Positions 1 through 64,000 of a stretch of 64,000 bases of DNA are shown here, piece by piece; position 1 is the first letter of the stretch, and each line of letters starts with the position of its first letter. Origin of the DNA: Roseobacter denitrificans OCh 114 (lineage in GTDB: Bacteria > Pseudomonadota > Alphaproteobacteria > Rhodobacterales > Rhodobacteraceae); contig NC_008209.1 of NCBI RefSeq assembly GCF_000014045.1, positions 829,001 to 893,000 of the forward strand, given 5' to 3'. Under the pieces are notes generated by a model. It searched no databases. It was not told the DNA's origin and was given only the letters and a program-made list of their open reading frames with translations. The translations under genes and the position numbers were made by a program.

Positions 1-2
1 AG

Positions 3-530
3 CCGGGTGACGAATTCTGCGTATTCGACGTGCCCGGCGTTGGCCGGTTCGGTGTCGCGATCTGCTATGATCTGTGGTTCCCCGAAGTCATGCGGACCCT
101 GACATCTATGGGAGCCGAGGTGATCATCAACCCCGTTCTGGCGCATTTCGTCGACCGCCCTGCAGACCTGGCCATCGCGCAGGCCTCCGCTGCGATGTTC
201 CAGAGCTATGTTTTTCATATCAACGGCTTGCTGGCAGGTGGGAACGGGTATTCCCGCGTCGTCGATCCGGCGGGCCAGTTGCTGCATGATGGCAACGTCC
301 AGGAGGAACTCATCCCGATTGAGGTCGATTTCGACCTTGTACGCCGCCAGCGTGAACGCGGGTTGCTCGGTATGGGACAGGTCCTCAAGAGTTTCCGTGA
401 TCGCAAGGTGAACTTCGATGTCTATTCGGAACACTTCGATCACAGCTACCTGAACAGTCTGGGCGTTCTCGTCAAACCGGAGCGACCGCAACGCGCGGCG
501 CCTCAGGGGAATACCCAGCCTAAGACTTAA
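3..530 (+). CDS. Carbon-nitrogen hydrolase (nitrilase superfamily), 5'-truncated by the window edge
   Basis: The reading frame is open from base 3, so only the C-terminal ~175 residues are present. The segment VAICYDLWFPE holds the catalytic Cys of the Glu-Lys-Cys nitrilase triad; the Glu and Lys lie before the window. Family members hydrolyse non-peptide C-N bonds (amides, N-carbamoyl compounds, nitriles) in the cytoplasm. A GTG at 30 lies inside the conserved core and is not a credible start. The VOC protein, Liv-type transporter and Asp/Glu/hydantoin-type racemase downstream suggest catabolism of an amide, carbamoyl or hydantoin compound, but the substrate is inference. The family is clear, the exact reaction is not. 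Confidence 0.85.
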   Translation, partial: PGDEFCVFDVPGVGRFGVAICYDLWFPEVMRTLTSMGAEVIINPVLAHFVDRPADLAIAQASAAMFQSYVFHINGLLAGGNGYSRVVDPAGQLLHDGNVQEELIPIEVDFDLVRRQRERGLLGMGQVLKSFRDRKVNFDVYSEHFDHSYLNSLGVLVKPERPQRAAPQGNTQPKT

Positions 531-623
531 AAAGATCGGTCACAGACCGGCAAGCGAAACAGGGAAAGCCCATAAATTGTTTAACGGCTGTCCAAGATGG
601 CCAGATCATAAGGGAAAGACCAA

Positions 624-1187
624 ATGACCAATATCAAGAAAGTTGCCCCCATCCCGCGCGGATATCGTTCACTGACACCGCATATCACAACCGCTGACGT
701 GCAATACACCATTGACCTGTACACAGCAGCGCTTGGCGCTGAGGTTGTGGAAACGGAAACGGTTCCTGACAGTGACGTACTGGTCGGTGCTGTTGTCAAG
801 ATTGGCAACTCGACGCTGAGCATATCCTTGGGGACTGCCTACGGGGCGGGGGTTCTGAGCTTGCATCACTATGTCGAAGACATCGACGCGAGCTGGGATG
901 CTGCCATCGCTACCGGATTTGTTCCCCTGCGCGCCATCGAAGAGACCTATTGGGGCGACCGCAGCGGTCTTCTTGTTGACCCGATGGGAATCCAGTGGAG
1001 CCTTGGCCAGCGCGTATTGCGTCTGACCGCCGAGGAGCGTGACGCCCGTGCACGCGCGGCCTATGGAATCGCGCCTGAAGTGTCATACGATGCCGCAGAA
1101 GCAGAGCATGGTGCGCAGGACTTCGCAACTGCCGAGGTTATCCCCGCAGCGGAACCTGCGGCACAGGGTGGCGAGGCGTTGCACTAA
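624..1187 (+). CDS. VOC-fold (glyoxalase/PhnB-like) protein
   Basis: The 187-residue cytoplasmic protein has a vicinal-oxygen-chelate fold pattern. The N-terminal segment (about residues 15-60) runs ITTADVQYTIDLYTAALGAE, and the second half (about 75-130) ends in GDRSGLLVDPMGIQWSL, the typical PhnB-like closing strand. About 60 C-terminal residues are low complexity and Ala/Glu-rich. It starts 94 bp after the nitrilase-family gene, so co-transcription is likely. VOC proteins include metal-dependent isomerases, dioxygenases and resistance proteins; the metal ligands and the reaction cannot be fixed here. A role in the same catabolic path as its neighbours is inference. Confidence 0.75.
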   Translation: MTNIKKVAPIPRGYRSLTPHITTADVQYTIDLYTAALGAEVVETETVPDSDVLVGAVVKIGNSTLSISLGTAYGAGVLSLHHYVEDIDASWDAAIATGFVPLRAIEETYWGDRSGLLVDPMGIQWSLGQRVLRLTAEERDARARAAYGIAPEVSYDAAEAEHGAQDFATAEVIPAAEPAAQGGEALH

Positions 1188-1209
1188 GCTTGTACGCCTG
1201 ACCCGCAGC

Positions 1210-1293
1210 GTTTCGCGTTTCCCCTTGGGCAACTCGCAGTCGGGCGTGTCAATCGCCCAACTCATCGAGGCGTGTTGTCAGGAAACGCGAAAC
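1210..1293. repeat. 13-bp perfect inverted repeat with 58-bp spacer
   Basis: GTTTCGCGTTTCC at 1210-1222 is answered by GGAAACGCGAAAC at 1281-1293. A smaller hairpin, GGGCG-7 nt-CGCCC, lies between the arms at about 1242-1258. The element sits between the converging VOC and GntR genes. It may fold in RNA, bind a protein or be the remnant of an inserted element; none of these can be decided from sequence alone. Confidence 0.5.
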
Positions 1294-1311
1294 CTGCCAT
1301 CCGGTATTGGT

Positions 1312-1336
1312 CCAAAACACTTGAACCGTGTTTTGG
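1312..1336. terminator. Possible bidirectional terminator hairpin
   Basis: CCAAAACAC (1312-1320) and GTGTTTTGG (1328-1336) form a perfect 9-bp stem with a 7-nt loop, between convergent genes ending at 1187 and 1424. There is no long T-run on either side, so it is only a candidate transcript end. Confidence 0.4.
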
Positions 1337-1423
1337 GCCTTCGCTTTTGCAAGGGATGTTTGTTCGCCCACGCCTGAGCGGGATGACATGGATTGCTGAT
1401 CTGGAATGTCGCGCTGGCTTTTT

Positions 1424-2143
1424 TCAGCCCTGACCAAGAATAACTGTCAAGTCATCCTGAGGCTCCTTGAGCGTCTCCATATCGAGACCACTTTGAATGT
1501 GGTTGAGATGAGATTTGAGCAACTCTTCGGCCAGTTCCGGGTTCTGTGCTTGAATCGCCTCAAGTATCTTCCTGTGCTCGTCGTCCGGGCAATTGGTATC
1601 TTCGGATGAGCCGAAAAGACCGACGATGAGGGAAGTCCGGGTGACCAACTCACGCATCATACGGAAGATGAACTTGTTGCCAGTCGCCTGGGCGAGTTTT
1701 GTGTGAAACTCGCCGGACAGCCGGATGAGTTCCGTGCGCTCCTTGTTTCTGCGGGCCGCATCTTCCAGCGTTATATGGTCGGTGAGCAGGACCATATCAA
1801 CGTCAGCCGGATTTTGTGCCAGTTGACGTACCAAGGGCGGTTCGATGAGCATCCGCGCGGCAAAGACATCGTTCGCCTGAGACTTGTCCGGACAGGCGAC
1901 ATAGGCACCGCGATTGGACTGAAGATCAACGATTCCCTGACTGGAAAGCAGTAAAAGCGCGCGGCGCGCATGCATTCTGCCCACACCAAAGGTCGCGCAA
2001 AGGCGCGATTCACTCAGCTTGGTCCGGGGGGCAAGCCGTTGTTCCATGACAGCGTTAAAAATTCTCTCGACAATCGTATTCTCATCGAATTCCTTCGCGA
2101 TAGTCGTTTCATTCTGGTCGTTTAGCTGAATTTTACTGCTCAA
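1424..2143 (-). CDS. GntR-family transcriptional regulator, FCD subgroup
   Basis: A cytoplasmic DNA-binding regulator of about 239 residues. An N-terminal winged helix (LAPRTKLSESRLCATFGVGR...ALLLLSSQGIVDL) is followed by an all-helical FCD ligand domain with the expected His/Asp-rich segment and GEFHTKLAQATGN. The frame is open up to 2266, but that would put a stray hydrophobic N-terminus on the protein and code across a palindromic operator. I prefer the TTG at 2143, preceded by GAAAGG at 7 nt, which gives the usual family length. It is divergent from the Liv-type operon and probably controls it. A later start is also possible. Confidence 0.85.
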   Translation of the reverse strand: MSSKIQLNDQNETTIAKEFDENTIVERIFNAVMEQRLAPRTKLSESRLCATFGVGRMHARRALLLLSSQGIVDLQSNRGAYVACPDKSQANDVFAARMLIEPPLVRQLAQNPADVDMVLLTDHITLEDAARRNKERTELIRLSGEFHTKLAQATGNKFIFRMMRELVTRTSLIVGLFGSSEDTNCPDDEHRKILEAIQAQNPELAEELLKSHLNHIQSGLDMETLKEPQDDLTVILGQG

Positions 2144-2232
2144 AACATGACCTTTCAGAGAGTCGGAGATTAGCGCTCGGTAAGAAGACGCTATTGCTAA
2201 GCCTACAGCAACGATAAGTCCAATCCGCAAAT

Positions 2233-2280
2233 ATTGTCGACAATTTATTTTCAAAAGTGTTGACAAAAATTGTTAACAAT
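2233..2280. promoter_or_regulatory. Twin palindromic operators, probably for the adjacent GntR regulator
   Basis: Two perfect 12-bp palindromes, ATTGTCGACAAT (2233-2244) and ATTGTTAACAAT (2269-2280), lie 36 bp apart centre to centre between the GntR gene and the ABC operon. A TTGACA hexamer at 2260-2265 just before the second could be a -35 element. FCD regulators commonly bind short palindromes of the TTGT..ACAA type, so autoregulation and operon control are likely. Confidence 0.6.
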
Positions 2281-2376
2281 CGTGAAGTGACGCCGCGGCA
2301 CGTGGGCTCATGTGACTCACCGCCACGCAACGAATAGCACACCTAATTCGAAGACGAATCCAACGGGAGTTAAGAC

Positions 2377-3564
2377 ATGAAACGTAGAACACTTATGAAG
2401 GCCACGCTGACAGCCGCGTCGCTGATCGCGCTGCAGGCAACCATGGCTGTTGCAGAAAACCCGGTTCTGAAAATCGGCTTTGTGGGCGTGACCAGCGGCC
2501 CTGCTGCTGCATGGGGCATTTCCAACCAGCGTTCGATGGAAACACGCGCAGCCTGGATCAACGAAACCGGTGGTTACGAGATCGGCGGTGTTACATATGA
2601 CATCGAAATCGTATCGTTTGACGACCAGAAAGACCCCAAGCGCGCCATCGCGGGCATGGAAAAGATGGCCCAGGAAGGTATCCACTACGTTGTCGGCCCA
2701 AATGTTGACGATGGCGCGGCCGCGGTACGTCCGGTGGCAGAAGCCAACGACATCATGTATTTCCCCTATGCTTTCCCAAGAGAGCTCTATTCCGCGCCTG
2801 CATCAAACGCCGTGCTGAGCATGATCGCCAACTACCAGTCGGGTCCTGCGATTTATAAGCACCTGATGGAAAACGAAGGTGTCAAAACAGTTGCCTTCAT
2901 CGCCGCAAACGAATCTGACCCCCTCAGCCAGCGCGACAGTGGTGTCGCCGCAGCAAAAGAACTGGGTCTTGAGGTTGTATCCGACAACGTCACCTATCAG
3001 GTCGACACGACAGACTTCACCCCTGTGCTGACACCAATTCTGCGCACGCGCCCTGATCTGCTGGTGCTTTCCGGTGTGTCACCTGCCAATGCCCCGCAGC
3101 TTATCCGCTCCGCACGTGAGCTGGGTTTCGAGGGTCTGATCTCCACTGAAACCGCACAGGACGCTGGCGTTCTGGCCGAAGGTGCCGGTGATCTGGCCAA
3201 TGGTTTCATCTCGGTAGGTGGCGCATCCACACCAGAATTGGCGTCCCCGATGATGAATGAATTCGTCGAGCGTTACACAGCCATGTTTGGTGAGTACAAC
3301 GATGAATCCAACACCAAGGTCTACGCGCTCGAGTATATCCTCGAGACACTCAAGGCCACGCCCGAAGCTATTGAGGATGTGGCTGCCTTCCAGGCGTCCA
3401 TGGACGATTTCTCAGCGCCAAACCCCTATATGAACGGCGATGAGCAGCTGACCTATGTGGGCATGACCTCCTTCGGTCAAAAGCGTCAGATCGCAGTGCC
3501 GCTGGTTGTCAACGTCTATCAGGACGGTGCCTTCGAGACGATGTTCATCGCGCGCGTCGACTAA
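2377..3564 (+). CDS. Liv-type ABC transporter substrate-binding protein
   Basis: A 395-residue periplasmic receptor with a signal peptide (MKRRTLMKATLTAASLIAL, cleavage near AVAEN) and a two-lobed Peripla_BP_6 fold: VLKIGFVGVTSGPAAAWG, then VSFDDQKDPKRAIAGMEKM and VVGPNVDDGAAAVRPVAE. It feeds the permease/ATPase set downstream. The ligand of this family ranges from branched-chain amino acids to amides, urea and aromatic acids. The hydrolase, racemase and regulator around it argue for a catabolic substrate rather than leucine, but that is inference. A ribosome site (GGGAGT) precedes the ATG. It is the first gene of a six-gene operon. Confidence 0.9.
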   Translation: MKRRTLMKATLTAASLIALQATMAVAENPVLKIGFVGVTSGPAAAWGISNQRSMETRAAWINETGGYEIGGVTYDIEIVSFDDQKDPKRAIAGMEKMAQEGIHYVVGPNVDDGAAAVRPVAEANDIMYFPYAFPRELYSAPASNAVLSMIANYQSGPAIYKHLMENEGVKTVAFIAANESDPLSQRDSGVAAAKELGLEVVSDNVTYQVDTTDFTPVLTPILRTRPDLLVLSGVSPANAPQLIRSARELGFEGLISTETAQDAGVLAEGAGDLANGFISVGGASTPELASPMMNEFVERYTAMFGEYNDESNTKVYALEYILETLKATPEAIEDVAAFQASMDDFSAPNPYMNGDEQLTYVGMTSFGQKRQIAVPLVVNVYQDGAFETMFIARVD

Positions 3565-3581
3565 ACCACTACACACGACAT

Positions 3582-3609
3582 GCTGCTTCCGGCATCGCTC
3601 GGAAGCAGC
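3582..3609 (+). other. Hairpin between binding-protein and permease genes
   Basis: GCTGCTTCCG (3582-3591) pairs perfectly with CGGAAGCAGC (3600-3609) around an 8-nt loop. With no T-run, it looks like the 3'-stabilising or attenuating hairpin often found after binding-protein genes, which lets the receptor be made in excess of the membrane parts. Confidence 0.6.
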
Positions 3610-3656
3610 TCCTGCCCGACGGATAGGTCGGGGTTAACCATAGAAAGAAAGTGCTC

Positions 3657-4526
3657 ATGGAACAGGTAATGGCCAACGGGGTCTATCTGGGATCTCAGTA
3701 TGCGATGATCGCACTCGGATTGACCCTGATTTTCGCCTTGATGAATGTTCTCAACTTTGCCCATGGGCAAATGTATGTCATTGGCGGCTTCGTCACCTAT
3801 ACATTTTACGGACAATGGGGCGTGCCCTTTGTGCTCGCGCTGTTCATGTCCTGCATGACATTGGCCATTATCGGCGCGCTGATCGAACGATACCTGTTCG
3901 CCCCGGTGATCAAGGGCTCTGCCCGCGAAGAAAGCACGATGCTGCTCGCGGCGGGTATCGCGTTTCTGCTCGATGCGCTGATCCTGTTGATCTTTGGCGA
4001 AAAACAGCGCGGCGTTCCCAAGATCGTGGACGGTGTCTTCAACTGGGATTTCCGCCTGATCATGCCCTATGACCGCATATTGATCTGTGTGCTCGCCATT
4101 CTATCCATCGTCGCCTTCATCGCCCTGATGCAATATTCCAAGACGGGCCGCGCGCTGCGGGCGCTGGCGCAAGACCGCACCGCCGCCCAGTTGATGGGTG
4201 TCAACGTGGACCGCTATTCGATGATCGGTTTCGCGCTTGGTGCGATGCTGGCGGGTCTGGTTGGTGGCTTGCTGGTCACGATCACCGGCGTCAACCTTGG
4301 CATGGGCGGTCCGACTTCGATCAAGGCCTTCATGATGGTGATGATCGGCGGTGCTGGTGTGATTTCGGGTGCGATCTGGGGCGGGTTCATCCTCGGCTTC
4401 ATGGAAGCCTTCGGCCTCGCTTACCTGTCGCAATACGGTGACATCACATATCTGCTGATCTTTGTATCGCTGATGATTTTCCTCGCGATCCGGCCTCAGG
4501 GCCTGATGGGCAAACCCTGGGGGTGA
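3657..4526 (+). CDS. livH: Liv-type ABC transporter permease (LivH-like)
   Basis: An integral inner-membrane protein of about 289 residues with roughly eight hydrophobic segments. The N-terminal GLTLIFALMNVLNFAHGQ is the LivH hallmark, and the ALAQDRTAAQLMGVNVDR loop contacts the ATPase. It forms the translocation pore with the LivM-like subunit encoded 7 bp downstream. I chose the ATG at 3657; a GTG at 3651 is in frame and equally possible because the purine-rich AGAAAGAAAG lies before both. Family assignment is firm, substrate unknown. Confidence 0.9.
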   Translation: MEQVMANGVYLGSQYAMIALGLTLIFALMNVLNFAHGQMYVIGGFVTYTFYGQWGVPFVLALFMSCMTLAIIGALIERYLFAPVIKGSAREESTMLLAAGIAFLLDALILLIFGEKQRGVPKIVDGVFNWDFRLIMPYDRILICVLAILSIVAFIALMQYSKTGRALRALAQDRTAAQLMGVNVDRYSMIGFALGAMLAGLVGGLLVTITGVNLGMGGPTSIKAFMMVMIGGAGVISGAIWGGFILGFMEAFGLAYLSQYGDITYLLIFVSLMIFLAIRPQGLMGKPWG

Positions 4527-4533
4527 TGGCGTC

Positions 4534-5511
4534 ATGAACTTTTCAAAAATCCAAATCCTCGGCGTTCTGGTCTTTCTGGCCGTGGTCTTTGTGGGTGTGC
4601 CTGTCTTCATCGCGGCAACGGGCCGGTGGGACTTTTACTTCACGCTGACCTCTGTGGCGCTGCTGGCGATTGCAAGTGCGGGCGTCTGGCTGACCTTCTA
4701 CATCGGCCGGATCAACATAGGACAGGGCGCATTCGCGCTGGTCGGGGCCTATGTCTCTGCGATCCTGGTGGTCAAGGCGGGCTGGTCCTTCTGGATTTCG
4801 CTGCCAGCGGCCGGATTGTTCGCAGCCCTCGTTGCGGTTCTGATCGGCCTACCGATCCTGCGCCTGCGAGGGGTCTATTTTGCGATGATCACTCTGGTGT
4901 TGACCCAGGTGGCGACGTTGACCGCACTGGCCCTACCCATCACGAACGGGGCCAAGGGCATCACCAATATCCCTCTGCCCGGCGGCATTTCTATCTTTGG
5001 CATCACGCTCATTCCGGATTTCTCCACCTTGGAGAACGCACGTATGGCGTTCTATTTCACGGCGATCATCCTGATGATCATCACCTACGCGGCGCTTTAC
5101 CGTTTGGTGAATTCGCGTCTGGGCCACCTGTGCCGCTCCATGCAACAGAACGAAGAACTGGCCAGCTCCATCGGGGTGAACATCACCTATATCCGCATCC
5201 TGATCTTTGCGATCTCCAGCTTCTTCGGGGGCGTTGGCGGTGCCATGTTCGGCTCGATCTCGCAGTCGGTCTATCCCGCGACCTTCGTGGTCAAGGACTC
5301 AGTTGATTTCATGCTGAACTGCTTCCTAGGGGGCCTCGGCTATGTCTTTGGCCCCATGCTCGGCACGCTGGTTCTCTATTTCGGTTGGGACCTGCTGTTT
5401 GAATTTGGGAAATATCAGATGTTGATCTACGCAACGCTGCTGATCCTCATCATCCGCTTCCTGCCAAACGGGTTGCTGAGCCTTCGCTTCGGTAAAGGAG
5501 GTGGCAAATGA
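4534..5511 (+). CDS. livM: Liv-type ABC transporter permease (LivM-like)
   Basis: A 325-residue polytopic membrane protein. The typical LivM opening (YIGRINIGQGAFALVGAYVSAIL, about residues 54-76) is followed by LRLRGVYFAMITLVLTQVATL and the cytoplasmic coupling loop LCRSMQQNEELASSIGVNI. It pairs with the LivH-like subunit. Its TGA overlaps the ATG of the first ATPase gene (ATGA at 5508), so translation is coupled. A late segment, YPATFVVKDSVDFMLNCFLGG, matches the conserved C-terminal part of the family. Confident as a permease, ligand unknown. Confidence 0.9.
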   Translation: MNFSKIQILGVLVFLAVVFVGVPVFIAATGRWDFYFTLTSVALLAIASAGVWLTFYIGRINIGQGAFALVGAYVSAILVVKAGWSFWISLPAAGLFAALVAVLIGLPILRLRGVYFAMITLVLTQVATLTALALPITNGAKGITNIPLPGGISIFGITLIPDFSTLENARMAFYFTAIILMIITYAALYRLVNSRLGHLCRSMQQNEELASSIGVNITYIRILIFAISSFFGGVGGAMFGSISQSVYPATFVVKDSVDFMLNCFLGGLGYVFGPMLGTLVLYFGWDLLFEFGKYQMLIYATLLILIIRFLPNGLLSLRFGKGGGK

Positions 5512-6290
5512 GCGCGCTTCTTCAGGTCAAGGATGTGACCAAGAAATACGGCGGGCTGATCGCCAACAATGCGATCAGTTTCGATGTGGCGGAAAACGAA
5601 ATCCTGTCGGTCATCGGGCCAAACGGGGCTGGGAAATCGACTCTGTTCAAGATGATTTCCTCGTTCACGCCGACTTCGTCTGGCGAGGTGCTCTATCGGG
5701 GCGAGCGTATCTCTAACCTCAAACCCCATATCGTCGCTCGTAAGGGCGTGGTGCGGACCTTTCAGGAAACCACGATTTTCAAAAGCATGACGGTGCGCGA
5801 AAGCGTTGTCGTGGCCCAGCATCTGCGTGCCAAGGCGTCCCTTGCGGGGTATTTCTGGGGCTCCAAAGTCGCCCATGACGACATCACGGCCTTTGAGAAA
5901 TACGCCGACGAACTCCTCGAATTTCTGGGGATGAGCGAGATCAGCGCCGAACAGGCCAGCAACCTGCCGCAGGGTAGTTTGCGCGCGCTTGGCATTGCAA
6001 TCGGGCTTGCGACGGACCCCAAGGTCTTGCTGCTTGACGAGCCTTTTGCGGGCATGAACCACGATGAGACCATGCGCATGGTCGATCTGGTGCGCTCCGT
6101 GCGCGATGAACGCGGCGTGACGGTCATGCTGGTCGAACACGACATGCCAGCGGTCATGACGATCTCCGACCGGATTGTCGTGTTGAACTTCGGCGAAAAG
6201 ATTGCCGAGGGCACACCGTCCGAAATCCAGAACAATGAAAAAGTCATCGAGGCCTATCTGGGCAGCGCCGACGACGAAATCGGGATGTAG
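5508..6290 (+). CDS. livG: Liv-type ABC transporter ATPase (LivG-like)
   Basis: A 260-residue cytoplasmic ATPase. Walker A is GPNGAGKST (about residue 37), Walker [13 protein letters not shown], switch His in MLVEHDM. The ABC signature region reads LPQGSLRALGIAIGLA instead of LSGGQ, a variation seen in LivG-type proteins. It energises the two permeases together with the LivF-like ATPase encoded 3 bp downstream. The start overlaps the permease stop. The C-terminal IAEGTPSEIQNNEKVIEAYLG is the usual LivG tail, so the protein is complete. Confidence 0.9.
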   Translation: MSALLQVKDVTKKYGGLIANNAISFDVAENEILSVIGPNGAGKSTLFKMISSFTPTSSGEVLYRGERISNLKPHIVARKGVVRTFQETTIFKSMTVRESVVVAQHLRAKASLAGYFWGSKVAHDDITAFEKYADELLEFLGMSEISAEQASNLPQGSLRALGIAIGLATDPKVLLLDEPFAGMNHDETMRMVDLVRSVRDERGVTVMLVEHDMPAVMTISDRIVVLNFGEKIAEGTPSEIQNNEKVIEAYLGSADDEIGM

Positions 6291-6293
6291 ACC

Positions 6294-7016
6294 ATGACAG
6301 CCATGTTGGATTTCAAAGACGTCGAACTTTACTATGACCATGTCTATGCGCTGAAAGGCGTATCGCTGACCGTTAATAAGGGGGAAACCATCGCGTTGAT
6401 CGGCGCCAATGGGGCGGGCAAATCCTCGATCCTGCGCGCCATCACGGGGCTTGCCAAACCGGCCAAAGGTTCGGTGAGTTTCGAGGGCGAGCGTGTCGAT
6501 GGCACCGACCCCTCCGATATCGTGAAACGCGGCATCGCGATGGTTCCCGAAGGACGCCGTGTCTTTCCCTATATGTCGGTCAAGGACAACCTGATGATGG
6601 GGGCCTTTACGCGCAGCGATAAATCAGAAATTCAGGATACGCTCGACAGTATCCTGACCCGTTTTCCCCGCCTCAAAGAGCGGTACTCACAAGCCTCGGG
6701 CACGCTGTCCGGCGGCGAGCAGCAGATGATGGTGATCGGGCGCGCCCTCATGGCCAAACCCAAGCTGTTACTGCTGGATGAACCCAGCCTCGGGATCGCG
6801 CCCAAACTCGTGCAGGACATTGCGCGCTCGATCGTGGCGATCAACCGGGATGAAGGTGTCTCCGTGTTGCTGGTCGAACAGAACTCGCGCATGGCGCTGA
6901 GCATCTCGCACCGGGCCTATGCGATGGCCACCGGCAACGTAGTCATCGAAGGCAATTCCAAAGATTTGCTGCATGATGACCGGATCAAGGCTGCCTACCT
7001 CGGCGGTGAGGTGTAA
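6294..7016 (+). CDS. livF: Liv-type ABC transporter ATPase (LivF-like)
   Basis: A 240-residue ABC ATPase: Walker A GANGAGKSS, signature LSGGEQQM, Walker B LLLLDEPSLGIAP, switch His region replaced by LVEQNSRMAL (Gln, as is usual in LivF). It has the family segment VPEGRRVFPYMSVKDNL. It is the second nucleotide-binding half of the transporter. An ATG lies 4 bp after the preceding stop and a second in-frame ATG at 6303. The racemase gene follows after 6 bp, binding the transporter to catabolism. Confidence 0.9.
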   Translation: MTAMLDFKDVELYYDHVYALKGVSLTVNKGETIALIGANGAGKSSILRAITGLAKPAKGSVSFEGERVDGTDPSDIVKRGIAMVPEGRRVFPYMSVKDNLMMGAFTRSDKSEIQDTLDSILTRFPRLKERYSQASGTLSGGEQQMMVIGRALMAKPKLLLLDEPSLGIAPKLVQDIARSIVAINRDEGVSVLLVEQNSRMALSISHRAYAMATGNVVIEGNSKDLLHDDRIKAAYLGGEV

Positions 7017-7022
7017 ACTGAC

Positions 7023-7706
7023 ATGAAAATCCTGATGATCAACCCGAACACAACCAGTTCCATGACGGATAAAATCGCGATTGCGGCAAGGTCAGTCGCG
7101 CGCCCTGACACGGACATCATCGCCACGAATTCCCAGGATGGACCAGCCAGCATTCAGGGTTTTCTCGATGTGGCCAATTGCATCCCCGGCCTGCTGGCCG
7201 AGGTGGCGCTGCATAAGGACGTTGATGCCATCGTTGTCGCCTGTTTTGACGACACCGGGGTTGATGCCGTGCGCACGCTGGTTGACGTGCCGGTCCTCGG
7301 CATCGGCGAGGCTGCCTATCATGCCGCCAGTATGATCGCCAACAAGTTCAGCGTCATAACAACACTCTCGCGTTCCGTGCCGGGACTGGAAAATAATCTG
7401 ATGCGCTACGGGTTGGCGCAAAAATGCGCACGCGTTCGCGCGACAGATATTCCCGTTTTGAAGCTCGAAGAGGGGGATCCGGCGACATTGTTCAAGATAA
7501 AGTCCGAAATTCGCGAAGCGATAGCAGCAGATAATGCCGAGGCAATCGTCTTGGGATGTGCTGGCATGGCGGACCTTATGGCGCAGCTCAGTGATGAATT
7601 TGGGCTTCCGGTTATTGATGGTGTTGCAGCAGGTGTCACCTTTGCCGAAGCGCTTGTGAACAACAAATTGCGCACGTCCAAAATCGGAGCCTACTCGGGC
7701 CAATAA
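7023..7706 (+). CDS. Asp/Glu/hydantoin racemase family protein
   Basis: A 227-residue cytoplasmic enzyme of the cofactor-independent two-cysteine racemase fold. The N-terminus MKILMINPNTTSSMTDKI is the hydantoin-racemase signature. The two catalytic thiols are expected in VVACFDDTGVDAVR (about residue 77) and VLGCAGMADL (about residue 180), and both Cys are present. The family includes hydantoin, allantoin and maleate-type isomerases. It is the last gene of the Liv-type operon, suggesting that a racemic or wrong-enantiomer substrate enters and is isomerised before hydrolysis. The substrate is inference; the family is clear. Confidence 0.85.
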   Translation: MKILMINPNTTSSMTDKIAIAARSVARPDTDIIATNSQDGPASIQGFLDVANCIPGLLAEVALHKDVDAIVVACFDDTGVDAVRTLVDVPVLGIGEAAYHAASMIANKFSVITTLSRSVPGLENNLMRYGLAQKCARVRATDIPVLKLEEGDPATLFKIKSEIREAIAADNAEAIVLGCAGMADLMAQLSDEFGLPVIDGVAAGVTFAEALVNNKLRTSKIGAYSGQ

Positions 7707-8136
7707 CCTTTCGGCCCCTATGTGTGCCGCGTCCCGTTTGCAAAAGATGCGCGGCTCAATCCAAGGTGACCGACTGGACCGTTCGTAGTTGGGAGCATCA
7801 CGCACTGGCGCATGGTTTGCGTATTGCGGTGCGACGACCTGACAAGCCAAAGTCCCTGGTCGTGGACCTTGCCGCTTGACGCGTAAAAATGGCTGGCTGC
7901 CGTTTTCTGGTTGAGGGAAGTCAGTTCAAAACCAGCGTCAGTGAGGGATTGACCTGCTGGAATCGCGGCGCAAAGGACGCAGCCTCAATTTTCAAGCGCA
8001 GACATGCCACCCTAGTTGAGCAAGCCAAGGGGTGCCGTACAGTCTGAAAAGGCATGACTTGGGATCTGACCAGCGAAATTCCCAAGCTGAAACCGTCGTT
8101 TCGGTCACTTGCTCTGACGCGCTGGGGCGGGCCACA
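7707..8136. other. 430-bp stretch without a convincing gene
   Basis: This lies between the racemase and the convergent catalase-like gene. Two short frames on the + strand look coding-like: 37 codons beginning at a GTG near 7767, and 39 codons from an ATG at about 8053 that ends in LRLKAAEVE inside the 3' end of the neighbour. Neither has a family I recognise; they may be decayed gene ends. Confidence 0.3.
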
Positions 8137-9363
8137 TCAGACGCTGCGCCTGAAGGCTGCCGAGGTCGAATAGACCGGCTTGCGCAATCGGTTGATCCCC
8201 CCGAGCGGTTCGAAATCGACGACCGCATGCCAGGGGGTAAACAACAGCGGCTTGCAGGTATCGACAAGCTCTGCCGACGGGCAGGGCGGGTTAATCGTAA
8301 TCTGCGCGACTTCGGTATGGCTGAACTGATCCTCATCCCAGGTTTTTGCGGCGTTTTCGATCATCCCATCAATGTCATTCACGATGTCTTCTTCGTGGGC
8401 GATCTGAATTCGGAAGCTCAGCTTAATGGGTTCATTCGTGGCGACCGATAAAGCCAGCGCTTGTGACAGATAATCATCGCTGAAATCCTCAAAGGCGTCG
8501 CTTGCCATGTCCGCTGCCATCTCCTCGGATTGCAGGGGGACAACTGAAAACCGCATGACGCGATCCTTCCCAAAACGAAAGGAGGCGGCGCTGAAATAGG
8601 GCGCAAAAAGCGGGTTTCGCACCGGAGTCGACTGGATTTTGCCCACTACGCCAGCGGCACTGATCACGCCTTGCATATCCTCCGCATCAAAATCGTCGAA
8701 AAACGCGCGATTGGCTTCAAAAAGCGCGCGCAACCCGGCGTTCTGCGGTGGTTCGCCTGCGGGGGCCGGTAGCAGAGAACCAGACATATCCATCATACCC
8801 CTCTTCAGCAATTCGCCGGGCAGGAAGAAAAGCAACGGGTCGGCACCATCAGCAGAGGCGCAGAGCGCTTTCGTCAGACGCAGGTAGTCCCGCACATTTC
8901 GAAATGCAAATTCCGGTGTGTTGACCATCAGAAAGTCCTGATTGCGCGCACAACCGTCTTCCAACAAAACGGGCGCACCGACATCAAGAACCTTGATGGC
9001 CATGCCACGACTGCCGTGGTTCAGAAACCTGGCGCCGGTGGCGTCTTGACCCTTTTCAAGATCTGCGCGTTTCAGGACATCCGCATTTGAATAGCGAATC
9101 CTGGCTCGGAAACACTTGCCCGGTTGAGCGAAAAGCCCCACCTGAAACTGAGGTGCAATATCGCGGTTGACGGTAAACTCCGCATCAAGGCAACCATGCG
9201 ATTTCGGGTGAACACCACGCAGGATTTCGTCGTTTTGAATGGCTTTTCGTTTGTCCTGAAGGGTGACGGTCATGGCGGTGATTTCTTTGCGCCATTTGTC
9301 TTCCATCTCGGGAATACGTTCAAAATCAATTGCTTGTGAGGAGCGTACATCGTGACTCTCCAT
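8137..9363 (-). CDS. Catalase-like haem protein
   Basis: About 408 residues with the minimal catalase fold: a VHPKSHG segment aligning with the distal His region of catalases (H52), IRYSNAD, RGMAIKVLDVG, FLMVNTPEFAF, and a C-terminal RKPVYSTSAAFRR in which Tyr398 and Arg394 match the proximal haem ligand region. Such short relatives include peroxide- or lipid-hydroperoxide-using enzymes (allene-oxide-synthase-like) besides true catalases. The frame stays open to 9528, but the ATG at 9363 has GGAGGA at 7 nt and is the start. No signal peptide. It is divergent from the sugar transporter operon and stands alone. The exact reaction is unknown. Confidence 0.75.
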   Translation of the reverse strand: MESHDVRSSQAIDFERIPEMEDKWRKEITAMTVTLQDKRKAIQNDEILRGVHPKSHGCLDAEFTVNRDIAPQFQVGLFAQPGKCFRARIRYSNADVLKRADLEKGQDATGARFLNHGSRGMAIKVLDVGAPVLLEDGCARNQDFLMVNTPEFAFRNVRDYLRLTKALCASADGADPLLFFLPGELLKRGMMDMSGSLLPAPAGEPPQNAGLRALFEANRAFFDDFDAEDMQGVISAAGVVGKIQSTPVRNPLFAPYFSAASFRFGKDRVMRFSVVPLQSEEMAADMASDAFEDFSDDYLSQALALSVATNEPIKLSFRIQIAHEEDIVNDIDGMIENAAKTWDEDQFSHTEVAQITINPPCPSAELVDTCKPLLFTPWHAVVDFEPLGGINRLRKPVYSTSAAFRRSV

Positions 9364-9754
9364 GATCCTATCCTCCGGTGAAAATATCTTGGGGCTTAAA
9401 AAATGATCGCGTAACCCATCAATTGTATCATACGCCTTCGTATTCACCAAATGATCGCAAACTGCGCACCAGCTACTTTGGTCGCGATCATCTCTGCGCA
9501 AGCCCTTTGGTTTTATGAAAATACGCACCTGCCACCATGCTGGGCCGTAGGGGCCGCACCGACAAGAGCATTGATCGCTTCCGGTTTAGGTGTACCATTT
9601 ATTTGAATAGACACGATTCTTTTGGCGAGTATGAGTGATGATCGACGATATTACGCCGAAACCGCAAGTGCACGGCGACGGGCGATTAAAAAGGCCTGCA
9701 CCGTGATTGCTAACGAAAAGAAAGTTAAAAGCTACATCCTGGGAGGATACCAAC
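9364..9754. promoter_or_regulatory. Divergent intergenic region with a repeated ATGATCGC motif
   Basis: This 391-bp region separates the catalase-like gene (-) from the sugar-binding protein gene (+) and must hold both promoters. The decamer AAATGATCGC occurs at 9401-9410 and 9449-9458, and the octamer ATGATCGC inverted at 9484-9491. I see no regulator gene beside it and no convincing small gene. Confidence 0.4.
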
Positions 9755-10891
9755 ATGACGATGAACCACTGCAAAAAGATGCTTGGCGCGGTGAGCCTTG
9801 CCGGCGGTCTGATGCTGTCAACTGCGGCCTTCGCGGGGCCGGAATTCGTATCTGGCCCGGGCCATGATCCGGTGTGTTTCACACCTTGGAGCGATGACAT
9901 CAAATTCATGCAGTGGGAACCGCGCGAAGGGCCGCATAAAGTTGCCGTGGTCAACGGCTTTGTCGGGAACACATGGCGCATTCAGATGATCCAGACCGCG
10001 AAAGCCTTTGCCGAGCAGCCTGACATCGCGGCGCAGTTGGAAGACTTCAAGGTTGTGTCTACCGGCACCGATGTTGCAGCGCAGCTTGGCGCGATCGAAG
10101 ACTTTATCAACCAGGGCTATGACGCCATCGTAACCATCGCTGTGTCCCCGGAAGGGTTCGATCGGGTGATCCGTCTGGCGGATCGTAACGACGTTGTCGT
10201 CGTGCCCTTTGACAATGTGCTCGACACGGACAAGGTGATGCAGGTCAATCAGGACCAGCTTGAAATGGGGCGCATGTACGCGCGCTGGCTCATAGAACAA
10301 CTGGGCGATCAGAAATCCGGCAAGATCCTTGAGGTGCGCGGTCTGCAAGGCAACTCCGTTGATCGGGACCGCCACATCGGTTTCCGTGAGATCATGGAAC
10401 CATCCGGGGATTGGGACATCGTTGAAGTTGTCGGCAATTGGGATGATGGCACCGCGCAAAAGGTGACGGCAGACGCCATCGCGGTGCACAAGGAATTTGA
10501 CGCGGTTGTGGTTCAGGGCGGTACGACCGGGGCCGTGCGTGCGATGCTGGATGCGGGTCATCCGCTGGTGCCAATTGCCGGGGAAAGCGAAAACGGATTC
10601 AGAAAGCTGTTGGCGGAATACGGCCCACAGGGGCTGAAGGGGAAATCCATCGGCCAGTCCCCCGGTATGGTGTCAATCGCCATGAAGGCAGCGCTTGCAG
10701 CACTGGATGGCAAAGTGATGCCGCAACTTGTCTCTGTACCCATTCCTTTCGCGAATTACGACGAACTGGAGGCGGGCAAAAACTACTGGCCGGACCTCAC
10801 CGACAACTTCTTTACCGTCAATGAGTTTCCACCCTGCGGCGTGAACATCACCGCGCGGGAAATCATGGCAAAGACTGCCGACAACGACTGA
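9755..10891 (+). CDS. Sugar ABC transporter substrate-binding protein (ribose type)
   Basis: A periplasmic receptor of about 378 residues. The signal peptide is about residues 1-28 (MTMNHCKKMLGAVSLAGGLML, cleavage near AFAG), followed by a Peripla_BP_4 fold with VAVVNGFVGNTWRIQM, FINQGYDAIVTIAVSPEGFDRV and VVVPFDNVL. The ATG at 9755 follows GGGAGG at 8 nt; the frame is open further upstream but without a ribosome site. It is the first gene of an operon with an ATPase, two permeases and a lactonase. A sugar or sugar-acid ligand is likely from the family and the lactonase; the exact sugar is unknown. Confidence 0.88.
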   Translation: MTMNHCKKMLGAVSLAGGLMLSTAAFAGPEFVSGPGHDPVCFTPWSDDIKFMQWEPREGPHKVAVVNGFVGNTWRIQMIQTAKAFAEQPDIAAQLEDFKVVSTGTDVAAQLGAIEDFINQGYDAIVTIAVSPEGFDRVIRLADRNDVVVVPFDNVLDTDKVMQVNQDQLEMGRMYARWLIEQLGDQKSGKILEVRGLQGNSVDRDRHIGFREIMEPSGDWDIVEVVGNWDDGTAQKVTADAIAVHKEFDAVVVQGGTTGAVRAMLDAGHPLVPIAGESENGFRKLLAEYGPQGLKGKSIGQSPGMVSIAMKAALAALDGKVMPQLVSVPIPFANYDELEAGKNYWPDLTDNFFTVNEFPPCGVNITAREIMAKTADND

Positions 10892-10912
10892 CTGACCCTG
10901 CAAAGGTGATCC

Positions 10913-10943
10913 GCTGCATCGCGATTTGACGTCGCGGTGCAGC
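10913..10943 (+). other. Hairpin after the sugar-binding-protein gene
   Basis: A 12-bp stem (GCTGCATCGCGA at 10913-10924 with TCGCGGTGCAGC at 10932-10943, one G-T pair) has a 7-nt loop and no T-run. It probably stabilises the upstream message or lowers read-through, as after the binding-protein gene of the Liv-type operon. Confidence 0.6.
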
Positions 10944-10975
10944 TTGAAACGACGATGACAGGGTTGAGGGCACGC

Positions 10976-12535
10976 ATGACATCTAAAGGGCACGCGGAAC
11001 TGGGGGCGCATGCCGAACCCCATATGTCCTTGAGCGGGATCACCAAACGATATGGTGGTGTTACGGCGCTGGAAGACGTCAATTTTTCCTGTGACCTCGG
11101 CTCCATTCACGCGGTGCTCGGTGAAAACGGGGCCGGAAAATCCACGCTGATCAAGATCATGTCCGGTGTCGTCGCGCCCAACGAGGGGGTGATCACCCTT
11201 GCGGGCAACCCGGTTTCCTTTCCCGGCCCATCGGCGGCAAATGCTGCGGGCATCGTGTGTATTTTTCAGGAACTTTCGTTGCTGCCTGACCTGAGCGTTT
11301 CGGATAATATCTCCATCGCTGACCCGCCGCGCCGCTTTGGCCTCATCGACCGGCGTGCCCAACGCCGCCGTGCCGAAGAGCTTTTGGCGCGGATCGGCTG
11401 CGAAGATGTGAATCCTCTGAGCCGAGTGCGCGACCTTGCCCTGTCGCGCCGCCAGATGGTCGAGATTGCCAAGGCGCTGGCCAAGGACCCGACGGTCTTG
11501 ATCCTTGATGAGGCGACCTCCGCTCTGACCGCATCGGATGTGGACCGTGTCTTCGATATTCTGCGCAAGCTGCGCGATGACGGGATTTCAATTCTCAGCA
11601 TCTCGCATCGCATGCACGAAATCGAAGCGGTCGCCGACATGTGCTCCGTGTTCCGCAATGGCAAAAATGTCGAAACGTTCAAGCAGGGCACGCGATCTGC
11701 CGATGAAATCGTGCAAATGATGATTGGTCGCGAAATCTCCGCGCATTTTCCACCGAAGCCCGTGAAGGAACCAGTGCAGGCAGACGCCGGGCCGCCGGTT
11801 CTGCAAATCCGGGACTACGGCTGGGAAAACACATTGCGCGGCATCAGCCTGTCGGTGCGCAAGGGCGAGATCGTGGGTCTGGGGGGCCTTGACGGACAGG
11901 GCCAGAAAGAGCTGCTGCTCGGCCTGTTCGGGGTTCTGAAAAACACCACCGGCAGTGTGGAGATTGACGGCAAGCCGGTGGATATCCGCTCGCCCAGAGA
12001 TGCGAAGAAAGCGGGCATCAAAATCGCGCTTGTGCCAGAGGATCGCAAAACCGAGGGGTTGATGTTACCGATGTCGATCTCGGATAACCTTGCCATTGCA
12101 TCGCTTGATCGCGTGTCTCAGGGCGGACGCCTTGATCAAAAGGCGCTCGATACGGCGGTCGGCAAGGCGGTTGAGCGGATGCAGATCAAGATCGGCGCTG
12201 AGGGGGATCCGGTGTCCACGCTTTCCGGGGGCAACCAGCAAAAGGTCGTGATCGCCAAGTGGCTCATGACCGAGCCGCGTATCATCCTGCTGAACGATCC
12301 GACCCGCGGGATCGACGTCGGCACCAAACAGGAAATCTATCTGCTGCTGCGCGAACTGGCCGCCGAGGGGGCCGCGATCATCCTCTATTCGACCGACTAT
12401 GAAGAGTTGATCGGCTGCTGTGATCGCGTGGATGTCATGTACGACGGGCAAATCGTGCGCGAACTGGCGGGCGATGACATTACCGAACACAACATCATTT
12501 CCAGCGCCCTGAACATCAAGGAAGCCGCCCAATGA
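10976..12535 (+). CDS. Sugar ABC transporter ATPase, duplicated (RbsA/MglA type)
   Basis: About 519 residues with two fused ABC domains. The first has Walker A GENGAGKST, signature LSRRQM (degenerate) and Walker B VLILDEATSAL. The second has a degenerate P-loop region (GGLDGQGQKE), LSGGNQQKVV and ILLNDPTRGID. This is the usual asymmetry of ribose/galactose importers. I start it at the ATG at 10976 (GAGGG at 5 nt); the GTG at 10937 lies within the hairpin and is unlikely. Its stop overlaps the next start (ATGA at 12532). It energises the two permeases encoded next. Confidence 0.9.
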   Translation: MTSKGHAELGAHAEPHMSLSGITKRYGGVTALEDVNFSCDLGSIHAVLGENGAGKSTLIKIMSGVVAPNEGVITLAGNPVSFPGPSAANAAGIVCIFQELSLLPDLSVSDNISIADPPRRFGLIDRRAQRRRAEELLARIGCEDVNPLSRVRDLALSRRQMVEIAKALAKDPTVLILDEATSALTASDVDRVFDILRKLRDDGISILSISHRMHEIEAVADMCSVFRNGKNVETFKQGTRSADEIVQMMIGREISAHFPPKPVKEPVQADAGPPVLQIRDYGWENTLRGISLSVRKGEIVGLGGLDGQGQKELLLGLFGVLKNTTGSVEIDGKPVDIRSPRDAKKAGIKIALVPEDRKTEGLMLPMSISDNLAIASLDRVSQGGRLDQKALDTAVGKAVERMQIKIGAEGDPVSTLSGGNQQKVVIAKWLMTEPRIILLNDPTRGIDVGTKQEIYLLLRELAAEGAAIILYSTDYEELIGCCDRVDVMYDGQIVRELAGDDITEHNIISSALNIKEAAQ

Positions 12536-13587
12536 CGCCAACCCGCACGTCCGATCTGGCCATCATCCTGCGACAGCGTGCGCCTTTGCTCACGGTGATC
12601 GCGATTTTCCTTCTGTTTTACACCTTTTACAACGCCAACCATCCGCGCGGGTTTTCAACGGCGGTCTATATCCAGAACTCGAACGAAGTCTTTGCCCTTG
12701 TGATGGTTGCGATGGCCCAGACCGTGCCGGTGCTGCTGGGGGGGCTGGATTTATCCGTCGGCGCGGTCATGACGCTGGTCAACACGCTTGCCAGTCATCT
12801 GCTGTCCGGCAGTCCGCTGCAAATCGCATTCGGGTTTCTCATCTGCCTCGCCACTGGGGCGCTGTGCGGTTTTGTGAACGGGTGCGTTGTGGTTTATGGC
12901 CGTATTCAGCCGATCATCGCGACACTGGCGACCGGTGCTATTTTCATGGGGCTGGCGCTGTTTCTGCGCCCCTCTCCCGGTGGCGATGTGGATGGAGACC
13001 TGGCTTGGGCGATGACCAATGATCTATACGAAATCGCTGCGACATATGGATTTTTTGATGGGGGGGAGGCCGCGTGGTTCGCGCCCATATCGTGGATACC
13101 GGTGCCTGCCATCCTCATGGTCGCGGTGACGGTTTTCGTCTGGCTGCCCTTTGCGCGCTCGGTGACGGGGCGGACGGTCTATGCCATAGGGTCGGGCGAA
13201 AGTGCGGCCTATATGTCGGGTCTCAACATTGATCGCGCCAAGATTGCGGCCTTCACCTTGGGTGGTTTCTTTGCGGGGATCGGGGGGATTTACCTGACGC
13301 TGCAAACCTCCTCCGGGAACGCGGATATCCCGCAGGCGGGGGCCTATACGCTGAATTCCATTGCTGCCGTGGTGATCGGTGGGACATCGCTGTTGGGCGG
13401 TGTTGGCACTGCGATTGGCTCTATTTTTGGTGCATTGGTTCTACGCACCATCTCGTTCAACTTTCGCATCTTTGAAATAGACCCTCTTTTGCAGCCTTTG
13501 TTCGAGGGCGTGGTCCTGCTGGGGGCCGTCAGTATCGGGGCCCTTGGGGTCTTGCGCATCAAGAACAAGTTAGAGCTTTTCCGGTAG
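12532..13587 (+). CDS. Sugar ABC transporter permease 1 (RbsC type)
   Basis: A 351-residue inner-membrane protein with about eight to ten hydrophobic stretches and the BPD_transp_2 motifs LGGLDLSVGAVMTL, NGCVVVYGRIQPIIATLATG, and the coupling loop GSGESAAYMSGLNIDRAKI near residue 217. A soluble insertion of about 40 residues (about 140-180) rich in Asp/Trp is longer than in RbsC. The start overlaps the ATPase stop and a second permease of the same family follows after 6 bp, so the pore is probably a heterodimer. Confidence 0.88.
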   Translation: MTPTRTSDLAIILRQRAPLLTVIAIFLLFYTFYNANHPRGFSTAVYIQNSNEVFALVMVAMAQTVPVLLGGLDLSVGAVMTLVNTLASHLLSGSPLQIAFGFLICLATGALCGFVNGCVVVYGRIQPIIATLATGAIFMGLALFLRPSPGGDVDGDLAWAMTNDLYEIAATYGFFDGGEAAWFAPISWIPVPAILMVAVTVFVWLPFARSVTGRTVYAIGSGESAAYMSGLNIDRAKIAAFTLGGFFAGIGGIYLTLQTSSGNADIPQAGAYTLNSIAAVVIGGTSLLGGVGTAIGSIFGALVLRTISFNFRIFEIDPLLQPLFEGVVLLGAVSIGALGVLRIKNKLELFR

Positions 13588-13593
13588 GTCCCC

Positions 13594-14574
13594 ATGGCAA
13601 TCACTGACAACACTTCACAAGAAAAGAGCCGCTGGCTCTCGCCTGAAAACAAACCGATTGCGATTGCTTCGGGCTTCATTGTTGTGATCCTCGCCATCGG
13701 GACAAGCTACACGCTTGTAACACAAGGCACCGCGACGCTGTTGTCGCCGACCTATCTACTGCAACAGTTGCAGGTGGGTTCGTTTCTGGGGATCGTGGCG
13801 GCTGGTATGATGCTGGTCATTCTGCTGGGGCACATTGACCTCTCCGTCCCTTGGACGGTGGCGGCCGCTGCCATGATGGCCACGGCGGTGGGCGGGCCGG
13901 CCGCCTTGCCCGTGGGGTTAAGCGTCGGGCTGGCCGTCGGGCTGGTCAATGGCCTCGGGGTTGCCTACCTGCGCATTCCATCGATGATATTCACCCTTGG
14001 CGTCAACGCGGTGATGCGGGGCCTGATGGTGGCCTATACCGGTGGTTTTGCCCCCCAGACAGCAGCGACACCGCTTATGCAGTATCTTGCCGTGGGCAAA
14101 TTCCTTGGCATACCGGTTGCGTTGTTCGTCTGGGCGGTGGTGTCTGTGGGTATCGTCTTTATCCTGCGCAAGACAGCGACCGGGCGTTACATCTTTGCCA
14201 TCGGCAACCGTGAATCCGCGGCCTATCTGGCGGGCGCACCGACGCGCGGTGTGATCGTGATCGCGTTTGCTCTGTGCGGTATGATGTCGGGCCTCGCAGG
14301 CACCTTGCTCGCGGGATATTCCACCAAGGCGTATCAGGGGATGGGGGATGCGTTCTTGCTGCCCGCCATCGCGGCGGTCGTGATCGGTGGAACGCATATT
14401 CTGGGGGGCAAGGGGCGCTATCTGGGCACGCTTGTTGGTGTCATCCTGATCGTGCTGCTCAATTCCGTTCTGTCGATCATGCAGATGCCCGAAGCGGGGC
14501 GGCAGGTGATCTACGGCGCGGTCATTATCCTGATGCTTCTGTTTTACGACCGCGGCGCGCAGGAAAGACAATAA
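13594..14574 (+). CDS. Sugar ABC transporter permease 2 (RbsC type)
   Basis: A 326-residue polytopic membrane protein of the same family as the preceding one: VILLGHIDLSVPWTVAAAA, AYLRIPSMIFTLGVNAVMRG, and the coupling loop AIGNRESAAYLAGAPTRGV. The N-terminal ~30 residues are cytoplasmic and polar. It presumably pairs with permease 1 and the duplicated ATPase. The lactonase gene starts 13 bp downstream. The call is firm at family level. Confidence 0.88.
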   Translation: MAITDNTSQEKSRWLSPENKPIAIASGFIVVILAIGTSYTLVTQGTATLLSPTYLLQQLQVGSFLGIVAAGMMLVILLGHIDLSVPWTVAAAAMMATAVGGPAALPVGLSVGLAVGLVNGLGVAYLRIPSMIFTLGVNAVMRGLMVAYTGGFAPQTAATPLMQYLAVGKFLGIPVALFVWAVVSVGIVFILRKTATGRYIFAIGNRESAAYLAGAPTRGVIVIAFALCGMMSGLAGTLLAGYSTKAYQGMGDAFLLPAIAAVVIGGTHILGGKGRYLGTLVGVILIVLLNSVLSIMQMPEAGRQVIYGAVIILMLLFYDRGAQERQ

Positions 14575-14587
14575 GAAGGAACACATC

Positions 14588-15505
14588 ATGCTGATGCCAG
14601 AATTCGAGGTGATCGATCCACGTTTCAAACGCTATGTGATGCCAAATGTGCATATGGAAACGCTCTATACCGGGACCCGGTGGGCCGAAGGGCCGGTGTA
14701 TTTCCCAGCTGCGAAATACCTGTTGTGGTCGGACATCCCGAATGACCGGATCATGCGGTTTGACGAAATCACCGGTAACGTGTCCGAATTTGCCAAGGGG
14801 TGCGGTTTTCACAATGGCCACACGATGGATCCGCAAGGGCGGCTGGTCTCTTGCGAGCATCAGGGCCGCCGGGTCAGCCGCGTGGAAGTCAACGGCTCCG
14901 TGACGACACTGGCGTCAGAATATCAGGGCAAGAGGCTCAATTCGCCCAACGATGTGGTGGTCAAATCAGATGGCAGCATCTGGTTCACCGATCCCACCTA
15001 TGGCATCGACAGCGAATACGAAGGGGATCGCGCCGAAAGCGAAATCGGGGCATCCAATGTGTACCGCATCGACCCTCAATCCGGTGAGGTGGCGGCGGTG
15101 GCGACAGACTTTGTAAAGCCGAACGGGCTTGCGTTTTCGCCCGATGAAAGCCTGCTCTATATTGCGGATACCGGGGCCACACATGTGGAAAACGGGCCCA
15201 GACACATTCGGGTTTTCGACGTTGCCGCCGACGGCAGCCTGTCGGGTGGCGCTGTTTTTGCGGAATCGACCAACGGGCTGTTTGACGGGTTTCGCGTTGA
15301 TCTGGATGGTAATATCTGGACGTCCGCCGGGGATGGCGTGCATTGCTATGCGCCGGATGGTGATCTGATCGGTAAAATCCTGACGGGCGAAGTCGTGGCC
15401 AATGTGGAATTCGGCGGGATCAAACGAAACCGCCTGTTCATCTGCGCGACGACATCCCTCAGGGCCGTGTATCTGAACACGCAAGGGTGCAGTAATATCC
15501 GGTAG
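14588..15505 (+). CDS. SMP-30/gluconolactonase family protein
   Basis: A 305-residue six-bladed beta-propeller. Hallmarks are EGPVYFPAAKYLLWSDIPND (about residues 34-53), NGHTMDPQGRLVSCEH, NSPNDVVVKSDGSIWFTDP and KPNGLAFSPDE; the metal-binding Glu (EGP), Asn (SPND) and Asp (SPDE region) of sugar lactonases are visible. It hydrolyses aldono- or similar lactones. AAGAAGGA lies 7 nt before the ATG and there is no signal peptide, so it acts in the cytoplasm on a lactone made from the imported sugar. It ends 7 bp before the convergent RTX gene. Confidence 0.85.
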   Translation: MLMPEFEVIDPRFKRYVMPNVHMETLYTGTRWAEGPVYFPAAKYLLWSDIPNDRIMRFDEITGNVSEFAKGCGFHNGHTMDPQGRLVSCEHQGRRVSRVEVNGSVTTLASEYQGKRLNSPNDVVVKSDGSIWFTDPTYGIDSEYEGDRAESEIGASNVYRIDPQSGEVAAVATDFVKPNGLAFSPDESLLYIADTGATHVENGPRHIRVFDVAADGSLSGGAVFAESTNGLFDGFRVDLDGNIWTSAGDGVHCYAPDGDLIGKILTGEVVANVEFGGIKRNRLFICATTSLRAVYLNTQGCSNIR

Positions 15506-15512
15506 AGGCTGT

Positions 15513-18500
15513 TCAGAGGATGAAGTCGCTGGCGAGGTAGTCATCGACGTCAAACCTGTCGCCATCGGCAATCCAAAGCGCGAAATCAACTGCGCCATCA
15601 TTGTCGTCCAGCCCGAACACCCGCGTCTGGCCGCCGAAGTCTTCCAGCCAGAGCGCCCCCGCGCCGAATGCAAGTCCCTCTTCGCGCGTCTTCACCCCGA
15701 GGAAGGTAAAGCTGTCATTAACATAGTTCAGCCCGGTGACATTCGCATCAATAACTGAGAGGTCGATGACGTCACCACCGGCTGAGCCGACGCCTTCGAT
15801 GTCCTTTATGACATCCGCGGCCAGGCGTGTGGAATCGGAAACTTCATTGAATTCAAATGTGTCATCCCCCAGACCGCCGCGCAGGATATCGCTGCCTGAT
15901 CCGCCATAGAGGATATCATTTCCCGCGCCACCCCAGAGCATATCGGCACCGCTATTGCCTGACAGTCTATCGTCCCCATCCCCGCCAAACAGGATATCGT
16001 CGCCTTCTTCGCCTCTTAAACTGTCTATGCCTTGCTGGCCATAAAGCGTATCTTTTCCATCCCCGCCATAGAGCAGATCGTTGTCGTCATTTCCGAAAAT
16101 GAAATCATCACCTTCCCCTCCGTAGATGATGTCCAAATTCTGGCCGCCATAGAGCCGGTCGTTTCCCTCGTTACCATAGAGATAGTCGCGCCCATCCCCC
16201 CCAAATATCGCGTCATCACCCGCGCCGCCACTCAGCCGGTCCTGTTTGAAGTTCCCCAGGATGATATCGTTGCCAGCGCCGCCATCGACGGTGTCATTGC
16301 CCTCTCTGCCGACAATGACGTCGTCCCCGGCACCTCCGAAAATCTCATCTGCACCGGTTCCGCCAAAAATGCGGTCGTTGCCCAACCCGCCAGCGAGGGT
16401 GTCGTCCCCGTTCCCGCCCTTGAGCACATCGTCGCCGCCATAGGCTGCGAGAAAGTCGTCGCCATCCCCGCCATAAAGCAGATCGTTGCCCTCGCCTGCG
16501 TCGAGATTGTCGCTATCCACCCCGCCGTAAAGTTCATCATCGTCGTCGCCACCGGTCAGAAAATCGCGGCCTGCGCCGCCGATGAGAATGTCGCTTCCCA
16601 GCCCGCCGACCAAGCTGTCACCGCCAGCTTTGCCGATCATCAGATCATCGCCGGTCTGGCCATACATTTCGTCATGCCCGTCGCCCCCGTAGAGTCGATC
16701 ATTGCCACTGCCACCCCTGAGGATGTCATTTCCGTCCTCACCAAAGAGGATATCATCGCCGTCGCCACCGATAAGACCATCATCGCCACCGCGCCCGAAA
16801 ACCCGGTCGTCGCCGGCACCACTGTCAATCAGATTTGTGTCATCCGTTCCTATGATCACATCATCCCCGGCGCCGGTCATAAGGTTTTCGAAATTCACGA
16901 ACCTCATTCCTTCTACGCCAGTCGCGAAGGTCCCGAGGTTGATGCGGAAACTTGCGGTGCTGACGGAGGCGTCCATCCTATCCACTCCCGAACCGCCGTC
17001 GGCGAAAAGCTCCGTGCTATCGCCGAGAATGACCGTGTCGTTGCCAGCCTCGGCATGGACCGCATCAGGGCCGGATGTCGTGATCGTGTCATTGCCTTCC
17101 CCCGCGAAAATGAGATCACCACCGGGGCTTGCAAGGATCGTGTCATTGCCAGAGCGCGCAAAGATGGTGTCATCACCGCCGCCTGCGTCGATTGTGTCAC
17201 TGCCCGGCCCGGAATCAATGGTATTGTCCACGTCGGTGCCGGTGATCGTGTCATCCCCCCTTCCGCTGACGATGTTCTCGAAGTTGATGAAGGATTCTAC
17301 GGGTGTCTCAGGTCGACCCCTGTAATTCGTCTCTCCCGTCGCAAGGTTTACCGTGTAGTTCCCGCCAAATTTGGCGGTGTTAAGGGTGTCGGTACCAGCA
17401 CCGCCATTCAGCAATTCAAAATTGTCTGAACCTGTGAATTGTCCGGCAATGACCGTATCATCTCCTGCACCACCAAAATAGGATCCGTGGCCCGTCGAAG
17501 AAATTGTGTCATCACCATCCTGGCCCAGCACGGTGAGCCTCGGTAAATCGAACCTGTCTGGCGTACCGACATCAACGGTTGACCCAACGTCGCGACTGGT
17601 CGTGATCAGGTTGCTTTTCAGAGAGTTCGGCGATCTGTCGATAAATTCTTCTGCGAAAATCACGCGGTCACGTGGGTCCCAGATCGAGGCAAAAACCTCG
17701 TCATTTGCACCAACCCAGGCAATTAGAACGCGCCCGTCGCCTGTGACGCTGATGTCAGTTTGGCGCGTATTCGTATCTTCTACCGTAAAGATATCCGCAA
17801 CGGCCGTACCATCTGACAGAAATTTGCGGGCCAACAGAGTGCCATTTGTTTCGTCGTTCCATGCGACGACAAAGCCGCCACCGGGCAGGGTTACCACCAC
17901 CGGCTCCGTCTGGTCAGCCGATCCCGTTGCGACGTCTATCGTGCGTATGAGTTGACCTGACGGTTGAAAGAGCTTGGCAAAGACATTGCCATTCGACTCA
18001 TAGGTGACGACAAAACCGTTTCTGTCATCAAAGCTCGCCACTGAAGGATTCGACCCGTCGTTCGCAACAGCCCCGGCCCGCAGGACGCTGCCGCCGGCTG
18101 GGGTTCTGATCGAAAACTCAAGGCTTACGAGCGCAGCGTCACCTTCTTCATAAACAGTGACGAAGTTGCCGTTGCTCAAAATTGCCGAATCGCCCAGCCG
18201 GTCGGAATCAAGGCTATTCTGCGCCGCGTCGAATTTCGCACCGAGATGGCCATCCTGATTGATGACGCGCGCGTTGATGTCAATGTCAGCGCCGATCCTT
18301 TCATCAAAGCCAATGAAAACATCGTCATTGACCGGCTTCAGGTTGGCTGCGATCTGCGGGTTGCGCAGGAAATCTGAGGCGGTCCTTTCCTGTGCAATCT
18401 GGAATGCGCTGCCCGCATCCACTTTACGATCCCCATCACTGTCAAAGCGCTCAAAGACAACGGATGTCGCATCCGGATTCGTGGTGTCATTGTCCAGATA

Positions 18501-18794
18501 TGTGACGACAAAGCCATCATGGGTCGCTGCCAGATCAAAATCACGCTCATCGTCTGTAGTCCGAAACTGGTTGAGCTGAAACGCGTCACGGAGGACATTG
18601 CCCTCTGCGTTATAGATCTTTGCCACGATGTCAGTGCCGGACGCCGTACCAATGAGGCCGTCGGTGCTTTCCTCCCACGCGACGACGAAATTACCGTTCG
18701 CCAGCCCAATGATTTTAGGTTTCGATTGGGTGCCCGTCGCGGCGGTTCCCGTGTTGACCTGAAATTCGTTTAACCACTCTGTTGGCGTCGGCAT
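15513..18794 (-). CDS. Large RTX (haemolysin-type Ca-binding repeat) secreted protein
   Basis: About 1,093 residues. No Sec signal. Residues ~1-420 hold six or seven diverged repeats around GNFVVAWEES / GGFVVAWNDE / GFVVTYESNG that look like propeller blades. From ~435 to ~970 there are many GGxGxDxLx nonapeptide repeats that form Ca-binding beta-rolls. The last ~120 residues (DTFEFNEVSDST...ADGDRFDVDDYLASDFIL) resemble the serralysin C-terminal domain recognised by type I secretion. The ATG at 18794 has AAGGAA at 7 nt; the open frame further up is not coding. No ABC exporter lies nearby. No protease or lipase motif was seen, so an adhesin or surface role is possible but unproven. Confidence 0.85.
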   Translation of the reverse strand: MPTPTEWLNEFQVNTGTAATGTQSKPKIIGLANGNFVVAWEESTDGLIGTASGTDIVAKIYNAEGNVLRDAFQLNQFRTTDDERDFDLAATHDGFVVTYLDNDTTNPDATSVVFERFDSDGDRKVDAGSAFQIAQERTASDFLRNPQIAANLKPVNDDVFIGFDERIGADIDINARVINQDGHLGAKFDAAQNSLDSDRLGDSAILSNGNFVTVYEEGDAALVSLEFSIRTPAGGSVLRAGAVANDGSNPSVASFDDRNGFVVTYESNGNVFAKLFQPSGQLIRTIDVATGSADQTEPVVVTLPGGGFVVAWNDETNGTLLARKFLSDGTAVADIFTVEDTNTRQTDISVTGDGRVLIAWVGANDEVFASIWDPRDRVIFAEEFIDRSPNSLKSNLITTSRDVGSTVDVGTPDRFDLPRLTVLGQDGDDTISSTGHGSYFGGAGDDTVIAGQFTGSDNFELLNGGAGTDTLNTAKFGGNYTVNLATGETNYRGRPETPVESFINFENIVSGRGDDTITGTDVDNTIDSGPGSDTIDAGGGDDTIFARSGNDTILASPGGDLIFAGEGNDTITTSGPDAVHAEAGNDTVILGDSTELFADGGSGVDRMDASVSTASFRINLGTFATGVEGMRFVNFENLMTGAGDDVIIGTDDTNLIDSGAGDDRVFGRGGDDGLIGGDGDDILFGEDGNDILRGGSGNDRLYGGDGHDEMYGQTGDDLMIGKAGGDSLVGGLGSDILIGGAGRDFLTGGDDDDELYGGVDSDNLDAGEGNDLLYGGDGDDFLAAYGGDDVLKGGNGDDTLAGGLGNDRIFGGTGADEIFGGAGDDVIVGREGNDTVDGGAGNDIILGNFKQDRLSGGAGDDAIFGGDGRDYLYGNEGNDRLYGGQNLDIIYGGEGDDFIFGNDDNDLLYGGDGKDTLYGQQGIDSLRGEEGDDILFGGDGDDRLSGNSGADMLWGGAGNDILYGGSGSDILRGGLGDDTFEFNEVSDSTRLAADVIKDIEGVGSAGGDVIDLSVIDANVTGLNYVNDSFTFLGVKTREEGLAFGAGALWLEDFGGQTRVFGLDDNDGAVDFALWIADGDRFDVDDYLASDFIL
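15850..17530 (-). repeat. DNA tract encoding RTX nonapeptide repeats
   Basis: The tract is an irregular 27-bp periodic array coding GGxGxDxxx units within the large secreted protein. The repetition also leaves long antisense frames open on the + strand (for example 16032-17429), which are not genes. Confidence 0.75.
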
Positions 18795-19029
18795 ATAACA
18801 ATTCCTTAATTGGTTAACGCACTGTGGTCTGATCGCATCTTTTGAGTCAACAAAGTCGTTTCCTGAGCTGTCAGATCGAAAACGATTGCCCAGAGTCACG
18901 GTTGATATGCCAGATCGGCCGGGATGAGATTGCCAAGGCCACGACACGCCCGCTCCGACAAATACGTTCAAAAAATTGGACGATGGGGGTATCGCGCCTT
19001 AGTTTGCACCGAAACGAAGGAGGGATTGT

Positions 19030-19956
19030 TTGCGTTTTTGGGTCATCAGCATTTTTCTGGCGCTTTTTGCGGTGACGCCGGGTACGCCGGTGGCGGCGGA
19101 TAAGGCCACCTATGTAGACCTTGCCCGGCTCGGTTGGAATTACCAATTGCGTACCACGATGATCGGCAGGGACATGTCCATCCCGATCCGTATCCATGGC
19201 CGCGATCTGGCAGGGGCCAGCCTGTGTATCGTGGGGGAGCAGCCGCATCCCCATTCGCTTGCAACGATAAATGCGTTTCGTGATCTGTCCGAACATGTGT
19301 TTGGCAAACCGCTGACCATGCGCCATGCAGGGAATGACGCCAGTGGCTGCGGGTCTGGTCGCACGGTCGTCTTGCGGCTTTACTCCGGGCATCCGCCCCA
19401 CCGCGCTCTGTCGTCTGACCTCAGTTGGATGAACCAGATTTATGAACTCGGCCTGCCGGAACGCAGGCAGTATTCGGTGAGTTCCCCGGCCATGGCGCAA
19501 ACATTCTTTGGCAGGCGGGGTCAGGGGACGCATATCATGGTAAAGCAACCCGCCCGCGCCCGGCCCGGCACATTGGAGGCCGCATTCTACAAATCCATTC
19601 TGGTGGAGGAGCTGTTTCAATCCTTCACCTTCGGGATGGACATCCTGCTTTTTGATCCCAACGCGGGATTTCAGTCGAAGCTGCAGGAAACGCCTTTGCG
19701 CATGGACCGGCTGTCATGGGAATCGTCTGATTTCATGCGCGCCATGTTGCGCTCAAACCCCGCAGGCCTATGCGCGTTCGATGTTTTCATGATGCACGCG
19801 GTGGCCCAGACATCGGTTGATCAAACGGTTGACCCGCTTTTCATCGACTTCATCGACCGAGAATATGAGGCGCTGTTGGCGCAGGCTGAAGTGACCATGG
19901 CAGATGACAGGTTTGCCGCTGTTCTGGCACCGGGCTGTCAGCGCAGCCCGATCTGA
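19030..19956 (+). CDS. Exported DUF2927-like protein
   Basis: A 308-residue protein with a signal peptide (MRFWVISIFLALFAVTPG, cleavage near VAADK). The second half carries the pattern EELFQSFTFGMD...FQSKLQE...WESSDFMRAML...NPAGLCAFD, which I associate with the DUF2927 family of uncharacterised alphaproteobacterial exported proteins. It starts with TTG at 19030, with GGAGGG at 5 nt. The E-L-x-Q-S segment sits where metallopeptidase-like folds hold HExxH, but no zinc motif is present. It is divergent from the RTX gene; whether they are linked is unknown. Confidence 0.65.
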   Translation: MRFWVISIFLALFAVTPGTPVAADKATYVDLARLGWNYQLRTTMIGRDMSIPIRIHGRDLAGASLCIVGEQPHPHSLATINAFRDLSEHVFGKPLTMRHAGNDASGCGSGRTVVLRLYSGHPPHRALSSDLSWMNQIYELGLPERRQYSVSSPAMAQTFFGRRGQGTHIMVKQPARARPGTLEAAFYKSILVEELFQSFTFGMDILLFDPNAGFQSKLQETPLRMDRLSWESSDFMRAMLRSNPAGLCAFDVFMMHAVAQTSVDQTVDPLFIDFIDREYEALLAQAEVTMADDRFAAVLAPGCQRSPI

Positions 19957-20043
19957 GGTTAATACCTTCGGGGGTATTTGCGCGCAGGGTCTATGCCGCT
20001 ACCGTGATGATCTGAGGACCGCGCACAGCGGTCGGGAGACGAC

Positions 20044-21000
20044 ATGGACAAAAGACCAGACCCTTCACAACCGGGCGTGGCGGCGCTGTCGTCCTATCTG
20101 GCGAATGGTCTGGTGGGCCATGAAATCCTGATTGAACGGCTCTTGGTGGCGCTGCTGGCGGGGGGGCATCTGCTGGTTGAGGGGCCACCGGGCCTCGCCA
20201 AGACCCGCGCGGTCAAATGGCTGTCGGACGCGGTCGAGGGCAGTTTCGCGCGCATCCAATGCACGCCCGACCTGATGCCGTCGGATCTCACCGGCACACC
20301 GGTTTACAAGCCGCAGGACGGCAGTTTCGAATTTGTGCAGGGGCCGGTGTTCAATAACCTCGTGCTGGTGGATGAGATCAACCGCGCACCGCCCAAGGTG
20401 CAATCCGCCCTGTTGGAGGCGATGGCCGAACATCAGGTAACCGCGGGTAATGAAACGCACGCTTTGCCTGATCCGTTTCTCGTGGTGGCCACGCAAAACC
20501 CGATTGAACATGACGGCACCTTCCCTCTGCCCGAAGCGCAGCTTGACCGGTTCCTGCTGCATGTGGTGCTGGAACTGCCGGGGCTGGAGACCGAACGTCA
20601 GATCCTTGATCTGGTCGAAGCCGAAGCGCAAAGCGGCGCGCCAAAAATACAGGCGCTGACGCTGGACGCACTCGCCGATGCCCGCGCCAGTGTGAACGCC
20701 GTGCATCTGGCGCCTGAGTTGCGCGATTACATCGTGCGGCTGGTGATGGCCACGCGGGAAGGGCCGCAGGCACAGGATATCGAACATGCGGTTTCGCCGC
20801 GCGGCTCGCTGGCGCTGGCGGCCGCTGCCAAGGCGCGCGCGTTTCTCAAGGGGCGCGATTATGCCATGCCTGAAGACGTGGCGGCACTGGCCGGGGATGC
20901 GCTGGCGCACCGCATGGTGCTCAGCTGGCGCGCGGTGGCGGATGGGCGCAAGGCCCGCGACGTCGTGGCGGATGTTCTGAACGCTGTTGAGCCGTTGTGA
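20044..21000 (+). CDS. moxR: MoxR-type AAA ATPase (MxaR-like)
   Basis: A 318-residue cytoplasmic AAA+ ATPase: Walker A GPPGLAKT (about residue 49), Walker B LVLVDEINRAPPKVQSALLEAMAE, sensor 1 VVATQNPIEHDGTFPLPEAQLDRF. MoxR proteins act as chaperones with VWA-domain partners; in methylotrophs the mxaRSACKLD genes help metal insertion and maturation of methanol dehydrogenase. It heads a seven-gene operon of overlapping reading frames. GGGAGACGAC precedes the ATG. Placement upstream of xoxF supports a maturation role, but Bat-type stress operons have the same gene set, so the partner enzyme is inferred. Confidence 0.88.
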   Translation: MDKRPDPSQPGVAALSSYLANGLVGHEILIERLLVALLAGGHLLVEGPPGLAKTRAVKWLSDAVEGSFARIQCTPDLMPSDLTGTPVYKPQDGSFEFVQGPVFNNLVLVDEINRAPPKVQSALLEAMAEHQVTAGNETHALPDPFLVVATQNPIEHDGTFPLPEAQLDRFLLHVVLELPGLETERQILDLVEAEAQSGAPKIQALTLDALADARASVNAVHLAPELRDYIVRLVMATREGPQAQDIEHAVSPRGSLALAAAAKARAFLKGRDYAMPEDVAALAGDALAHRMVLSWRAVADGRKARDVVADVLNAVEPL

Positions 21001-21902
21001 ACGCGGCGCTGGAAGCTCCCGGCGTTGCTCTGGGCACTGAAGCCCTGATTGCGCTCAGGCGCGTTGCCCTCAGTTCTGACGCGGCCCCGGTGCTGGCCGC
21101 CTTGCCCGGTGGTTTTGCCACGCGCCGCAAAGGTCACGGGCTGGAGGTCGCCGATATGCGCGAATACGTGGCGGGGGATGACATTCGCCACCTTGATCGT
21201 GGCACAACAGCGCGCTCGGGTCGTTTGCATGTGCGCCAGTTTCAGGAGGAACGCGACCGCGTCACCCTGCTGGTCGCCGATTTCCGGCCTGCGATGTTCT
21301 GGGGGTTGCGGCGGGCGTTTCGCTCCGTCGCAGCGGCGGAGGCGCTGGCCCTGATCGGCTGGAACGTCGTGGAAAGCGGGGGGCGCGTCGGTCTGCTGGC
21401 GGTGACGGTGGATGAAACGGTGATCGTGCCACCGCGCGGGCGCACGCGCGGCATGCTGGATGTGATCGGCGGCATGGTGCAGGCGCATAGCACCGGCCTG
21501 TCTGCGATGGCGGCGGGGCAAGGCACCGACCCGCCACTTGATCTGGCCTTGTCGCGCGCCGACAGGCTGGTTCCCTCCGGTGCGGAACTGGTCATTGCCT
21601 CGGGCTTTGACACACCGGGCGAAGGCTTGGCGGATCGGCTGGATGCTTTGGCGCGCCGTCGCACCCCGCGTCTGGTCTGGATCACCGATGATGCTGCGTC
21701 CCGCATGCCGCAGGGTCGCTATCCTGTCAGGCTGGCAGATGGGCGGCGCATCCGGCTTTTCCTGGGGGCGAAACAGGCAGAACCCATGGGCCATATTCGC
21801 CAGATCATGGGCCGGCCCGCGCTTGTGCTGGATGCGGGCGATACGGTGGAACAAACCGCGCGCCGCATCGTTGCGGCCTTTCCGGCGGAGCGCGCGGCAT
21901 GA
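20997..21902 (+). CDS. DUF58 protein (MxaS-like)
   Basis: A 301-residue protein with the DUF58 core GLEVADMREYVAGDDIRHLDRGTTARSGRLHVRQ split over residues ~43-80 and a VWA-like remainder. It begins with GTG overlapping the moxR stop (GTGA). DUF58 proteins always accompany MoxR ATPases and VWA proteins; MxaS is the methanol dehydrogenase version. The protein has no signal peptide and no strong membrane segment, so it probably acts at the cytoplasmic face with the ATPase. The call follows from motif plus operon order. Confidence 0.8.
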   Translation: MNAALEAPGVALGTEALIALRRVALSSDAAPVLAALPGGFATRRKGHGLEVADMREYVAGDDIRHLDRGTTARSGRLHVRQFQEERDRVTLLVADFRPAMFWGLRRAFRSVAAAEALALIGWNVVESGGRVGLLAVTVDETVIVPPRGRTRGMLDVIGGMVQAHSTGLSAMAAGQGTDPPLDLALSRADRLVPSGAELVIASGFDTPGEGLADRLDALARRRTPRLVWITDDAASRMPQGRYPVRLADGRRIRLFLGAKQAEPMGHIRQIMGRPALVLDAGDTVEQTARRIVAAFPAERAA

Positions 21903-22270
21903 CAGACCGGGCGCTGAGCGAAGCGGCGATGCTGACCAGCCTGCGCGACATTCGCCTGCCTGCCGAGGCGGCGGGGGGCATGGCCGCAGATCTGGCCGCA
22001 ACCGTGGCGCTGGCAGGCTGCGCGGCCCTGATGATCGCGGCTGCCCTGCGACTGCTGAGCTTGCGAAAACGCTCTGACACTTCCGACACGCTGGCCGATC
22101 AACTCGCCCGGCTCAGCGCATTGCCCGAGGCGGAAAAACGGGTGGCATTGCTGCATGTGTTGCGCGCGCATGCGCCGGATCGGTATCATGCGGTGCGCGG
22201 CGCGCTCTACAAGCCGACGGGCGGTGTGGCGACTGCAACGCTGGAGGCGGAGGTCAAACGCCTTGTTTGA
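21899..22270 (+). CDS. Small single-span membrane protein of the Mxa/Bat operon (DUF4381-like)
   Basis: A 123-residue protein. LTSLRDIRLPAEA near the N-terminus resembles the DUF4381 opening, followed by one hydrophobic span (about residues 30-52, ATVALAGCAALMIAAALRLL) and a basic cytoplasmic helix-rich tail. ATG overlaps the preceding stop (ATGA) and its own stop overlaps the next TTG start. Small proteins of this kind sit between DUF58 and VWA genes in Bat and Mxa operons. No activity is known; a scaffolding role is inference. Confidence 0.65.
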   Translation: MTDRALSEAAMLTSLRDIRLPAEAAGGMAADLAATVALAGCAALMIAAALRLLSLRKRSDTSDTLADQLARLSALPEAEKRVALLHVLRAHAPDRYHAVRGALYKPTGGVATATLEAEVKRLV

Positions 22271-23225
22271 ACTGGCCGACCCGTGGATTTTGCTCTTGTT
22301 GCCGCTGCCCTATCTGGCGGCGCGGTTCCTCGGGCCCGCGCAGATGGCAGGCGGTGCGATCAAGGTGCCGGACCGGGTGGGCGATGGCTTGCTGGCAGCC
22401 GGGCGGCACCGGGCGGCGCGCTCCGATCTGCGTCTGCAGCAAGGACTCCTGTGGGCGATCTGGGTGCTGCTCTTGCTGGCCGCAGCGGGGCCGCGCGATC
22501 TGGCACCGGTCTCGGCGCTCAAGGTCACGGGGCGTGATCTGGCCATCGTACTGGATCTGTCCGGTTCCATGGTGCGCGATGATTTTGATCTTGATGGCCG
22601 TCAAGTCACGCGGCGCGATGCGGTCGCGACGGTTGGCGCGGATTTCGCGCGCCGTCGCGGCGGGGATCGCGTGGCATTGGTCGTCTTTGGCTCTGAGGCA
22701 TATTTTGCCGCGCCTTTTTCGTTCGATGTCGAAGCGATTGCGCGCCAGATAGAGGGTGCGCAGATCGGCATATCGGGACGCGCGACCAGCATATCCGACG
22801 GGCTTGGCCTCGCGCTCAAACGCATGGAGAACAGCGAGGCTGCGTCGCGGGTTGTGATACTGCTGTCGGACGGAGTCAATAATGCGGGGGCCACCAATCC
22901 GCGCGGTGTGGCGGAACTGGCCGCGCAGATGGGCGTGCGGGTTCATACCATTGCGCTGGGTCCCAAGGATTTGAGCACTGCCGATCCCGGTGAACGCGGG
23001 GTGGTGGATGCGGCAACCCTGCGCGCGATTTCCGAGATTTCGGGGGGGGAGAGTTTTCGCGTCAGAACAACCGAAGATCTGGTCGCCGTGGGCGAAGCAC
23101 TGGATGCACTGGAAGCCACCGACAGCGACGGCTTGGCCGCCGAAGTGTTCCACGACTACTGGATGTGGCCTGCGGGTCTTGCGGCCTTGCTTGGCCTCGG
23201 CTACGGCTGGAGGGAGCTGACATGA
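22263..23225 (+). CDS. Membrane-anchored VWA protein (BatA/MxaC-like)
   Basis: About 320 residues. Start TTG at 22263 with GGAGG at 9 nt, overlapping the upstream stop; frames further upstream are not coding. Two membrane segments flank the N-terminal loop (WILLLLPLPYLAARF and LLWAIWVLLLLAAAGP), then comes a VWA domain with the MIDAS motif DLSGSMVRDD and LLSDGVNNAGATN, and a C-terminal span near WMWPAGLAALLGLGYG. VWA proteins of this group bind a divalent metal and work with MoxR. In methylotrophs MxaC is needed for active methanol dehydrogenase; here XoxF is the likely client by location. Confidence 0.82.
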   Translation: MFELADPWILLLLPLPYLAARFLGPAQMAGGAIKVPDRVGDGLLAAGRHRAARSDLRLQQGLLWAIWVLLLLAAAGPRDLAPVSALKVTGRDLAIVLDLSGSMVRDDFDLDGRQVTRRDAVATVGADFARRRGGDRVALVVFGSEAYFAAPFSFDVEAIARQIEGAQIGISGRATSISDGLGLALKRMENSEAASRVVILLSDGVNNAGATNPRGVAELAAQMGVRVHTIALGPKDLSTADPGERGVVDAATLRAISEISGGESFRVRTTEDLVAVGEALDALEATDSDGLAAEVFHDYWMWPAGLAALLGLGYGWRELT

Positions 23226-24121
23226 GCGACCTTGCGCTGACCCTGCTACGCCCCTGGTGGCTTCTGGGGCTGCCTGTCTTGATCGGCGTCGGCTGGTGGA
23301 TGTATACGCGGCGCGGCGGGCTGGGTGATTGGCAAAAGGCGACTGATCCGGCACTGCTGCGGGCCATGATGGCGCTGGACCGGGTGGACAACAGCGCCAG
23401 CCGCGCGCCGCTTCTGGCGATGCTGTCCGCGGTTGGTGTGACGCTGCTGGCGCTGTCCGGACCGGCGGTGGAACGGCGCGACGCGCTGTCCTTTCGCAAT
23501 CTTGATGGGGTGCTTTTTGTCGTCGATACCTCGGCCAGCGTGACCGAAAATGCGCGCTGGCCCCAGATGCTGACCATGGGGCGGTTTGGTATCGCGGCAT
23601 TGGGCACACGTCCCGGCGGGTTGATCGTTTTTGGCGGTGACGCCTATGTCGCATCCGACATGACGCTCGATCATCTGCAATTGGGTCAGACGTTGTCGCT
23701 GCTGGATGCGCAGACGGTGCCGGACCCCGGCTCGCGCCCGGAACGCGGTCTTGCGATGGCGCTGGATGTGCTGCGCGAGGCTGACGTGATCGCGGGGGAT
23801 GTGGTTTTGTTGACCGATGGCGCTGGTCTGGGGTCTGAAACACTGCAAGTGGCAGCGCAGATCGCCGCGCAGGGCGCGCGCCTGTCGCTGGTGTCGCTGG
23901 ACGCACCGTCGCCTGCCTTTGCGACCCATGCGACGGCGGGAAAGGGCACGGTCTTTACCCTCGCAGAGACGGATGCGTTCTCGGCGTGGATGGCCGAAAG
24001 CGCCCGCACCCGGCTGGAAGCGCAGAATTTTCCGCTGCTGTTCTGGAAAGACATGGGCCGCTATTTGCTGGTTCTGGCGCTGTTGCCACTGCTGTTGCTG
24101 TTTCGCAGGCAGGTCGCATGA
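23222..24121 (+). CDS. Second membrane-anchored VWA protein (BatB/MxaL-like)
   Basis: A 299-residue protein. Membrane segments near residues 8-25 and 62-78, a VWA domain with MIDAS-type DTSASVTEN and VLLTDGAGLGSET, and a C-terminal span (LLVLALLPLLLLF). ATG at 23222 overlaps the preceding stop, behind GGAGGGAGCTGAC. It is the partner of the first VWA protein, which matches the C/L (or BatA/BatB) pair of this operon type. Periplasmic exposure of the VWA domain is predicted from the span order. The exact client protein is inferred from context. Confidence 0.8.
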   Translation: MSDLALTLLRPWWLLGLPVLIGVGWWMYTRRGGLGDWQKATDPALLRAMMALDRVDNSASRAPLLAMLSAVGVTLLALSGPAVERRDALSFRNLDGVLFVVDTSASVTENARWPQMLTMGRFGIAALGTRPGGLIVFGGDAYVASDMTLDHLQLGQTLSLLDAQTVPDPGSRPERGLAMALDVLREADVIAGDVVLLTDGAGLGSETLQVAAQIAAQGARLSLVSLDAPSPAFATHATAGKGTVFTLAETDAFSAWMAESARTRLEAQNFPLLFWKDMGRYLLVLALLPLLLLFRRQVA

Positions 24122-24792
24122 GGGTGCTTGCGCTCCTCACGGTCGCGGCGGTTGCGCTTGCGCTGCTGCTTGGGGGGGCGGCCCCTTTCGGGCGCGTGTT
24201 GATGGCGGCAGGGATGCCGGGGCTGGCGGCCGGTTTTTTCGATGATCCCGAATGGCAGGGTGCAGCCCTCTACCGGGCGGGGGATTACGATGCGGCGGCA
24301 GATCGCTTTGCGCAGGCATCGGCCCTGTTCAACCTCGGCAATGCCGAGGCGCATCGCGGCAATCACGCAGCCGCTCTCGAAGCATTCGACATGGCGCATG
24401 CGCGTGGACATCCGGATGCTTTGGCAAATTTCGACGTGGTGGCGGCCTATTTTGCGGGGCTCGGCATAGGCCCTGAAATGCTCGCGCTGTTTGGCAAGCG
24501 CAAGGATGGACCCACAGCCGAGAGTTTCGTGGCGCGCGGGGATGCGCGCGCTGCCGGCACCGGTAGTGAGGTGACCAACAACAACACCATGCTGGGCCTG
24601 ACGGAGCTGGAAAGCCGCGGGCAACTTGGCGTGCGCCGTGTTTTTGATGATAAATTCATGCGGGCCGATGCGCGCTGGCTCAAGCAGCTATCGGATGTGC
24701 CGGGGGAATATCTGGCCGCGCGGATCGCGATGGAACACAAACGGCGCGTCAAGCTGGGCCTGTCGCCCGCCGCGCCGGAGGATCCGCGATGA
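24118..24792 (+). CDS. TPR-containing protein of the Mxa/Bat operon (MxaK/BatC-like)
   Basis: A 224-residue protein with an N-terminal signal anchor (VLALLTVAAVALALLLGG) and at least two TPR-like units (AALYRAGDYDAAADRFAQAS and FNLGNAEAHRGNHAAALEAF, about residues 44-90). The remainder is polar and probably periplasmic. ATG overlaps the previous stop and its stop overlaps the next ATG. TPR proteins in this slot are thought to hold together the VWA/MoxR chaperone machinery. It could be called BatC- or MxaK-like; I cannot separate these by sequence alone. Confidence 0.72.
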   Translation: MRVLALLTVAAVALALLLGGAAPFGRVLMAAGMPGLAAGFFDDPEWQGAALYRAGDYDAAADRFAQASALFNLGNAEAHRGNHAAALEAFDMAHARGHPDALANFDVVAAYFAGLGIGPEMLALFGKRKDGPTAESFVARGDARAAGTGSEVTNNNTMLGLTELESRGQLGVRRVFDDKFMRADARWLKQLSDVPGEYLAARIAMEHKRRVKLGLSPAAPEDPR

Positions 24793-25979
24793 GGTGGCTG
24801 TTGTGGATCATCCTCACCCTTTGCCCGGCGGCCCTGCACGCGCAGTCCAAAACTGTGCTGCCGCATGAACTGGTCCTGAGCATCGAGGTCGAAGCACGCG
24901 ATCACGTCCCGAAAGTCAGCGAGATGATCCTGATCACAATAAACGGGATCTACCGGCGTCACATTACACGTGAACAGATCATTCAGCCGGATTTTGACGG
25001 TTTCAACTGGTCGCAACTCGGTGTCGATACATGGGGCGAAGAACGTCTGGACGGCGAATTGGTCAAGACGTTCAAGCGGCGCATGGCCATCTATCCCAAC
25101 CGTGCGGGACCGCTGACCATCGGTGCCTTTACCCATAATCTGACGTTGACGGACGAAAATGACGAATGGTTCGAACATCCGATCACATCCGAACCCGTCA
25201 CGATTGAAGTCGCGCCCGCCCCTGAGGATCGCGACTGGTGGTTCCCGGTCAAATCACTGAAAATCTCGGATCAGTGGTCGAATGCGCCGGATCAATTGGC
25301 ACCGGGCGAGGGCGTTCTGCGCATCATTCGCATCGAAGCACTGGGCGTCACGCCGGAGATGATCCCGCCGATGCCTGAACTGACGTCACCCTCTGCTGCC
25401 ATTTTCCCGCATCCGGAAAAACGCTTTGTCGAATTGTCACCCCAAGGCCCTCTGTCCTATGCCTTCTGGCGCTGGACCATCCGGCCGAGCAATGACACCT
25501 CAACCATTGTCGAGCCGCTGAGTTTCGATTTCTTTGACACCGAGGCGCGGGTGGACCGAACGGTCACCATATCGGCGCAACGTCTGGCCTATGGCACCGT
25601 TGTGCCCGATGCCGCGCCGCTGCGCGCGCAGGATGCTTACCCGACGCCTGTGCAACTGCCTGGCTGGCCCTTTGCGGTGCTGGCGGGCGTCATCTGCCTG
25701 CTGGGAGCGATCTTCGCCTTGACGGGGCGGCGTTTGTCCGGGGTTGCAGCCCTGAGCCGTTTTCGTCTGCTCGATCCGTTGGCGCATCAATTGAGCCGTG
25801 CAGCGCGTGCCGGCGATCTTGCGCTGTCGCGTCGTACTGCCGCCGCGATCCTGCGCCGCGAGGGTCCATCTGTGCCACGCGAGCGTCTTTTGTCCGAACT
25901 CGACAGCAGCATTTTCAGCGCCGCACAGGATCGCACACCGTTGCGAGACTTTGCCAAGGCGTTTCTTCGCAACCGCTGA
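24789..25979 (+). CDS. BatD-like membrane protein closing the Mxa/Bat operon
   Basis: A 396-residue protein: signal peptide (MRWLLWIILTLCPAALHAQ), a large periplasmic beta-rich region (about 20-285) with Ig-like strands typical of the BatD/oxygen-tolerance family, one membrane span (LPGWPFAVLAGVICLLGAIFAL, about 295-318) and a ~75-residue cytoplasmic tail. It is the last of seven overlapping genes. In methylotroph nomenclature MxaA occupies a similar place. The function is presumably periplasmic assistance to quinoprotein maturation; this is drawn from operon membership. Confidence 0.72.
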   Translation: MRWLLWIILTLCPAALHAQSKTVLPHELVLSIEVEARDHVPKVSEMILITINGIYRRHITREQIIQPDFDGFNWSQLGVDTWGEERLDGELVKTFKRRMAIYPNRAGPLTIGAFTHNLTLTDENDEWFEHPITSEPVTIEVAPAPEDRDWWFPVKSLKISDQWSNAPDQLAPGEGVLRIIRIEALGVTPEMIPPMPELTSPSAAIFPHPEKRFVELSPQGPLSYAFWRWTIRPSNDTSTIVEPLSFDFFDTEARVDRTVTISAQRLAYGTVVPDAAPLRAQDAYPTPVQLPGWPFAVLAGVICLLGAIFALTGRRLSGVAALSRFRLLDPLAHQLSRAARAGDLALSRRTAAAILRREGPSVPRERLLSELDSSIFSAAQDRTPLRDFAKAFLRNR

Positions 25980-26149
25980 ATGCTGATCCCGAAAGGCCGT
26001 GCAGTAAAAATAACCATGGCTTTCCAGCATGTTGTAAGATTTCGGCCTAAGGGTGGGCTGTCTTTGTGGTCAGTGTCTCATCCTCCTTTTGCGAAGCAGT
26101 TGAAAATGCAAGCGTTACGGGTAAGATCGCGGGTGGGAGGACTAAATCT

Positions 26150-26869
26150 ATGAAACACGCGCGTGCGCCACTCAGTCAGGAGGAAGTGTCAAATATACTC
26201 ATCGTTGATGATCACCCTTTGTACAGCGATGCATTGGAATCGGCCCTTGAACTGGTACTGACGGATGTGGACATCAGAAAGGCGCAAAATCTCGGGGATG
26301 CGATTGCCGCCGTAAAGGGCGGGTTCAAACCCGAGCTTGTGATGTTTGATCTGAAACTTCCGGATGTCACCGGGATTTCCGGCTTTGTGAGCCTGCGGCA
26401 ACATCTTCCCAAGGCGCGCATACTGGTGATTTCGTCGCTGGCGTCTTTTGATCTTGTGCAGTCATTGCTGCGGGAAGGGGCCGCTGGCTTTTTGCCAAAA
26501 GACACCTCTGCGCGGGGGCTGAAATCGGTGCTGTCGGATATCATCGCCGGTCAGACCTATGTGCCGAAAGACTATCAGCAACCCAATTCCTGCGAGCGTG
26601 ACGCGCTGGCAGACGAGTTTCAACACCCCAAGCTGGCAGAACTGACCCCCCAGCAACAGCGGATCATGCGCCTGATCTGCTGTGGCAAGCCGAACAAGCA
26701 GATCGCCTATGAACTGGACCTCGCAGAGGCGACCGTAAAGGCACATATCACCGCCTTGCTGCGGCGGCTTGGTGTGCGCAACCGGACCCAAGCGGTGGTT
26801 CTGGTCGAAGGGGCGCTGGCGGCACAACGGGGTGACGAACCTGAAGCCCGCGCCTTTCTCAAGCATTAG
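26150..26869 (+). CDS. NarL/FixJ-type response regulator
   Basis: A 239-residue cytoplasmic regulator: receiver domain (about 15-130) with the acidic pair D20/D21, phospho-acceptor D67 in MFDLKLPDVTG and K near FLPKDTS; then a LuxR-type HTH (about 170-232) with LTPQQQRIMRLICCGKPNKQIAYEL and ATVKAHITALLRRLGVRNR. ATG at 26150 follows GGGAGG at 9 nt; the frame is open upstream to 26066 but that part is not receiver-like. The adjacent FIST protein and hybrid kinase are its obvious partners. By location it may be the FlhR-type activator of methanol/formaldehyde oxidation genes known from Paracoccus. Confidence 0.85.
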   Translation: MKHARAPLSQEEVSNILIVDDHPLYSDALESALELVLTDVDIRKAQNLGDAIAAVKGGFKPELVMFDLKLPDVTGISGFVSLRQHLPKARILVISSLASFDLVQSLLREGAAGFLPKDTSARGLKSVLSDIIAGQTYVPKDYQQPNSCERDALADEFQHPKLAELTPQQQRIMRLICCGKPNKQIAYELDLAEATVKAHITALLRRLGVRNRTQAVVLVEGALAAQRGDEPEARAFLKH

Positions 26870-26880
26870 GAGGTCGGGCC

Positions 26881-28038
26881 ATGGACCGCGCGCGCGCTGA
26901 GCCGTCCTTTGTGCGGGTGGCCTTGTCACGCGCCGTTGATGCAGCAGCGGCGGCGCGGCTTGCAGCGCAACAGATCAGCGCGCGCGATACCTGTTTCGTG
27001 CTGGCCTTTGTGCCGGGCAACCGGAACGGCGCGGTGATTGCCCATTCCCTTGAAGAGGCTTTGGGCGGCGTGCCGGTTTTCGGCTGCTCAACGGCGGGTC
27101 AGATCACAACCGAGGGCTATGAAACCGATGCGCTGCTGCTGCTGGCCTTTCCCAAGGCGCATTTTCGCTGCGCCTCGGTTTTGATGGAGCCGCTCAACCC
27201 CCTGTCAACGACGCAGGCAGCGACCCATGCGCAGCGTCATGTTCAAAAGTTTTCCCATACCGCCGGGTGGAACCGGCTGGGACTTATCTTTACCGATGGT
27301 CTGTCCAAGCAGGAAGATATGCTGATTTCGGCGCTGGAAACCGCATTGGGTGATTTGCCGATATTTGGCGGCTCCGCCGGGGACGGGCTGCGGTTTGAAC
27401 AAACCTATGTGCTGCACAACGGCGAGGTGCATCACAACGCCGCCGTATTGCTATTGCTTGAGACGGATCTGCCCTTTCAGGGTATCGGGTTTGATCACTT
27501 CCTGCCCGGCGATAGCCAGGTGGTGATCACGGATGCCGACCCTGATGATCGCAAGGTATTCGAGATCAATGGCGCACCGGCGGCGCAGGAATACGCCCGC
27601 CTGGTTGGCTGCGCGGTGGAGGATTTGTCGCCCCAGATCTTCGCCGAAAATCCGTTGCTGATCGAGTACAAAGACACGCACTACGTGCGCGCGATATCGG
27701 ATGCGGGCGAAGATGGCGCGCTGTCTTTTCTGGCGGCGATTGATGACGGTCTGATCATGACCCTCGGGCAGGGACAGGAGATCATCGAGACCTTGCAAGC
27801 CGGATTGGATATCCGTGATGCAGAAGGGCGCAGCCCGGATTTCATCCTTGGTTTTGACTGCGTGCTGCGCAAGCTTGAGATCGAGCAAAAACAACTGGGG
27901 CATGCGGTGTCGAACGTGCTGGGGGCGGCGCATGTCTTTGGGTTCAACACTTACGGCGAGCAACATTGCGGCGTGCATATGAACCAGACGCTGGTGGGTG
28001 TGGCCTTTTTTGCACCTGAGCCGAGGGTTTTGTTTTGA
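26881..28038 (+). CDS. FIST-domain sensor protein
   Basis: A 385-residue cytoplasmic protein with a FIST_N domain (about residues 30-225, including GGVPVFGCSTAGQITTEGY and LPIFGGSAGDGLRF) and a FIST_C domain (about 235-370, FEINGAPAAQEYARLVG, FGFNTYGEQHCGVHMNQT). FIST proteins are predicted ligand-sensing partners of histidine kinases and chemoreceptors, with small amino-acid-like or aldehyde-derived ligands suggested. AGGAGG lies 8 nt before the ATG. Its stop overlaps the kinase start (TTGA at 28035), so the two are co-translated. The ligand is unknown; a formaldehyde adduct or glutathione derivative would fit the neighbours but is speculation. Confidence 0.85.
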   Translation: MDRARAEPSFVRVALSRAVDAAAAARLAAQQISARDTCFVLAFVPGNRNGAVIAHSLEEALGGVPVFGCSTAGQITTEGYETDALLLLAFPKAHFRCASVLMEPLNPLSTTQAATHAQRHVQKFSHTAGWNRLGLIFTDGLSKQEDMLISALETALGDLPIFGGSAGDGLRFEQTYVLHNGEVHHNAAVLLLLETDLPFQGIGFDHFLPGDSQVVITDADPDDRKVFEINGAPAAQEYARLVGCAVEDLSPQIFAENPLLIEYKDTHYVRAISDAGEDGALSFLAAIDDGLIMTLGQGQEIIETLQAGLDIRDAEGRSPDFILGFDCVLRKLEIEQKQLGHAVSNVLGAAHVFGFNTYGEQHCGVHMNQTLVGVAFFAPEPRVLF

Positions 28039-30299
28039 GTATGATCAACCCTGATGACCCGCTTGAGGTAAGGGTCGAAAAGCAGGCCAAGATCATCGAG
28101 GCGCTGATGCGCCGCGCGGGTCGGCAAAAAGACGTCGGCCCGTCTGCCTACCGTGCCTTTCAGTCTGCCATTGAATTGCAGCAAAAGATGGCCGCGCAGT
28201 CGCTCGAACTTGAAAGTGTCCGCTATGAACGGGAACGCACGCGCAAGACCCTCGCGGAGGCGCTGGGGTCGATGGAAGGGGGCCTTGCGCTTTTCTCCGA
28301 CGGGACGCTGAACATCTGCAACGACCTGTTCAAAGGCCTGCTGCCGGATATTTCGGATCAGATCGTGCCGGGGCTGAGCCTTGCGCGGTACTTTGATCTG
28401 ATGAGCAGCAGCGAATATCTGATCTCGACGGATCGCAAGCTGTTCACCATGCGCGGCGCGTTGGAGAGTGATCAGAACGAAGGGTCGGTCGTATCCTTGG
28501 TGGCAGAGGTTGCCAAGGACCGCTGGTATCAGATGAGCACGCAGCAGACATCGCCGGAGAACACGGTTCTGCTGCTGACGGAAATCACCGCGCTGGTGCG
28601 CCACAACCGGCGCGAAAAAGAGCATTTGATCGACCGTCAGGCGGATTACCTGCAAGCGGTATTCCAGAACATGAGTTCGGGTGTTTGTACGTTTTCGGCC
28701 ACCGGCGAGTTGATGATGCAAAACGGCCAGTTCCGCAGTATTCTGGGTGTGCCACTCAGCGTGTTGCAGCCGGGCACGCCGTTGCAGGAATTGCTGGATT
28801 TCATGCGGTCCAAATCGCTGATCACGGATAACGCCCTGTTGCAGATGGACGCCTGGCGGGACGAACTGAACAGGAAGGGGGCCGTGAGCACGCGGGTGTC
28901 GCATGGTGCCGCGCGGGTGCTTGATGTTCAGGCCAACCTTTTGCCGGATGGCGGTTTTCTGGTGGAGTTGAAAGACGTGACGCTGGAGGTCCGCTCTACC
29001 GAGATGCTGGAAAACCGTGTGATGGAGCGTACCGCAGAGCTGACCCGCGCGAATGCGAATCTGACCGAACAATATGAGGAAAAAGCCCGCGTTGAAGAAG
29101 AACTGCGCGTGGCAAAAGAACGCGCGGAGGCCGCCGTGTCATCAAAAACACGGTTCCTGGCGGCGGCCAGCCACGATCTTCTGCAGCCGATCAATGCCGC
29201 GAAACTGCTGATTTCCTCCTTGCAGGAAACCACCCGCGAAACGCGCTTTCGCCCGATGGTCGAACGGCTGGAAGGCGCCTTTGCCTCGGCGGAATACCTG
29301 CTGCATTCGCTGCTGGATATTTCACGACTGGAAAGCGCGGACCTTGACACGGTGACGACGACAAACGTCAGCCTTGAGGGGTTCATGCTTGGCATCAAGG
29401 CCGATCAGATGATGCTGGCGGCGCAGAAATCGGTTCAGTTTCATGTTGTGCCCTGCAGTCTGGTGGTGCGCTCTGATCCGGTTTATCTGCTGCGCTCCAT
29501 TCAGAACCTAGTGGTGAATGCCATTCAATATACCGATCCGGGGGGGCGGGTGCTGCTGGGGTGCAGGCGCACCGGAGACACGGTCGTGCTGGAGGTCTGG
29601 GACACCGGCATCGGGATCAATATCAAGGACCAGTCGCGTATCTTTGACGCCTTCACACGCGCAGAAAACGTGCCGATAGGTTCCGGGGTTGGTCTGGGTC
29701 TGTCGGTGGTCGACAGAGCGTGCCGTCTGTTGGGTCACAAGCTTTCGGTGCGTTCAAAACCCGGTGTCGGCTCCGTTTTCAGCATTGAGATGGAGGTGGT
29801 CAAGGGCGCGCCCAGCATGCCTATTCTGCAAGGTCCCATTGAGGACACGGCGGATGCGGCCCTAGATTACATCGTGATGGTCATCGAAAATGACGCTGAT
29901 GTGCTTTACGGCGTGACGCAGCGGCTGGAGCTTTGGGGCGCGAGCGTGCTGGCGGCACGTACCACTGCTGAAGCGCTCGATTTCATTGATGATCTGGGAA
30001 TGCCACCCGATATCATTCTGGCCGATTATCAATTGGACGCCGGTGAAACCGGTGTACAGGCGACCCTTGATCTGCGCGCCAAGACCGGCACTGCGATCCC
30101 TGCGATCCTGATCACGGCGGACCGTAGCGAAACAGTGCGTCGCCTCGGTGCGCAGCATGATATGTCTGTGATGACCAAACCTGCGGAGTTGTCGCGCCTG
30201 CGACGGCTGGTGGATTGGAAGGTGCGTGGCCGTGCCGCCCGCGCCGATACGTCTCATAAAAGGGTACATACAAAAGTCGAAGGTGACAGTCCCGCATGA
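28035..30299 (+). CDS. Hybrid sensor histidine kinase with C-terminal receiver
   Basis: A 754-residue cytoplasmic protein (no membrane span). Two PAS-like regions (about 75-190 and 200-320), a coiled coil (about 320-370), HisKA with SHDLLQPI (H380), HATPase_c with N box NLVVNAIQYT, VWDTGIGI and GVGLGLSVV, and a receiver with acceptor D664 in ILADYQLDAGETG. The start is TTG overlapping the FIST stop; an ATG at 28041 is also possible. The soluble design implies that input comes from the FIST protein. With the response regulator it resembles the FlhSR pair of Paracoccus, which controls C1 oxidation. That role is inferred from neighbours. Confidence 0.88.
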   Translation: MSMINPDDPLEVRVEKQAKIIEALMRRAGRQKDVGPSAYRAFQSAIELQQKMAAQSLELESVRYERERTRKTLAEALGSMEGGLALFSDGTLNICNDLFKGLLPDISDQIVPGLSLARYFDLMSSSEYLISTDRKLFTMRGALESDQNEGSVVSLVAEVAKDRWYQMSTQQTSPENTVLLLTEITALVRHNRREKEHLIDRQADYLQAVFQNMSSGVCTFSATGELMMQNGQFRSILGVPLSVLQPGTPLQELLDFMRSKSLITDNALLQMDAWRDELNRKGAVSTRVSHGAARVLDVQANLLPDGGFLVELKDVTLEVRSTEMLENRVMERTAELTRANANLTEQYEEKARVEEELRVAKERAEAAVSSKTRFLAAASHDLLQPINAAKLLISSLQETTRETRFRPMVERLEGAFASAEYLLHSLLDISRLESADLDTVTTTNVSLEGFMLGIKADQMMLAAQKSVQFHVVPCSLVVRSDPVYLLRSIQNLVVNAIQYTDPGGRVLLGCRRTGDTVVLEVWDTGIGINIKDQSRIFDAFTRAENVPIGSGVGLGLSVVDRACRLLGHKLSVRSKPGVGSVFSIEMEVVKGAPSMPILQGPIEDTADAALDYIVMVIENDADVLYGVTQRLELWGASVLAARTTAEALDFIDDLGMPPDIILADYQLDAGETGVQATLDLRAKTGTAIPAILITADRSETVRRLGAQHDMSVMTKPAELSRLRRLVDWKVRGRAARADTSHKRVHTKVEGDSPA

Positions 30300-30332
30300 G
30301 GCCCGCACACTCATATTCAGGAGGAAGCCCAT

Positions 30333-30992
30333 ATGTTTAGATTCCCAGCCATCCTATTTGCGATGTTTCTGGCCACAGGAATGGCGGTTGCCGCCCCCGT
30401 GGACGGCGAAAAAACCTATGACATGCTGTTCAAGAACGGCACCTTGGACGAGATTGATCGCGCATCTGCCCTTGTCTATCGCCGCGAAGTCACGAATGCG
30501 CTCAAACCCGAAGCCGGCGCGCGCGACACAGGCGATGTGACCCTGTCATTCCGTGAGGGGGACAAGGACGTCGCGATGCTGAAATTCTGGCAGGACGACA
30601 AACATCGTGCTTTGGGTATCTTTCCGGCCAGTGTCGGGAACCCGATGATCATGTATTTTTATGAAACCGTCGTGCGGGACATGGCCGAGGCGGCAGGCGG
30701 CAGCCCGTATTACATCCGCAACAGGGTGAAGGAAGCGTTGATCCAACCATCCGATATCATCGAAGGCGAAGCGGTTGTTGATGGTGCAACGGTGCCGACC
30801 CGGACGATCCGGCTCTATCCTTTTGCGGACGATCCCAATGTTGACCGGATGCGCGGATTTGGTGATCTGGAGTTACGGGTCACCATGTCTGATGCCGTGC
30901 CCGGCTGGTACATGACCCTCGTCGCCGAAGCGTCGGAAGGGGCGGTCTATCGCTCTGAATTGTCGTTCCTGCGGCTGGACGAAGCGCAATGA
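30333..30992 (+). CDS. Exported protein of unknown function
   Basis: A 219-residue protein with a signal peptide (MFRFPAILFAMFLATGMAVA) and a mature part rich in beta strands (VTLSFREGDKDVAMLKFWQDD, FGDLELRVTMSDAVPGWYM). I recognise no domain. AGGAGG is placed 8 nt before the ATG. It follows the hybrid kinase by 33 bp and overlaps the next small gene. Its pairing with a second exported protein inside the methanol oxidation island suggests a periplasmic accessory role. No Cys, haem or metal motif is visible. Confidence 0.7.
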   Translation: MFRFPAILFAMFLATGMAVAAPVDGEKTYDMLFKNGTLDEIDRASALVYRREVTNALKPEAGARDTGDVTLSFREGDKDVAMLKFWQDDKHRALGIFPASVGNPMIMYFYETVVRDMAEAAGGSPYYIRNRVKEALIQPSDIIEGEAVVDGATVPTRTIRLYPFADDPNVDRMRGFGDLELRVTMSDAVPGWYMTLVAEASEGAVYRSELSFLRLDEAQ

Positions 30993-31336
30993 AGGGTTGG
31001 GTGCTGGCACTTGCGCTGAGCGTGCCGACGGCAGCAATATCGCAGACCGTGGCCGAACAGTTGAACGATTATCCGACGGCTGCACGCGCGGATTATGTCT
31101 TTGCCTGTATGGTGACGAACGGGCAGACCCGTGAAATGCTGGACCGCTGTGCCTGTTCAATCGACGAGATCGCTTCCATTCTGTCCTACGAACAGTATCT
31201 GGAGGCTGAAACGGTCCTGTCCATGCGGCGTGTCGGGGGGGAGCGTATGTCGTTTTTCCGCAGCGCTGCCATGGCCGAGAATATGGTCGCCGATCTACGC
31301 CGCGCACAGGCAGAAGCAGAAGTGATCTGCTTTTAA
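30989..31336 (+). CDS. Small exported Cys-containing protein of unknown function
   Basis: A 115-residue protein with a signal peptide (MKGWVLALALSVPTAAISQ). The ~95-residue mature part is helical with four Cys (FACMVTNG, DRCACSID, VICF at the end) that could form two disulfides in the periplasm. The ATG overlaps the upstream stop (ATGA at 30989). A strong terminator follows, so it ends the transcript. No family is recognised; the Cys spacing (C-x17-C-x-C) is not a haem motif. Confidence 0.68.
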   Translation: MKGWVLALALSVPTAAISQTVAEQLNDYPTAARADYVFACMVTNGQTREMLDRCACSIDEIASILSYEQYLEAETVLSMRRVGGERMSFFRSAAMAENMVADLRRAQAEAEVICF

Positions 31337-31357
31337 GCCTGAACCCGGTTTCTCATG

Positions 31358-31395
31358 AAAAAGCGCCGCAGGGATCAAACCTGCGGCGCTTTTTT
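31358..31395 (+). terminator. Strong intrinsic terminator, possibly bidirectional
   Basis: A perfect 15-bp stem (31358-31372 with 31380-31394) has the loop GATCAAA. It is followed on the + strand by a T-run and preceded by an A-run, so it can also work for the convergent gene that ends at 31416. Confidence 0.9.
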
Positions 31396-31415
31396 GTGTG
31401 TATCACGGGGGCTGT

Positions 31416-32228
31416 TCAGCCGCTCACGGATTTCGGCAGGATCTTTTCAAATTCATTACCATCCGTATCCGTGGCTTTCACGGTCAGGGCAGTGGAGCCG
31501 TTGTCATTATAGGCAAAGCGGAACACCGGGTTCTCCGAAATCGAAATACCCCCGTCCATGGTGAACAACAATTCGTCGTCCTGCCACACTTCGATATGAT
31601 CAATGAAATGGGCGGGAATGAATAGCTGTGTGATCTGATCGCGCTGCAGACCGGAGTAGTTCGGATGGCGGATCATGATCTGCGCCTCGCGACGGGGTGT
31701 CGACATTTGCGCGCCACTGTCAAAGGTCCGCAGTTTCATCTTGCCCATGCCAGCCAGCGCAATCTCGGGGTCCTTGGTGGCAGGGGCCGAGCATCCGCCG
31801 GAGGCTTTGACAAAGCGGCCTGCCATATGCAACCCGTCAGGCGTCTGCGCGATCACACGCACGTTGGAGTATTGATTGACGCGCACACGCATCTCGAAAT
31901 CCAGCAAGCCCATGGCAGGTGTAAACCCGAACACTGCAGCGATGGGGGCCGGGTTTTCGTCAATCACAACGGTGGCGGTGCTGATCGGGGCGCTGCCCTC
32001 AACCTGGCGCAGAATGATTGGCACGGTTGCGGCATCATGCGCGCGGAAGGGTGCTTCGATTGTCAAAACGTCGTCGGCAGAGGCCAGCGGCGCATCCCCC
32101 ACAACGTCGTATCGCAGTTCCTCCCAGGTCTCGCCCGGTAACAGTGGATTGCGCACTGTGTCCGAGGCCCATGCCGTGCTTGATACCAATGCGGCAACAG
32201 CGGCCAGTGTGATGAATTTAGAAGCCAT
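31416..32228 (-). CDS. Quinoprotein dehydrogenase-associated SoxYZ-like carrier 1
   Basis: A 270-residue periplasmic protein: signal peptide (FITLAAVAALVSSTAWA), a SoxY-like domain (about 30-145) ending in SGGCSAPA with a single conserved Cys (C146), and a SoxZ-like domain (about 165-265, IRHPNYSGLQRDQITQLFIPAHFI...GGISISENPVFRFAY). In Sox systems SoxY carries sulfur intermediates on a terminal Cys; in this fused family near PQQ dehydrogenases the carried group is unknown. ATG at 32228 has GGAGGA at 7 nt; the frame upstream is not used. A paralog lies at 40504-41316. Confidence 0.85.
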   Translation of the reverse strand: MASKFITLAAVAALVSSTAWASDTVRNPLLPGETWEELRYDVVGDAPLASADDVLTIEAPFRAHDAATVPIILRQVEGSAPISTATVVIDENPAPIAAVFGFTPAMGLLDFEMRVRVNQYSNVRVIAQTPDGLHMAGRFVKASGGCSAPATKDPEIALAGMGKMKLRTFDSGAQMSTPRREAQIMIRHPNYSGLQRDQITQLFIPAHFIDHIEVWQDDELLFTMDGGISISENPVFRFAYNDNGSTALTVKATDTDGNEFEKILPKSVSG

Positions 32229-32351
32229 ACCATTCTCCTCCAGCATGGGAATTTGCAGTTTATGGCACGAATCGCCCAAAAAAGACACATATACCTAAGG
32301 GGGCGTGGGTAACGGTGTCGTGTTTGGCTACACCTGTGTCGGGAGGATGCC

Positions 32352-33395
32352 ATGTTTGAAGCGATCATAACCCTGTGTTTGAGCCTGAGCGACGGGCCGT
32401 GTCGTGACCATCTGTTACCGGGTTATGAGGCGCAAACGCAGGCGGCCTGTCAGGTGGCCCTGTCCGACAATCCGCCCGATCTACGCGTTTTCACGGGCTT
32501 GCAAGCGCAGGGCATCGCAACCTGTCAGCCGATGGGCGAAACGCTGAGCATGACAGAGGTCGCGCCCGGCGTTTTTGTCCATGTCGGCCGCATAGAAGAG
32601 CCAAACGCATCGAACCGGGGTGACGTCAGCAACATGGGGTTCATCATCGGTGAAACGAGCGTCGCGGTCATTGATGCCGGCAGCGCGCGCTGGATCGGCG
32701 AGGCACTTTGGCGCGCCATTCGCACGCGCACAGACAAACCCGTGAGCCATGCGATCGTCACGCATATGCATCCGGATCATGCTCTGGGTGTCGCGTTGTT
32801 TTCCGAGGCGGGCGCGGCAGTGGTCGGTCACACCGGGTTGCCGCGCGCGCTGGCAGACCGGCAGGCCAACTATCTGGAGAGCCTGACGTCTCTGATTGGG
32901 GCGGAGGCGCTGCTGGGCACGCGGGCACCCGAAGTCGACATCGCGGTAACAGATCAGTTGCAGATTGATCTGGGCGCGCGGCCCCTGACCATGCAGGCCT
33001 GGCCGGTGGCGCACACCGGGAATGACCTCACGGTCTGGGACACCGAGACGGGAACGTTTTTTGCCGGCGATCTGATATTCGACCGGCACTTGCCTGCTCT
33101 GGATGGCCGATTGACGGGGTGGCGTGCGGTGCTGCGCGCGTTGCAGGGCTTGGATATTGAACGTGTCGTGCCGGGGCATGGTGCCGCCGCGCTGGACTGG
33201 CCTCTGGGGTCAGAGCCGATGGCGCGGTATCTGTCGGTCTTGGAAAAGGACACCCGCGCCGCGGTCGAGGCGGGTACGCGGCTGGGCACGGCAGTTGAGG
33301 AAATAGCGCAGAGCGAACGCAGCCTGTGGCAGCTTTTTGACGCCTATAATCCGCGCAATGCCACCGTGGCCTTCACGGAACTGGAATGGGAATGA
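32352..33395 (+). CDS. Quinoprotein relay system zinc metallohydrolase (metallo-beta-lactamase fold)
   Basis: A 347-residue protein. A hydrophobic, Cys-containing N-terminus (about 1-60) is followed by an MBL domain with H138-x-H140-x-D142-H143 (THMHPDHALG), a third His in AHTGND, Asp in FFAGDLIF and the final His in VPGHGAAAL: a complete dinuclear zinc site. Members of this family occur beside SoxYZ-like carriers and PQQ dehydrogenases, hence the name. Related MBL enzymes (SoxH, glyoxalase II, persulfide dioxygenase) cleave thioesters or sulfur compounds. It is divergent from the SoxYZ-like gene. The substrate is not known. Confidence 0.82.
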   Translation: MFEAIITLCLSLSDGPCRDHLLPGYEAQTQAACQVALSDNPPDLRVFTGLQAQGIATCQPMGETLSMTEVAPGVFVHVGRIEEPNASNRGDVSNMGFIIGETSVAVIDAGSARWIGEALWRAIRTRTDKPVSHAIVTHMHPDHALGVALFSEAGAAVVGHTGLPRALADRQANYLESLTSLIGAEALLGTRAPEVDIAVTDQLQIDLGARPLTMQAWPVAHTGNDLTVWDTETGTFFAGDLIFDRHLPALDGRLTGWRAVLRALQGLDIERVVPGHGAAALDWPLGSEPMARYLSVLEKDTRAAVEAGTRLGTAVEEIAQSERSLWQLFDAYNPRNATVAFTELEWE

Positions 33396-33405
33396 CCCGC
33401 TTTGT

Positions 33406-34029
33406 CTAACCCTGATCAACCACGGCAGCACTGAGCATCTGGCCGATTGAAAACAGACGCCGTTCCAGCAGGGTGGGCGTCTCACACAGATAGGCGATGT
33501 TGCGTTGGCGGTCGGTGTAGATGATCTGATCCCAATCGAGCCTCTCTTCCAGCATGTCCACCCTGTCGAAATCTGGGTTGTCCGCGACAAGTATTGAATC
33601 CATCTCCGCGCGGTTGGCATCAATTTGTTCGGCAAGCGCAATCTGGCTGAGGGAAAAATCCTCGATGCCAGTGATGATTCGCGCGCGGCGCTTCGACAGC
33701 GTATTGAATACCGATTCGAAAACGAGCCCAAGCGCTTCGGCATCCCCGTCATAGGTGGCTGCGAATGCATCCACGCGCGGCTGAAGTGTTTCAAGTTCAA
33801 CGCGTCGCAGCGACAGATACCCGGCCAATTCGGTCACATCCGCGCGCAGCGCGTCATTGTCGTCAGCCAGTTCTGAATTGACCGGGTGAGGCCACATCAA
33901 GCCCAAAGACAGCGTTGCTACCTTGCGTTGTACGCAGGGCCATGTTGGATCAGAAAAGTCTGCCGCCTGCGCAGGTGCGCCCACCGCGACCAGCGCCAGC
34001 GTCAGGCAAAGAGGTTTGATCATCGACAT
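33406..34029 (-). CDS. Exported protein of unknown function
   Basis: A 207-residue protein with a signal peptide (MSMIKPLCLTLALVAVGAPAQA) and a mainly helical mature part (DDNDALRADVTELAGYLSLRRVELETL, about residues 60-85, may be a coiled coil). There are two Cys, WPCVQRKV near the mature N-terminus and YLCETP near the end. ATG at 34029 has GGAG at 7 nt. It converges with the MBL gene (11-bp gap) and is divergent from the formaldehyde dehydrogenase gene. I recognise no family; the island context suggests a periplasmic accessory. Confidence 0.68.
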   Translation of the reverse strand: MSMIKPLCLTLALVAVGAPAQAADFSDPTWPCVQRKVATLSLGLMWPHPVNSELADDNDALRADVTELAGYLSLRRVELETLQPRVDAFAATYDGDAEALGLVFESVFNTLSKRRARIITGIEDFSLSQIALAEQIDANRAEMDSILVADNPDFDRVDMLEERLDWDQIIYTDRQRNIAYLCETPTLLERRLFSIGQMLSAAVVDQG

Positions 34030-34191
34030 GCGGTATCTCCGTAACGAGGTTTGTACTATGGCCAAGCATCCCTTGGCTGTCCAGCGCCCCCAATACCCAC
34101 CATTGTCTTAGTTGTTCTGAAGCTTGCTCGGCCCGCATACTCTGGTGGAGTACGGTAGCATGCCAATGTGCTGCACCTTTGGGAGACGATT

Positions 34192-35307
<1,116 letters not shown>

Positions 35308-35315
35308 GAGCAGAG

Positions 35316-36140
35316 ATGGAGCTGATATCAGAAAACCGGAGTTTTGGCGGCAGCCAGCAGGTCTTCAAGCACCCGTCGAACACGTGCGGCTGCGAGATGA
35401 CATTCGCGGCCTACCTGCCGCCTCAGGCGCAGGATGGACCTGTCCCGGTTTTGTGGTATCTCAGCGGTCTGACCTGCACCCATGAAAACGCGATGACCAA
35501 GGGCGGTTTTCAGGAACACGCGGCCAAAAACGGTTTGGCGGTCATCTTTCCGGATACGTCGCCGCGCGGTGCGGGTGTCAGTGATGACGAGGCCTATGAC
35601 CTTGGCCAGGGGGCCGGGTTTTATGTCAATGCGACGCGGGACCCCTGGAAGACCAACTATCGCATGTATGATTACATCGTGAGCGAATTGCGCTCGATCA
35701 TCGTGGATAATCTGCCGGTGCAGGACAAACACGGCATCACCGGCCATTCCATGGGCGGGCATGGTGCGATCACGATCGCCATTCGCAACGCAGGCCTGTT
35801 TGATTCCCTGTCTGCATTTGCGCCCATCGCCAATCCGACGCAGTCTGACTGGGGCCGCAAACAACTCAGCGCCTATCTGGGGGACGACGAAAGCAACTGG
35901 GCGGATCATGATGCCACGCTCTTGCTGGAAGAACACGGCTGGAAGGGTGATTTGCTGGTGGATCAGGGGGCTGCCGATCAGTTCCTCGACCTGCTCAAAC
36001 CCGAAGCGCTGGCAGACATGATGGCGCGTCGGCGTCAACCCGGACAGCTCCGGATGCAAAGCGGCTATGATCATTCGTATTTCTTCGTGAACAGTTTTGC
36101 GCGGGATCATGTATCATGGCACGCGGAGCGACTACACTGA
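35316..36140 (+). CDS. fghA: S-formylglutathione hydrolase
   Basis: A 274-residue alpha/beta hydrolase (esterase D family) that splits S-formylglutathione to formate and glutathione. Nucleophile Ser in GHSMGGHGA, Asp in DQGAADQFL, His in YDHSYFF: the full triad in the right order. WYLSGLTCTHENAMTKGGFQ is the family fingerprint. I chose the ATG at 35316; a TTG at 35304 overlaps the dehydrogenase stop and is possible. It follows frmA directly, so C1 oxidation proceeds stepwise in one transcript, then the cytochrome and xoxF genes. Confidence 0.93.
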   Translation: MELISENRSFGGSQQVFKHPSNTCGCEMTFAAYLPPQAQDGPVPVLWYLSGLTCTHENAMTKGGFQEHAAKNGLAVIFPDTSPRGAGVSDDEAYDLGQGAGFYVNATRDPWKTNYRMYDYIVSELRSIIVDNLPVQDKHGITGHSMGGHGAITIAIRNAGLFDSLSAFAPIANPTQSDWGRKQLSAYLGDDESNWADHDATLLLEEHGWKGDLLVDQGAADQFLDLLKPEALADMMARRRQPGQLRMQSGYDHSYFFVNSFARDHVSWHAERLH

Positions 36141-36175
36141 CTGTTCGACCAAGGTGAAACCAAGGAAGGTACTAT

Positions 36176-36577
36176 ATGCTAAAGAAATTTCTATCCGTCG
36201 CCTGCCTCATGGCACTGCCTGCCGCTGGCTTTGCGGATGGGCATATCACGGGCGATGCAGCGGCTGGTGAAAAGGTATTTCGCAAGTGCAAAGCCTGTCA
36301 TGCCGTTGGTGAGGGCGCCGAGAACAAGATTGGCCCCGCCCTGAATGGCATCGTTGACGCCGCTGTCGCTGGCAATCCCGATTTCAAATATTCGGATGTG
36401 CTGATGGCGATGGCAGCCGAGGGCAAGACATGGACACCTGAGGAGCTGTCCGGCTTCCTTGAAAAACCACGCAACTACGCGAAGGGCACCAAGATGGCCT
36501 TTGCCGGATTGCGCAAGGAAGAAGACCGCATGAACGTAATCGCATATCTTGCGTCTTTCCCGGCAGGGGGGTCGTAA
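36176..36577 (+). CDS. Class I cytochrome c (c2/c550 type)
   Basis: A 133-residue periplasmic electron carrier: signal peptide (residues 1-20, cleavage near GFADG), haem attachment C38-K-A-C41-H42, NKIGPALNG loop and axial Met107 in GTKMAFAGL. The fold is that of cytochrome c2/c550. Positioned 35 bp after fghA and 125 bp before xoxF, it may pass electrons from XoxG toward the terminal oxidase. It could equally serve general respiration. Confidence 0.88.
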   Translation: MLKKFLSVACLMALPAAGFADGHITGDAAAGEKVFRKCKACHAVGEGAENKIGPALNGIVDAAVAGNPDFKYSDVLMAMAAEGKTWTPEELSGFLEKPRNYAKGTKMAFAGLRKEEDRMNVIAYLASFPAGGS

Positions 36578-36587
36578 GACAACGAAT

Positions 36588-36622
36588 TTCCTGTGGCGTG
36601 GGACAGACCTACTCCACAGGAA
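36588..36622. other. Hairpin after the cytochrome gene
   Basis: TTCCTGTGG (36588-36596) pairs with CCACAGGAA (36614-36622), a 9-bp stem with a 17-nt loop and no T-run. It may end or process the upstream transcript before xoxF. Confidence 0.45.
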
Positions 36623-36702
36623 TAACCCGGTACCCTGTCCGTTCCTTGGTCAGGTGTATCATTCCAGCGGCAATCCTGCCGCATTCTAGGGAGGTAATTT
36701 AG

Positions 36703-38505
36703 ATGAGAAAGCTATCGCTTTTGACTTCTGGGATCGCTCTTTGCGCGGCCAGTATGGCTTTTGCAAATGACGACCTGGTCACGCAAATGAGTGATTCCAA
36801 GCAATGGGCCATTCAGACGGGTGACTACAAAAACCAACGCTACTCTGCACTTGACCAGATCAACGAAGAAAACGTCGGCGATCTGCAGGTTGCATGGACA
36901 TTCTCGACGGGTGTTCTGCGGGGCCATGAGGGTTCGCCTCTGGTGATTGGTGATGTGATGTACGTGCACACGCCATTTCCAAACATCGTCTACGCGCTGG
37001 ACCTTGCCAACGAGGGCAAGATCATCTGGAAGTATGAGCCAAAGCAGGACCCGGACGTCATTCCGGTGATGTGCTGTGACACCGTTTATCGCGGTGTGGC
37101 TTATGCCGATAACAAGATCTTCCTGCATCAGGCGGATACAACCGTTGTCGCGCTCAACGCTGAAACCGGCGCTGTTGAATGGTCCGTCGTAAATGGTGAT
37201 CCTGCCATCGGCGAGACGAACACCGCAACCGTTCTGCCCGTCAAGGACAAGGTCATCGTCGGGATTTCCGGTGGTGAATTCGGTGTGCGCGGCCATGTGA
37301 CAGCGTACAACATGGAAACGGGTGAAAAGGAATGGCGTGCCTATTCCGTCGGTCCGGATGATGAGATGCTGGTTGATCCGGTGAACACGACGCATCTGGG
37401 CAAACCCGTTGGTGAAAACTCCAGCCTCAACAGCTGGGAAGGCGACCAGTGGATGATCGGTGGCGGCACCACATGGGGCTGGTATGCGGCTGATCTTGAA
37501 GAGAACCTGATGTACTACGGTACAGGGAACCCTTCGACATGGAACCCGGCCCAGCGTCCGGGCGACAACCGCTGGACCATGACGGTCATGGCGCGTGACA
37601 TCGACACCGGTGTTGCAAGGTGGCTCTACCAGATGACCCCGCACGACGAGTGGGATTATGACGGCGTCAACGAGAACATTCTCACCGAGCAGGAAATCGA
37701 CGGTGTAGAGCGCAAGCTGTTGACCCGGTTCGACCGCAACGGTCTGGCCTATACGATGGACCGTGTGACGGGCGAATTGCTCGTGGCTGAAAAGTTCGAC
37801 CCGGTCGTGAACTGGACCTCCGGTGTTGACATGGATCCCGAAAGCGAAACCTACGGTCGTCCGCAGGTTGTGGCTCAGTACTCAACGGCGCAAAACGGTG
37901 AAGACGTGAACTCCACCGGTATCTGCCCTGCGGCTCTGGGCACCAAAGACCAGCAGCCAGCGGCCTATTCGCCGCGCACCGAAGTGTTCTACGTGCCGAC
38001 AAACCACGTCTGCATGGACTATGAGCCCTTCCGCGTGTCCTACACCGCTGGTCAGCCCTACGTCGGTGCAACCCTGTCGATGTACCCGGCACCTGACAGC
38101 CATGGCGGCATGGGTAACTTCATCGCCTGGGACAACATCAACGGTGAGATCCTGTGGTCCATCCCCGAGAAGTTCTCGGTCTGGTCCGGTGCTCTCGCAA
38201 CTGCCGGTGACGTTGTGTTCTACGGAACGCTTGAAGGTCACCTGAAAGCGGTGAGCGCCAATACTGGTGAAGAGTTGTACCGCTTCAAGACACCATCGGG
38301 CATCATCGGTAACGTCATGACCTATGAGCATGATGGCCGTCAGTACGTCGGTATCCTCTCCGGTGTCGGTGGTTGGGCCGGTATTGGTCTGGCGGCTGGT
38401 CTGACAAACCCGAACGACGGTCTGGGTGCTGTGGGCGGTTATGCAGCCCTGAGCGACTATACCGCGCTGGGTGGACAGCTGACTGTCTTCGCTCTGCCGA
38501 ACTAA
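36703..38505 (+). CDS. xoxF: XoxF, lanthanide-dependent PQQ methanol dehydrogenase
   Basis: A 600-residue periplasmic quinoprotein with a signal peptide (cleavage near AFAND). It oxidises methanol (and often formaldehyde or other alcohols) with PQQ. The vicinal disulfide Cys pair is C124-C125; metal ligands are E192 (GGEFGVRG), N276 (GTGNPSTWN) and catalytic D318, with D320 two residues on (HDEWDYDG), the extra Asp that marks lanthanide-binding XoxF and is Ala in calcium-dependent MxaF. Eight propeller blades with Trp motifs are evident. GGGAGG lies before the ATG, below a small 5' hairpin (36667-36682). Electrons go to XoxG, encoded next. Confidence 0.97.
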
Positions 38506-38532
38506 GCGGTGGCTTGATCCAGCATGAACGAA

Positions 38533-38556
38533 TGGCGCGGCCGAACGGTCGCGCCA
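38533..38556 (+). other. Hairpin between xoxF and xoxG
   Basis: TGGCGCGGCC and GGTCGCGCCA (38533-38542 / 38547-38556) form a 10-bp stem with one G-T pair and a GAAC loop, without a T-run. It may stabilise xoxF message and reduce read-through, giving more enzyme than cytochrome. Confidence 0.55.
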
Positions 38557-38613
38557 CTTCAAAAACAAACGGGCGACAGTCAGTGGCTGGCCCAGTGATC
38601 ACGGGTAAATCTT

Positions 38614-39123
38614 ATGAAAACCACACACCGTATTTTTGCACTCTGCCTTGCCGCAGGTCTGCCAATGACCGCCCTGGCTGAGGAGCCAGTGGATCCGGCA
38701 CTTTACGAAGCGGCCTACAGTGAGGATGGCCGCTACTTCAACGCTGATGATATCCCGACCTACAATATCACCGAGGATGGCACAGTCGACTGGCTGACGT
38801 TTTCGGGCTTTCGCCGCTACCACGCGGAATGCCACGTCTGTCATGGCCCGGATGGCGAAGGATCGACCTATGCGCCCGCTGTCAAGAATGCAGCCGTGAC
38901 CCTCGGATATGAAGGGTTTTTCGATGTGGTCGTGAATGGTCGCCAGAACGGAAATTCGGTAATGCCGCATTTCGGGGAAAACCGGAATGTCATGTGTTAT
39001 CTGGACGACATATATGTCTATCTGAAGGCACGTGGAACCGACGCGCTGCCGCGCGGACGTCCGGCCAAGAAAGAAGCCAAATCGGATGCTATTCGTGAGG
39101 ACGAAAATGCCTGCATGGGCTGA
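38614..39123 (+). CDS. xoxG: XoxG, c-type cytochrome acceptor for XoxF
   Basis: A 169-residue periplasmic cytochrome: signal peptide (MKTTHRIFALCLAAGLPMTALA), a single haem site C73-H-V-C76-H77 (ECHVCHGPDGEG) and a probable axial Met in NSVMPHFGEN. The sequence belongs to the group annotated as methanol-metabolism-related c-type cytochromes. A charged C-terminal tail (RGRPAKKEAKSDAIREDENACMG) with a lone Cys is unusual. It overlaps xoxJ by 17 bp. It takes electrons from PQQH2 in XoxF. Confidence 0.92.
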   Translation: MKTTHRIFALCLAAGLPMTALAEEPVDPALYEAAYSEDGRYFNADDIPTYNITEDGTVDWLTFSGFRRYHAECHVCHGPDGEGSTYAPAVKNAAVTLGYEGFFDVVVNGRQNGNSVMPHFGENRNVMCYLDDIYVYLKARGTDALPRGRPAKKEAKSDAIREDENACMG

Positions 39124-39952
39124 AAAATACCAGCGCCTGGTTGTGACCCTTCTCCTTGGGTTCTGCCTTGCGGGGTCTGCAGGCGCACAAACGTCTGATT
39201 TGGTTTCAAGCAAAGCCTTACGCGTTTGTGCGGACCCCGCAAACTACCCGATGTCTACCCGTGATGAAGACGGCTATGAAAACAAGCTGGCTGAACTTGT
39301 CGGCGCCAAGCTCGAACTTCCCGTGCAGTATACCTGGTTTCCGATGGCAACCGGGTTTGTGCGCAACACATTGAACGCCAAACGCTGCGATCTGATCATC
39401 GGCTATGCGCAGGGCCATGAGCTGGTGTTGAACACCAACCACTATTTCACCTCCGTATATACCATCATCGTGCCACAGGACAGCGATCTGGCTGATGTGA
39501 AATCGCTTGCTGATCCAGCCCTCAAAGGGCGTAAACTGGGCATTATCGCAGGCACACCGCCGTCGGCGCATCTTGCGCGGCACGGGCTGATTGCAAAGGC
39601 GAAAGCTTACAATCTCGTGGTGGACCGACGTGTCGAGAACCCGGCGATTGACATGCTTGACGACCTCAGCGCAGGCGAAATTGACGCCGCCGTTTTGTGG
39701 GGCCCATTGGGCGGGCCGCTGGTCAAATCCAGCTATCCCGGTTTCAAAGTGATCCCGCTGATCAGCGAGCAATCACCGCCGCGTCTTTTCTTTCGGATCA
39801 CGATGGGCGTTCGTCTGGGCGAAAAGGTCTGGCAGCGTAACCTCAATTCGCTGATCCGCCGCAATCAGGACGAAATCAACAGCTTGCTCGTGGATGCTGG
39901 TGTGCCGCTTGTGACCGATCTTGGCACTGAGGTGTTGGAGATCTCGAATTGA
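39107..39952 (+). CDS. xoxJ: XoxJ, quinoprotein-associated periplasmic binding protein
   Basis: A 281-residue protein with a signal peptide (YQRLVVTLLLGFCLAGSAGA) and the type II periplasmic-binding fold: LRVCADPANYPMSTRDEDGYENKL, then AKRCDLIIGYAQGHE, and LKGRKLGIIAGTPPSAHLARHG. XoxJ/MxaJ proteins are not transport receptors; they are thought to help activate the dehydrogenase. ATG at 39107 has GAGGA at 5 nt and lies inside the end of xoxG. Its stop overlaps the next gene's TTG. The xoxF-xoxG-xoxJ order is standard. Confidence 0.9.
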   Translation: MPAWAEKYQRLVVTLLLGFCLAGSAGAQTSDLVSSKALRVCADPANYPMSTRDEDGYENKLAELVGAKLELPVQYTWFPMATGFVRNTLNAKRCDLIIGYAQGHELVLNTNHYFTSVYTIIVPQDSDLADVKSLADPALKGRKLGIIAGTPPSAHLARHGLIAKAKAYNLVVDRRVENPAIDMLDDLSAGEIDAAVLWGPLGGPLVKSSYPGFKVIPLISEQSPPRLFFRITMGVRLGEKVWQRNLNSLIRRNQDEINSLLVDAGVPLVTDLGTEVLEISN

Positions 39953-40503
39953 TCAAAATCCTGCTGGCAGCGGCATTTCTCACGGTGGCGCAGCACGCAG
40001 GGGCACAAACCGTGCCCGAGCCTTCAGATTACCGAATGGATCACTACCGCAGCCCCGTTCCTGCGACCCTGCAGGGCGGTACGGTTGTCGGTCCGGAAGA
40101 GGCGCATGCCTTATGGGCGTCGGGGCAGGCCGCCTTTATTGATGTCATGCCGCAACCGCCCAAACCGGCAAACCTGCCGGAGGGAACCATCTGGCGGGAC
40201 AAGCCGCGCATCTCGATCCCCGGTGCGATCTGGGTGCCGAATGTGGGCTATGGCGCGATCGCCGATGTGACGGCTGCCTATTTTCGCGATGCGCTCAACG
40301 CAGCCACGCAAGGGCGTGCGGATCACCCCATCGTGCTGTTTTGTCTTGAAGACTGCTGGATGAGCTGGAACGCCGCCCGTCGTGCGCTGGAGTGGGGGTA
40401 TACATCGGTTTACTGGTTCCCTGAAGGCACCGACGGCTGGGGGCTTTGGGACTATCCGCTGGAGCGGATCGAGCCGCACCACGGCCAACCCCAGACGCAG
40501 TGA
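39949..40503 (+). CDS. PQQ-dependent catabolism-associated CXXCW-motif protein (rhodanese-like)
   Basis: A 184-residue exported protein with a signal peptide (cleavage near HAGAQ). The core is rhodanese-like (AAFIDVMPQPP...IPGAIWVPNVG) and the signature FCLEDCWMSWNAARRALEWGY has two Cys, C132 and C136, followed by W137; strictly read this is C-x3-C-W. Rhodaneses move sulfane sulfur, so a link with the SoxYZ-like carriers is plausible but unproven. It starts with TTG overlapping the xoxJ stop (TTGA), with GGAG at 8 nt. Confidence 0.85.
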   Translation: MIKILLAAAFLTVAQHAGAQTVPEPSDYRMDHYRSPVPATLQGGTVVGPEEAHALWASGQAAFIDVMPQPPKPANLPEGTIWRDKPRISIPGAIWVPNVGYGAIADVTAAYFRDALNAATQGRADHPIVLFCLEDCWMSWNAARRALEWGYTSVYWFPEGTDGWGLWDYPLERIEPHHGQPQTQ

Positions 40504-41316
40504 TCAAAAGCCAGGCAGGTCCTTGCGCATATGCGCGACAGTGCCGTCCGTGTCGGTCATCGTGACATCCACAGAACGCGTGCTTTGCGGTACGGCAAGA
40601 CCGAGGCGGGGATTTTCGGACAGGGATATCGACCCTGTCACATCAACATAGCCCGCACCGTCAAGGTCGATTTCGACGTTTTCCACATAGCGCATCGGGA
40701 TGAACAGCAGTGAAATCTGATCCCGCTGCATGCCGGAATGTGAGGGGTGCGATATATCCACGTCCATCCGCCCAAGACGCGCAGACAGGTTTTCAAGCTT
40801 GCCGCCGCCCACGCCGGGCAGGGTGCCTGCCATCTCGATGCTCATCTCGCCAAGTGTTGCGAGCGCCAGTTCCGGGTCGGTCCCAGGCGGTGCGGCACAG
40901 GCACCCGTACCCGAGGTTTTGACGAAGGTTTCTGAAACGAACAGCCGCCCGTCCGTCGTTTCTGCGATCACATGCAGGGGGGTTGGACCGTTCACGCGCA
41001 TCGTGATGTCGAAGAAAAAGCCCGGTTGCGGCGTCTCAAGGTCGAACACTGCAGAGACAGGCATCGGGTTTTCGTCCAGCACGACCGTCACCTTTGTCAA
41101 CTGCGTGCCGACCGGTGCCTTGATCTGTGCGGCGAGGTCCGTGCGCGCGTCGTCCGGGGTTCTGTAAGGAGCGTCGATGGCGATGACGCCTGTCCCATCA
41201 AGCATGAAGCGTTCGCCATAAAGCTGGGCCTTCACGGCTTCCCATGCTTCGTTGCTGGCCAGCGCAGGCAGCGCCACACAGCACATCAGCGCTGCTGTCA
41301 ATCCAATACGTTTCAT
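40504..41316 (-). CDS. Quinoprotein dehydrogenase-associated SoxYZ-like carrier 2
   Basis: A 270-residue paralog of the carrier at 31416-32228: signal peptide (MKRIGLTAALMCCVALPALA), SoxY-like part ending at FVKTSGTGACAAPPG with one Cys (C140), and SoxZ-like part (ISHPSHSGMQRDQISLLFIPMRYV...SISLSENPRL). The carrier Cys is followed by a Pro-containing linker as in paralog 1 but lacks the Gly-Gly directly before it. It stops immediately next to the end of the convergent CXXCW gene and overlaps the start-side neighbour (beta-propeller) by 4 bp, so it belongs to a four-gene minus-strand operon. Confidence 0.85.
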   Translation of the reverse strand: MKRIGLTAALMCCVALPALASNEAWEAVKAQLYGERFMLDGTGVIAIDAPYRTPDDARTDLAAQIKAPVGTQLTKVTVVLDENPMPVSAVFDLETPQPGFFFDITMRVNGPTPLHVIAETTDGRLFVSETFVKTSGTGACAAPPGTDPELALATLGEMSIEMAGTLPGVGGGKLENLSARLGRMDVDISHPSHSGMQRDQISLLFIPMRYVENVEIDLDGAGYVDVTGSISLSENPRLGLAVPQSTRSVDVTMTDTDGTVAHMRKDLPGF

Positions 41317-42254
41317 TCAATCCCTCCCAGAATAAATGTCCCGAAGGCCCGTGGGCCGTCACAGGTTTCGATGTGTTGTACCACAGAAAGTGCATCCGCG
41401 TCGAATACTGTCACAGTATTCTCAAACCAGTTGGCGACGACGATGCGCTGACCATCGGGGGTGGTGTCGATCCCCTCGGGATATTCGCCGGTCTCAAGTG
41501 TCGCGATCTTACGCAGCGTACCGAGGTCAATGACGCTGAGCGTGTCGGCGTATTGATTTGTCACAAAGGCACGACCCTGCGCAAAAGCCACGCCGTAGGG
41601 GCGCGCGCCGACCGCGACCGTTGCCAATGCTGCGCCATTCTCAGGGTCAATCACGCTGACGTCATTACTGCCCACATTGCCCACAAACAGGCGACCATCA
41701 GGTGCAAAGCGCAGGCCAAAAGGGCGGGTGCCCACATCCACGCGGTGCAAAAGATCAAGCGTTGCGGCATCGAAAACAGAAACCTGATCGGCGTCCCTGT
41801 CCGCCGAGGCCAGCCAACGCCCGTCATCTGACAGGGCCAACCCGGCGGGGGCCGCGCCGACCGTCAACTGTGCCTGTTCCGACAGGTCCATCGCATCCAG
41901 CACCCAGATGCGGGCGTTGTACCAATCGGAGACGAACAGCCGATTACGCCGGGGGTCATGGGCAACACCCATCGGACCCCCATCCTGAACGACTTGCGCA
42001 AGGACTTTGCCCGTCAGCCGATCATGTCGCCTGACCGTTTTGCTGTCCGCGGCAACCGTAAAGGCGGCGTCCGTGTCCACCGCCACTCCGGCTGGTTTGC
42101 CCGGCACGGCCCACAGGTGGTGCTGCACGCCTTTCGACAGGTCGAGAACGCTCAGCGCGTCCCCGTTCTGGCATGTGACATAGGCGAGATCACTTGCCGC
42201 CACCGGGGTCGCGACAAGCATTAACGCGAGGATCAGTTTACGAGTCAGGCGCAC
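41313..42254 (-). CDS. YVTN-type beta-propeller protein
   Basis: A 313-residue periplasmic protein (signal peptide LILALMLVATPVAAS) built of about seven ~40-residue blades with the repeated pattern VxxHDPRRNRLFVSDW / GLALSDDGRWLASAD / FVTNQYADTLSVIDL. Propellers of this type accompany PQQ-dependent catabolism. Likely GTG start at 42254, overlapping the MxaD-like gene by 17 bp; its stop overlaps the SoxYZ-like start. It may bind a partner dehydrogenase or carrier; no catalytic residues are evident. A second propeller lies at 44613-45584. Confidence 0.78.
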   Translation of the reverse strand: MRLTRKLILALMLVATPVAASDLAYVTCQNGDALSVLDLSKGVQHHLWAVPGKPAGVAVDTDAAFTVAADSKTVRRHDRLTGKVLAQVVQDGGPMGVAHDPRRNRLFVSDWYNARIWVLDAMDLSEQAQLTVGAAPAGLALSDDGRWLASADRDADQVSVFDAATLDLLHRVDVGTRPFGLRFAPDGRLFVGNVGSNDVSVIDPENGAALATVAVGARPYGVAFAQGRAFVTNQYADTLSVIDLGTLRKIATLETGEYPEGIDTTPDGQRIVVANWFENTVTVFDADALSVVQHIETCDGPRAFGTFILGGIE

Positions 42255-42783
42255 CGAAGGCCGTCGTCAAAGCATCCAGACCCGCCTGATAAACGGCGGA
42301 GACAGCGGCAATTGCCGCCTCATCGTTCAGGTCCTCGGGCGGATCGTTGTTGGGATAGCCTCGGTAAAATGCGCCGCGCCATTCAATCACCGACCCGCCT
42401 CCATCGCGGGCTTTGACCGTCAGGTGGGACGAATAATTGGTGACAGGCAGCACCTCGACCAGAACATCGGTGATGCGGTAGGAATAGCTCATCTTTTCAT
42501 CGCTGTACTTGTACAGGATTTCAGAAATCGTAGGCCCGTCGGCGGCCCCCAGAGACAGCACGCGGGTGGCGTCTATTTCGTTGCCATTCTCGCCCGTGCT
42601 GCTGTGCACTGCCGGATGCCACGACATGTCCTGAAAATCACCGATCCGTGCCCAGACCTCTGCCGGTTCAGCCGCCACCTCGGTGGTCAATGTGATCTTC
42701 TGGCGCGTCGGGCCATGGGCAAGCGCCACACCCGGCACGAGCGTGACCGCCAGAGCCATTGACATAAAACTGCGTTTTTTCAT
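42238..42783 (-). CDS. MxaD-like SRPBCC (polyketide-cyclase fold) exported protein
   Basis: A 181-residue protein: signal peptide (RSFMSMALAVTLVPGVALA) and a START/SRPBCC domain (TTEVAAEPAEVWARIGDFQDMSWHP, then VIEWRGAFYRGY). MxaD in methylotrophs stimulates electron transfer between methanol dehydrogenase and its cytochrome, and this protein sits in the xox island, so a similar role is likely. GGAGG lies 4 nt before the ATG at 42783; an ATG at 42786 overlapping the upstream stop is the alternative. Confidence 0.78.
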   Translation of the reverse strand: MKKRSFMSMALAVTLVPGVALAHGPTRQKITLTTEVAAEPAEVWARIGDFQDMSWHPAVHSSTGENGNEIDATRVLSLGAADGPTISEILYKYSDEKMSYSYRITDVLVEVLPVTNYSSHLTVKARDGGGSVIEWRGAFYRGYPNNDPPEDLNDEAAIAAVSAVYQAGLDALTTAFGAPDS

Positions 42784-43265
42784 CATTCCTCCGCTACAAA
42801 AAATCGGTTTTTCAGGATGTACCGCATCCCGCGCTGCCAGCTGTCGTCGGTGTTGCCCCTGATATCCACCACACCGCCTTTCACCATCTCGCCGGTGTCT
42901 GCCGCGCGTAGTTGCAGGTTCATGGCCAGGATGAGATCCGAGACTTTCTGAACCTCCCCGACCAGCGAATAATCCGCGCCAAGGTCCGCCGCGATGCGGG
43001 TGTCGCACCCATAGCATTTGGCCACATTGGCGACCCGGTCGATCTGATCACGCGCCGGTTCGATATCGACGAGCACGTAGCCCTCTTGGGTAAATCGGTC
43101 GGCCACCATTGCTTCGAGTGTGGCAATCCGTGCCAGTTCGGCAGGATCCGTCCCGTCGTTCGTTGTTTGCAAGGATGTATCCAGCAGGGTCAGCCCAAAG
43201 AACGCCACTTTTTCCTGTGCCTGAGCACCGGTGGCCGCCAGAAGAGCAAGAATTATCAGTCGCAT
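42783..43265 (-). CDS. DUF3280/DUF2380-like exported protein
   Basis: A 160-residue protein with a short signal peptide (MRLIILALLAATGAQA). The mature segment KVAFFGLTLLDTS...RIATLEAMVADRFTQEGYVLVD...YSLVGEVQKVSDLILAMNLQLRAADTGEMV matches the DUF2380/DUF3280 fold, related to periplasmic CsgG/TolB-N-like domains. A KCYGCD pair of Cys (2 apart) may be redox- or metal-active. First gene of the four-gene minus operon, divergent from the binding-protein gene. ATG at 43265 preferred over GTG at 43271. Its biochemical role is unknown. Confidence 0.72.
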   Translation of the reverse strand: MRLIILALLAATGAQAQEKVAFFGLTLLDTSLQTTNDGTDPAELARIATLEAMVADRFTQEGYVLVDIEPARDQIDRVANVAKCYGCDTRIAADLGADYSLVGEVQKVSDLILAMNLQLRAADTGEMVKGGVVDIRGNTDDSWQRGMRYILKNRFFVAEE

Positions 43266-43412
43266 AGGCACATTCTTAAAAAATAAGAGTCGTGCTTTAT
43301 GGTGCGACTGCTAGGCTCTTTATCACAACCCGGCCAAAAGTATCGGTTCACGCCGCGCGATAGGTCAGGAACAAAGGGAGGCCCGGATAACAAGCGGGCA
43401 AGGGAGGTTAAG

Positions 43413-44600
43413 GTGCCACGATTGCACATGTCGCTTTTGGCGGCTCTTGCGTTTTTCATGTCGGTCAGCACGGCGCAGGCGATTGATGTCAAAGCAGCTG
43501 TTTTGCGCATCGACTATCCGACGCTGTTGCCGATCAGTCGTTATGACCTGCAGCCGGATGATCTGGGGTTTGCCGGGGCTGCGCTGGCGGATGAGGACAA
43601 TGGTACGACCGGCGGATTTCTGGGGCATACCTATGAAACCACGCAGGTCGCGGTCCCGCCGGAAGAGGCGGATGCAGCACTTGATGCGATCCTCGCTGAC
43701 GGTATCCGGCTGATCGTGGTGCAGGCGCGCATGGATGATTTGCTGCGCCTCACGGACAAGGCTGCCGAGGCGGGAGCGTTGGTGTTCAACGCGCGTGCGC
43801 CAGACACGGCGCTGCGCGATACCGAATGCCGGGGCAACCTGCTGCACACGGCACCGTCTTATGCGATGATGGCCGATGCGGTCGCGCAATTCGCGGTCTG
43901 GAAACAGTGGACGGATTGGTTCCTGATCGCCGGGTCCAATGCACCGGATGTGCAGTTTGCCGATGCCTTCCGCGCGTCGGCCCGCAAATTTGGCGCGGAG
44001 ATCGTCGAGGACCGCACCTTTGAAGACACCGGCGGGTCACGGCGCACGGATTCAGGCCATGTGATGGTGCAGCGGCAATTGCCAACCTTCACGCAGGAAG
44101 CCGAGGATCATGATGTGGTCATCGCTGCCGATGTCACGGATTATTTTGCGCGTTTCCTGAGCTACCACCTCTGGACGCCGCGCCCCGTCATGGGGTCAGG
44201 CGGGCTTGTGCCGACAACATTCCACGGCGCGCATGAAGCCTATGGCGCAACGCAGTTTCAAACCCGTTTCGAGGAATTGACCGGGCGCTATGTCAAACCC
44301 GAAGACTATAACGTCTGGCTGGCACTGCGTGTCGTCGGCGAGGCAGTGACCCGCGCCAATACGGCCGAACCCGATGGTGTGCGCGACTATGCCAAATCCG
44401 ACGAATTCGAACTGGCGGCGTTCAAGGGGCAGCGGGTCACGTTTCGCGACTGGAACGGGCAGTTGCGCCAACCCATGCTGTTATATGACGGCACCATCAC
44501 GGTCAGCGTCAGCCCACAAGAAGGGTTTTTGCACCAAAGCTCACCGCTCGACACGATGGGCCTTGATCGCCCTGAATCCCAATGCACCGCTTTTGAATAA
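43413..44600 (+). CDS. Quinoprotein-associated ABC-type substrate-binding protein
   Basis: A 395-residue exported protein of the Peripla_BP_6-like family found beside PQQ-dependent alcohol dehydrogenase systems. Signal peptide MSLLAALAFFMSVSTAQA; mature start VKAAVLRIDYPTLLPISRYD; later LIVVQARMDDLLRLTDKA and DVVIAADVTDYFARFLSYHLW. The GTG at 43413 has a perfect GGGAGG at 5 nt; the upstream open frame is not coding. Normally such genes come with an ABC-2 type permease and ATPase, which are absent here, so it may be an orphan receptor or use another transporter. Confidence 0.82.
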   Translation: MPRLHMSLLAALAFFMSVSTAQAIDVKAAVLRIDYPTLLPISRYDLQPDDLGFAGAALADEDNGTTGGFLGHTYETTQVAVPPEEADAALDAILADGIRLIVVQARMDDLLRLTDKAAEAGALVFNARAPDTALRDTECRGNLLHTAPSYAMMADAVAQFAVWKQWTDWFLIAGSNAPDVQFADAFRASARKFGAEIVEDRTFEDTGGSRRTDSGHVMVQRQLPTFTQEAEDHDVVIAADVTDYFARFLSYHLWTPRPVMGSGGLVPTTFHGAHEAYGATQFQTRFEELTGRYVKPEDYNVWLALRVVGEAVTRANTAEPDGVRDYAKSDEFELAAFKGQRVTFRDWNGQLRQPMLLYDGTITVSVSPQEGFLHQSSPLDTMGLDRPESQCTAFE

Positions 44601-44612
44601 CAGGAGACACCC

Positions 44613-45584
44613 ATGAAATCTCTGGTCCTATCCACGGCCTTTCTGGCCCTGATGGCAGCCCCGGCCCTCGCGGGCAAAGCGTTCATCTCCAACGAGCGGG
44701 GGAACACGATCACTGTCCTCAATACCGACACCTGGGAGGTTGAGACCGAGTTCTTTGCAGGCAACCGTCCGCGTGGCATCACCGTCAGCCCGGATGGCAA
44801 GATCATCTATGTCTGCGCTTCTGATGACAACCTCGTGCGGGTTTTCGATTCAACGACCTACGAGGAACTGCCCAGCCTGCCGTCCGGTCCCGACCCGGAA
44901 TTGTTCATCCTTGAACCCAATGGTGAGCGGCTCTTCATCGCCAATGAAGATGACAATCTGGTCACTGTCACGGATACAACGACACGCACCATTCTGGCCG
45001 AAGTCCCCGTCGGGGTGGAACCCGAAGGCATGGGGATGAGCCCGGATGCGAAATTCGTGGTCAATACCTCCGAGACGACCAACATGGCGCATTTCATTTC
45101 GACCGAAGACTACAAGATCAAGCACAACGTGCTGGTCGATCAGCGCCCACGCTATGCGACCTATACCGCAGATGGCACGCGGCTTTTCGTGACCTCAGAA
45201 ATCGGTGGCACAGTGACGGCGATGGATATCGCAGAGGACGGCGCGCCAACGGTCATCGGCAAGATCACGTTTGAGGTGGCAGGGGTTCAGCCGGAATGGT
45301 TGCAGCCCGTCGGCGCCAAGGTCACATCCGACGGCAAGCGTCTCTTCGTGGCCCTTGGGCCTGCCAACCGTGTGGCCGTTGTCGATGCGCAAAGTCTTGA
45401 GGTGCTCGATTACATCCTTGTGGGTCAGCGCGTCTGGCAGCTGTCTTTCACACCGGATGAAAAGTACCTCATCAGCACCAATGGCAATTCCAACGACGTC
45501 ACGGTGATCGATGTGGCCGCCGAAAAAGCGATTAAGTCCATTCAGGTGGGCCAACAGCCATGGGGCGTCGTGACCATCGAGTGA
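44613..45584 (+). CDS. PQQ-dependent catabolism-associated YVTN beta-propeller protein
   Basis: A 323-residue periplasmic seven-bladed propeller: signal peptide (LVLSTAFLALMAAPALA), blades with FISNERGNTITVLNTDTWEV, GITVSPDGKIIYVCASDDN, LFIANEDDNLVTVTDTTTR and VFVALGPANRVAVVDAQ-like repeats. CAGGAGACACCC precedes the ATG. It follows the orphan binding protein by 12 bp and belongs to the same transcript. Homologs are regular members of PQQ alcohol-dehydrogenase clusters; the molecular function is not established. Confidence 0.83.
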   Translation: MKSLVLSTAFLALMAAPALAGKAFISNERGNTITVLNTDTWEVETEFFAGNRPRGITVSPDGKIIYVCASDDNLVRVFDSTTYEELPSLPSGPDPELFILEPNGERLFIANEDDNLVTVTDTTTRTILAEVPVGVEPEGMGMSPDAKFVVNTSETTNMAHFISTEDYKIKHNVLVDQRPRYATYTADGTRLFVTSEIGGTVTAMDIAEDGAPTVIGKITFEVAGVQPEWLQPVGAKVTSDGKRLFVALGPANRVAVVDAQSLEVLDYILVGQRVWQLSFTPDEKYLISTNGNSNDVTVIDVAAEKAIKSIQVGQQPWGVVTIE

Positions 45585-45615
45585 TGGTCAACAGAAATTT
45601 CGAGGGAGAGAAACG

Positions 45616-46053
45616 ATGAAGAAACTACTTTGTGCTGCAGCCGTGGCAATGATGAGCAGCCCGGTGGTCGCAGCACCGCTCTGTGATGATCTTGGGTTTG
45701 CGGGGCTGCTTGCAGCCTGTAACCGGGGCGAAACGATCGAGCTGACGCTGGCCTCCGGTCAGCCGCTCGGTGAGGATGTCACGCTGGAGTCAGGCGCTTA
45801 CTACAAGCTGCAGATCACGGCGGATGGCTCTGCCGAACTGGCCATCGAGGGGGCGTCGTTCTTTCGCGCCATCTGGATGAACGAGATCGTCATCAACAGC
45901 ATCGAAATCCGGCCCATGGCCATCGACAGCATCGAGTTTGACAAGGCGGGGGTTGTGGAACTGTCCTTTATCGCCATCAAACCGGGTCGTCATGTCGTGC
46001 GTATCCCCGGCTCGACCGGTGATGCGCAATCCGTCACATTTTCGATTCAATAA
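45616..46053 (+). CDS. Small exported beta-rich protein of unknown function
   Basis: A 145-residue protein with a signal peptide (MKKLLCAAAVAMMSSPVVA). The mature ~125 residues look like a beta-sandwich (YYKLQITADGSAELAIEG, VELSFIAIKPGRHVVRIPG), reminiscent of small cupredoxin-like domains but without a Cys-His-Met copper set. Two Cys (LCDDLG, AACNRG) could form a disulfide. GAGGGAGAG lies before the ATG. It is embedded between a beta-propeller and a PepSY-like gene in a metal/quinoprotein context, which suggests a periplasmic binding role. No family was recognised. Confidence 0.7.
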   Translation: MKKLLCAAAVAMMSSPVVAAPLCDDLGFAGLLAACNRGETIELTLASGQPLGEDVTLESGAYYKLQITADGSAELAIEGASFFRAIWMNEIVINSIEIRPMAIDSIEFDKAGVVELSFIAIKPGRHVVRIPGSTGDAQSVTFSIQ

Positions 46054-46070
46054 CCCTGAGGAGACCTGAC

Positions 46071-46322
46071 ATGAAAAAGCTTTTTGCAGTGACCGCCGCA
46101 GTCCTGATAAGCGCACCGGCATTCGCCAGTGAGGGGCCGGATGCCGCGACCGTCGAGAAAATCGAAGCGATGCTGGCGGCCATGGAATGCCAGATGGACC
46201 CGGCTGACATCGAAGTCGAAGACGATGGCTATGAGCTTGACGATGTGATCTGCAAGGGGGGTGATCAGTTCGACATTACGTTGGACAAGGACCTCAACGA
46301 AACCGGTCGCCGTGCGGAATAG
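46071..46322 (+). CDS. Small acidic PepSY-like exported protein
   Basis: An 83-residue protein: signal peptide 1-19 (MKKLFAVTAAVLISAPAFA), then one PepSY-like unit with IEVEDDGYELDD (about residues 47-58) and FDITLDKDLNETG. The 64-residue mature part has about 20 Asp/Glu and only five Lys/Arg, with Cys at 40 and 61. PepSY proteins are small periplasmic domains; one, lanpepsy of Methylobacillus flagellatus, has been reported to bind lanthanides. Here it sits between the XoxF accessory genes and an ABC transporter, overlapping the transporter's first gene, so metal binding is an attractive but untested idea. Confidence 0.75.
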   Translation: MKKLFAVTAAVLISAPAFASEGPDAATVEKIEAMLAAMECQMDPADIEVEDDGYELDDVICKGGDQFDITLDKDLNETGRRAE

Positions 46323-47289
46323 GTTTCGCCTGATCGGGGCGCTTGTCTGCGCCCTTTTCGGTTTTGCAGGGCAGGTTCTCGCCGAGGACCTGCCCACTAT
46401 ACGTGCGGCGGTACTGAAAATCGGGACGGTCAATTGGGAGTTGGCGACTATCACCGACAACCAGCTCGACCGTGAGAACGGCTTTGTGCTGGAGGTTCAG
46501 CCCTTTGCGGATAACGGGGCCACGCGTATCGCGGTTGAAGGCGGCGAAGCGGATATGGCTGTCGCCGATTGGATATGGGTGGCGCGGCAGCGGGCAGCGG
46601 GCAAGGACTATGTCTTTATCCCCTATTCCAAGGCCGTGGGCGGCCTGATTGTGACTGACACCAGCACCGCCGAAACATTGCAGGACCTGCAGGGCGGCAA
46701 GATCGGCATTGCCGGGGGGCCGTTGGATAAATCATGGCTGATCCTGCAGGCCTATGCGCAACAGCAATATGGCTTTGATCTGAAGGCCGGCACAGAACAG
46801 GTTTTTGGCGCGCCGCCCCTGATTTTTAAATCCGCGCTTAATGATGACTACGCCGGGGCGATCAATTTCTGGCACTTTCTGGCCAAGGGCAAATCGGCGG
46901 GCATGAGGGAACTGATCTCCGTTCAGGAGGCGGGAGCGGCATTGGGGTTGGATACCGACACGCCCCTGTTGGGATATTACGTCAAGGAAAGTTTCCTCGC
47001 AGAGAACCCCGATATTGCGCAGTCCTTCTTTGAAGCGACGCGCGCGGCAAAGGATATGCTGGCCACGTCTGATGCCGCATGGGAGGCTGTGCGTCCCCGG
47101 ATGAACGCCAGCACGGATGCGGAATTCGAACAACTCAAGGCCGATTGGATCGCGGGCATTCCGGAACGCGGTCCGGTCGACGGGCAGGCTGCCGAAAAGA
47201 TGCTGGCGCTGATGAAAGAGCTTGGCGGTCCGGAGCTTGTCGGCCCGATGACCGCGATGCCACCCGGCCTGTTTGCAGACGTTAAATAG
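46312..47289 (+). CDS. SsuA/ThiY-type ABC transporter substrate-binding protein
   Basis: A 325-residue periplasmic receptor: signal peptide (FRLIGALVCALFGFAGQVLA) and NMT1/SsuA-like fold with KIGTVNWELATI, GGEADMAVADWIWVARQRAAGKD, LQGGKIGIAGGPLDKSWLIL. GTG start at 46312, inside the last codons of the PepSY-like gene, so it is translationally coupled. The family binds nitrate, sulfonates, taurine or thiamin precursors; given the quinoprotein neighbours a metal chelate or PQQ-related ligand is possible, but this is inference. Confidence 0.83.
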   Translation: MRNRFRLIGALVCALFGFAGQVLAEDLPTIRAAVLKIGTVNWELATITDNQLDRENGFVLEVQPFADNGATRIAVEGGEADMAVADWIWVARQRAAGKDYVFIPYSKAVGGLIVTDTSTAETLQDLQGGKIGIAGGPLDKSWLILQAYAQQQYGFDLKAGTEQVFGAPPLIFKSALNDDYAGAINFWHFLAKGKSAGMRELISVQEAGAALGLDTDTPLLGYYVKESFLAENPDIAQSFFEATRAAKDMLATSDAAWEAVRPRMNASTDAEFEQLKADWIAGIPERGPVDGQAAEKMLALMKELGGPELVGPMTAMPPGLFADVK

Positions 47290-47296
47290 CGCGGTG

Positions 47297-48046
47297 ATGC
47301 ACAGCGCGCGGCTCACTCCTTTTCTGTCACTGGCCGGGTTACTGGGCATGTGGGTGGTCGCTGCGATGCTGACACAGGATGCGCAAATCCTGCCAACGCC
47401 GTGGCAACTTCTGCCACCTCTGCGTCAGGAATTGGCCTCGGGCGAGTTGTGGACGCATCTGAGCGCGACGATCGTGCGGGTCATCTGGGCCTTTGCGCTG
47501 GCGATGTCGCTGGGCACCATTCTGGGTCTGATCATGGGGCGGTCGGCTGCGGTCAACCGCTGGCTTGATCCGTGGCTTGTCGTCTTCCTGAATCTGCCCG
47601 CGCTTGTTCTGATTGTGCTGTGTTATCTTTGGATCGGCCTGACAGAGGCGGCGGCCATCACTGCCGTCACATTGAACAAGGTGCCCAATGTGGCCGTTGT
47701 CATCCGCGAAGGTGCGCGCGCGCTCGACCCGGATCTTGACGCGCTCGGCAAAGTCTATCGGATGTCGTGGTGGACCCGCATGCGCCACATCGTCTTTCCG
47801 CAGCTTGCCCCCTTTGTCGCTGCTGCCTCGCGCTCGGGTCTTGCGGTGATCTGGAAGATCGTTCTGGTGGTCGAGTTTCTGGGCCGCTCGTCGGGGATCG
47901 GGTTTCAGATCCACCTCTATTTCCAGCTCTTCGATGTTGCGATGGTGCTGGTTTACGCGTTCTCCTTCATCACTGTGATGCTGCTGGTGGAGTGGATTTT
48001 CCTGCAACCGTTCGAGCGTCATGTGGCGCGCTGGCGCAGCGCATGA
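47297..48046 (+). CDS. SsuC-type ABC transporter permease
   Basis: A 249-residue inner-membrane protein with about six spans and the BPD_transp_1 coupling loop EGARALDPDLDALGKVYRMSWWTRMRHIVFPQ split near residues 144-175. Start ATG at 47297 (GTG at 47294 also possible), 7 bp after the binding-protein stop. Its stop overlaps the ATPase start (ATGA at 48043). It belongs to the SsuABC/TauABC class of importers. Confidence 0.85.
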   Translation: MHSARLTPFLSLAGLLGMWVVAAMLTQDAQILPTPWQLLPPLRQELASGELWTHLSATIVRVIWAFALAMSLGTILGLIMGRSAAVNRWLDPWLVVFLNLPALVLIVLCYLWIGLTEAAAITAVTLNKVPNVAVVIREGARALDPDLDALGKVYRMSWWTRMRHIVFPQLAPFVAAASRSGLAVIWKIVLVVEFLGRSSGIGFQIHLYFQLFDVAMVLVYAFSFITVMLLVEWIFLQPFERHVARWRSA

Positions 48047-48642
48047 TCAGCGTCAGTATCAGATCCAAGGTCTATGGGGACAAACCCGTTCTGGGTCAGA
48101 TAGACTTTGATGTTGCCCGTGGTGAAACACTGGCGCTGGTCGGGCCCTCCGGGATCGGCAAATCGACCTTGCTGCGCATTTTGGCGGGGATTGATCAGAA
48201 ATTCGACGGGACGATCAAAAGCTCTGTGTCGCAGGCCATTGTATTTCAGGAACCGACCTTGCTGCTGTGGCGTTCGGTTCTGGATAACCTTTTGATCCCG
48301 CATCCGGACCTCAGCGTTGAGGACGCCCGCGCCAGTCTCGAACGGGTCGGCCTTGCGGGCAAAGACACGCTGTTCCCCGGGCAACTGTCGCTGGGCCAAC
48401 AGCGCCGATTGTCGCTGGCCCGTGCCTTTGCCGGTGCGCCGGATGTGCTGATCATGGATGAACCCTTCGTCTCGCTTGATCAGAAAACCGCCGAGAGCAT
48501 GTTGCGCCTGACCGAATCGCTGATTGCGACGCATAAACCGGCGACGGTTTTTGTCACCCACGACGCCCGCGAGGCAGAGCGTCTGGCGGATCGGGTTCTG
48601 ACGCTTGAGGCGTCACCGAGCGGGGCGCAGCTTTTGCAATAA
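48043..48642 (+). CDS. SsuB-type ABC transporter ATPase, short
   Basis: A 199-residue ABC ATPase, clearly shorter than the usual 240-260: Walker A GPSGIGKST (about residue 36), Q loop VFQEPTLLLWRSV, signature LSLGQQRRLSLARAF, Walker B VLIMDEPFVSLD, switch His VTHDAREAERLADRVL. All catalytic elements remain; the reduction is in the helical and C-terminal parts. It completes the transporter with the two upstream genes. ATG overlaps the permease stop. Confidence 0.87.
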   Translation: MISVSIRSKVYGDKPVLGQIDFDVARGETLALVGPSGIGKSTLLRILAGIDQKFDGTIKSSVSQAIVFQEPTLLLWRSVLDNLLIPHPDLSVEDARASLERVGLAGKDTLFPGQLSLGQQRRLSLARAFAGAPDVLIMDEPFVSLDQKTAESMLRLTESLIATHKPATVFVTHDAREAERLADRVLTLEASPSGAQLLQ

Positions 48643-48732
48643 CGTCCCGTGCCAAAGCGTTTCGAGTTGATGTTGGATCACGTGTTCGCTGCCTCTTCCT
48701 GCGGTCGAACGCGAAAAGTGATATGCCATGCT

Positions 48733-49827
48733 TCAGGTTGAACTCGAAAAGCCATGTGAAAGCGAAACAAGGTGGTTGTCAAAGGCCAGTCCGTGGGCGC
48801 GCTTGAGCCGCATGTCTTGCCACGCAAGGTCGAACACATTCCCGAACCCATCGGTGGCAAGGCTGCCCCCTTGTGCAAAACTGGTCAGCCCACAGACATC
48901 TGTTGCGCGGTGCGTGCCGGTTTGCGTCCCCGTTTCATCAAAGATCAGAACGCGCCCACCGCGTGGGGCGGATGCTGCAAAACCTGTGTGGCCAAGCGTG
49001 CAAACGCTCCCGATATAGCCATCAAGACCGTGCGTCGCGCCATCGCTGAACTGCGCAGGCACAAGCTCTCCTGACCCTTTGTAGAAGGCGACAAGAGGGG
49101 GTGCTGCAAATGGATCACCTTGCCATTGAAACCCGCAAACGATTGTTCCATCCATCGTCGCTGCGATGTGGCGCAGGGAATTGTGATGGGTGTCGGCGGG
49201 CACCGGCGCGACGTCGATCAGCTTACCCGTCGGCGACAGTATGGATAGATTTGGCCGCATTGTGTCTAGGTTGAGCTTTGCACGACCTGTTTCCGGATGC
49301 GTGCGAATGCCGCCATTGGCAACGGCCAGATCGCCGGACGCCAATGTCAGGATTTCATGCGGCCCGATCCCGCCGGACGGGAATTCATCAACGCGTTTGT
49401 ACCCATCAGAACGCGCCCAGACGCCGATGCGTCCCTGACCGGAAACGATGTCCTGTTCGGTGGTGTAAAGCAGCCTGCCATCCAGCGAAAACGTCGCATG
49501 CCCATAGAAATGTCGGTTGTTGGGTGTTGCGATGGTCTGGCGTATCGCGCCCGTTGCACAATCGACAACCTTCGCGAAGGTGCCGGGCCTGCGGGCGATT
49601 GCGACGGCTTCGGCAAGATGCGGATGTGCGGCGGCGGCATGCCCGCGCGCGGGCAGCGGTTGTCTGAATGCAATTTCGCCCGCAGCGGTCAAGCCGACGA
49701 TCAGGAAAGCGCCATCCCTGTCCATGGCGGCGGTCAGGGCCACGGGATTGCCGACCGCTGCCCATGTCAGTGACGGCGCGACGGAGGCAAGCGCCATGCC
49801 GGCCATGAATTGGCGGCGCGACGTCAC
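48733..49827 (-). CDS. DUF1513 protein, Tat-exported
   Basis: About 364 residues with a twin-Arg signal (SRRQFMAGMALASVAPSLTWA) and a DUF1513 beta-propeller with RRPGTFAKVVDCATG, GHATFSLDGRLLYTTEQD and GPHEILTLASGDLAVANGGI. DUF1513 genes occur with imelysin and di-haem oxidoreductase genes in iron-regulated clusters, as here. GTG at 49827 (GGGGA at 6 nt) is preferred; a TTG at 49833 overlaps the upstream stop. The molecular role is unknown; a periplasmic partner of iron uptake is inferred. Confidence 0.83.
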   Translation of the reverse strand: MTSRRQFMAGMALASVAPSLTWAAVGNPVALTAAMDRDGAFLIVGLTAAGEIAFRQPLPARGHAAAAHPHLAEAVAIARRPGTFAKVVDCATGAIRQTIATPNNRHFYGHATFSLDGRLLYTTEQDIVSGQGRIGVWARSDGYKRVDEFPSGGIGPHEILTLASGDLAVANGGIRTHPETGRAKLNLDTMRPNLSILSPTGKLIDVAPVPADTHHNSLRHIAATMDGTIVCGFQWQGDPFAAPPLVAFYKGSGELVPAQFSDGATHGLDGYIGSVCTLGHTGFAASAPRGGRVLIFDETGTQTGTHRATDVCGLTSFAQGGSLATDGFGNVFDLAWQDMRLKRAHGLAFDNHLVSLSHGFSSST

Positions 49828-49829
49828 GT

Positions 49830-50798
49830 TCAATCCCCGTCCAGCGCGTTGAAGCCAGCCGATATACCAAGGGGCGTCCCGATTTCGTCGATCACGGCGA
49901 CCTGTAGCGTGCGCACCGATTGCTGAAGCGCCTCGATCCGGAACCGTGATGCAGGGTCTGCGACGCCGGCAAGGGCCGGATCATCGAGCCGATCGGCGCG
50001 GCTGTGCGCCTCGGCGAACGCGCTGCGGGTTTGCACAAGGTCCGCAGCACCCACATGCGGGGCGAGGTCCTCCAGCGCGGTCAGCGACAGGATGATGTGG
50101 CGCAGGGCGCGTTCGGACCGGCGCGCTTCCGCGCGCAAGGGGCGGGGGCGGTCGTAACTTCCGAGGGGCCGCCCAAGCCGTTGATCATGCAGAAATTCCA
50201 GCCCGGTTGAAAGGGCTGTATATAGTGCGCGCTGTGTTTCCTGAACGGATTGATAGCGCGTATTTCCCTCGGTACCGGCGGATTGCATCAGCTCTGCGTA
50301 GGCGGGCCATGCCTGATCAAGGGCAGTCGATTTCTGCGCAAGCCCCGTGGCGATTGCCCGCGTCAGACGGCAGGCATAGGCCGGATCATCCTGTGGTTCA
50401 AAAAGCAGGCGTTCAAGAGCCGTGAACCCCTGTGCGGCGACGGAAACTTCGCCAAAACGCGCCGCATCATCAACGATGGGGTCCTGTGCCGCGAACAACC
50501 GGGCCAGCGCTTTGCCTGTGCGGTCTTTCGGGTCGGGCCAGAACGCCATGGCGAGCCATGTGCCCTGATCCTCAACCGGACCGAACTGGATATGGGAAAT
50601 GGACACCCAGGCATCATAGGCTGTCGCAAACGCGGGCCGCACCGCATCCGGGGTGCAATCTGCCAATGCGGTGGCCGACAAATCCTCTGTCGCTTCGACA
50701 AGCCGGGCGTGACCGGGCAGAATATGGTCAGTGATCGCGCTGCTCACATCCGCAACGGCGGGCACGGCAATACAGGCTAAAACGAGGGCGAGCCGCAT
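49830..50798 (-). CDS. Imelysin-family protein (variant motif)
   Basis: A 322-residue exported helical protein (signal MRLALVLACIAVPAVADV). It follows the imelysin two-bundle plan: HILPGHARLVEATEDL at the start, AYDAWVSISHIQFGPVE, and the GxHxxE site replaced by GFTALERLL (Thr in place of His). Imelysins are iron-regulated periplasmic or surface proteins of uncertain activity. It is second in a three-gene minus-strand operon (di-haem oxidoreductase - imelysin - DUF1513), 4 bp after the preceding stop. The lost His may mean changed ligand binding. Confidence 0.83.
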   Translation of the reverse strand: MRLALVLACIAVPAVADVSSAITDHILPGHARLVEATEDLSATALADCTPDAVRPAFATAYDAWVSISHIQFGPVEDQGTWLAMAFWPDPKDRTGKALARLFAAQDPIVDDAARFGEVSVAAQGFTALERLLFEPQDDPAYACRLTRAIATGLAQKSTALDQAWPAYAELMQSAGTEGNTRYQSVQETQRALYTALSTGLEFLHDQRLGRPLGSYDRPRPLRAEARRSERALRHIILSLTALEDLAPHVGAADLVQTRSAFAEAHSRADRLDDPALAGVADPASRFRIEALQQSVRTLQVAVIDEIGTPLGISAGFNALDGD

Positions 50799-50802
50799 AT
50801 TG

Positions 50803-52326
50803 CTAAAGACTCTCGAGGAATTTGATCAGGGCGGCGCGGTCGGCTGACGGCATGTCGATGACCCGCTGTTTGTGCGGTTCCGCTTCGCCGCCATGCCAGA
50901 GCACGGCCTCCAGCAGGGAGCGCGCGCGACCGTCATGCAGGAAATAGGTATGGCCGGAAACGGTTTCGGTCAGGCCAATCCCCCAAAGCGGCGGGGTGCG
51001 CCATTCACGCCCGGTTGCGCGTGCTTCGGGGCGGTTGTCTGCAAGGTCCGGACCCATGTCATGCAGCAACATATCCGTATAGGGCCAGATCAGCTGAAAG
51101 CTCTGTTCGGGCTGGCCTTCGATGCGATGCGTGACGAATTTCGGCGTATGGCAGGCGATGCACCCGGTCTCGTAGAACACTTGTTTGCCGCGCAGAACCT
51201 CGGGGTCATCCACATTCCGGCGTGCGGGTACGCCGAGGTTCGAGGCGTAAAAAGCAACAAGCGCCAAGCCTTCATCGCTGATCTCGGCATTGTCATGTGC
51301 TGGCGTATTGCCATCGGGGGCTGCGCGACACGCCTCTTGCGCATCCGTGCATTCGCCGTGACCGTCCGGAAACAGCGTTGAGGAAATACCGATATCCCCG
51401 AGGAAGGCCGCCGCAGATTGTTCAAGCACTGAGGGTTGACCCGCTTTGAGCCCGAACCGGCCCAGCATCGGCACGCCGTGCGCGCGTGACATGACGATTT
51501 GTGCACGCCCGGAAATACCATCACCATCCGCGTCATCCGGATCGGCAAGGGCCAGAATATCGGCGGCCGGTATCGCATCCAGAAGCCCCAACCCGATCAT
51601 CTGTGGGGCAATGCGGGGAGACACCATGATATCCGGATGCAACGGGCCATAGCCCGGTTCCGTGATCGCATATCTCGGCGCCCGCAGGCGCGCGGTTTCT
51701 CCATCGGACAGGGCAATCTCAGTCTCGGTATAGGTGATGGCGATCTGGCCTTCGCTGGCGTGCCCGGCGACGGAAAAATCCTGTATCTGCTCGCCATAGT
51801 TCGGATCCGGCTGGGTGGCCAGATAATCCGAAATCGCCTTTGGTGGTGTGCCACCGGGGATCGAAACGCGCAGCAACATCGACACGGCGCTGTCGCCGGG
51901 GCCTTTGGGTGGGTGGCCACGCCCGTCCTTCAGGTGGCAGCGCTGGCAGGAGCGCGCGTTGTAGAGCGGCCCCAATCCGTCCGATGCCAATGTCGAGGAG
52001 GGCGAAGACACCCAGAGCTTTTTGAACAGCCCGTTGCCAACCTTGAAATCAAGTTCCTTTTCGAAACTGATGTTACCGGACGGCTGACTGAAGGCATGTG
52101 TCGTATCGCGGGGGCGCACGGTGGCTGCACCCGCTTGATTCGTTTCGAATTGCTCGGGGGCCGTGAAATGGGTTGTGGGTTGCGTGATTACGGCAATTCT
52201 GGCCGTTTCGTCTGCCGTTCGCGGCGTGATCGGCAGGTGTAAATCATGCAGAACTTGATCTGCATCAACCTGATGCGACGCAAAGCAAAGTAAAAGAGTC
52301 AGAGTTAGGCTTGTATAAAGATGCAT
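50803..52326 (-). CDS. Di-haem oxidoreductase (DUF1111 family)
   Basis: A 507-residue exported c-type cytochrome with two haem motifs, CQRCH (about residue 129, ARSCQRCHLKDGRGH) and CIACH (about 393, GCIACHTPKFVTH). It resembles di-haem cytochrome c peroxidases and is usually named thiol oxidoreductase; the acceptor and donor are not proven. Signal peptide LTLTLLLCFASHQVDA. It heads the operon containing the imelysin and DUF1513 genes. Within iron islands these proteins may oxidise or reduce iron at the cell surface. Confidence 0.86.
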   Translation of the reverse strand: MHLYTSLTLTLLLCFASHQVDADQVLHDLHLPITPRTADETARIAVITQPTTHFTAPEQFETNQAGAATVRPRDTTHAFSQPSGNISFEKELDFKVGNGLFKKLWVSSPSSTLASDGLGPLYNARSCQRCHLKDGRGHPPKGPGDSAVSMLLRVSIPGGTPPKAISDYLATQPDPNYGEQIQDFSVAGHASEGQIAITYTETEIALSDGETARLRAPRYAITEPGYGPLHPDIMVSPRIAPQMIGLGLLDAIPAADILALADPDDADGDGISGRAQIVMSRAHGVPMLGRFGLKAGQPSVLEQSAAAFLGDIGISSTLFPDGHGECTDAQEACRAAPDGNTPAHDNAEISDEGLALVAFYASNLGVPARRNVDDPEVLRGKQVFYETGCIACHTPKFVTHRIEGQPEQSFQLIWPYTDMLLHDMGPDLADNRPEARATGREWRTPPLWGIGLTETVSGHTYFLHDGRARSLLEAVLWHGGEAEPHKQRVIDMPSADRAALIKFLESL

Positions 52327-52328
52327 TC

Positions 52329-52345
52329 CCTATCATTATACTCAG
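52329..52345. promoter_or_regulatory. Weak putative iron-box between divergent genes
   Basis: CCTATCATTATACTCAG matches 10 of 17 positions of the better sites at 55942 and 58822 and is followed by GAAT as at 58822. It lies in the 45-bp space between the di-haem oxidoreductase gene and the + strand gene at 52372. Low confidence. Confidence 0.3.
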
Positions 52346-52371
52346 GAATTATGAAATGCGAGTAGATTCTC

Positions 52372-52812
52372 ATGCCGACCCAAGGAGTTTCCCGCGAAGT
52401 GTTGCCTTTAAGTTGTGACAAATGGGCGACTGCCGCCCCTGAACAAAAACTGGAGCCCGAGGCGCTGGGGTTTCTCAATTACCTGCGATTTGTCGCAATG
52501 AACTGTCGGGCAAAGCCGCATACGGATTTGTTCGAGGCCTGCGCGCTGCTACATACGGAGCATGACAAGACGCAGCAGGCTCATGCCGAAGCGTTGATGC
52601 GCTGCCTCAACCAGGCGCTCGGCAAGCCTGCGCGGCTTTATGCCCCCGGCGTCACGGAGATGACATTTGACGAAAGCTGGTTGATACAACTTTGCCTCGC
52701 CAGTGCGCGTGAAGATCGCGCCAGCGTTCATTTCCTGGTTCAATCACGAATCGCGCGGGAGCACCGCAGGTTGATCACCTTTCTGGTTCATTGGATCACG
52801 GAACGGTTTTAA
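52372..52812 (+). CDS. Conserved-looking protein of unknown function (iron island)
   Basis: A 146-residue cytoplasmic helical protein without a signal peptide or known domain. Five Cys are spread over it (LSCDKW, AMNCRA, EACALL, MRCLNQ, QLCLAS). It shows a shared pattern with the protein at 55072-55551 (HAEALMRCL / HAFETLVHT, TFDESWLIQL / GADEAVFVNL, IAREHRRL / ARAEHVAL), suggesting a family of its own. It is divergent from the di-haem oxidoreductase operon. Iron regulation is inferred from context. Confidence 0.65.
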   Translation: MPTQGVSREVLPLSCDKWATAAPEQKLEPEALGFLNYLRFVAMNCRAKPHTDLFEACALLHTEHDKTQQAHAEALMRCLNQALGKPARLYAPGVTEMTFDESWLIQLCLASAREDRASVHFLVQSRIAREHRRLITFLVHWITERF

Positions 52813-52815
52813 CGC

Positions 52816-52834
52816 TTTTAGAATAATTCTAAAA
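52816..52834. promoter_or_regulatory. Irr box (iron control element) upstream of dps
   Basis: TTTTAGAATAATTCTAAAA is a perfect 9+1+9 palindrome and matches the TTTAGAA-N3-TTCTAAA element bound by the haem-responsive regulator Irr in Rhizobiales and Rhodobacterales. It lies 97 bp before the dps ATG. Irr usually represses iron-storage genes when iron is short. Confidence 0.85.
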
Positions 52835-52930
52835 AACCCTTGCCTTTGTGTTAAGCTTGCCTAAGTTAAGGCCCTGCAAGCTACGCGAAATGCCAGCCAG
52901 CACATTGAAAAATCAAAAAAGGAGCAAGGG

Positions 52931-53401
52931 ATGACTCAGACAGCCGTTGCGCTTGCGACCGATGCGCGTTCCGCCATCGCCGAAGCGTTGAACCAATCCG
53001 TGGCGGAGACCGCCGTCGCGACGATGCTCGCGCAGAATTTTCACTGGAACGTGACAGGTATGGCCTTTGGCCCGCTGCACGATCTGTTTCAGAAGATCTA
53101 CGAAGACCATTTCGTTGCGCAGGACGACCTTGCGGAGCGTATCAAGGCGCTCGACGCCCATGCGGAAGGCACTCTGGCGGGTATGATCAAACGCTCGAAG
53201 ATCAAAGAGCATGACGGCAAAGCCTCTGACAAAGAGATGATCAAGGTGATGCAGGAGGCGCAGGAAACGCTTGCCGCCACGCTTGCCGGTGCCGGGGCGA
53301 TTGCGGCGGAACACGGCGACACGCTGACCGAAGACCTGTGCATTGCCCGTGGTCAGGAGCATGAAAAATTCGCGTGGTTCCTGCGCTCGCATCTGGCATA
53401 A
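52931..53401 (+). CDS. dps: Dps-family ferritin-like DNA-protection/iron-storage protein
   Basis: A 156-residue cytoplasmic protein. The ferroxidase half-site is visible as QNFHWNVTG (His near residue 38) and the following LHDLFQKIYEDHF...AERIKALDAHAEGT with acidic and His ligands at the dimer interface. It forms a 12-mer that stores iron using hydrogen peroxide and shields DNA. AAAGGAG lies before the ATG. The Irr box at 52816 puts it under iron control. It converges with the DUF1289 gene. Confidence 0.92.
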   Translation: MTQTAVALATDARSAIAEALNQSVAETAVATMLAQNFHWNVTGMAFGPLHDLFQKIYEDHFVAQDDLAERIKALDAHAEGTLAGMIKRSKIKEHDGKASDKEMIKVMQEAQETLAATLAGAGAIAAEHGDTLTEDLCIARGQEHEKFAWFLRSHLA

Positions 53402-53461
53402 CGACCCGGGCGCAGATTTCATAACGCGTATCGCCCTGACGGGCGATGGCACCCAAAAAGG

Positions 53462-53719
53462 TCAGGCCACGTCCCGTACTGCGGCGATCGGCTTGACCTT
53501 TTTCTTGAGGCACTTGCGCAGGTACTTCGGCTTCCAGTGCCTGTATTTCCCCATAAGTGACTGCTGACCGACAAGCATCTCGACAAATGCCTCGCGGTGT
53601 TTGTCTTTCTTGAGTTGCTTGAACAGCGATTTCTGCGTCTTGGTCATCGAACAGCCGATACAATGACCTTCGCGCTTGAATTTACAGACGTCAATGCAGG
53701 GGCTTGGTGTTTTGCTCAT
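53462..53719 (-). CDS. DUF1289 small Cys-rich protein
   Basis: An 85-residue protein with the DUF1289 signature SPCIDVCKFKREGHCIGCSMT at the N-terminus: four Cys (C8, C12, C19, C22) suited to bind a zinc ion or an Fe-S cluster. The remainder is very basic (KKKVKP near the end) and could contact nucleic acid. GAGGTATATC precedes the ATG. It follows the imelysin gene by 97 bp on the same strand and may share its transcript. Function is unknown. Confidence 0.8.
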   Translation of the reverse strand: MSKTPSPCIDVCKFKREGHCIGCSMTKTQKSLFKQLKKDKHREAFVEMLVGQQSLMGKYRHWKPKYLRKCLKKKVKPIAAVRDVA

Positions 53720-53816
53720 GATATACCTCGCGAAGTTGACCGGGCATCGTCGGCCCGGTCGTGGCTGGGGTCAAGGGGTGGTTTACTGAAAAACAGCGTT
53801 CGGATTATCGAGGCTG

Positions 53817-55043
53817 TCAGAGCCTTTCGAATTCGATCTGATCAACGCCAAGGGCGGCCACCGCACGTTCAATGGACCGGGTTTGCTCCACCAATGCGTC
53901 AACCGCGCCCATGATCAGGGCCTCGCCAGCGGCATTTCCGCGTTCCAGCATCATGTCATAGGCGAACCCAGCCTCGGCAGCGGTTTTCATTTCCGACATC
54001 TCAAGCATCGTCGTGTTGAGTTTCGCTGTCAGTTCCGCGTCCACACCTGCGTCTGCGGCGGCAACCAGTGACGACAGGGACGGGCCGGAAACGATGGTGC
54101 CATCAATGCGCGTGTAGCTGCCGAGATAAACGTTGCGAATGCCCATCGCATCGTAGAAATGGCTGTTGTGGGTGTTGTCCGCAAAGCAATCATGCTCTTC
54201 TTCGGGGTCGTTGAGCATCAGGCCCAGTTTCATCCGCTCTCCGGCCTGCTCGCCATAGGAAAGCGACCCCATTCCTGTCAGGATTGCGGAAATCCCTGCG
54301 TTTTCGTCTGCGATGAGTTGGGTGCGGGCTGCCCCGCCGTCCTGCCATTGCGCGACCATCCACTCCAGATCGGACACCAGCAGCTCGGTCGCTGCCGACA
54401 GATAGTCGCCGCGGCGGTCGCAGTTCCCGCCCGTGCAGGCCTCCCCGACCGCGTAATCGGTCCATGGACGATTGCCTGCACCGGGGCCATGGCCATTCAG
54501 GTCCTGACCCCACAAAAGAAATTCAATGGCGTGATAACCGGTCGCCACATTTGATTCGACCGCGTCGGCCTCATGCAACGCCCCTTCCAGCAGGGCCGGT
54601 GTGATCTGCGTCGCATCCAGTGTCTCGCCGGACAGCGTGAAGGACGGATTGGCAATCACGTTCAAGACTGCATATTCATTTGCATCCGTGGCACCGCCAT
54701 AGGACGCATCGACGTAATCAATCAGTCCTTCATCGAGCGGCCAGGCATTTACCTTGCCTTCCCAGTCATCGACGATGGCATTGCCGAAACGATAGACTTC
54801 GCTCTGCTGATAGGGGACACGCGCCCTGATCCATGCCTCTTTCGCGGCCTGCAAGGCTTCGGCAGACGGCGTGGCGATCAGCGTATCGACGGCGGATTGC
54901 AGGGCCTGCGCGGTTGTCAGGCTATCCTCGTATTTCGCGAGCGCGATGTCCGCGTAGTTGTCGAGGACTGCGGCTTTATCCGCAAGCGCAGGGGTGGCCG
55001 CCAATAGCGCGCTGCCCAGCGTTGTCGTTAGTATACGTTTCAT
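53817..55043 (-). CDS. Imelysin (M75 family) iron-regulated protein
   Basis: A 408-residue exported protein: signal MKRILTTTLGSALLAATPALA, two helical bundles, with the diagnostic GYHAIEFLLWGQD (GxHxxE, His intact). NEYAVLNVIANPSF and GACT-like GEACTGGNCDRRGDYL follow. Imelysin proteins of this kind (IrpA-like) are required for iron uptake in some cyanobacteria and may bind iron directly. Start ATG at 55043; the frame upstream is not part of the protein. It lies 28 bp after the 159-residue gene, behind hemP. Confidence 0.88.
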   Translation of the reverse strand: MKRILTTTLGSALLAATPALADKAAVLDNYADIALAKYEDSLTTAQALQSAVDTLIATPSAEALQAAKEAWIRARVPYQQSEVYRFGNAIVDDWEGKVNAWPLDEGLIDYVDASYGGATDANEYAVLNVIANPSFTLSGETLDATQITPALLEGALHEADAVESNVATGYHAIEFLLWGQDLNGHGPGAGNRPWTDYAVGEACTGGNCDRRGDYLSAATELLVSDLEWMVAQWQDGGAARTQLIADENAGISAILTGMGSLSYGEQAGERMKLGLMLNDPEEEHDCFADNTHNSHFYDAMGIRNVYLGSYTRIDGTIVSGPSLSSLVAAADAGVDAELTAKLNTTMLEMSEMKTAAEAGFAYDMMLERGNAAGEALIMGAVDALVEQTRSIERAVAALGVDQIEFERL

Positions 55044-55071
55044 TGTTGGCTTTATCCCTTGTTCAGTCAGA

Positions 55072-55551
55072 TTAATGCAGGCGGACAACGTTTTGCGCCG
55101 TCTGCGGTATGGGTTGTATGGATTGACGGCTCATCTTGCGGGCACAGGCGCCGACCTGTCCGGCAAGCAGCGCCACATGTTCGGCCCGCGCCGGCCCCAT
55201 CAAGAGGGTCGCCACAAGCGCTGCATCGTTCAGATGCCCCTCTGATGCCATCCGGACCAGGTTGACAAAGACCGCTTCATCCGCGCCAACGCAGGAACAC
55301 CCTACCTGATGGCGCACCAACGGGCGATGCGCCGAAGAGACAATGGTGTGCACCAGCGTCTCGAACGCATGGCATTCATGGGTTGCATGTTCACCGGGCA
55401 GGGCCTTGCGGTATTCATTCCAGACCTGCGATTGTCCGGATGATCCCTCGCACCAGAGTCGCAGGTTCAGAACCAGGTTGGCTTCCCAGGGATCCATGTT
55501 GCTCAGCACGGCAACGGCGGCTGCGCCGCGTTCACTGTGTTGCGGCATCAT
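55072..55551 (-). CDS. Protein of unknown function downstream of hemP
   Basis: A 159-residue cytoplasmic helical protein with no recognised domain. Several Cys/His residues (EHATHECHAFE, QVGCSCVGADE, GACARK) could bind metal. Its start ATG at 55551 overlaps the hemP stop (ATGA), so it is co-translated with hemP. It shares a pattern with the protein at 52372-52812. It probably has a role in iron or haem metabolism, judged only from neighbours. Confidence 0.68.
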   Translation of the reverse strand: MMPQHSERGAAAVAVLSNMDPWEANLVLNLRLWCEGSSGQSQVWNEYRKALPGEHATHECHAFETLVHTIVSSAHRPLVRHQVGCSCVGADEAVFVNLVRMASEGHLNDAALVATLLMGPARAEHVALLAGQVGACARKMSRQSIQPIPQTAQNVVRLH

Positions 55552-55721
55552 TTGGTCAAAATCAATTTGCCGGCGCGCGTGATGCGCATGTAATAGGTTT
55601 GACCATCCAGCACGACACAGGCCTGCACGCCGTTCTTGATCAGCTCGCGCGCATCATAGGTGTCCATTTGCGGTGTGATGGTGGTTGAGGACGGGTTCGG
55701 CACATCGGTCATGGCATTCAT
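55548..55721 (-). CDS. hemP: HemP, haemin uptake protein
   Basis: A 57-residue protein, too short for common gene-length cut-offs. The C-terminal half, YDARELIKNGVQACVVLDGQ then YYMRITRAGKLILTK, is the HemP fingerprint (conserved RxLxxG..xxxLxG..Y.LR.T..GKLILTK). HemP is needed for haemin use or its regulation in several proteobacteria. GGAG lies 8 nt before the ATG, which overlaps the stop of the 50-residue gene upstream (ATGA). The gene after it overlaps too, giving a tight four-gene iron operon with the imelysin. Confidence 0.9.
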   Translation of the reverse strand: MNAMTDVPNPSSTTITPQMDTYDARELIKNGVQACVVLDGQTYYMRITRAGKLILTK

Positions 55722-55870
55722 GACGCACGCTCCAGCCGATCAAAAACGAATTCGATGTTTTGATCGGTCGGGAAAATATCTGTCAGCACGGTGGCCAACA
55801 CTTCGTTCCAGCACGGTTTGTCTGAAGGCTGTTTCGTGTCCATTGGTCGATCCAAGCGGTTCTTGCCCAT
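55718..55870 (-). CDS. Small 50-residue protein coupled to hemP
   Basis: ATG at 55870 behind AGGAGAGA (6 nt), 50 codons, and a TGA that overlaps the hemP ATG. The peptide starts MGKNRLDRPMDTKQ and continues with CWNEVLATVLTDIFPTDQ and FVFDRLERAS; it is polar, with one Cys, no signal and no membrane span. Ribosome site, overlap and codon use argue it is a real gene. No homolog is known to me. As the first gene after an iron-box-like site it is likely iron-regulated. Confidence 0.72.
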   Translation of the reverse strand: MGKNRLDRPMDTKQPSDKPCWNEVLATVLTDIFPTDQNIEFVFDRLERAS

Positions 55871-55941
55871 GAGGTCTCTCCTGCGATGTGAGGATGTCCG
55901 GGCTGCCCGAAACGGGGTGGCTGAGACTCAATGACCTATTG

Positions 55942-55958
55942 TTGATAGAATTAGTCAG
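55942..55958. promoter_or_regulatory. Putative iron-responsive operator
   Basis: TTGATAGAATTAGTCAG is a near twin of CTGATAAAATTAGTCAG at 58822 (15 of 17 positions) and forms an imperfect palindrome (TTGA...TCAG). It lies in the divergent space between the hemP operon and the ferric-ion permease gene, where a shared iron switch would be expected. It resembles the iron-responsive motifs described for Rhodobacterales, though I cannot assign the regulator. Confidence 0.5.
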
Positions 55959-56056
55959 AATTGTCAATCCCGACAAAAACAATCAGGCCTATAATCTGGC
56001 AATCTTCCGCGATACACAGGCGTGAAACGAAACACTCTGCGGTCGGGCTTCGAAAA

Positions 56057-57685
56057 ATGGACAAGCATATTATCACTGGCATCGCCTTGTTTGTGGCGGC
56101 AATTTGCCTGTTGCCGATCATCGGGGTCATCGCGGCTGCGGCATTCAGCTCTTTCGACACGCTGGGGCAACTCGCGGACACGGTCCTTTGGCGGTACACA
56201 TGGACGACGCTCGTGCTGGTCGTTCTTGTGGCCGTCGGCAGCATTGTCATCGGGGCGACAACCGCATGGCTGGTTGTGACATCCGAATTCCGGGGCAGGC
56301 GATTCTTTGAGATCGCGCTGGTCGTGCCGCTCGCCTTTCCCGCCTATGTGCTGGCCTATGCCTATACCGATATCCTTGATCATCCGGGCATCGTGCAAAC
56401 CACGCTGCGCAACCTGATGGGGTGGGGGCCGCGAGACTATTGGTTCCCCGAGATCAGATCACTGGGCGGTGCCGCGCTGATGCTGACGCTCGTGCTTTAT
56501 CCTTACGTGTATCTGCTGACGCGCGCAGCGTTCCGGATGCAGGCGGCGACCCCCTTTTACGCAGCGCGCTCGCTGGGGTCCTCTCCGCTCAAGGCCTTTT
56601 TACGGGTGTCTCTGCCCATGGCGCGCCCCGCCATCGCGGCGGGCACGCTTCTGGTGGTGATGGAGACGATTGCGGATTTTGGCACCGTGGCGCATTTCAG
56701 CGTCCAGACATTTGCGACCGGTATCTACACCAGTTGGTTCGGGCTGGGTGATCGGGGGGCTGCTGCGCAACTGGCGCTTGGCCTTTTGGCCTTCGCGCTG
56801 CTTGTTGCGATTCTGGAGTATATGAACCGGGGGTCTGCGGCCTTTGCATCCAAGGGGCGACAGGAACCATTTGTGCGCTTCACCCTGACGGGGCATCGCG
56901 CTTTTGCGGCACAATGCGCCTGTGCGGTGCCGGTATTGCTGGGGGTCATCGTACCTGTCATCACCCTGATCCTGATGGGTTTGCGCTCTGAGCAGGATAT
57001 TTTCAGCCCCCGGTACATGCGCTTTATCCAAAGCACGCTGACGCTGGCCAGTATCGCCGCCGTCGTGACGGTTTTCGCAGCGATCCTGCTGGGCACGTTC
57101 AACCGGGTGTCGCCGGGGCGCAGCGCGCTGGCCTCGCTGTTTATTGGTCGGCTTGGATATGCCGTGCCGGGCGGAGTCATCGCCATTGGCCTTCTGGTGC
57201 CTTTCGCGAACTTCGACAATTGGCTCGATGCGCAGATGGAGGCGTCCTTTGGCATCTCGACCGGCCTTTTGATCTCGGGCTCGATCTGGCTGATGATCGC
57301 GGCCTATATGATCCGTTTTCTCGCGGCAGCCATCGGGGCTTATGACAGCGGCCTTGCAACTGTCACGCCGAATGTGGATGCGGCCTCGCGGGTTTTGGGG
57401 CGTACCGCCTGGGGCACCGTGCGCGACATCCACCTGTCAGTTCTGCGCCCAAGTATCCTGACCGCGATGTTGATTGTCTTCGTTGATACGGTAAAGGAAC
57501 TGCCTGCCACGTTGATCTTGCGCCCATTCAATTATGACACCCTTGCGGTACATGCCTTTCGATTGGCCTCGGATGAGCGTCTGGAAGGTGCAGCGGTGCC
57601 CAGCCTGATGATCGCAGGCATAGGTCTGATCCCGGTCATCATCCTATGTGCGCAGATCAGTGAGTGGCGGCAGGCGCGGGCCTGA
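56057..57685 (+). CDS. fbpB: Ferric iron ABC transporter permease, fused dimer (FbpB-like)
   Basis: A 542-residue membrane protein with about twelve spans and two BPD_transp_1 halves: coupling loops AARSLGSSPLKAFLRVSLPMARPAI (about residue 180, split) and ASRVLGRTAWGTVRDIHLSVLRPSI (about 445). A duplicated permease in one chain is the FbpB/SfuB/FutB pattern. ATG at 56057 chosen; upstream open frame lacks a ribosome site. It converges with the binding-protein gene at 57740-58753 instead of forming one operon. No ATPase gene is present beside them. Confidence 0.87.
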   Translation: MDKHIITGIALFVAAICLLPIIGVIAAAAFSSFDTLGQLADTVLWRYTWTTLVLVVLVAVGSIVIGATTAWLVVTSEFRGRRFFEIALVVPLAFPAYVLAYAYTDILDHPGIVQTTLRNLMGWGPRDYWFPEIRSLGGAALMLTLVLYPYVYLLTRAAFRMQAATPFYAARSLGSSPLKAFLRVSLPMARPAIAAGTLLVVMETIADFGTVAHFSVQTFATGIYTSWFGLGDRGAAAQLALGLLAFALLVAILEYMNRGSAAFASKGRQEPFVRFTLTGHRAFAAQCACAVPVLLGVIVPVITLILMGLRSEQDIFSPRYMRFIQSTLTLASIAAVVTVFAAILLGTFNRVSPGRSALASLFIGRLGYAVPGGVIAIGLLVPFANFDNWLDAQMEASFGISTGLLISGSIWLMIAAYMIRFLAAAIGAYDSGLATVTPNVDAASRVLGRTAWGTVRDIHLSVLRPSILTAMLIVFVDTVKELPATLILRPFNYDTLAVHAFRLASDERLEGAAVPSLMIAGIGLIPVIILCAQISEWRQARA

Positions 57686-57693
57686 AACGCGAA

Positions 57694-57719
57694 AAGGCGC
57701 GCCACGAGGGGCGCGCCTT
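57694..57719. terminator. Bidirectional hairpin between fbpB and fbpA
   Basis: AAGGCGCGCC and GGCGCGCCTT (57694-57703 / 57710-57719) form a perfect 10-bp stem with a 6-nt loop in the 54-bp gap between convergent genes. It starts with AA and ends with TT on either strand, suited to ending both transcripts. Confidence 0.65.
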
Positions 57720-57739
57720 GATGCTCGATGGGGCTGGCT

Positions 57740-58753
57740 TTATTCCCAGCCGGCTTCTGCCAGGATCCGCTGTGCGGCGTCGATGTTTTCCGCAATATCC
57801 GACAGGGCAATCGCATCGGGACGGAAGATGCCCAAAGCTGCGACCGATGGCGCAAGGCTGACGCCGGGAACGGCGGGATACTCATCGTTGCCAGCTGAGA
57901 AATACTGCTGCGCCTGCTCGGATGCGAGGTATTCAAGGAACTTGACGGCATTGTCCTTGTTGGGTGCATTCACAGCAACACCGCCACCGGAAATGTTCAT
58001 GTGTGCGCCGATATCGTTCTGGTTCGGGAAGACCCAGCCGATCATATCCGTGCTGTCCGACAGACCGGAAACGTCTTTGCGCAGCGCGCGCGAGAAGTAA
58101 TAGGTGTTGGACATCGCAATGTCGCATTCGCCTGATACGATACCGCGCAGCTGGTCAGTGTCACCCCCCTGCGGAGCGCGCGCGAAGTTGCCCACAACCG
58201 CCTTGGCCCATTCGCCTGTGGCCTCTTCACCAAGGTGTGCCACGAGGGCGGCGACGATGTTCTGTGTGTATACGTTTGACGAAGAACGGATGCAGATCTG
58301 ACCCTCGTATTCGGGCTTTGCCAGATCCTGGTAGGTTGCAGGCGGGTTCGTGACGTCGTTCTTGTCGTAAAACAGGATGCGCGCGCGCTGCGAGAAGGCA
58401 AACCACTGATTGTCATCATCCTGCAAATAGGCGGGCACTTTTGCTTCGAGAACCTCGCTGTCCACAGACTGCAGCAGGCCCATGTCTTTCGCGCGTGTGA
58501 TGCGCACGGTGTCTACGGTGAGAAACACATCGACCGGCGAATTCGACCCCTCGGCCTCCATTCTGGCGATAAGCTCGTCCGCTTTGCCCTCAATGCGGTT
58601 GACGGTGATGCCCGTTGCCTCGGTGAACTCCGAATAGAGGCGTTCGTCGGTATCATAGTGCCGCGACGAATACAGATTGAGCTCGCCCTCAGCGATCGCG
58701 CTCGTTGCAGTCATGGCGATTGCCAAGGCAAAGAGTGAAGTCTTGGTGGTCAT
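57740..58753 (-). CDS. fbpA: Ferric iron ABC transporter substrate-binding protein (FbpA/FutA-like)
   Basis: A 337-residue periplasmic receptor: signal peptide (LFALAIAMTATSAIA), ELNLYSSRHYDTDERLYSEF at the mature N-terminus, KADELIARMEAEGSNSPVDVFLT and the iron-binding tyrosine pair in SNTYYFSRA (about residue 217). An early Tyr-His (SRHYDTD) may contribute too. It delivers ferric ion to the FbpB-like permease encoded opposite. A good palindromic operator candidate lies about 70-85 bp before its start. Confidence 0.9.
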   Translation of the reverse strand: MTTKTSLFALAIAMTATSAIAEGELNLYSSRHYDTDERLYSEFTEATGITVNRIEGKADELIARMEAEGSNSPVDVFLTVDTVRITRAKDMGLLQSVDSEVLEAKVPAYLQDDDNQWFAFSQRARILFYDKNDVTNPPATYQDLAKPEYEGQICIRSSSNVYTQNIVAALVAHLGEEATGEWAKAVVGNFARAPQGGDTDQLRGIVSGECDIAMSNTYYFSRALRKDVSGLSDSTDMIGWVFPNQNDIGAHMNISGGGVAVNAPNKDNAVKFLEYLASEQAQQYFSAGNDEYPAVPGVSLAPSVAALGIFRPDAIALSDIAENIDAAQRILAEAGWE

Positions 58754-58821
58754 TGGAAACTCCCAGTTTAATCCCTACTGTTTTACTCAATTACAGCACC
58801 CCGACAGAAAGGCAACCCATT

Positions 58822-58838
58822 CTGATAAAATTAGTCAG
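58822..58838. promoter_or_regulatory. Putative iron-responsive operator upstream of fbpA
   Basis: CTGATAAAATTAGTCAG (imperfect palindrome, CTGA...TCAG) resembles the site at 55942. Its presence before the ferric-binding-protein gene supports an iron-responsive role. Confidence 0.5.
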
Positions 58839-58900
58839 GAATGATTCCGGAAAATAATCTGTCATGTCTGAACGTCCTCATGAGGGAAGGGAGGGCTAGT

Positions 58901-58931
58901 GTCGCATCAGCTATTGAGACGGTGATGCGAC
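58901..58931. other. Hairpin downstream of the permease gene
   Basis: GTCGCATCA (58901-58909) and TGATGCGAC (58923-58931) form a 9-bp stem with a 13-nt loop just past the 3' end of the minus-strand permease. With no T-run on either strand it is a weak terminator candidate. Confidence 0.45.
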
Positions 58932-58948
58932 CGCCTGACAGTTCCGGT

Positions 58949-60109
58949 TCAACCCGCCGTGTTGAGCGCCCAGCCGATCAGCAGCACCTGCGGTACGGTG
59001 AGCAGAGGCAACAGCAGCGCCGCCCTGAGGCGCCCGGTGACTTCGCGCAGGATCAGGACCTCGGTGTAATCGGTCGCGACACCCGCCATCAGAAAGGTGA
59101 ACGCGTTGCCCGGTGCGGCGGCGCGGGTCATCAGGTCTGCGGCGATGGGAACGGACCCTTCGGAGCAGACCTCAATGATCGTGGCGGCGAGCAGGGTGGT
59201 AAAGAGGCCCAGCAGGGTCGCGCCGAACCATGTCTGGAACGTCTCGGTCGGGACAGTTGCCTGTATCAATGCGGCCAGCACGATCCCAAAGAACAACCAC
59301 CGCAGCACCATCTTGCTGGCGCTGACGGACCGCTGCGCCACATCGCGCACAAAAGCCATGTCATAGCGGGTCGCCTTCAGGCCCGCTTTTGCCTCGCGCC
59401 AGACATGGAAATCAGCCGGTAGGTCGATGCGGTTGGGGTTGGGTCTGACGCGGCCTGCGCGCTCCAGCGCTTCGACGGCCAGTCCCGTCAGCAAAGCGAT
59501 GACCAGCGAGGCCCCGAGGAACAGGAACATCCAACCCCAGCCCATCAGCGCGCCGATGATGATCGTCAGCGACAGGGAATTCCACGGGCTTGCGATCAGA
59601 AAGGCAAAGACCTGTCCGAGGCTGGCACCGCGCTCATAAAGCTTGGCCCCCACCATCAGCACATCGTGGTTGCACAGATCAAGCAGCACCCCGCCCAGCA
59701 CCGCGCGCACAAGACTTTTGGCGCCCTGATCGCGCCCGATGATCCCGATCACGAACTGGCGCGGCACCCGGTCAATCAACCCGACAGCGACCATCCCCAC
59801 AAGGATGCCCCACCACATCAGGTTCATCATGTCCTGCACGCCATGGGTGAAAACGCCCAGGCCAAAGGGCGCTTCATGGGACAGGAAAAACCCCGCCACA
59901 TAGGCCGCAAGGATCAGCCCGCCCGACCCCCAGAGCATCCAGTCGATGCGCCGCCACAGCGGGGCGTGCGCTGCGGCAACCGCACCGCCGCAGCACTTGG
60001 TCGTGGCCGCAGACCCGCAGCCGGTTGCGTCACCGCTTGCAGTGTCGACGGGCAGGATGAACCCGGTGGGGTCGCCGCTGGATCGGGTATGTGGTGCCGG
60101 ATCGGACAT
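58949..60109 (-). CDS. Permease (DUF318/YraQ-ArsP family) with Cys-rich N-terminus
   Basis: A 386-residue polytopic membrane protein with two repeats of about four to five spans; the pair LLDLCNHDVLMVGAKLYERGASLGQV and ATIIEVCSEGSVPIAADLMTRAAAPGNA marks the DUF318 family, whose member ArsP exports organoarsenicals. The first ~55 residues are cytoplasmic and carry C31, C39 and C40 (TGCGS, TKCCGG), a probable soft-metal site. GGAGG lies 4-5 nt before the ATG. The divergent MerR gene and its promoter imply induction by a metal or metalloid. Substrate unknown. Confidence 0.82.
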   Translation of the reverse strand: MSDPAPHTRSSGDPTGFILPVDTASGDATGCGSAATTKCCGGAVAAAHAPLWRRIDWMLWGSGGLILAAYVAGFFLSHEAPFGLGVFTHGVQDMMNLMWWGILVGMVAVGLIDRVPRQFVIGIIGRDQGAKSLVRAVLGGVLLDLCNHDVLMVGAKLYERGASLGQVFAFLIASPWNSLSLTIIIGALMGWGWMFLFLGASLVIALLTGLAVEALERAGRVRPNPNRIDLPADFHVWREAKAGLKATRYDMAFVRDVAQRSVSASKMVLRWLFFGIVLAALIQATVPTETFQTWFGATLLGLFTTLLAATIIEVCSEGSVPIAADLMTRAAAPGNAFTFLMAGVATDYTEVLILREVTGRLRAALLLPLLTVPQVLLIGWALNTAG

Positions 60110-60131
60110 GGGGCCTCCGTTTCTTGACCCT

Positions 60132-60162
60132 GATATACGACCTCTAGTAACTATAGCTTCAA
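60132..60162 (-). promoter_or_regulatory. MerR-type promoter with 19-bp spacer
   Basis: Read on the minus strand: -35 TTGAAG (60162-60157), a 19-bp spacer with the dyad CTATAG-TTA-CTAGAG (60156-60138), and -10 TATATC (60137-60132). The overlong spacer containing a dyad is the hallmark of MerR-regulated promoters. It drives the permease gene starting at 60109. Confidence 0.8.
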
Positions 60163-60214
60163 GAGGTATTTTCCCGGAACCGCAAATTTGTTTTCTGCTC
60201 AGGAGAAAGCATCC

Positions 60215-60652
60215 ATGTACCCCATCGGCACCCTGTCCAAACGCACCGGTACAAAGGTGCAGACGATCCGCTATTACGAACAGATCGGCCTGATGCAGGC
60301 ACCGGAGCGCTCAAGTGGTGGGCGACGGCGCTATAACGATGCGGCGCTTGATCGCCTGTCTTTCATCCGTCACGCGCGCCAGCTTGGCTTTACCCTTGAT
60401 GCGATCCGCGAGTTGCTCGATCTGTCGGATAACCCGGCGCGCCCCTGTGCGCAGGTCGATGAAATCGCGCATCGCCAGCTGCAAGAGGTGGAGCAGCGGA
60501 TCGCGCGGCTTGAGGCCCTGCGCGTTGAACTGGAACGCATGTTGGATCAGTGTCGCAGGAATACTGTGGCGGAGTGCCGTGTGCTACAGGTGTTGGGGGA
60601 TCATTCTGCCTGTCTGTCCGATCACGGTGCGCCCCTGAGCCGCGAGGCGTGA
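60215..60652 (+). CDS. MerR-family metal-responsive regulator
   Basis: A 145-residue regulator: N-terminal winged HTH (MYPIGTLSKRTGTKVQTIRYYEQIGLM), a long dimerisation helix (about 85-115) and Cys at 78 (RPCAQVDEI), 113, 121 and 133. The C78 and the C-terminal Cys pair resemble the metal-binding layout of ZntR/PbrR-type proteins. ATG at 60215 follows AGGAGA at 8 nt. It is divergent from the permease gene and should twist its 19-bp-spacer promoter on metal binding. The metal is unknown; Zn, Cd, Pb or Hg are options. Confidence 0.88.
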   Translation: MYPIGTLSKRTGTKVQTIRYYEQIGLMQAPERSSGGRRRYNDAALDRLSFIRHARQLGFTLDAIRELLDLSDNPARPCAQVDEIAHRQLQEVEQRIARLEALRVELERMLDQCRRNTVAECRVLQVLGDHSACLSDHGAPLSREA

Positions 60653-60781
60653 CTTGTGGGGCTTGCCCCCTGTCATCTGCCTGACCGAAGAAACACCCAA
60701 GACGCTGCACCGCTTGGGACAAGAGGTATTTGCGCAGTTGGCAACTCAGGGCGGCACACGGGATCGAATATGGACCGGGGG

Positions 60782-61717
60782 TCAGGTCGCAGCGTCTTCG
60801 CGCCCCACGCCCAAGCGGGCGCGGTGCGGGCCATAAAGACAGGCCAGCCCAAGGATCACACCGGAGACGGTGGCGATCATGCCCGCGGCACTGACCGCGT
60901 TCTGGCTGCCGAACCAAAGCGGGCCATAGCCTGCAAAGACATAGCCCAGCACCGCCGAGAGGACGGCAAAGAGTACGGACCACCAGACCTGACGCTCCAG
61001 CCGGTTGGTCATCAGGCGCGCGGCGGCGGGTGGGCAGATGAACATCGCGATCACGATAATTGAGCCGACCGCATCAAAGGCCGCAACCGCCGCGATGGCC
61101 GCCGTGATCACAAGGCCCAGACCGAGCGCGGTTGCAGGAATGCCAAGCGCTTCTGCGAAACCCTCGTCGAATGTTGCGATCTTCAGCCAGCGCCAGAACA
61201 CCAGCATCAGCACGATCACAAAGGCGCAAGCCACGGCCATGCGGGGCAGTTCCGGGGGCAGGCTGGCAAGGGCGACGGGGTCCAGCAGGCTTTCCCAGCC
61301 CGTGGCGCGGAACCAGATCAGCGATTCCAGATTGCCCATCAACGCGTGTTCGACGTCCAGATGCACGCTCGAGGTGTCGGATTGCTCCAGCAGCAGCACA
61401 CCGCCTGCAAAAAGCGTTGTGAAAACGACCCCCATGGCGGCTCCCGGTTCGATATTGCCCAGCCGCTTGACCGCCTCGATCAGGATCACCGAAACGACGG
61501 CTGCGCCCGCCGCGCCCAGTAACATGGGCACCGCGCCAAGCGTGCCGGTGATGAGAAATGCAACAACGATACCCGGCAGCACAACATGGCTGATCGCATC
61601 ACCAATCAGGGCCTGTCGGCGCAGGATCAGGAAGTTCCCCGGCAGCGCACAGGCGATGGCGGCAAGCGTACCGATCAGGATCGGGGTAAGGGAAAACTGG
61701 ACAAATTCGGCGCCCAT
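60782..61717 (-). CDS. Metal (Mn/Zn/Fe) ABC transporter permease 2 (TroD/MntD type)
   Basis: A 311-residue membrane protein of the ABC-3 family with eight or nine spans: LPGNFLILRRQALIGDAISHVVLPGIV and the conserved DAVGSIIVIAMFICPPAAARL. It forms the pore with permease 1, whose stop overlaps its ATG (TGATG at 61717). The metal specificity cannot be decided from the permease; the fused DtxR-like domain of its partner points to manganese or iron rather than zinc. Confidence 0.87.
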   Translation of the reverse strand: MGAEFVQFSLTPILIGTLAAIACALPGNFLILRRQALIGDAISHVVLPGIVVAFLITGTLGAVPMLLGAAGAAVVSVILIEAVKRLGNIEPGAAMGVVFTTLFAGGVLLLEQSDTSSVHLDVEHALMGNLESLIWFRATGWESLLDPVALASLPPELPRMAVACAFVIVLMLVFWRWLKIATFDEGFAEALGIPATALGLGLVITAAIAAVAAFDAVGSIIVIAMFICPPAAARLMTNRLERQVWWSVLFAVLSAVLGYVFAGYGPLWFGSQNAVSAAGMIATVSGVILGLACLYGPHRARLGVGREDAAT

Positions 61718-62934
61718 CAGCCCAGACCTCCCACGGCGACCGGTGGGCCGAGCCTGCGGTCGAACTCCTGTATCTCGTCGGGGGTGAAGACCTCTTCGAT
61801 CGGGGTCAGCCCGTCGTAGCGCCCGGTCAGCCCCGCATCCTGATGTACCTCGCGCGCCACGTCCCAGCGGCGTTCATCACGGGCCACTTTGGCGGCTTGC
61901 GCGCGGCCCGTGTCCGTGGGCACGCCGTCGGCGCGGATCAGCCCATCCTTGGCCAGCAGGCGCAGGGTATAGGGTTCGCGGATCGGTTCCTGCCGGGACA
62001 GCGACAAAAGCCCCTGACGGCGGTGCACGCGGCGCTGGAAGCGGCGATGCCGGATGACGGCGGCGGCCACCCCGCGCACGGGCGCAAAAATCAGGGAAAA
62101 GACGAAAACGCTGGCCGCCGTCAGCACGATCAGCGGGCCTGTGGGCATCGCCGGGGCTGACGCAGACAATGCCGCGCCCACATAGCCCGATACCCCGCCC
62201 ACGGCCCCTGCGATCCAGATGACACGGCCACTGCGTTCGGTCCAGAACCGCGCGGTGACAGGGGGGATGATCAGCATTGCCACGATCAGGATAAGACCGA
62301 CCAGTTTCAGCCCGATCACCGTCACGGCCATGACCAGACCCATCATCAGAAGGTCGATCCGGCGCACGTCATAACCCATGGCAGCCGCGTATTCCGCATC
62401 AAAAGCCACCAGCGTCATGGGGCGGCGCATGAGCCATGTGGCGAAGACCGCGAGCGAGCCACCGAGCGCGATGATTACCGCATCCTGATAAAGCATGCCC
62501 GCAGTGGACCCCAGCAGGAACCCTTCCAGCCCGGCCTGTCGTCCGGCACTCATGGTCTGAACAATGGTGAGCAACACGATGCCAAACCCAAAGAACACGC
62601 CCAGAACGGCGCCGATGGCGGCATCCTCCGCCAGCCGGGTGCGCCGCACGATCCACTCGATCAAAACTAGGCCGATGGTCGCCGTGATGGCGGAACCGAT
62701 CAGAAGGCCAATCAGGCTGCGCCCGTCACCGCCCAAGGCAACCATGACGATAAAGGCCAGTGCGACACCGGGCAGGGTCGCATGGGCCGTGGCATCCGAG
62801 ACCAACGCGCGCTTGCGCAGAAAAAGGAATGTGCCAGACGCCCCGGCGGCGAACCCCAAAAGGGTCGCGCCAATTGCAACCAGGGCAGCATTATACCCCG
62901 CGTTCAGCAGCAGGGCATCGAGCAGGGGTGTCAC
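61717..62934 (-). CDS. Metal ABC transporter permease 1 (TroC/MntC type) with fused C-terminal DtxR-like domain
   Basis: A 405-residue protein: ABC-3 permease (about residues 1-285; [46 protein letters not shown]) followed by a ~115-residue soluble cytoplasmic extension. That tail has a winged-helix look ([21 protein letters not shown]...[18 protein letters not shown]), recalling the DNA-binding domain of DtxR/MntR repressors; such fusions occur in TroC-like permeases. GTG start overlaps the ATPase stop (GTGA at 62931). Confidence 0.87.
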
Positions 62935-63746
62935 GACGCGACCCCTGCCAGTTCCGCCATATGCGTGGCTGCCAGACGCCCGCCATAGGCGGCGCTGAGG
63001 TTCTCCGGAGTGAAGGTCGTCGCCACGGGCCCCTCGGCGATGCGGCGCACATTGATCAGAAACACATGGTCGAAATAGTCGGCCACGGTGGAGAGATCGT
63101 GATGCACAGCGACCACGGCTTTACCTTCGGCCTTAAGCAGTTTCAGCACGTCGATGATGGCGCGTTCGGTGGCGGCATCCACGCCTGCAAAGGGTTCATC
63201 CAGCAGGTAGAGGTCGGCATCCTGCGCCAAAGCGCGCGCAAGGAACACGCGTTGTTGCTGGCCGCCGGACAATTGGCCGATCTGGCGGTGGGCGAAATCA
63301 GCCATGCCGACCCGATCAAGGCACTCGCGTGCCTGCGCTGTCATCGCGCCGGACAAGCGACCAAGGAGCCCGACCTTGCGATAAAGGCCCATCTGCACAA
63401 CGTCGATCACCGTGGTGGGAAAATCCCAATCCACGCTGGCGCGTTGTGGAACATAGGCAATGCGGTCACGGGCTTGTTCGACAGGTGTGCCAAAGATCGA
63501 TACCTCGCCTGACAGGCGCGGGATGACGCCAAGCGCGGCCTTGAGCAACGTGGATTTACCCGCGCCGTTGGGACCGATGATCGCGGTCATCGCTTGAGCC
63601 GGGAAGTCGGCATCCACCGAGAAGATCGCTGGTTTTTCACCGTAAGAGACGGTCAGCCCCCGCACGGCAAGGGGGCTTTCCGGTGCACGTGTGGATGCGG
63701 GTGCGGCCCGGCCGCCCGTTGTTGCCAGTGTTGCAGCAGTATGCAT
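62931..63746 (-). CDS. Metal ABC transporter ATPase (TroB/MntB type)
   Basis: A 271-residue cytoplasmic ATPase: Walker [10 protein letters not shown], signature [16 protein letters not shown], Walker [13 protein letters not shown], switch [11 protein letters not shown]. The segment [22 protein letters not shown] is characteristic of the Mn/Zn/Fe importers. I took the ATG at 63746 (GAGGG upstream); a TTG at 63764 would overlap the binding-protein stop. Third member of the transporter operon. Confidence 0.9.
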
Positions 63747-63760
63747 CGTCAAGGGGGCCC

Positions 63761-64000
63761 TCAATTCAACAGTTCCGACATGCCGCGTTCGGGTGCGTCG
63801 CCGCCCAAGGCGCGGGAAATCACGGTCGCATTGTGGTCGATCATGCCGAGGTACGTGCCCTCATATGTGCCTGCCGCGCCCATGGCGTCGGAAAACAGCG
63901 TGCCGCCAATGGTTACTTCGTGGCCTTCAGCGGCAGCGCCTTCGATCAGGGCGCGAATGTTGCGATCCGAGACGGAGCTTTCAACAAAGACCGCCCGAAT
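63761..64000 (-). CDS. Metal ABC transporter substrate-binding protein (TroA/MntA type), cut by the window end
   Basis: Only the last 79 residues are inside the window. They read [20 protein letters not shown], then [19 protein letters not shown], which is the C-terminal part of cluster A-I metal receptors, where Asp/Ser residues complete the metal site and the final helix is amphipathic. It is first in the transporter operon and its regulatory region lies outside the window. Confidence 0.85.

Follow-up and report, generated by a model that had tools for sequence, protein, structure and literature searches.

Fused SoxYZ-like carriers and their partner proteins at a XoxF5 locus of Roseobacter denitrificans OCh 114 co-occur with PQQ alcohol dehydrogenases

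Results

Genes at the XoxF5 locus

The window, a stretch of 64,000 nucleotides of the R. denitrificans OCh 114 genome (NC_008209.1, positions 829,001 to 893,000), held the genes listed in Table 1. The methanol dehydrogenase was predicted to be XoxF5, the rare-earth type, since it had a second Asp two residues past the catalytic Asp (WDYDG), a residue which we take to be lanthanide-coordinating. The SRPBCC protein, the true start of which is probably near 42790, is presumably MxaD-like. The XoxF5 label also came from the Ruegeria sp. AD91A record, where the corresponding gene is annotated XoxF5. The same neighbourhood was present in that annotated record and in most of 80 named loci (picked by their carrier), indicating that the gene grouping was more than chance. 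The beta-propeller gene adjoined a carrier in another locus (L132) as well.

Table 1. Features of the locus (positions in the window)
Feature	Position	Strand	Evidence or remark
Secreted protein without Cys	30333..30992	+	No Pfam/NCBIfam family; conserved neighbour, adjoins 4-Cys protein
Secreted helical protein with 4 Cys, tracks XoxF5	30989..31336	+	Genome distribution
Carrier 1, fused SoxYZ-like, C146 on SoxY-type arm (VKASGGCSAP)	31416..32228	-	TIGR04557 282.9 bits
SoxH-related MBL hydrolase (predicted), full ligand set	32352..33395	+	TIGR04559 373.5 bits
Conserved secreted protein, two conserved Cys (C44, C194)	33406..34065	-	No family above cut-off; conserved neighbour
S-(hydroxymethyl)glutathione dehydrogenase (AdhI)	34168..35307	+	TIGR02818 606 bits
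S-formylglutathione hydrolase FghA	35304..36140	+	TIGR02821 418 bits (cut-off 281.7)
Cytochrome c	36176..36577	+	CycA c-550 model 94.1 bits, under cut-off 240; syntenic
XoxF5-type methanol dehydrogenase (predicted), WDYDG motif, vicinal C124-C125	36703..38505	+	TIGR03075 747.7 bits
XoxG-type cytochrome	38614..39123	+	TIGR03874 250.8 bits
XoxJ-like binding protein	39032..39952	+	TIGR03871 287.4 bits; true start probably downstream
Rhodanese-like CxxxCW protein	39949..40503	+	TIGR03865 245.9 bits; Rhodanese PF00581 22.6 bits (cut-off 22.2)
Carrier 2, diverged paralogue, C140 (GTGACAAP)	40504..41316	-	TIGR04557 159.9 bits
Beta-propeller	41313..42254	-	TIGR02276 repeats; four-base same-strand overlap with carrier 2
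SRPBCC protein (listed ORF)	42238..43017	-	PF10604 111 bits, residues 106-254; no NCBIfam match

Carriers, hydrolase and CxxxCW protein

Both carriers passed the TIGR04557 cut-off (140 bits), and SoxY and SoxZ Pfam domains were found together in each by profile search, showing a fused chain; with XoxF in the locus, the quinoprotein partner of the family was present too. The two were 33% identical. The ORF of carrier 1 was listed as 31416-32288, but translation more probably begins at the ATG at 32228. When numbered from the ATG starts, the mature part of each carrier contained a single Cys, while the extra Cys of carrier 2 (C12/C13) fell inside the signal peptide. The mature-part Cys aligned with the SoxY arm Cys (2oxg, 4uwq), and the predicted model of carrier 1 resembled SoxY 2ox5; alignments and structure prediction used 31479-32228 for carrier 1, and its last 20 residues are absent from the model. 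The Cys was kept in 30/30 fused carriers read and was seen in 111 of 112 carrier frames from the 80 named loci, the remaining frame being a fragment at a locus edge. The alignment thus shows that the carrier retains one Cys at the position of SoxY's substrate-binding site. Neither carrier passed the Sox thiosulfate carrier models TIGR04488 and TIGR04490 (cut-offs 125 and 76), with respective scores of 47.6 and 58.5 bits for carrier 1 and 27.1 and 35.6 bits for carrier 2.

The MBL passed TIGR04559 (relay metallohydrolase 2, cut-off 280 bits), with H138, H140, D142, H143, H160, D240 and H276 as candidate ligands. Its resemblance to hydroxyacylglutathione hydrolase was distant (25.7 bits); B1 beta-lactamases scored higher (53.2). 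The CxxxCW protein (motif cysteines C132/C136) passed TIGR03865 (PQQ-dependent catabolism CXXCW protein, cut-off 128.05 bits). The first-pass annotation had described two paralogous fused SoxYZ-like carriers with C146 and C140, a rhodanese-like CxxxCW protein near xoxF and a complete-site MBL of the quinoprotein relay family, and all of these were confirmed, including the Cys numbering. By profile match, the set is an instance of the catalogued quinoprotein-associated families TIGR04557, TIGR04559 and TIGR03865.

The carrier-linked MBL site was degenerate in all four carrier genomes without the CxxxCW protein (5 loci, degeneracy of two kinds), which stem from two families only. The site (HxHxDH, Asp and GHG) was intact in 32/32 readable genomes with the CxxxCW protein, a count that leaves out G148, G152 and G212. 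The carrier persisted in the four genomes with a degenerate MBL, indicating that the hydrolase site and the CxxxCW protein are dispensable. Further MBLs were encoded elsewhere in G261, G077 and G331 and might stand in for the degenerate one; the one that was read, in G331, was degenerate too. A secreted WCPIC protein followed the trio in 3/40 loci, and the two that were scanned were thioredoxins by Pfam.

Distribution across Pseudomonadota

The fused carrier was encoded in 39 of 299 Pseudomonadota genomes. All 39 had the SoxH-related MBL, the gene of which adjoined the carrier in 36. A PQQ alcohol dehydrogenase was present in 39/39 carrier genomes and in 44/260 others (Fisher p 6e-26, phylogeny ignored), showing that fused carriers were restricted to genomes with PQQ alcohol dehydrogenases among the 299. 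The CxxxCW protein scored above cut-off in 35/39 carrier genomes and in 0/260 others (p 2e-41, phylogeny ignored).

The co-occurrence expected by the first-pass annotation therefore stood for the families with each other and with quinoproteins; the tie to XoxF in particular did not. XoxF5 was absent in 14/39 carrier genomes and the set was absent in 5/30 XoxF5 genomes, ruling out a XoxF-specific set. A Ln-motif alcohol dehydrogenase was present in 38/39 carrier genomes. A strict bond to lanthanide enzymes was dropped as well, since the only two enzymes seen in the genome G111 were one with WDFSG and one resembling a quinohemoprotein; the set occurred with methanol-type and ethanol-type enzymes alike. 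The 44 genomes with a PQQ alcohol dehydrogenase and no carrier set included at least 20 with a Ln-motif enzyme. A vicinal Cys pair was found in nearly all alcohol dehydrogenases read, and in every Ln-motif enzyme of 20 genomes without the set.

Relation to Sox

No Sox oxidase genes were found in the scanned part of the window, as first reported; yet a sox cluster with SoxX, Y, A, B and C above cut-offs lay about 0.57 Mb away on the same contig. SoxB was absent in 20/39 carrier genomes, for which reason the set was rejected as part of Sox, and the fused carrier was absent in 30/49 SoxB genomes. Within quinoprotein genomes SoxB was commoner with the set (19/39 vs 6/44, p 0.0007), an excess of which lineage may be the cause. 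The set shares with Sox (SoxYZ, SoxH) a homologous carrier fold, the Cys position and an MBL; however, the chain here is fused with an internal arm, no SoxXA/B/CD lies in the locus, and the host's own SoxH lacks the HxHxDH that the locus MBL retains. The distribution data link the set to quinoproteins generally, independent of Sox.

A four-Cys protein that tracks XoxF5

The gene of the unannotated 4-Cys protein lies just beyond the 31416..41316 stretch, and its product matched no Pfam or NCBIfam family above cut-off. It was present in 30/30 XoxF5 genomes and in 1/269 others, and tracked XoxF5 inside five families with one exception. The five XoxF5 genomes without the carrier set retained it. 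Synteny had suggested a component of the carrier set, an idea dropped on the genome distribution. The chances are about even that it is a dedicated XoxF5 factor (an assembly, lanthanide or electron-transfer partner) separate from the set. Identity with M. extorquens orf6/orf7 was considered; these are numbered past xoxJ and ahead of pqqE (PMC7391723), whereas the 4-Cys gene lies directly upstream of xoxF in L115, L221 and L222.

Discussion

The set or its parts are already described in papers. Close counterparts are P. putida PP_2677, PP_2678 and PP_2666 and M. extorquens META1p1703-1705, the latter given as homologues in PMC12997753; they share the families or descriptions and the association with PQQ alcohol dehydrogenases. 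Unlike them, this locus has two paralogous carriers and a Rhodobacteraceae-type synteny with XoxF5, AdhI and FghA. According to the available part of PMC11237559, SoxYZ-S2/S4 fusions adjoin a PQQ alcohol dehydrogenase or xoxF, with soxH, and so share the fused carrier, the soxH gene and the quinoprotein neighbour; they are described there for lucinid and related symbionts, without a distribution test against quinoproteins. The Fig. 2 legend of PMC5934484 places adhI, soxH, xoxF5, xoxG and xoxJ together in the Roseobacter group and R. sphaeroides, but carriers and CxxxCW protein are unnamed in that legend.

The earlier view that the chemistry has no assignment held in the literature found, which offered proposals only, among them sulfur protection of PQQ (PMC12997753). 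An obligatory step in methanol oxidation was not supported. META1p1703-1705 are not in Table 1 of the M. extorquens XoxF1 selection, which gives genes hit at least four times (PMC7391723), and P. putida transposon mutants, assayed without rare earths, had minimal phenotypes (PMC12997753). Absence from the transposon list is weak evidence, because lutC was also without a hit, yet its deletion slows growth (PMC7391723).

We tentatively favour a conditional thiol/sulfur-adduct module that would protect or repair quinoproteins and take no catalytic step of methanol oxidation. In the periplasm the carrier Cys would bind an adduct covalently. This adduct would most probably be sulfur-based (sulfite, thiosulfate or persulfide sulfur) and of a kind that, if uncaptured, would react with PQQ or the vicinal disulfide of the dehydrogenase. 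Hydrolysis by the MBL would free the carrier; the CxxxCW protein would then accept the leftover sulfur or reset the thiol, with a thioredoxin-like partner in some lineages. Points for this reading are the SoxY-aligned Cys, the tie to PQQ alcohol dehydrogenases, the coupling of CxxxCW protein and MBL site, the WCPIC thioredoxins, the SoxB excess and the unlisted META1p1703-1705. Points against it are the 20/39 carrier genomes without SoxB, the 44 PQQ alcohol dehydrogenase genomes without the set and the carrier's persistence beside a degenerate MBL in four genomes.

An aldehyde/formyl relay, which would do in the periplasm what the glutathione pathway does in the cell, is unlikely. Here a Cys hemithioacetal of formaldehyde or acetaldehyde would be oxidized by the quinoprotein to a thioester, which the MBL would hydrolyze. 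XoxF, AdhI and FghA in the neighbourhood, the complete MBL site with its distant hydroxyacylglutathione hydrolase similarity, and the occurrence with methanol- and ethanol-type enzymes are consistent with it. However, the cell already has a glutathione route and the CxxxCW protein is left without a role, although genomes that lack it have a degenerate MBL site; because of that coincidence, sulfur/thiol chemistry is favoured over a formyl/aldehyde adduct.

Somewhat less probable again is a maturation system for the dehydrogenase, which would form or mend its vicinal disulfide or stabilize the cofactor (proposed in PMC12997753). The vicinal Cys of XoxF and of nearly all alcohol dehydrogenases read, and the thioredoxin-like neighbour in 3/40 loci, agree with it, but Ln-motif enzymes, all with the CC pair, occur in 20 genomes without the set, and the homologues are missing from the XoxF1 selection list. 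A diverged thiosulfate-oxidizing Sox branch is highly improbable: carrier and MBL are true homologues of SoxYZ and SoxH and the host has Sox, but SoxB and the fused carrier so often occur apart and the carrier arm is internal, not a C-terminal GGCGG.

The set is a conserved quinoprotein accessory module, and within it the lack of the CxxxCW protein goes together with a degenerate MBL site, a coupling open to testing. If its proposed role is true, the 4-Cys protein would supply a component so far lacking from the picture of lanthanide methanol oxidation.

Locus contents and published descriptions of the set

The genome containing the window is 4.33 Mb. An NCBIfam scan placed genes for a XoxF-type PQQ dehydrogenase and for proteins of the XoxG and XoxJ types among those for two fused SoxYZ-like carriers, a metallo-beta-lactamase-fold (MBL) hydrolase and a CxxxCW rhodanese-like protein. 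The four relay genes reported around xoxF in the first-pass annotation were all present and assigned to NCBIfam families, and each mature carrier had a single Cys (C146 in carrier 1, C140 in carrier 2). Ruegeria sp. AD91A had a very similar gene order annotated under the same family names, with XoxF5 as the dehydrogenase. Among the relay neighbors in 80 named loci, the LuxR-type regulator and the FIST protein were each found in 66 and the hybrid histidine kinase in 70; the FIST-domain protein of the window was NosP-like at 354 bits, below the cut-off of 450.

Features of the XoxF island and its surroundings (coordinates from window start)
Feature	Position (strand)	Family or note
MoxR ATPase/DUF58/VWA set	20044-24121	upstream of XoxF island; resembles mxa maturation genes
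LuxR-type regulator, FIST-domain protein, hybrid histidine kinase	26066-30299	upstream of XoxF island
Unnamed secreted protein	30333-30992	conserved in 69/80 named loci (many loci truncated)
Four-Cys secreted protein	30989-31336 (+)	115 residues; convergent with carrier 1
Carrier 1	31416-32228 (-)	TIGR04557 (NCBIfam)
MBL hydrolase	32352-33395 (+)	TIGR04559, 'quinoprotein relay system zinc metallohydrolase 2' (NCBIfam)
MBL N-terminus	32352-32550	Cys 17, 33, 58, before MBL domain match
Unnamed secreted protein	33406-34065	conserved in 77/80 named loci (many loci truncated)
XoxF5	36703-38505 (+)	
CxxxCW protein	39949-40503 (+)	TIGR03865 (NCBIfam)
Carrier 2	40504-41316 (-)	TIGR04557 (NCBIfam)
TIGR03863 and TIGR03866 proteins		downstream of XoxF island
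NMT1-like ABC transporter (binding protein, permease, ATPase)	46261-48642	several other genomes have a binding-protein homologue near their four-Cys gene

The set is already known. In the available text of PMC12997753, the trio of carrier, MBL and CxxxCW protein is named in P. putida and M. extorquens, its transposon phenotypes were minimal when tested without rare earths, and the roles proposed are in disulfides or cofactors, or in protecting PQQ from sulfur nucleophiles. The same text includes PedA1 and PedA2 in a lanthanide transporter; we equate these with TIGR03863/TIGR03866, a name-to-family match of our own. SoxYZ fusions adjoining PQQ alcohol dehydrogenases (PQQ-ADHs) or xoxF, with soxH, are described in the accessible part of PMC11237559, where a role in carbon metabolism is suggested, and a soxH gene at xoxF5 is named for both R. 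sphaeroides and strain La 6 in that of PMC5934484. In the XoxF1 selection of PMC7391723, which tabulated genes found at least four times, META1p1703-1705 were absent from that list (Table 1). No mention of the set was found in the available portions of PMC7188995, PMC9291206 and PMC12542740. The set itself and the sulfur-protection idea are already in print; the distribution test, the coupled loss and the four-Cys protein described below were not found in the open-licence literature.

Carrier anatomy

Searching with a 20-carrier profile retrieved SoxY and SoxZ structures, and the carrier Cys lined up with the GGC in the arm of SoxY. All 30 fused carriers read had this Cys; it was invariant in the carrier alignment with both paralogues included, and it occurred in 111 of the 112 carrier frames from the 80 loci, the exception being a fragment at the edge of its locus. 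The AlphaFold model of carrier 1 (without the last 20 residues; pLDDT 86) matched SoxY 2ox5 with a TM of 0.84 when normalised to the length of the target and 0.39 when normalised to that of the query. The arm lies at the chain end in SoxY, whereas it is internal in the fused carrier because the SoxZ part comes after it.

Distribution and relation to quinoproteins

The same 299 Pseudomonadota genomes were searched with every family. TIGR04557 exceeded its cut-off in 50, and a fused carrier uninterrupted by stops was found in 39; the 11 excluded, with stops inside or joined from pieces, look like adjacent unfused SoxY-SoxZ pairs. Since all 11 lacked TIGR03075 under the limit applied, including them would violate the rule that the carrier always occurs with a PQQ-ADH. 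A SoxH-related MBL (E 1e-30 or better) was found in all 39 fused-carrier genomes, adjoining the carrier in 36 (not in G148, G152 and G212), and in 37 others, all below cut-off. TIGR04559 (26 genomes) and the CxxxCW family (35 genomes) exceeded their cut-offs only within the 39. With up to four candidates scored in each genome, TIGR03075 dehydrogenases at E 1e-100 occurred in 83 genomes, including all 39 with the carrier. The early proposal that the set is linked to quinoproteins was thereby borne out, and the link is strong (Fisher tests, which ignore phylogeny, gave p 6e-26 for co-occurrence of the carrier and a PQQ-ADH, and 2e-41 for that of the carrier and CxxxCW). SoxB was found in 49 of the 299 genomes; 19 of the 39 carrier genomes had it and 20 did not. 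Among the 83 quinoprotein genomes it was commoner alongside the set (19/39 vs 6/44 without the set, p 0.0007), which is a hint only, as whole families share both traits.

The XoxF of the window was searched in 80 of the 83 TIGR03075 genomes; the other 3 and the 216 genomes without TIGR03075 were counted as lacking XoxF5. XoxF5 (at least 61% identity; next class at most 53%) was found in 30 genomes, and in G242 the XoxF gene was split over two frames. A relay specific to XoxF, as first proposed, proved too narrow: 25 of the 30 XoxF5 genomes had the relay, but 14 relay genomes had other PQQ-ADHs and no XoxF5. When the metal motif was read, a lanthanide-type (Ln) motif enzyme was found in 38 of 39 relay genomes and was not seen in G111. 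At least 20 genomes had such an enzyme without the relay, from the part of the ADHs read in the 44 non-relay genomes.

Coupled loss of the CxxxCW protein and the MBL site

Four relay genomes (G077, G251, G261 and G331) lacked the CxxxCW protein, and in the same four the ligands of the carrier-linked MBL were degenerate (five loci). The degenerate form was LNxHPDY in four loci and THTRPEF in one G261 locus, and GG replaced GD in all five. HxHxDH, Asp and GHG were kept in all 32 CxxxCW-bearing relay genomes with a readable MBL; the H160 column was kept in the TIGR04559-type MBL except at one locus (L138); in the alignment, the TIGR04558 type did not keep it. The existence of two degenerate forms suggests that the site was lost more than once, although the four genomes belong to just two families. 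Further MBLs were encoded in three of the four genomes, and the one read (G331) was also degenerate. The coupled loss connects the CxxxCW protein with the hydrolysis step. Thiol or sulfur chemistry is preferred over a formyl relay for the set, mainly because absence of the CxxxCW protein coincides with a degenerate MBL. The SoxH encoded in the host's sox cluster (L004, 18781-19731) lacks HxHxDH, in contrast to the relay MBL. A secreted WCPIC protein followed the trio in 3 of 40 loci, and the two scanned were thioredoxins by Pfam; a thioredoxin-like gene is likewise described in M. extorquens in the available text of PMC12997753.

A four-Cys protein associated with XoxF5

Cys 40, 54, 56 and 114 were invariant in 28 of 28 aligned four-Cys proteins. 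No NCBIfam or Pfam family exceeded its cut-off; there were at least 8000 relatives, named solely hypothetical protein or lipoprotein among the 120 matches listed. The model was all-helical (pLDDT 83), with no significant match found in the PDB. A profile built from carrier-adjacent loci was tested genome-wide, mostly on genomes outside its building set, and found the protein in 31 of 299 genomes: all 30 with XoxF5, and G278. The latter has a MxaF-like enzyme (51%) and another enzyme with the Ln motif. Within families f1, f26, f60, f72 and f83, the protein accompanied XoxF5 and was absent from PQQ-ADH genomes without XoxF5, with G278 the sole exception. Going by the listed coordinates, 24 of the 30 XoxF5 genomes had its gene no more than 25 kb from xoxF; in the remaining 6 it was more distant or on a different contig. 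One strand of G261 carries xoxF, xoxG, xoxJ, ~1 kb unassigned, a homologue of the 30333-30992 gene, the four-Cys gene, a carrier, a propeller, SRPBCC, the MBL and a second carrier. All five XoxF5 genomes that lack the relay kept the protein, whereas 13 of the 14 relay genomes lacking XoxF5 did not have it, which places it with XoxF5 and not with the relay. This four-Cys protein adjoining the set is the freshest lead.
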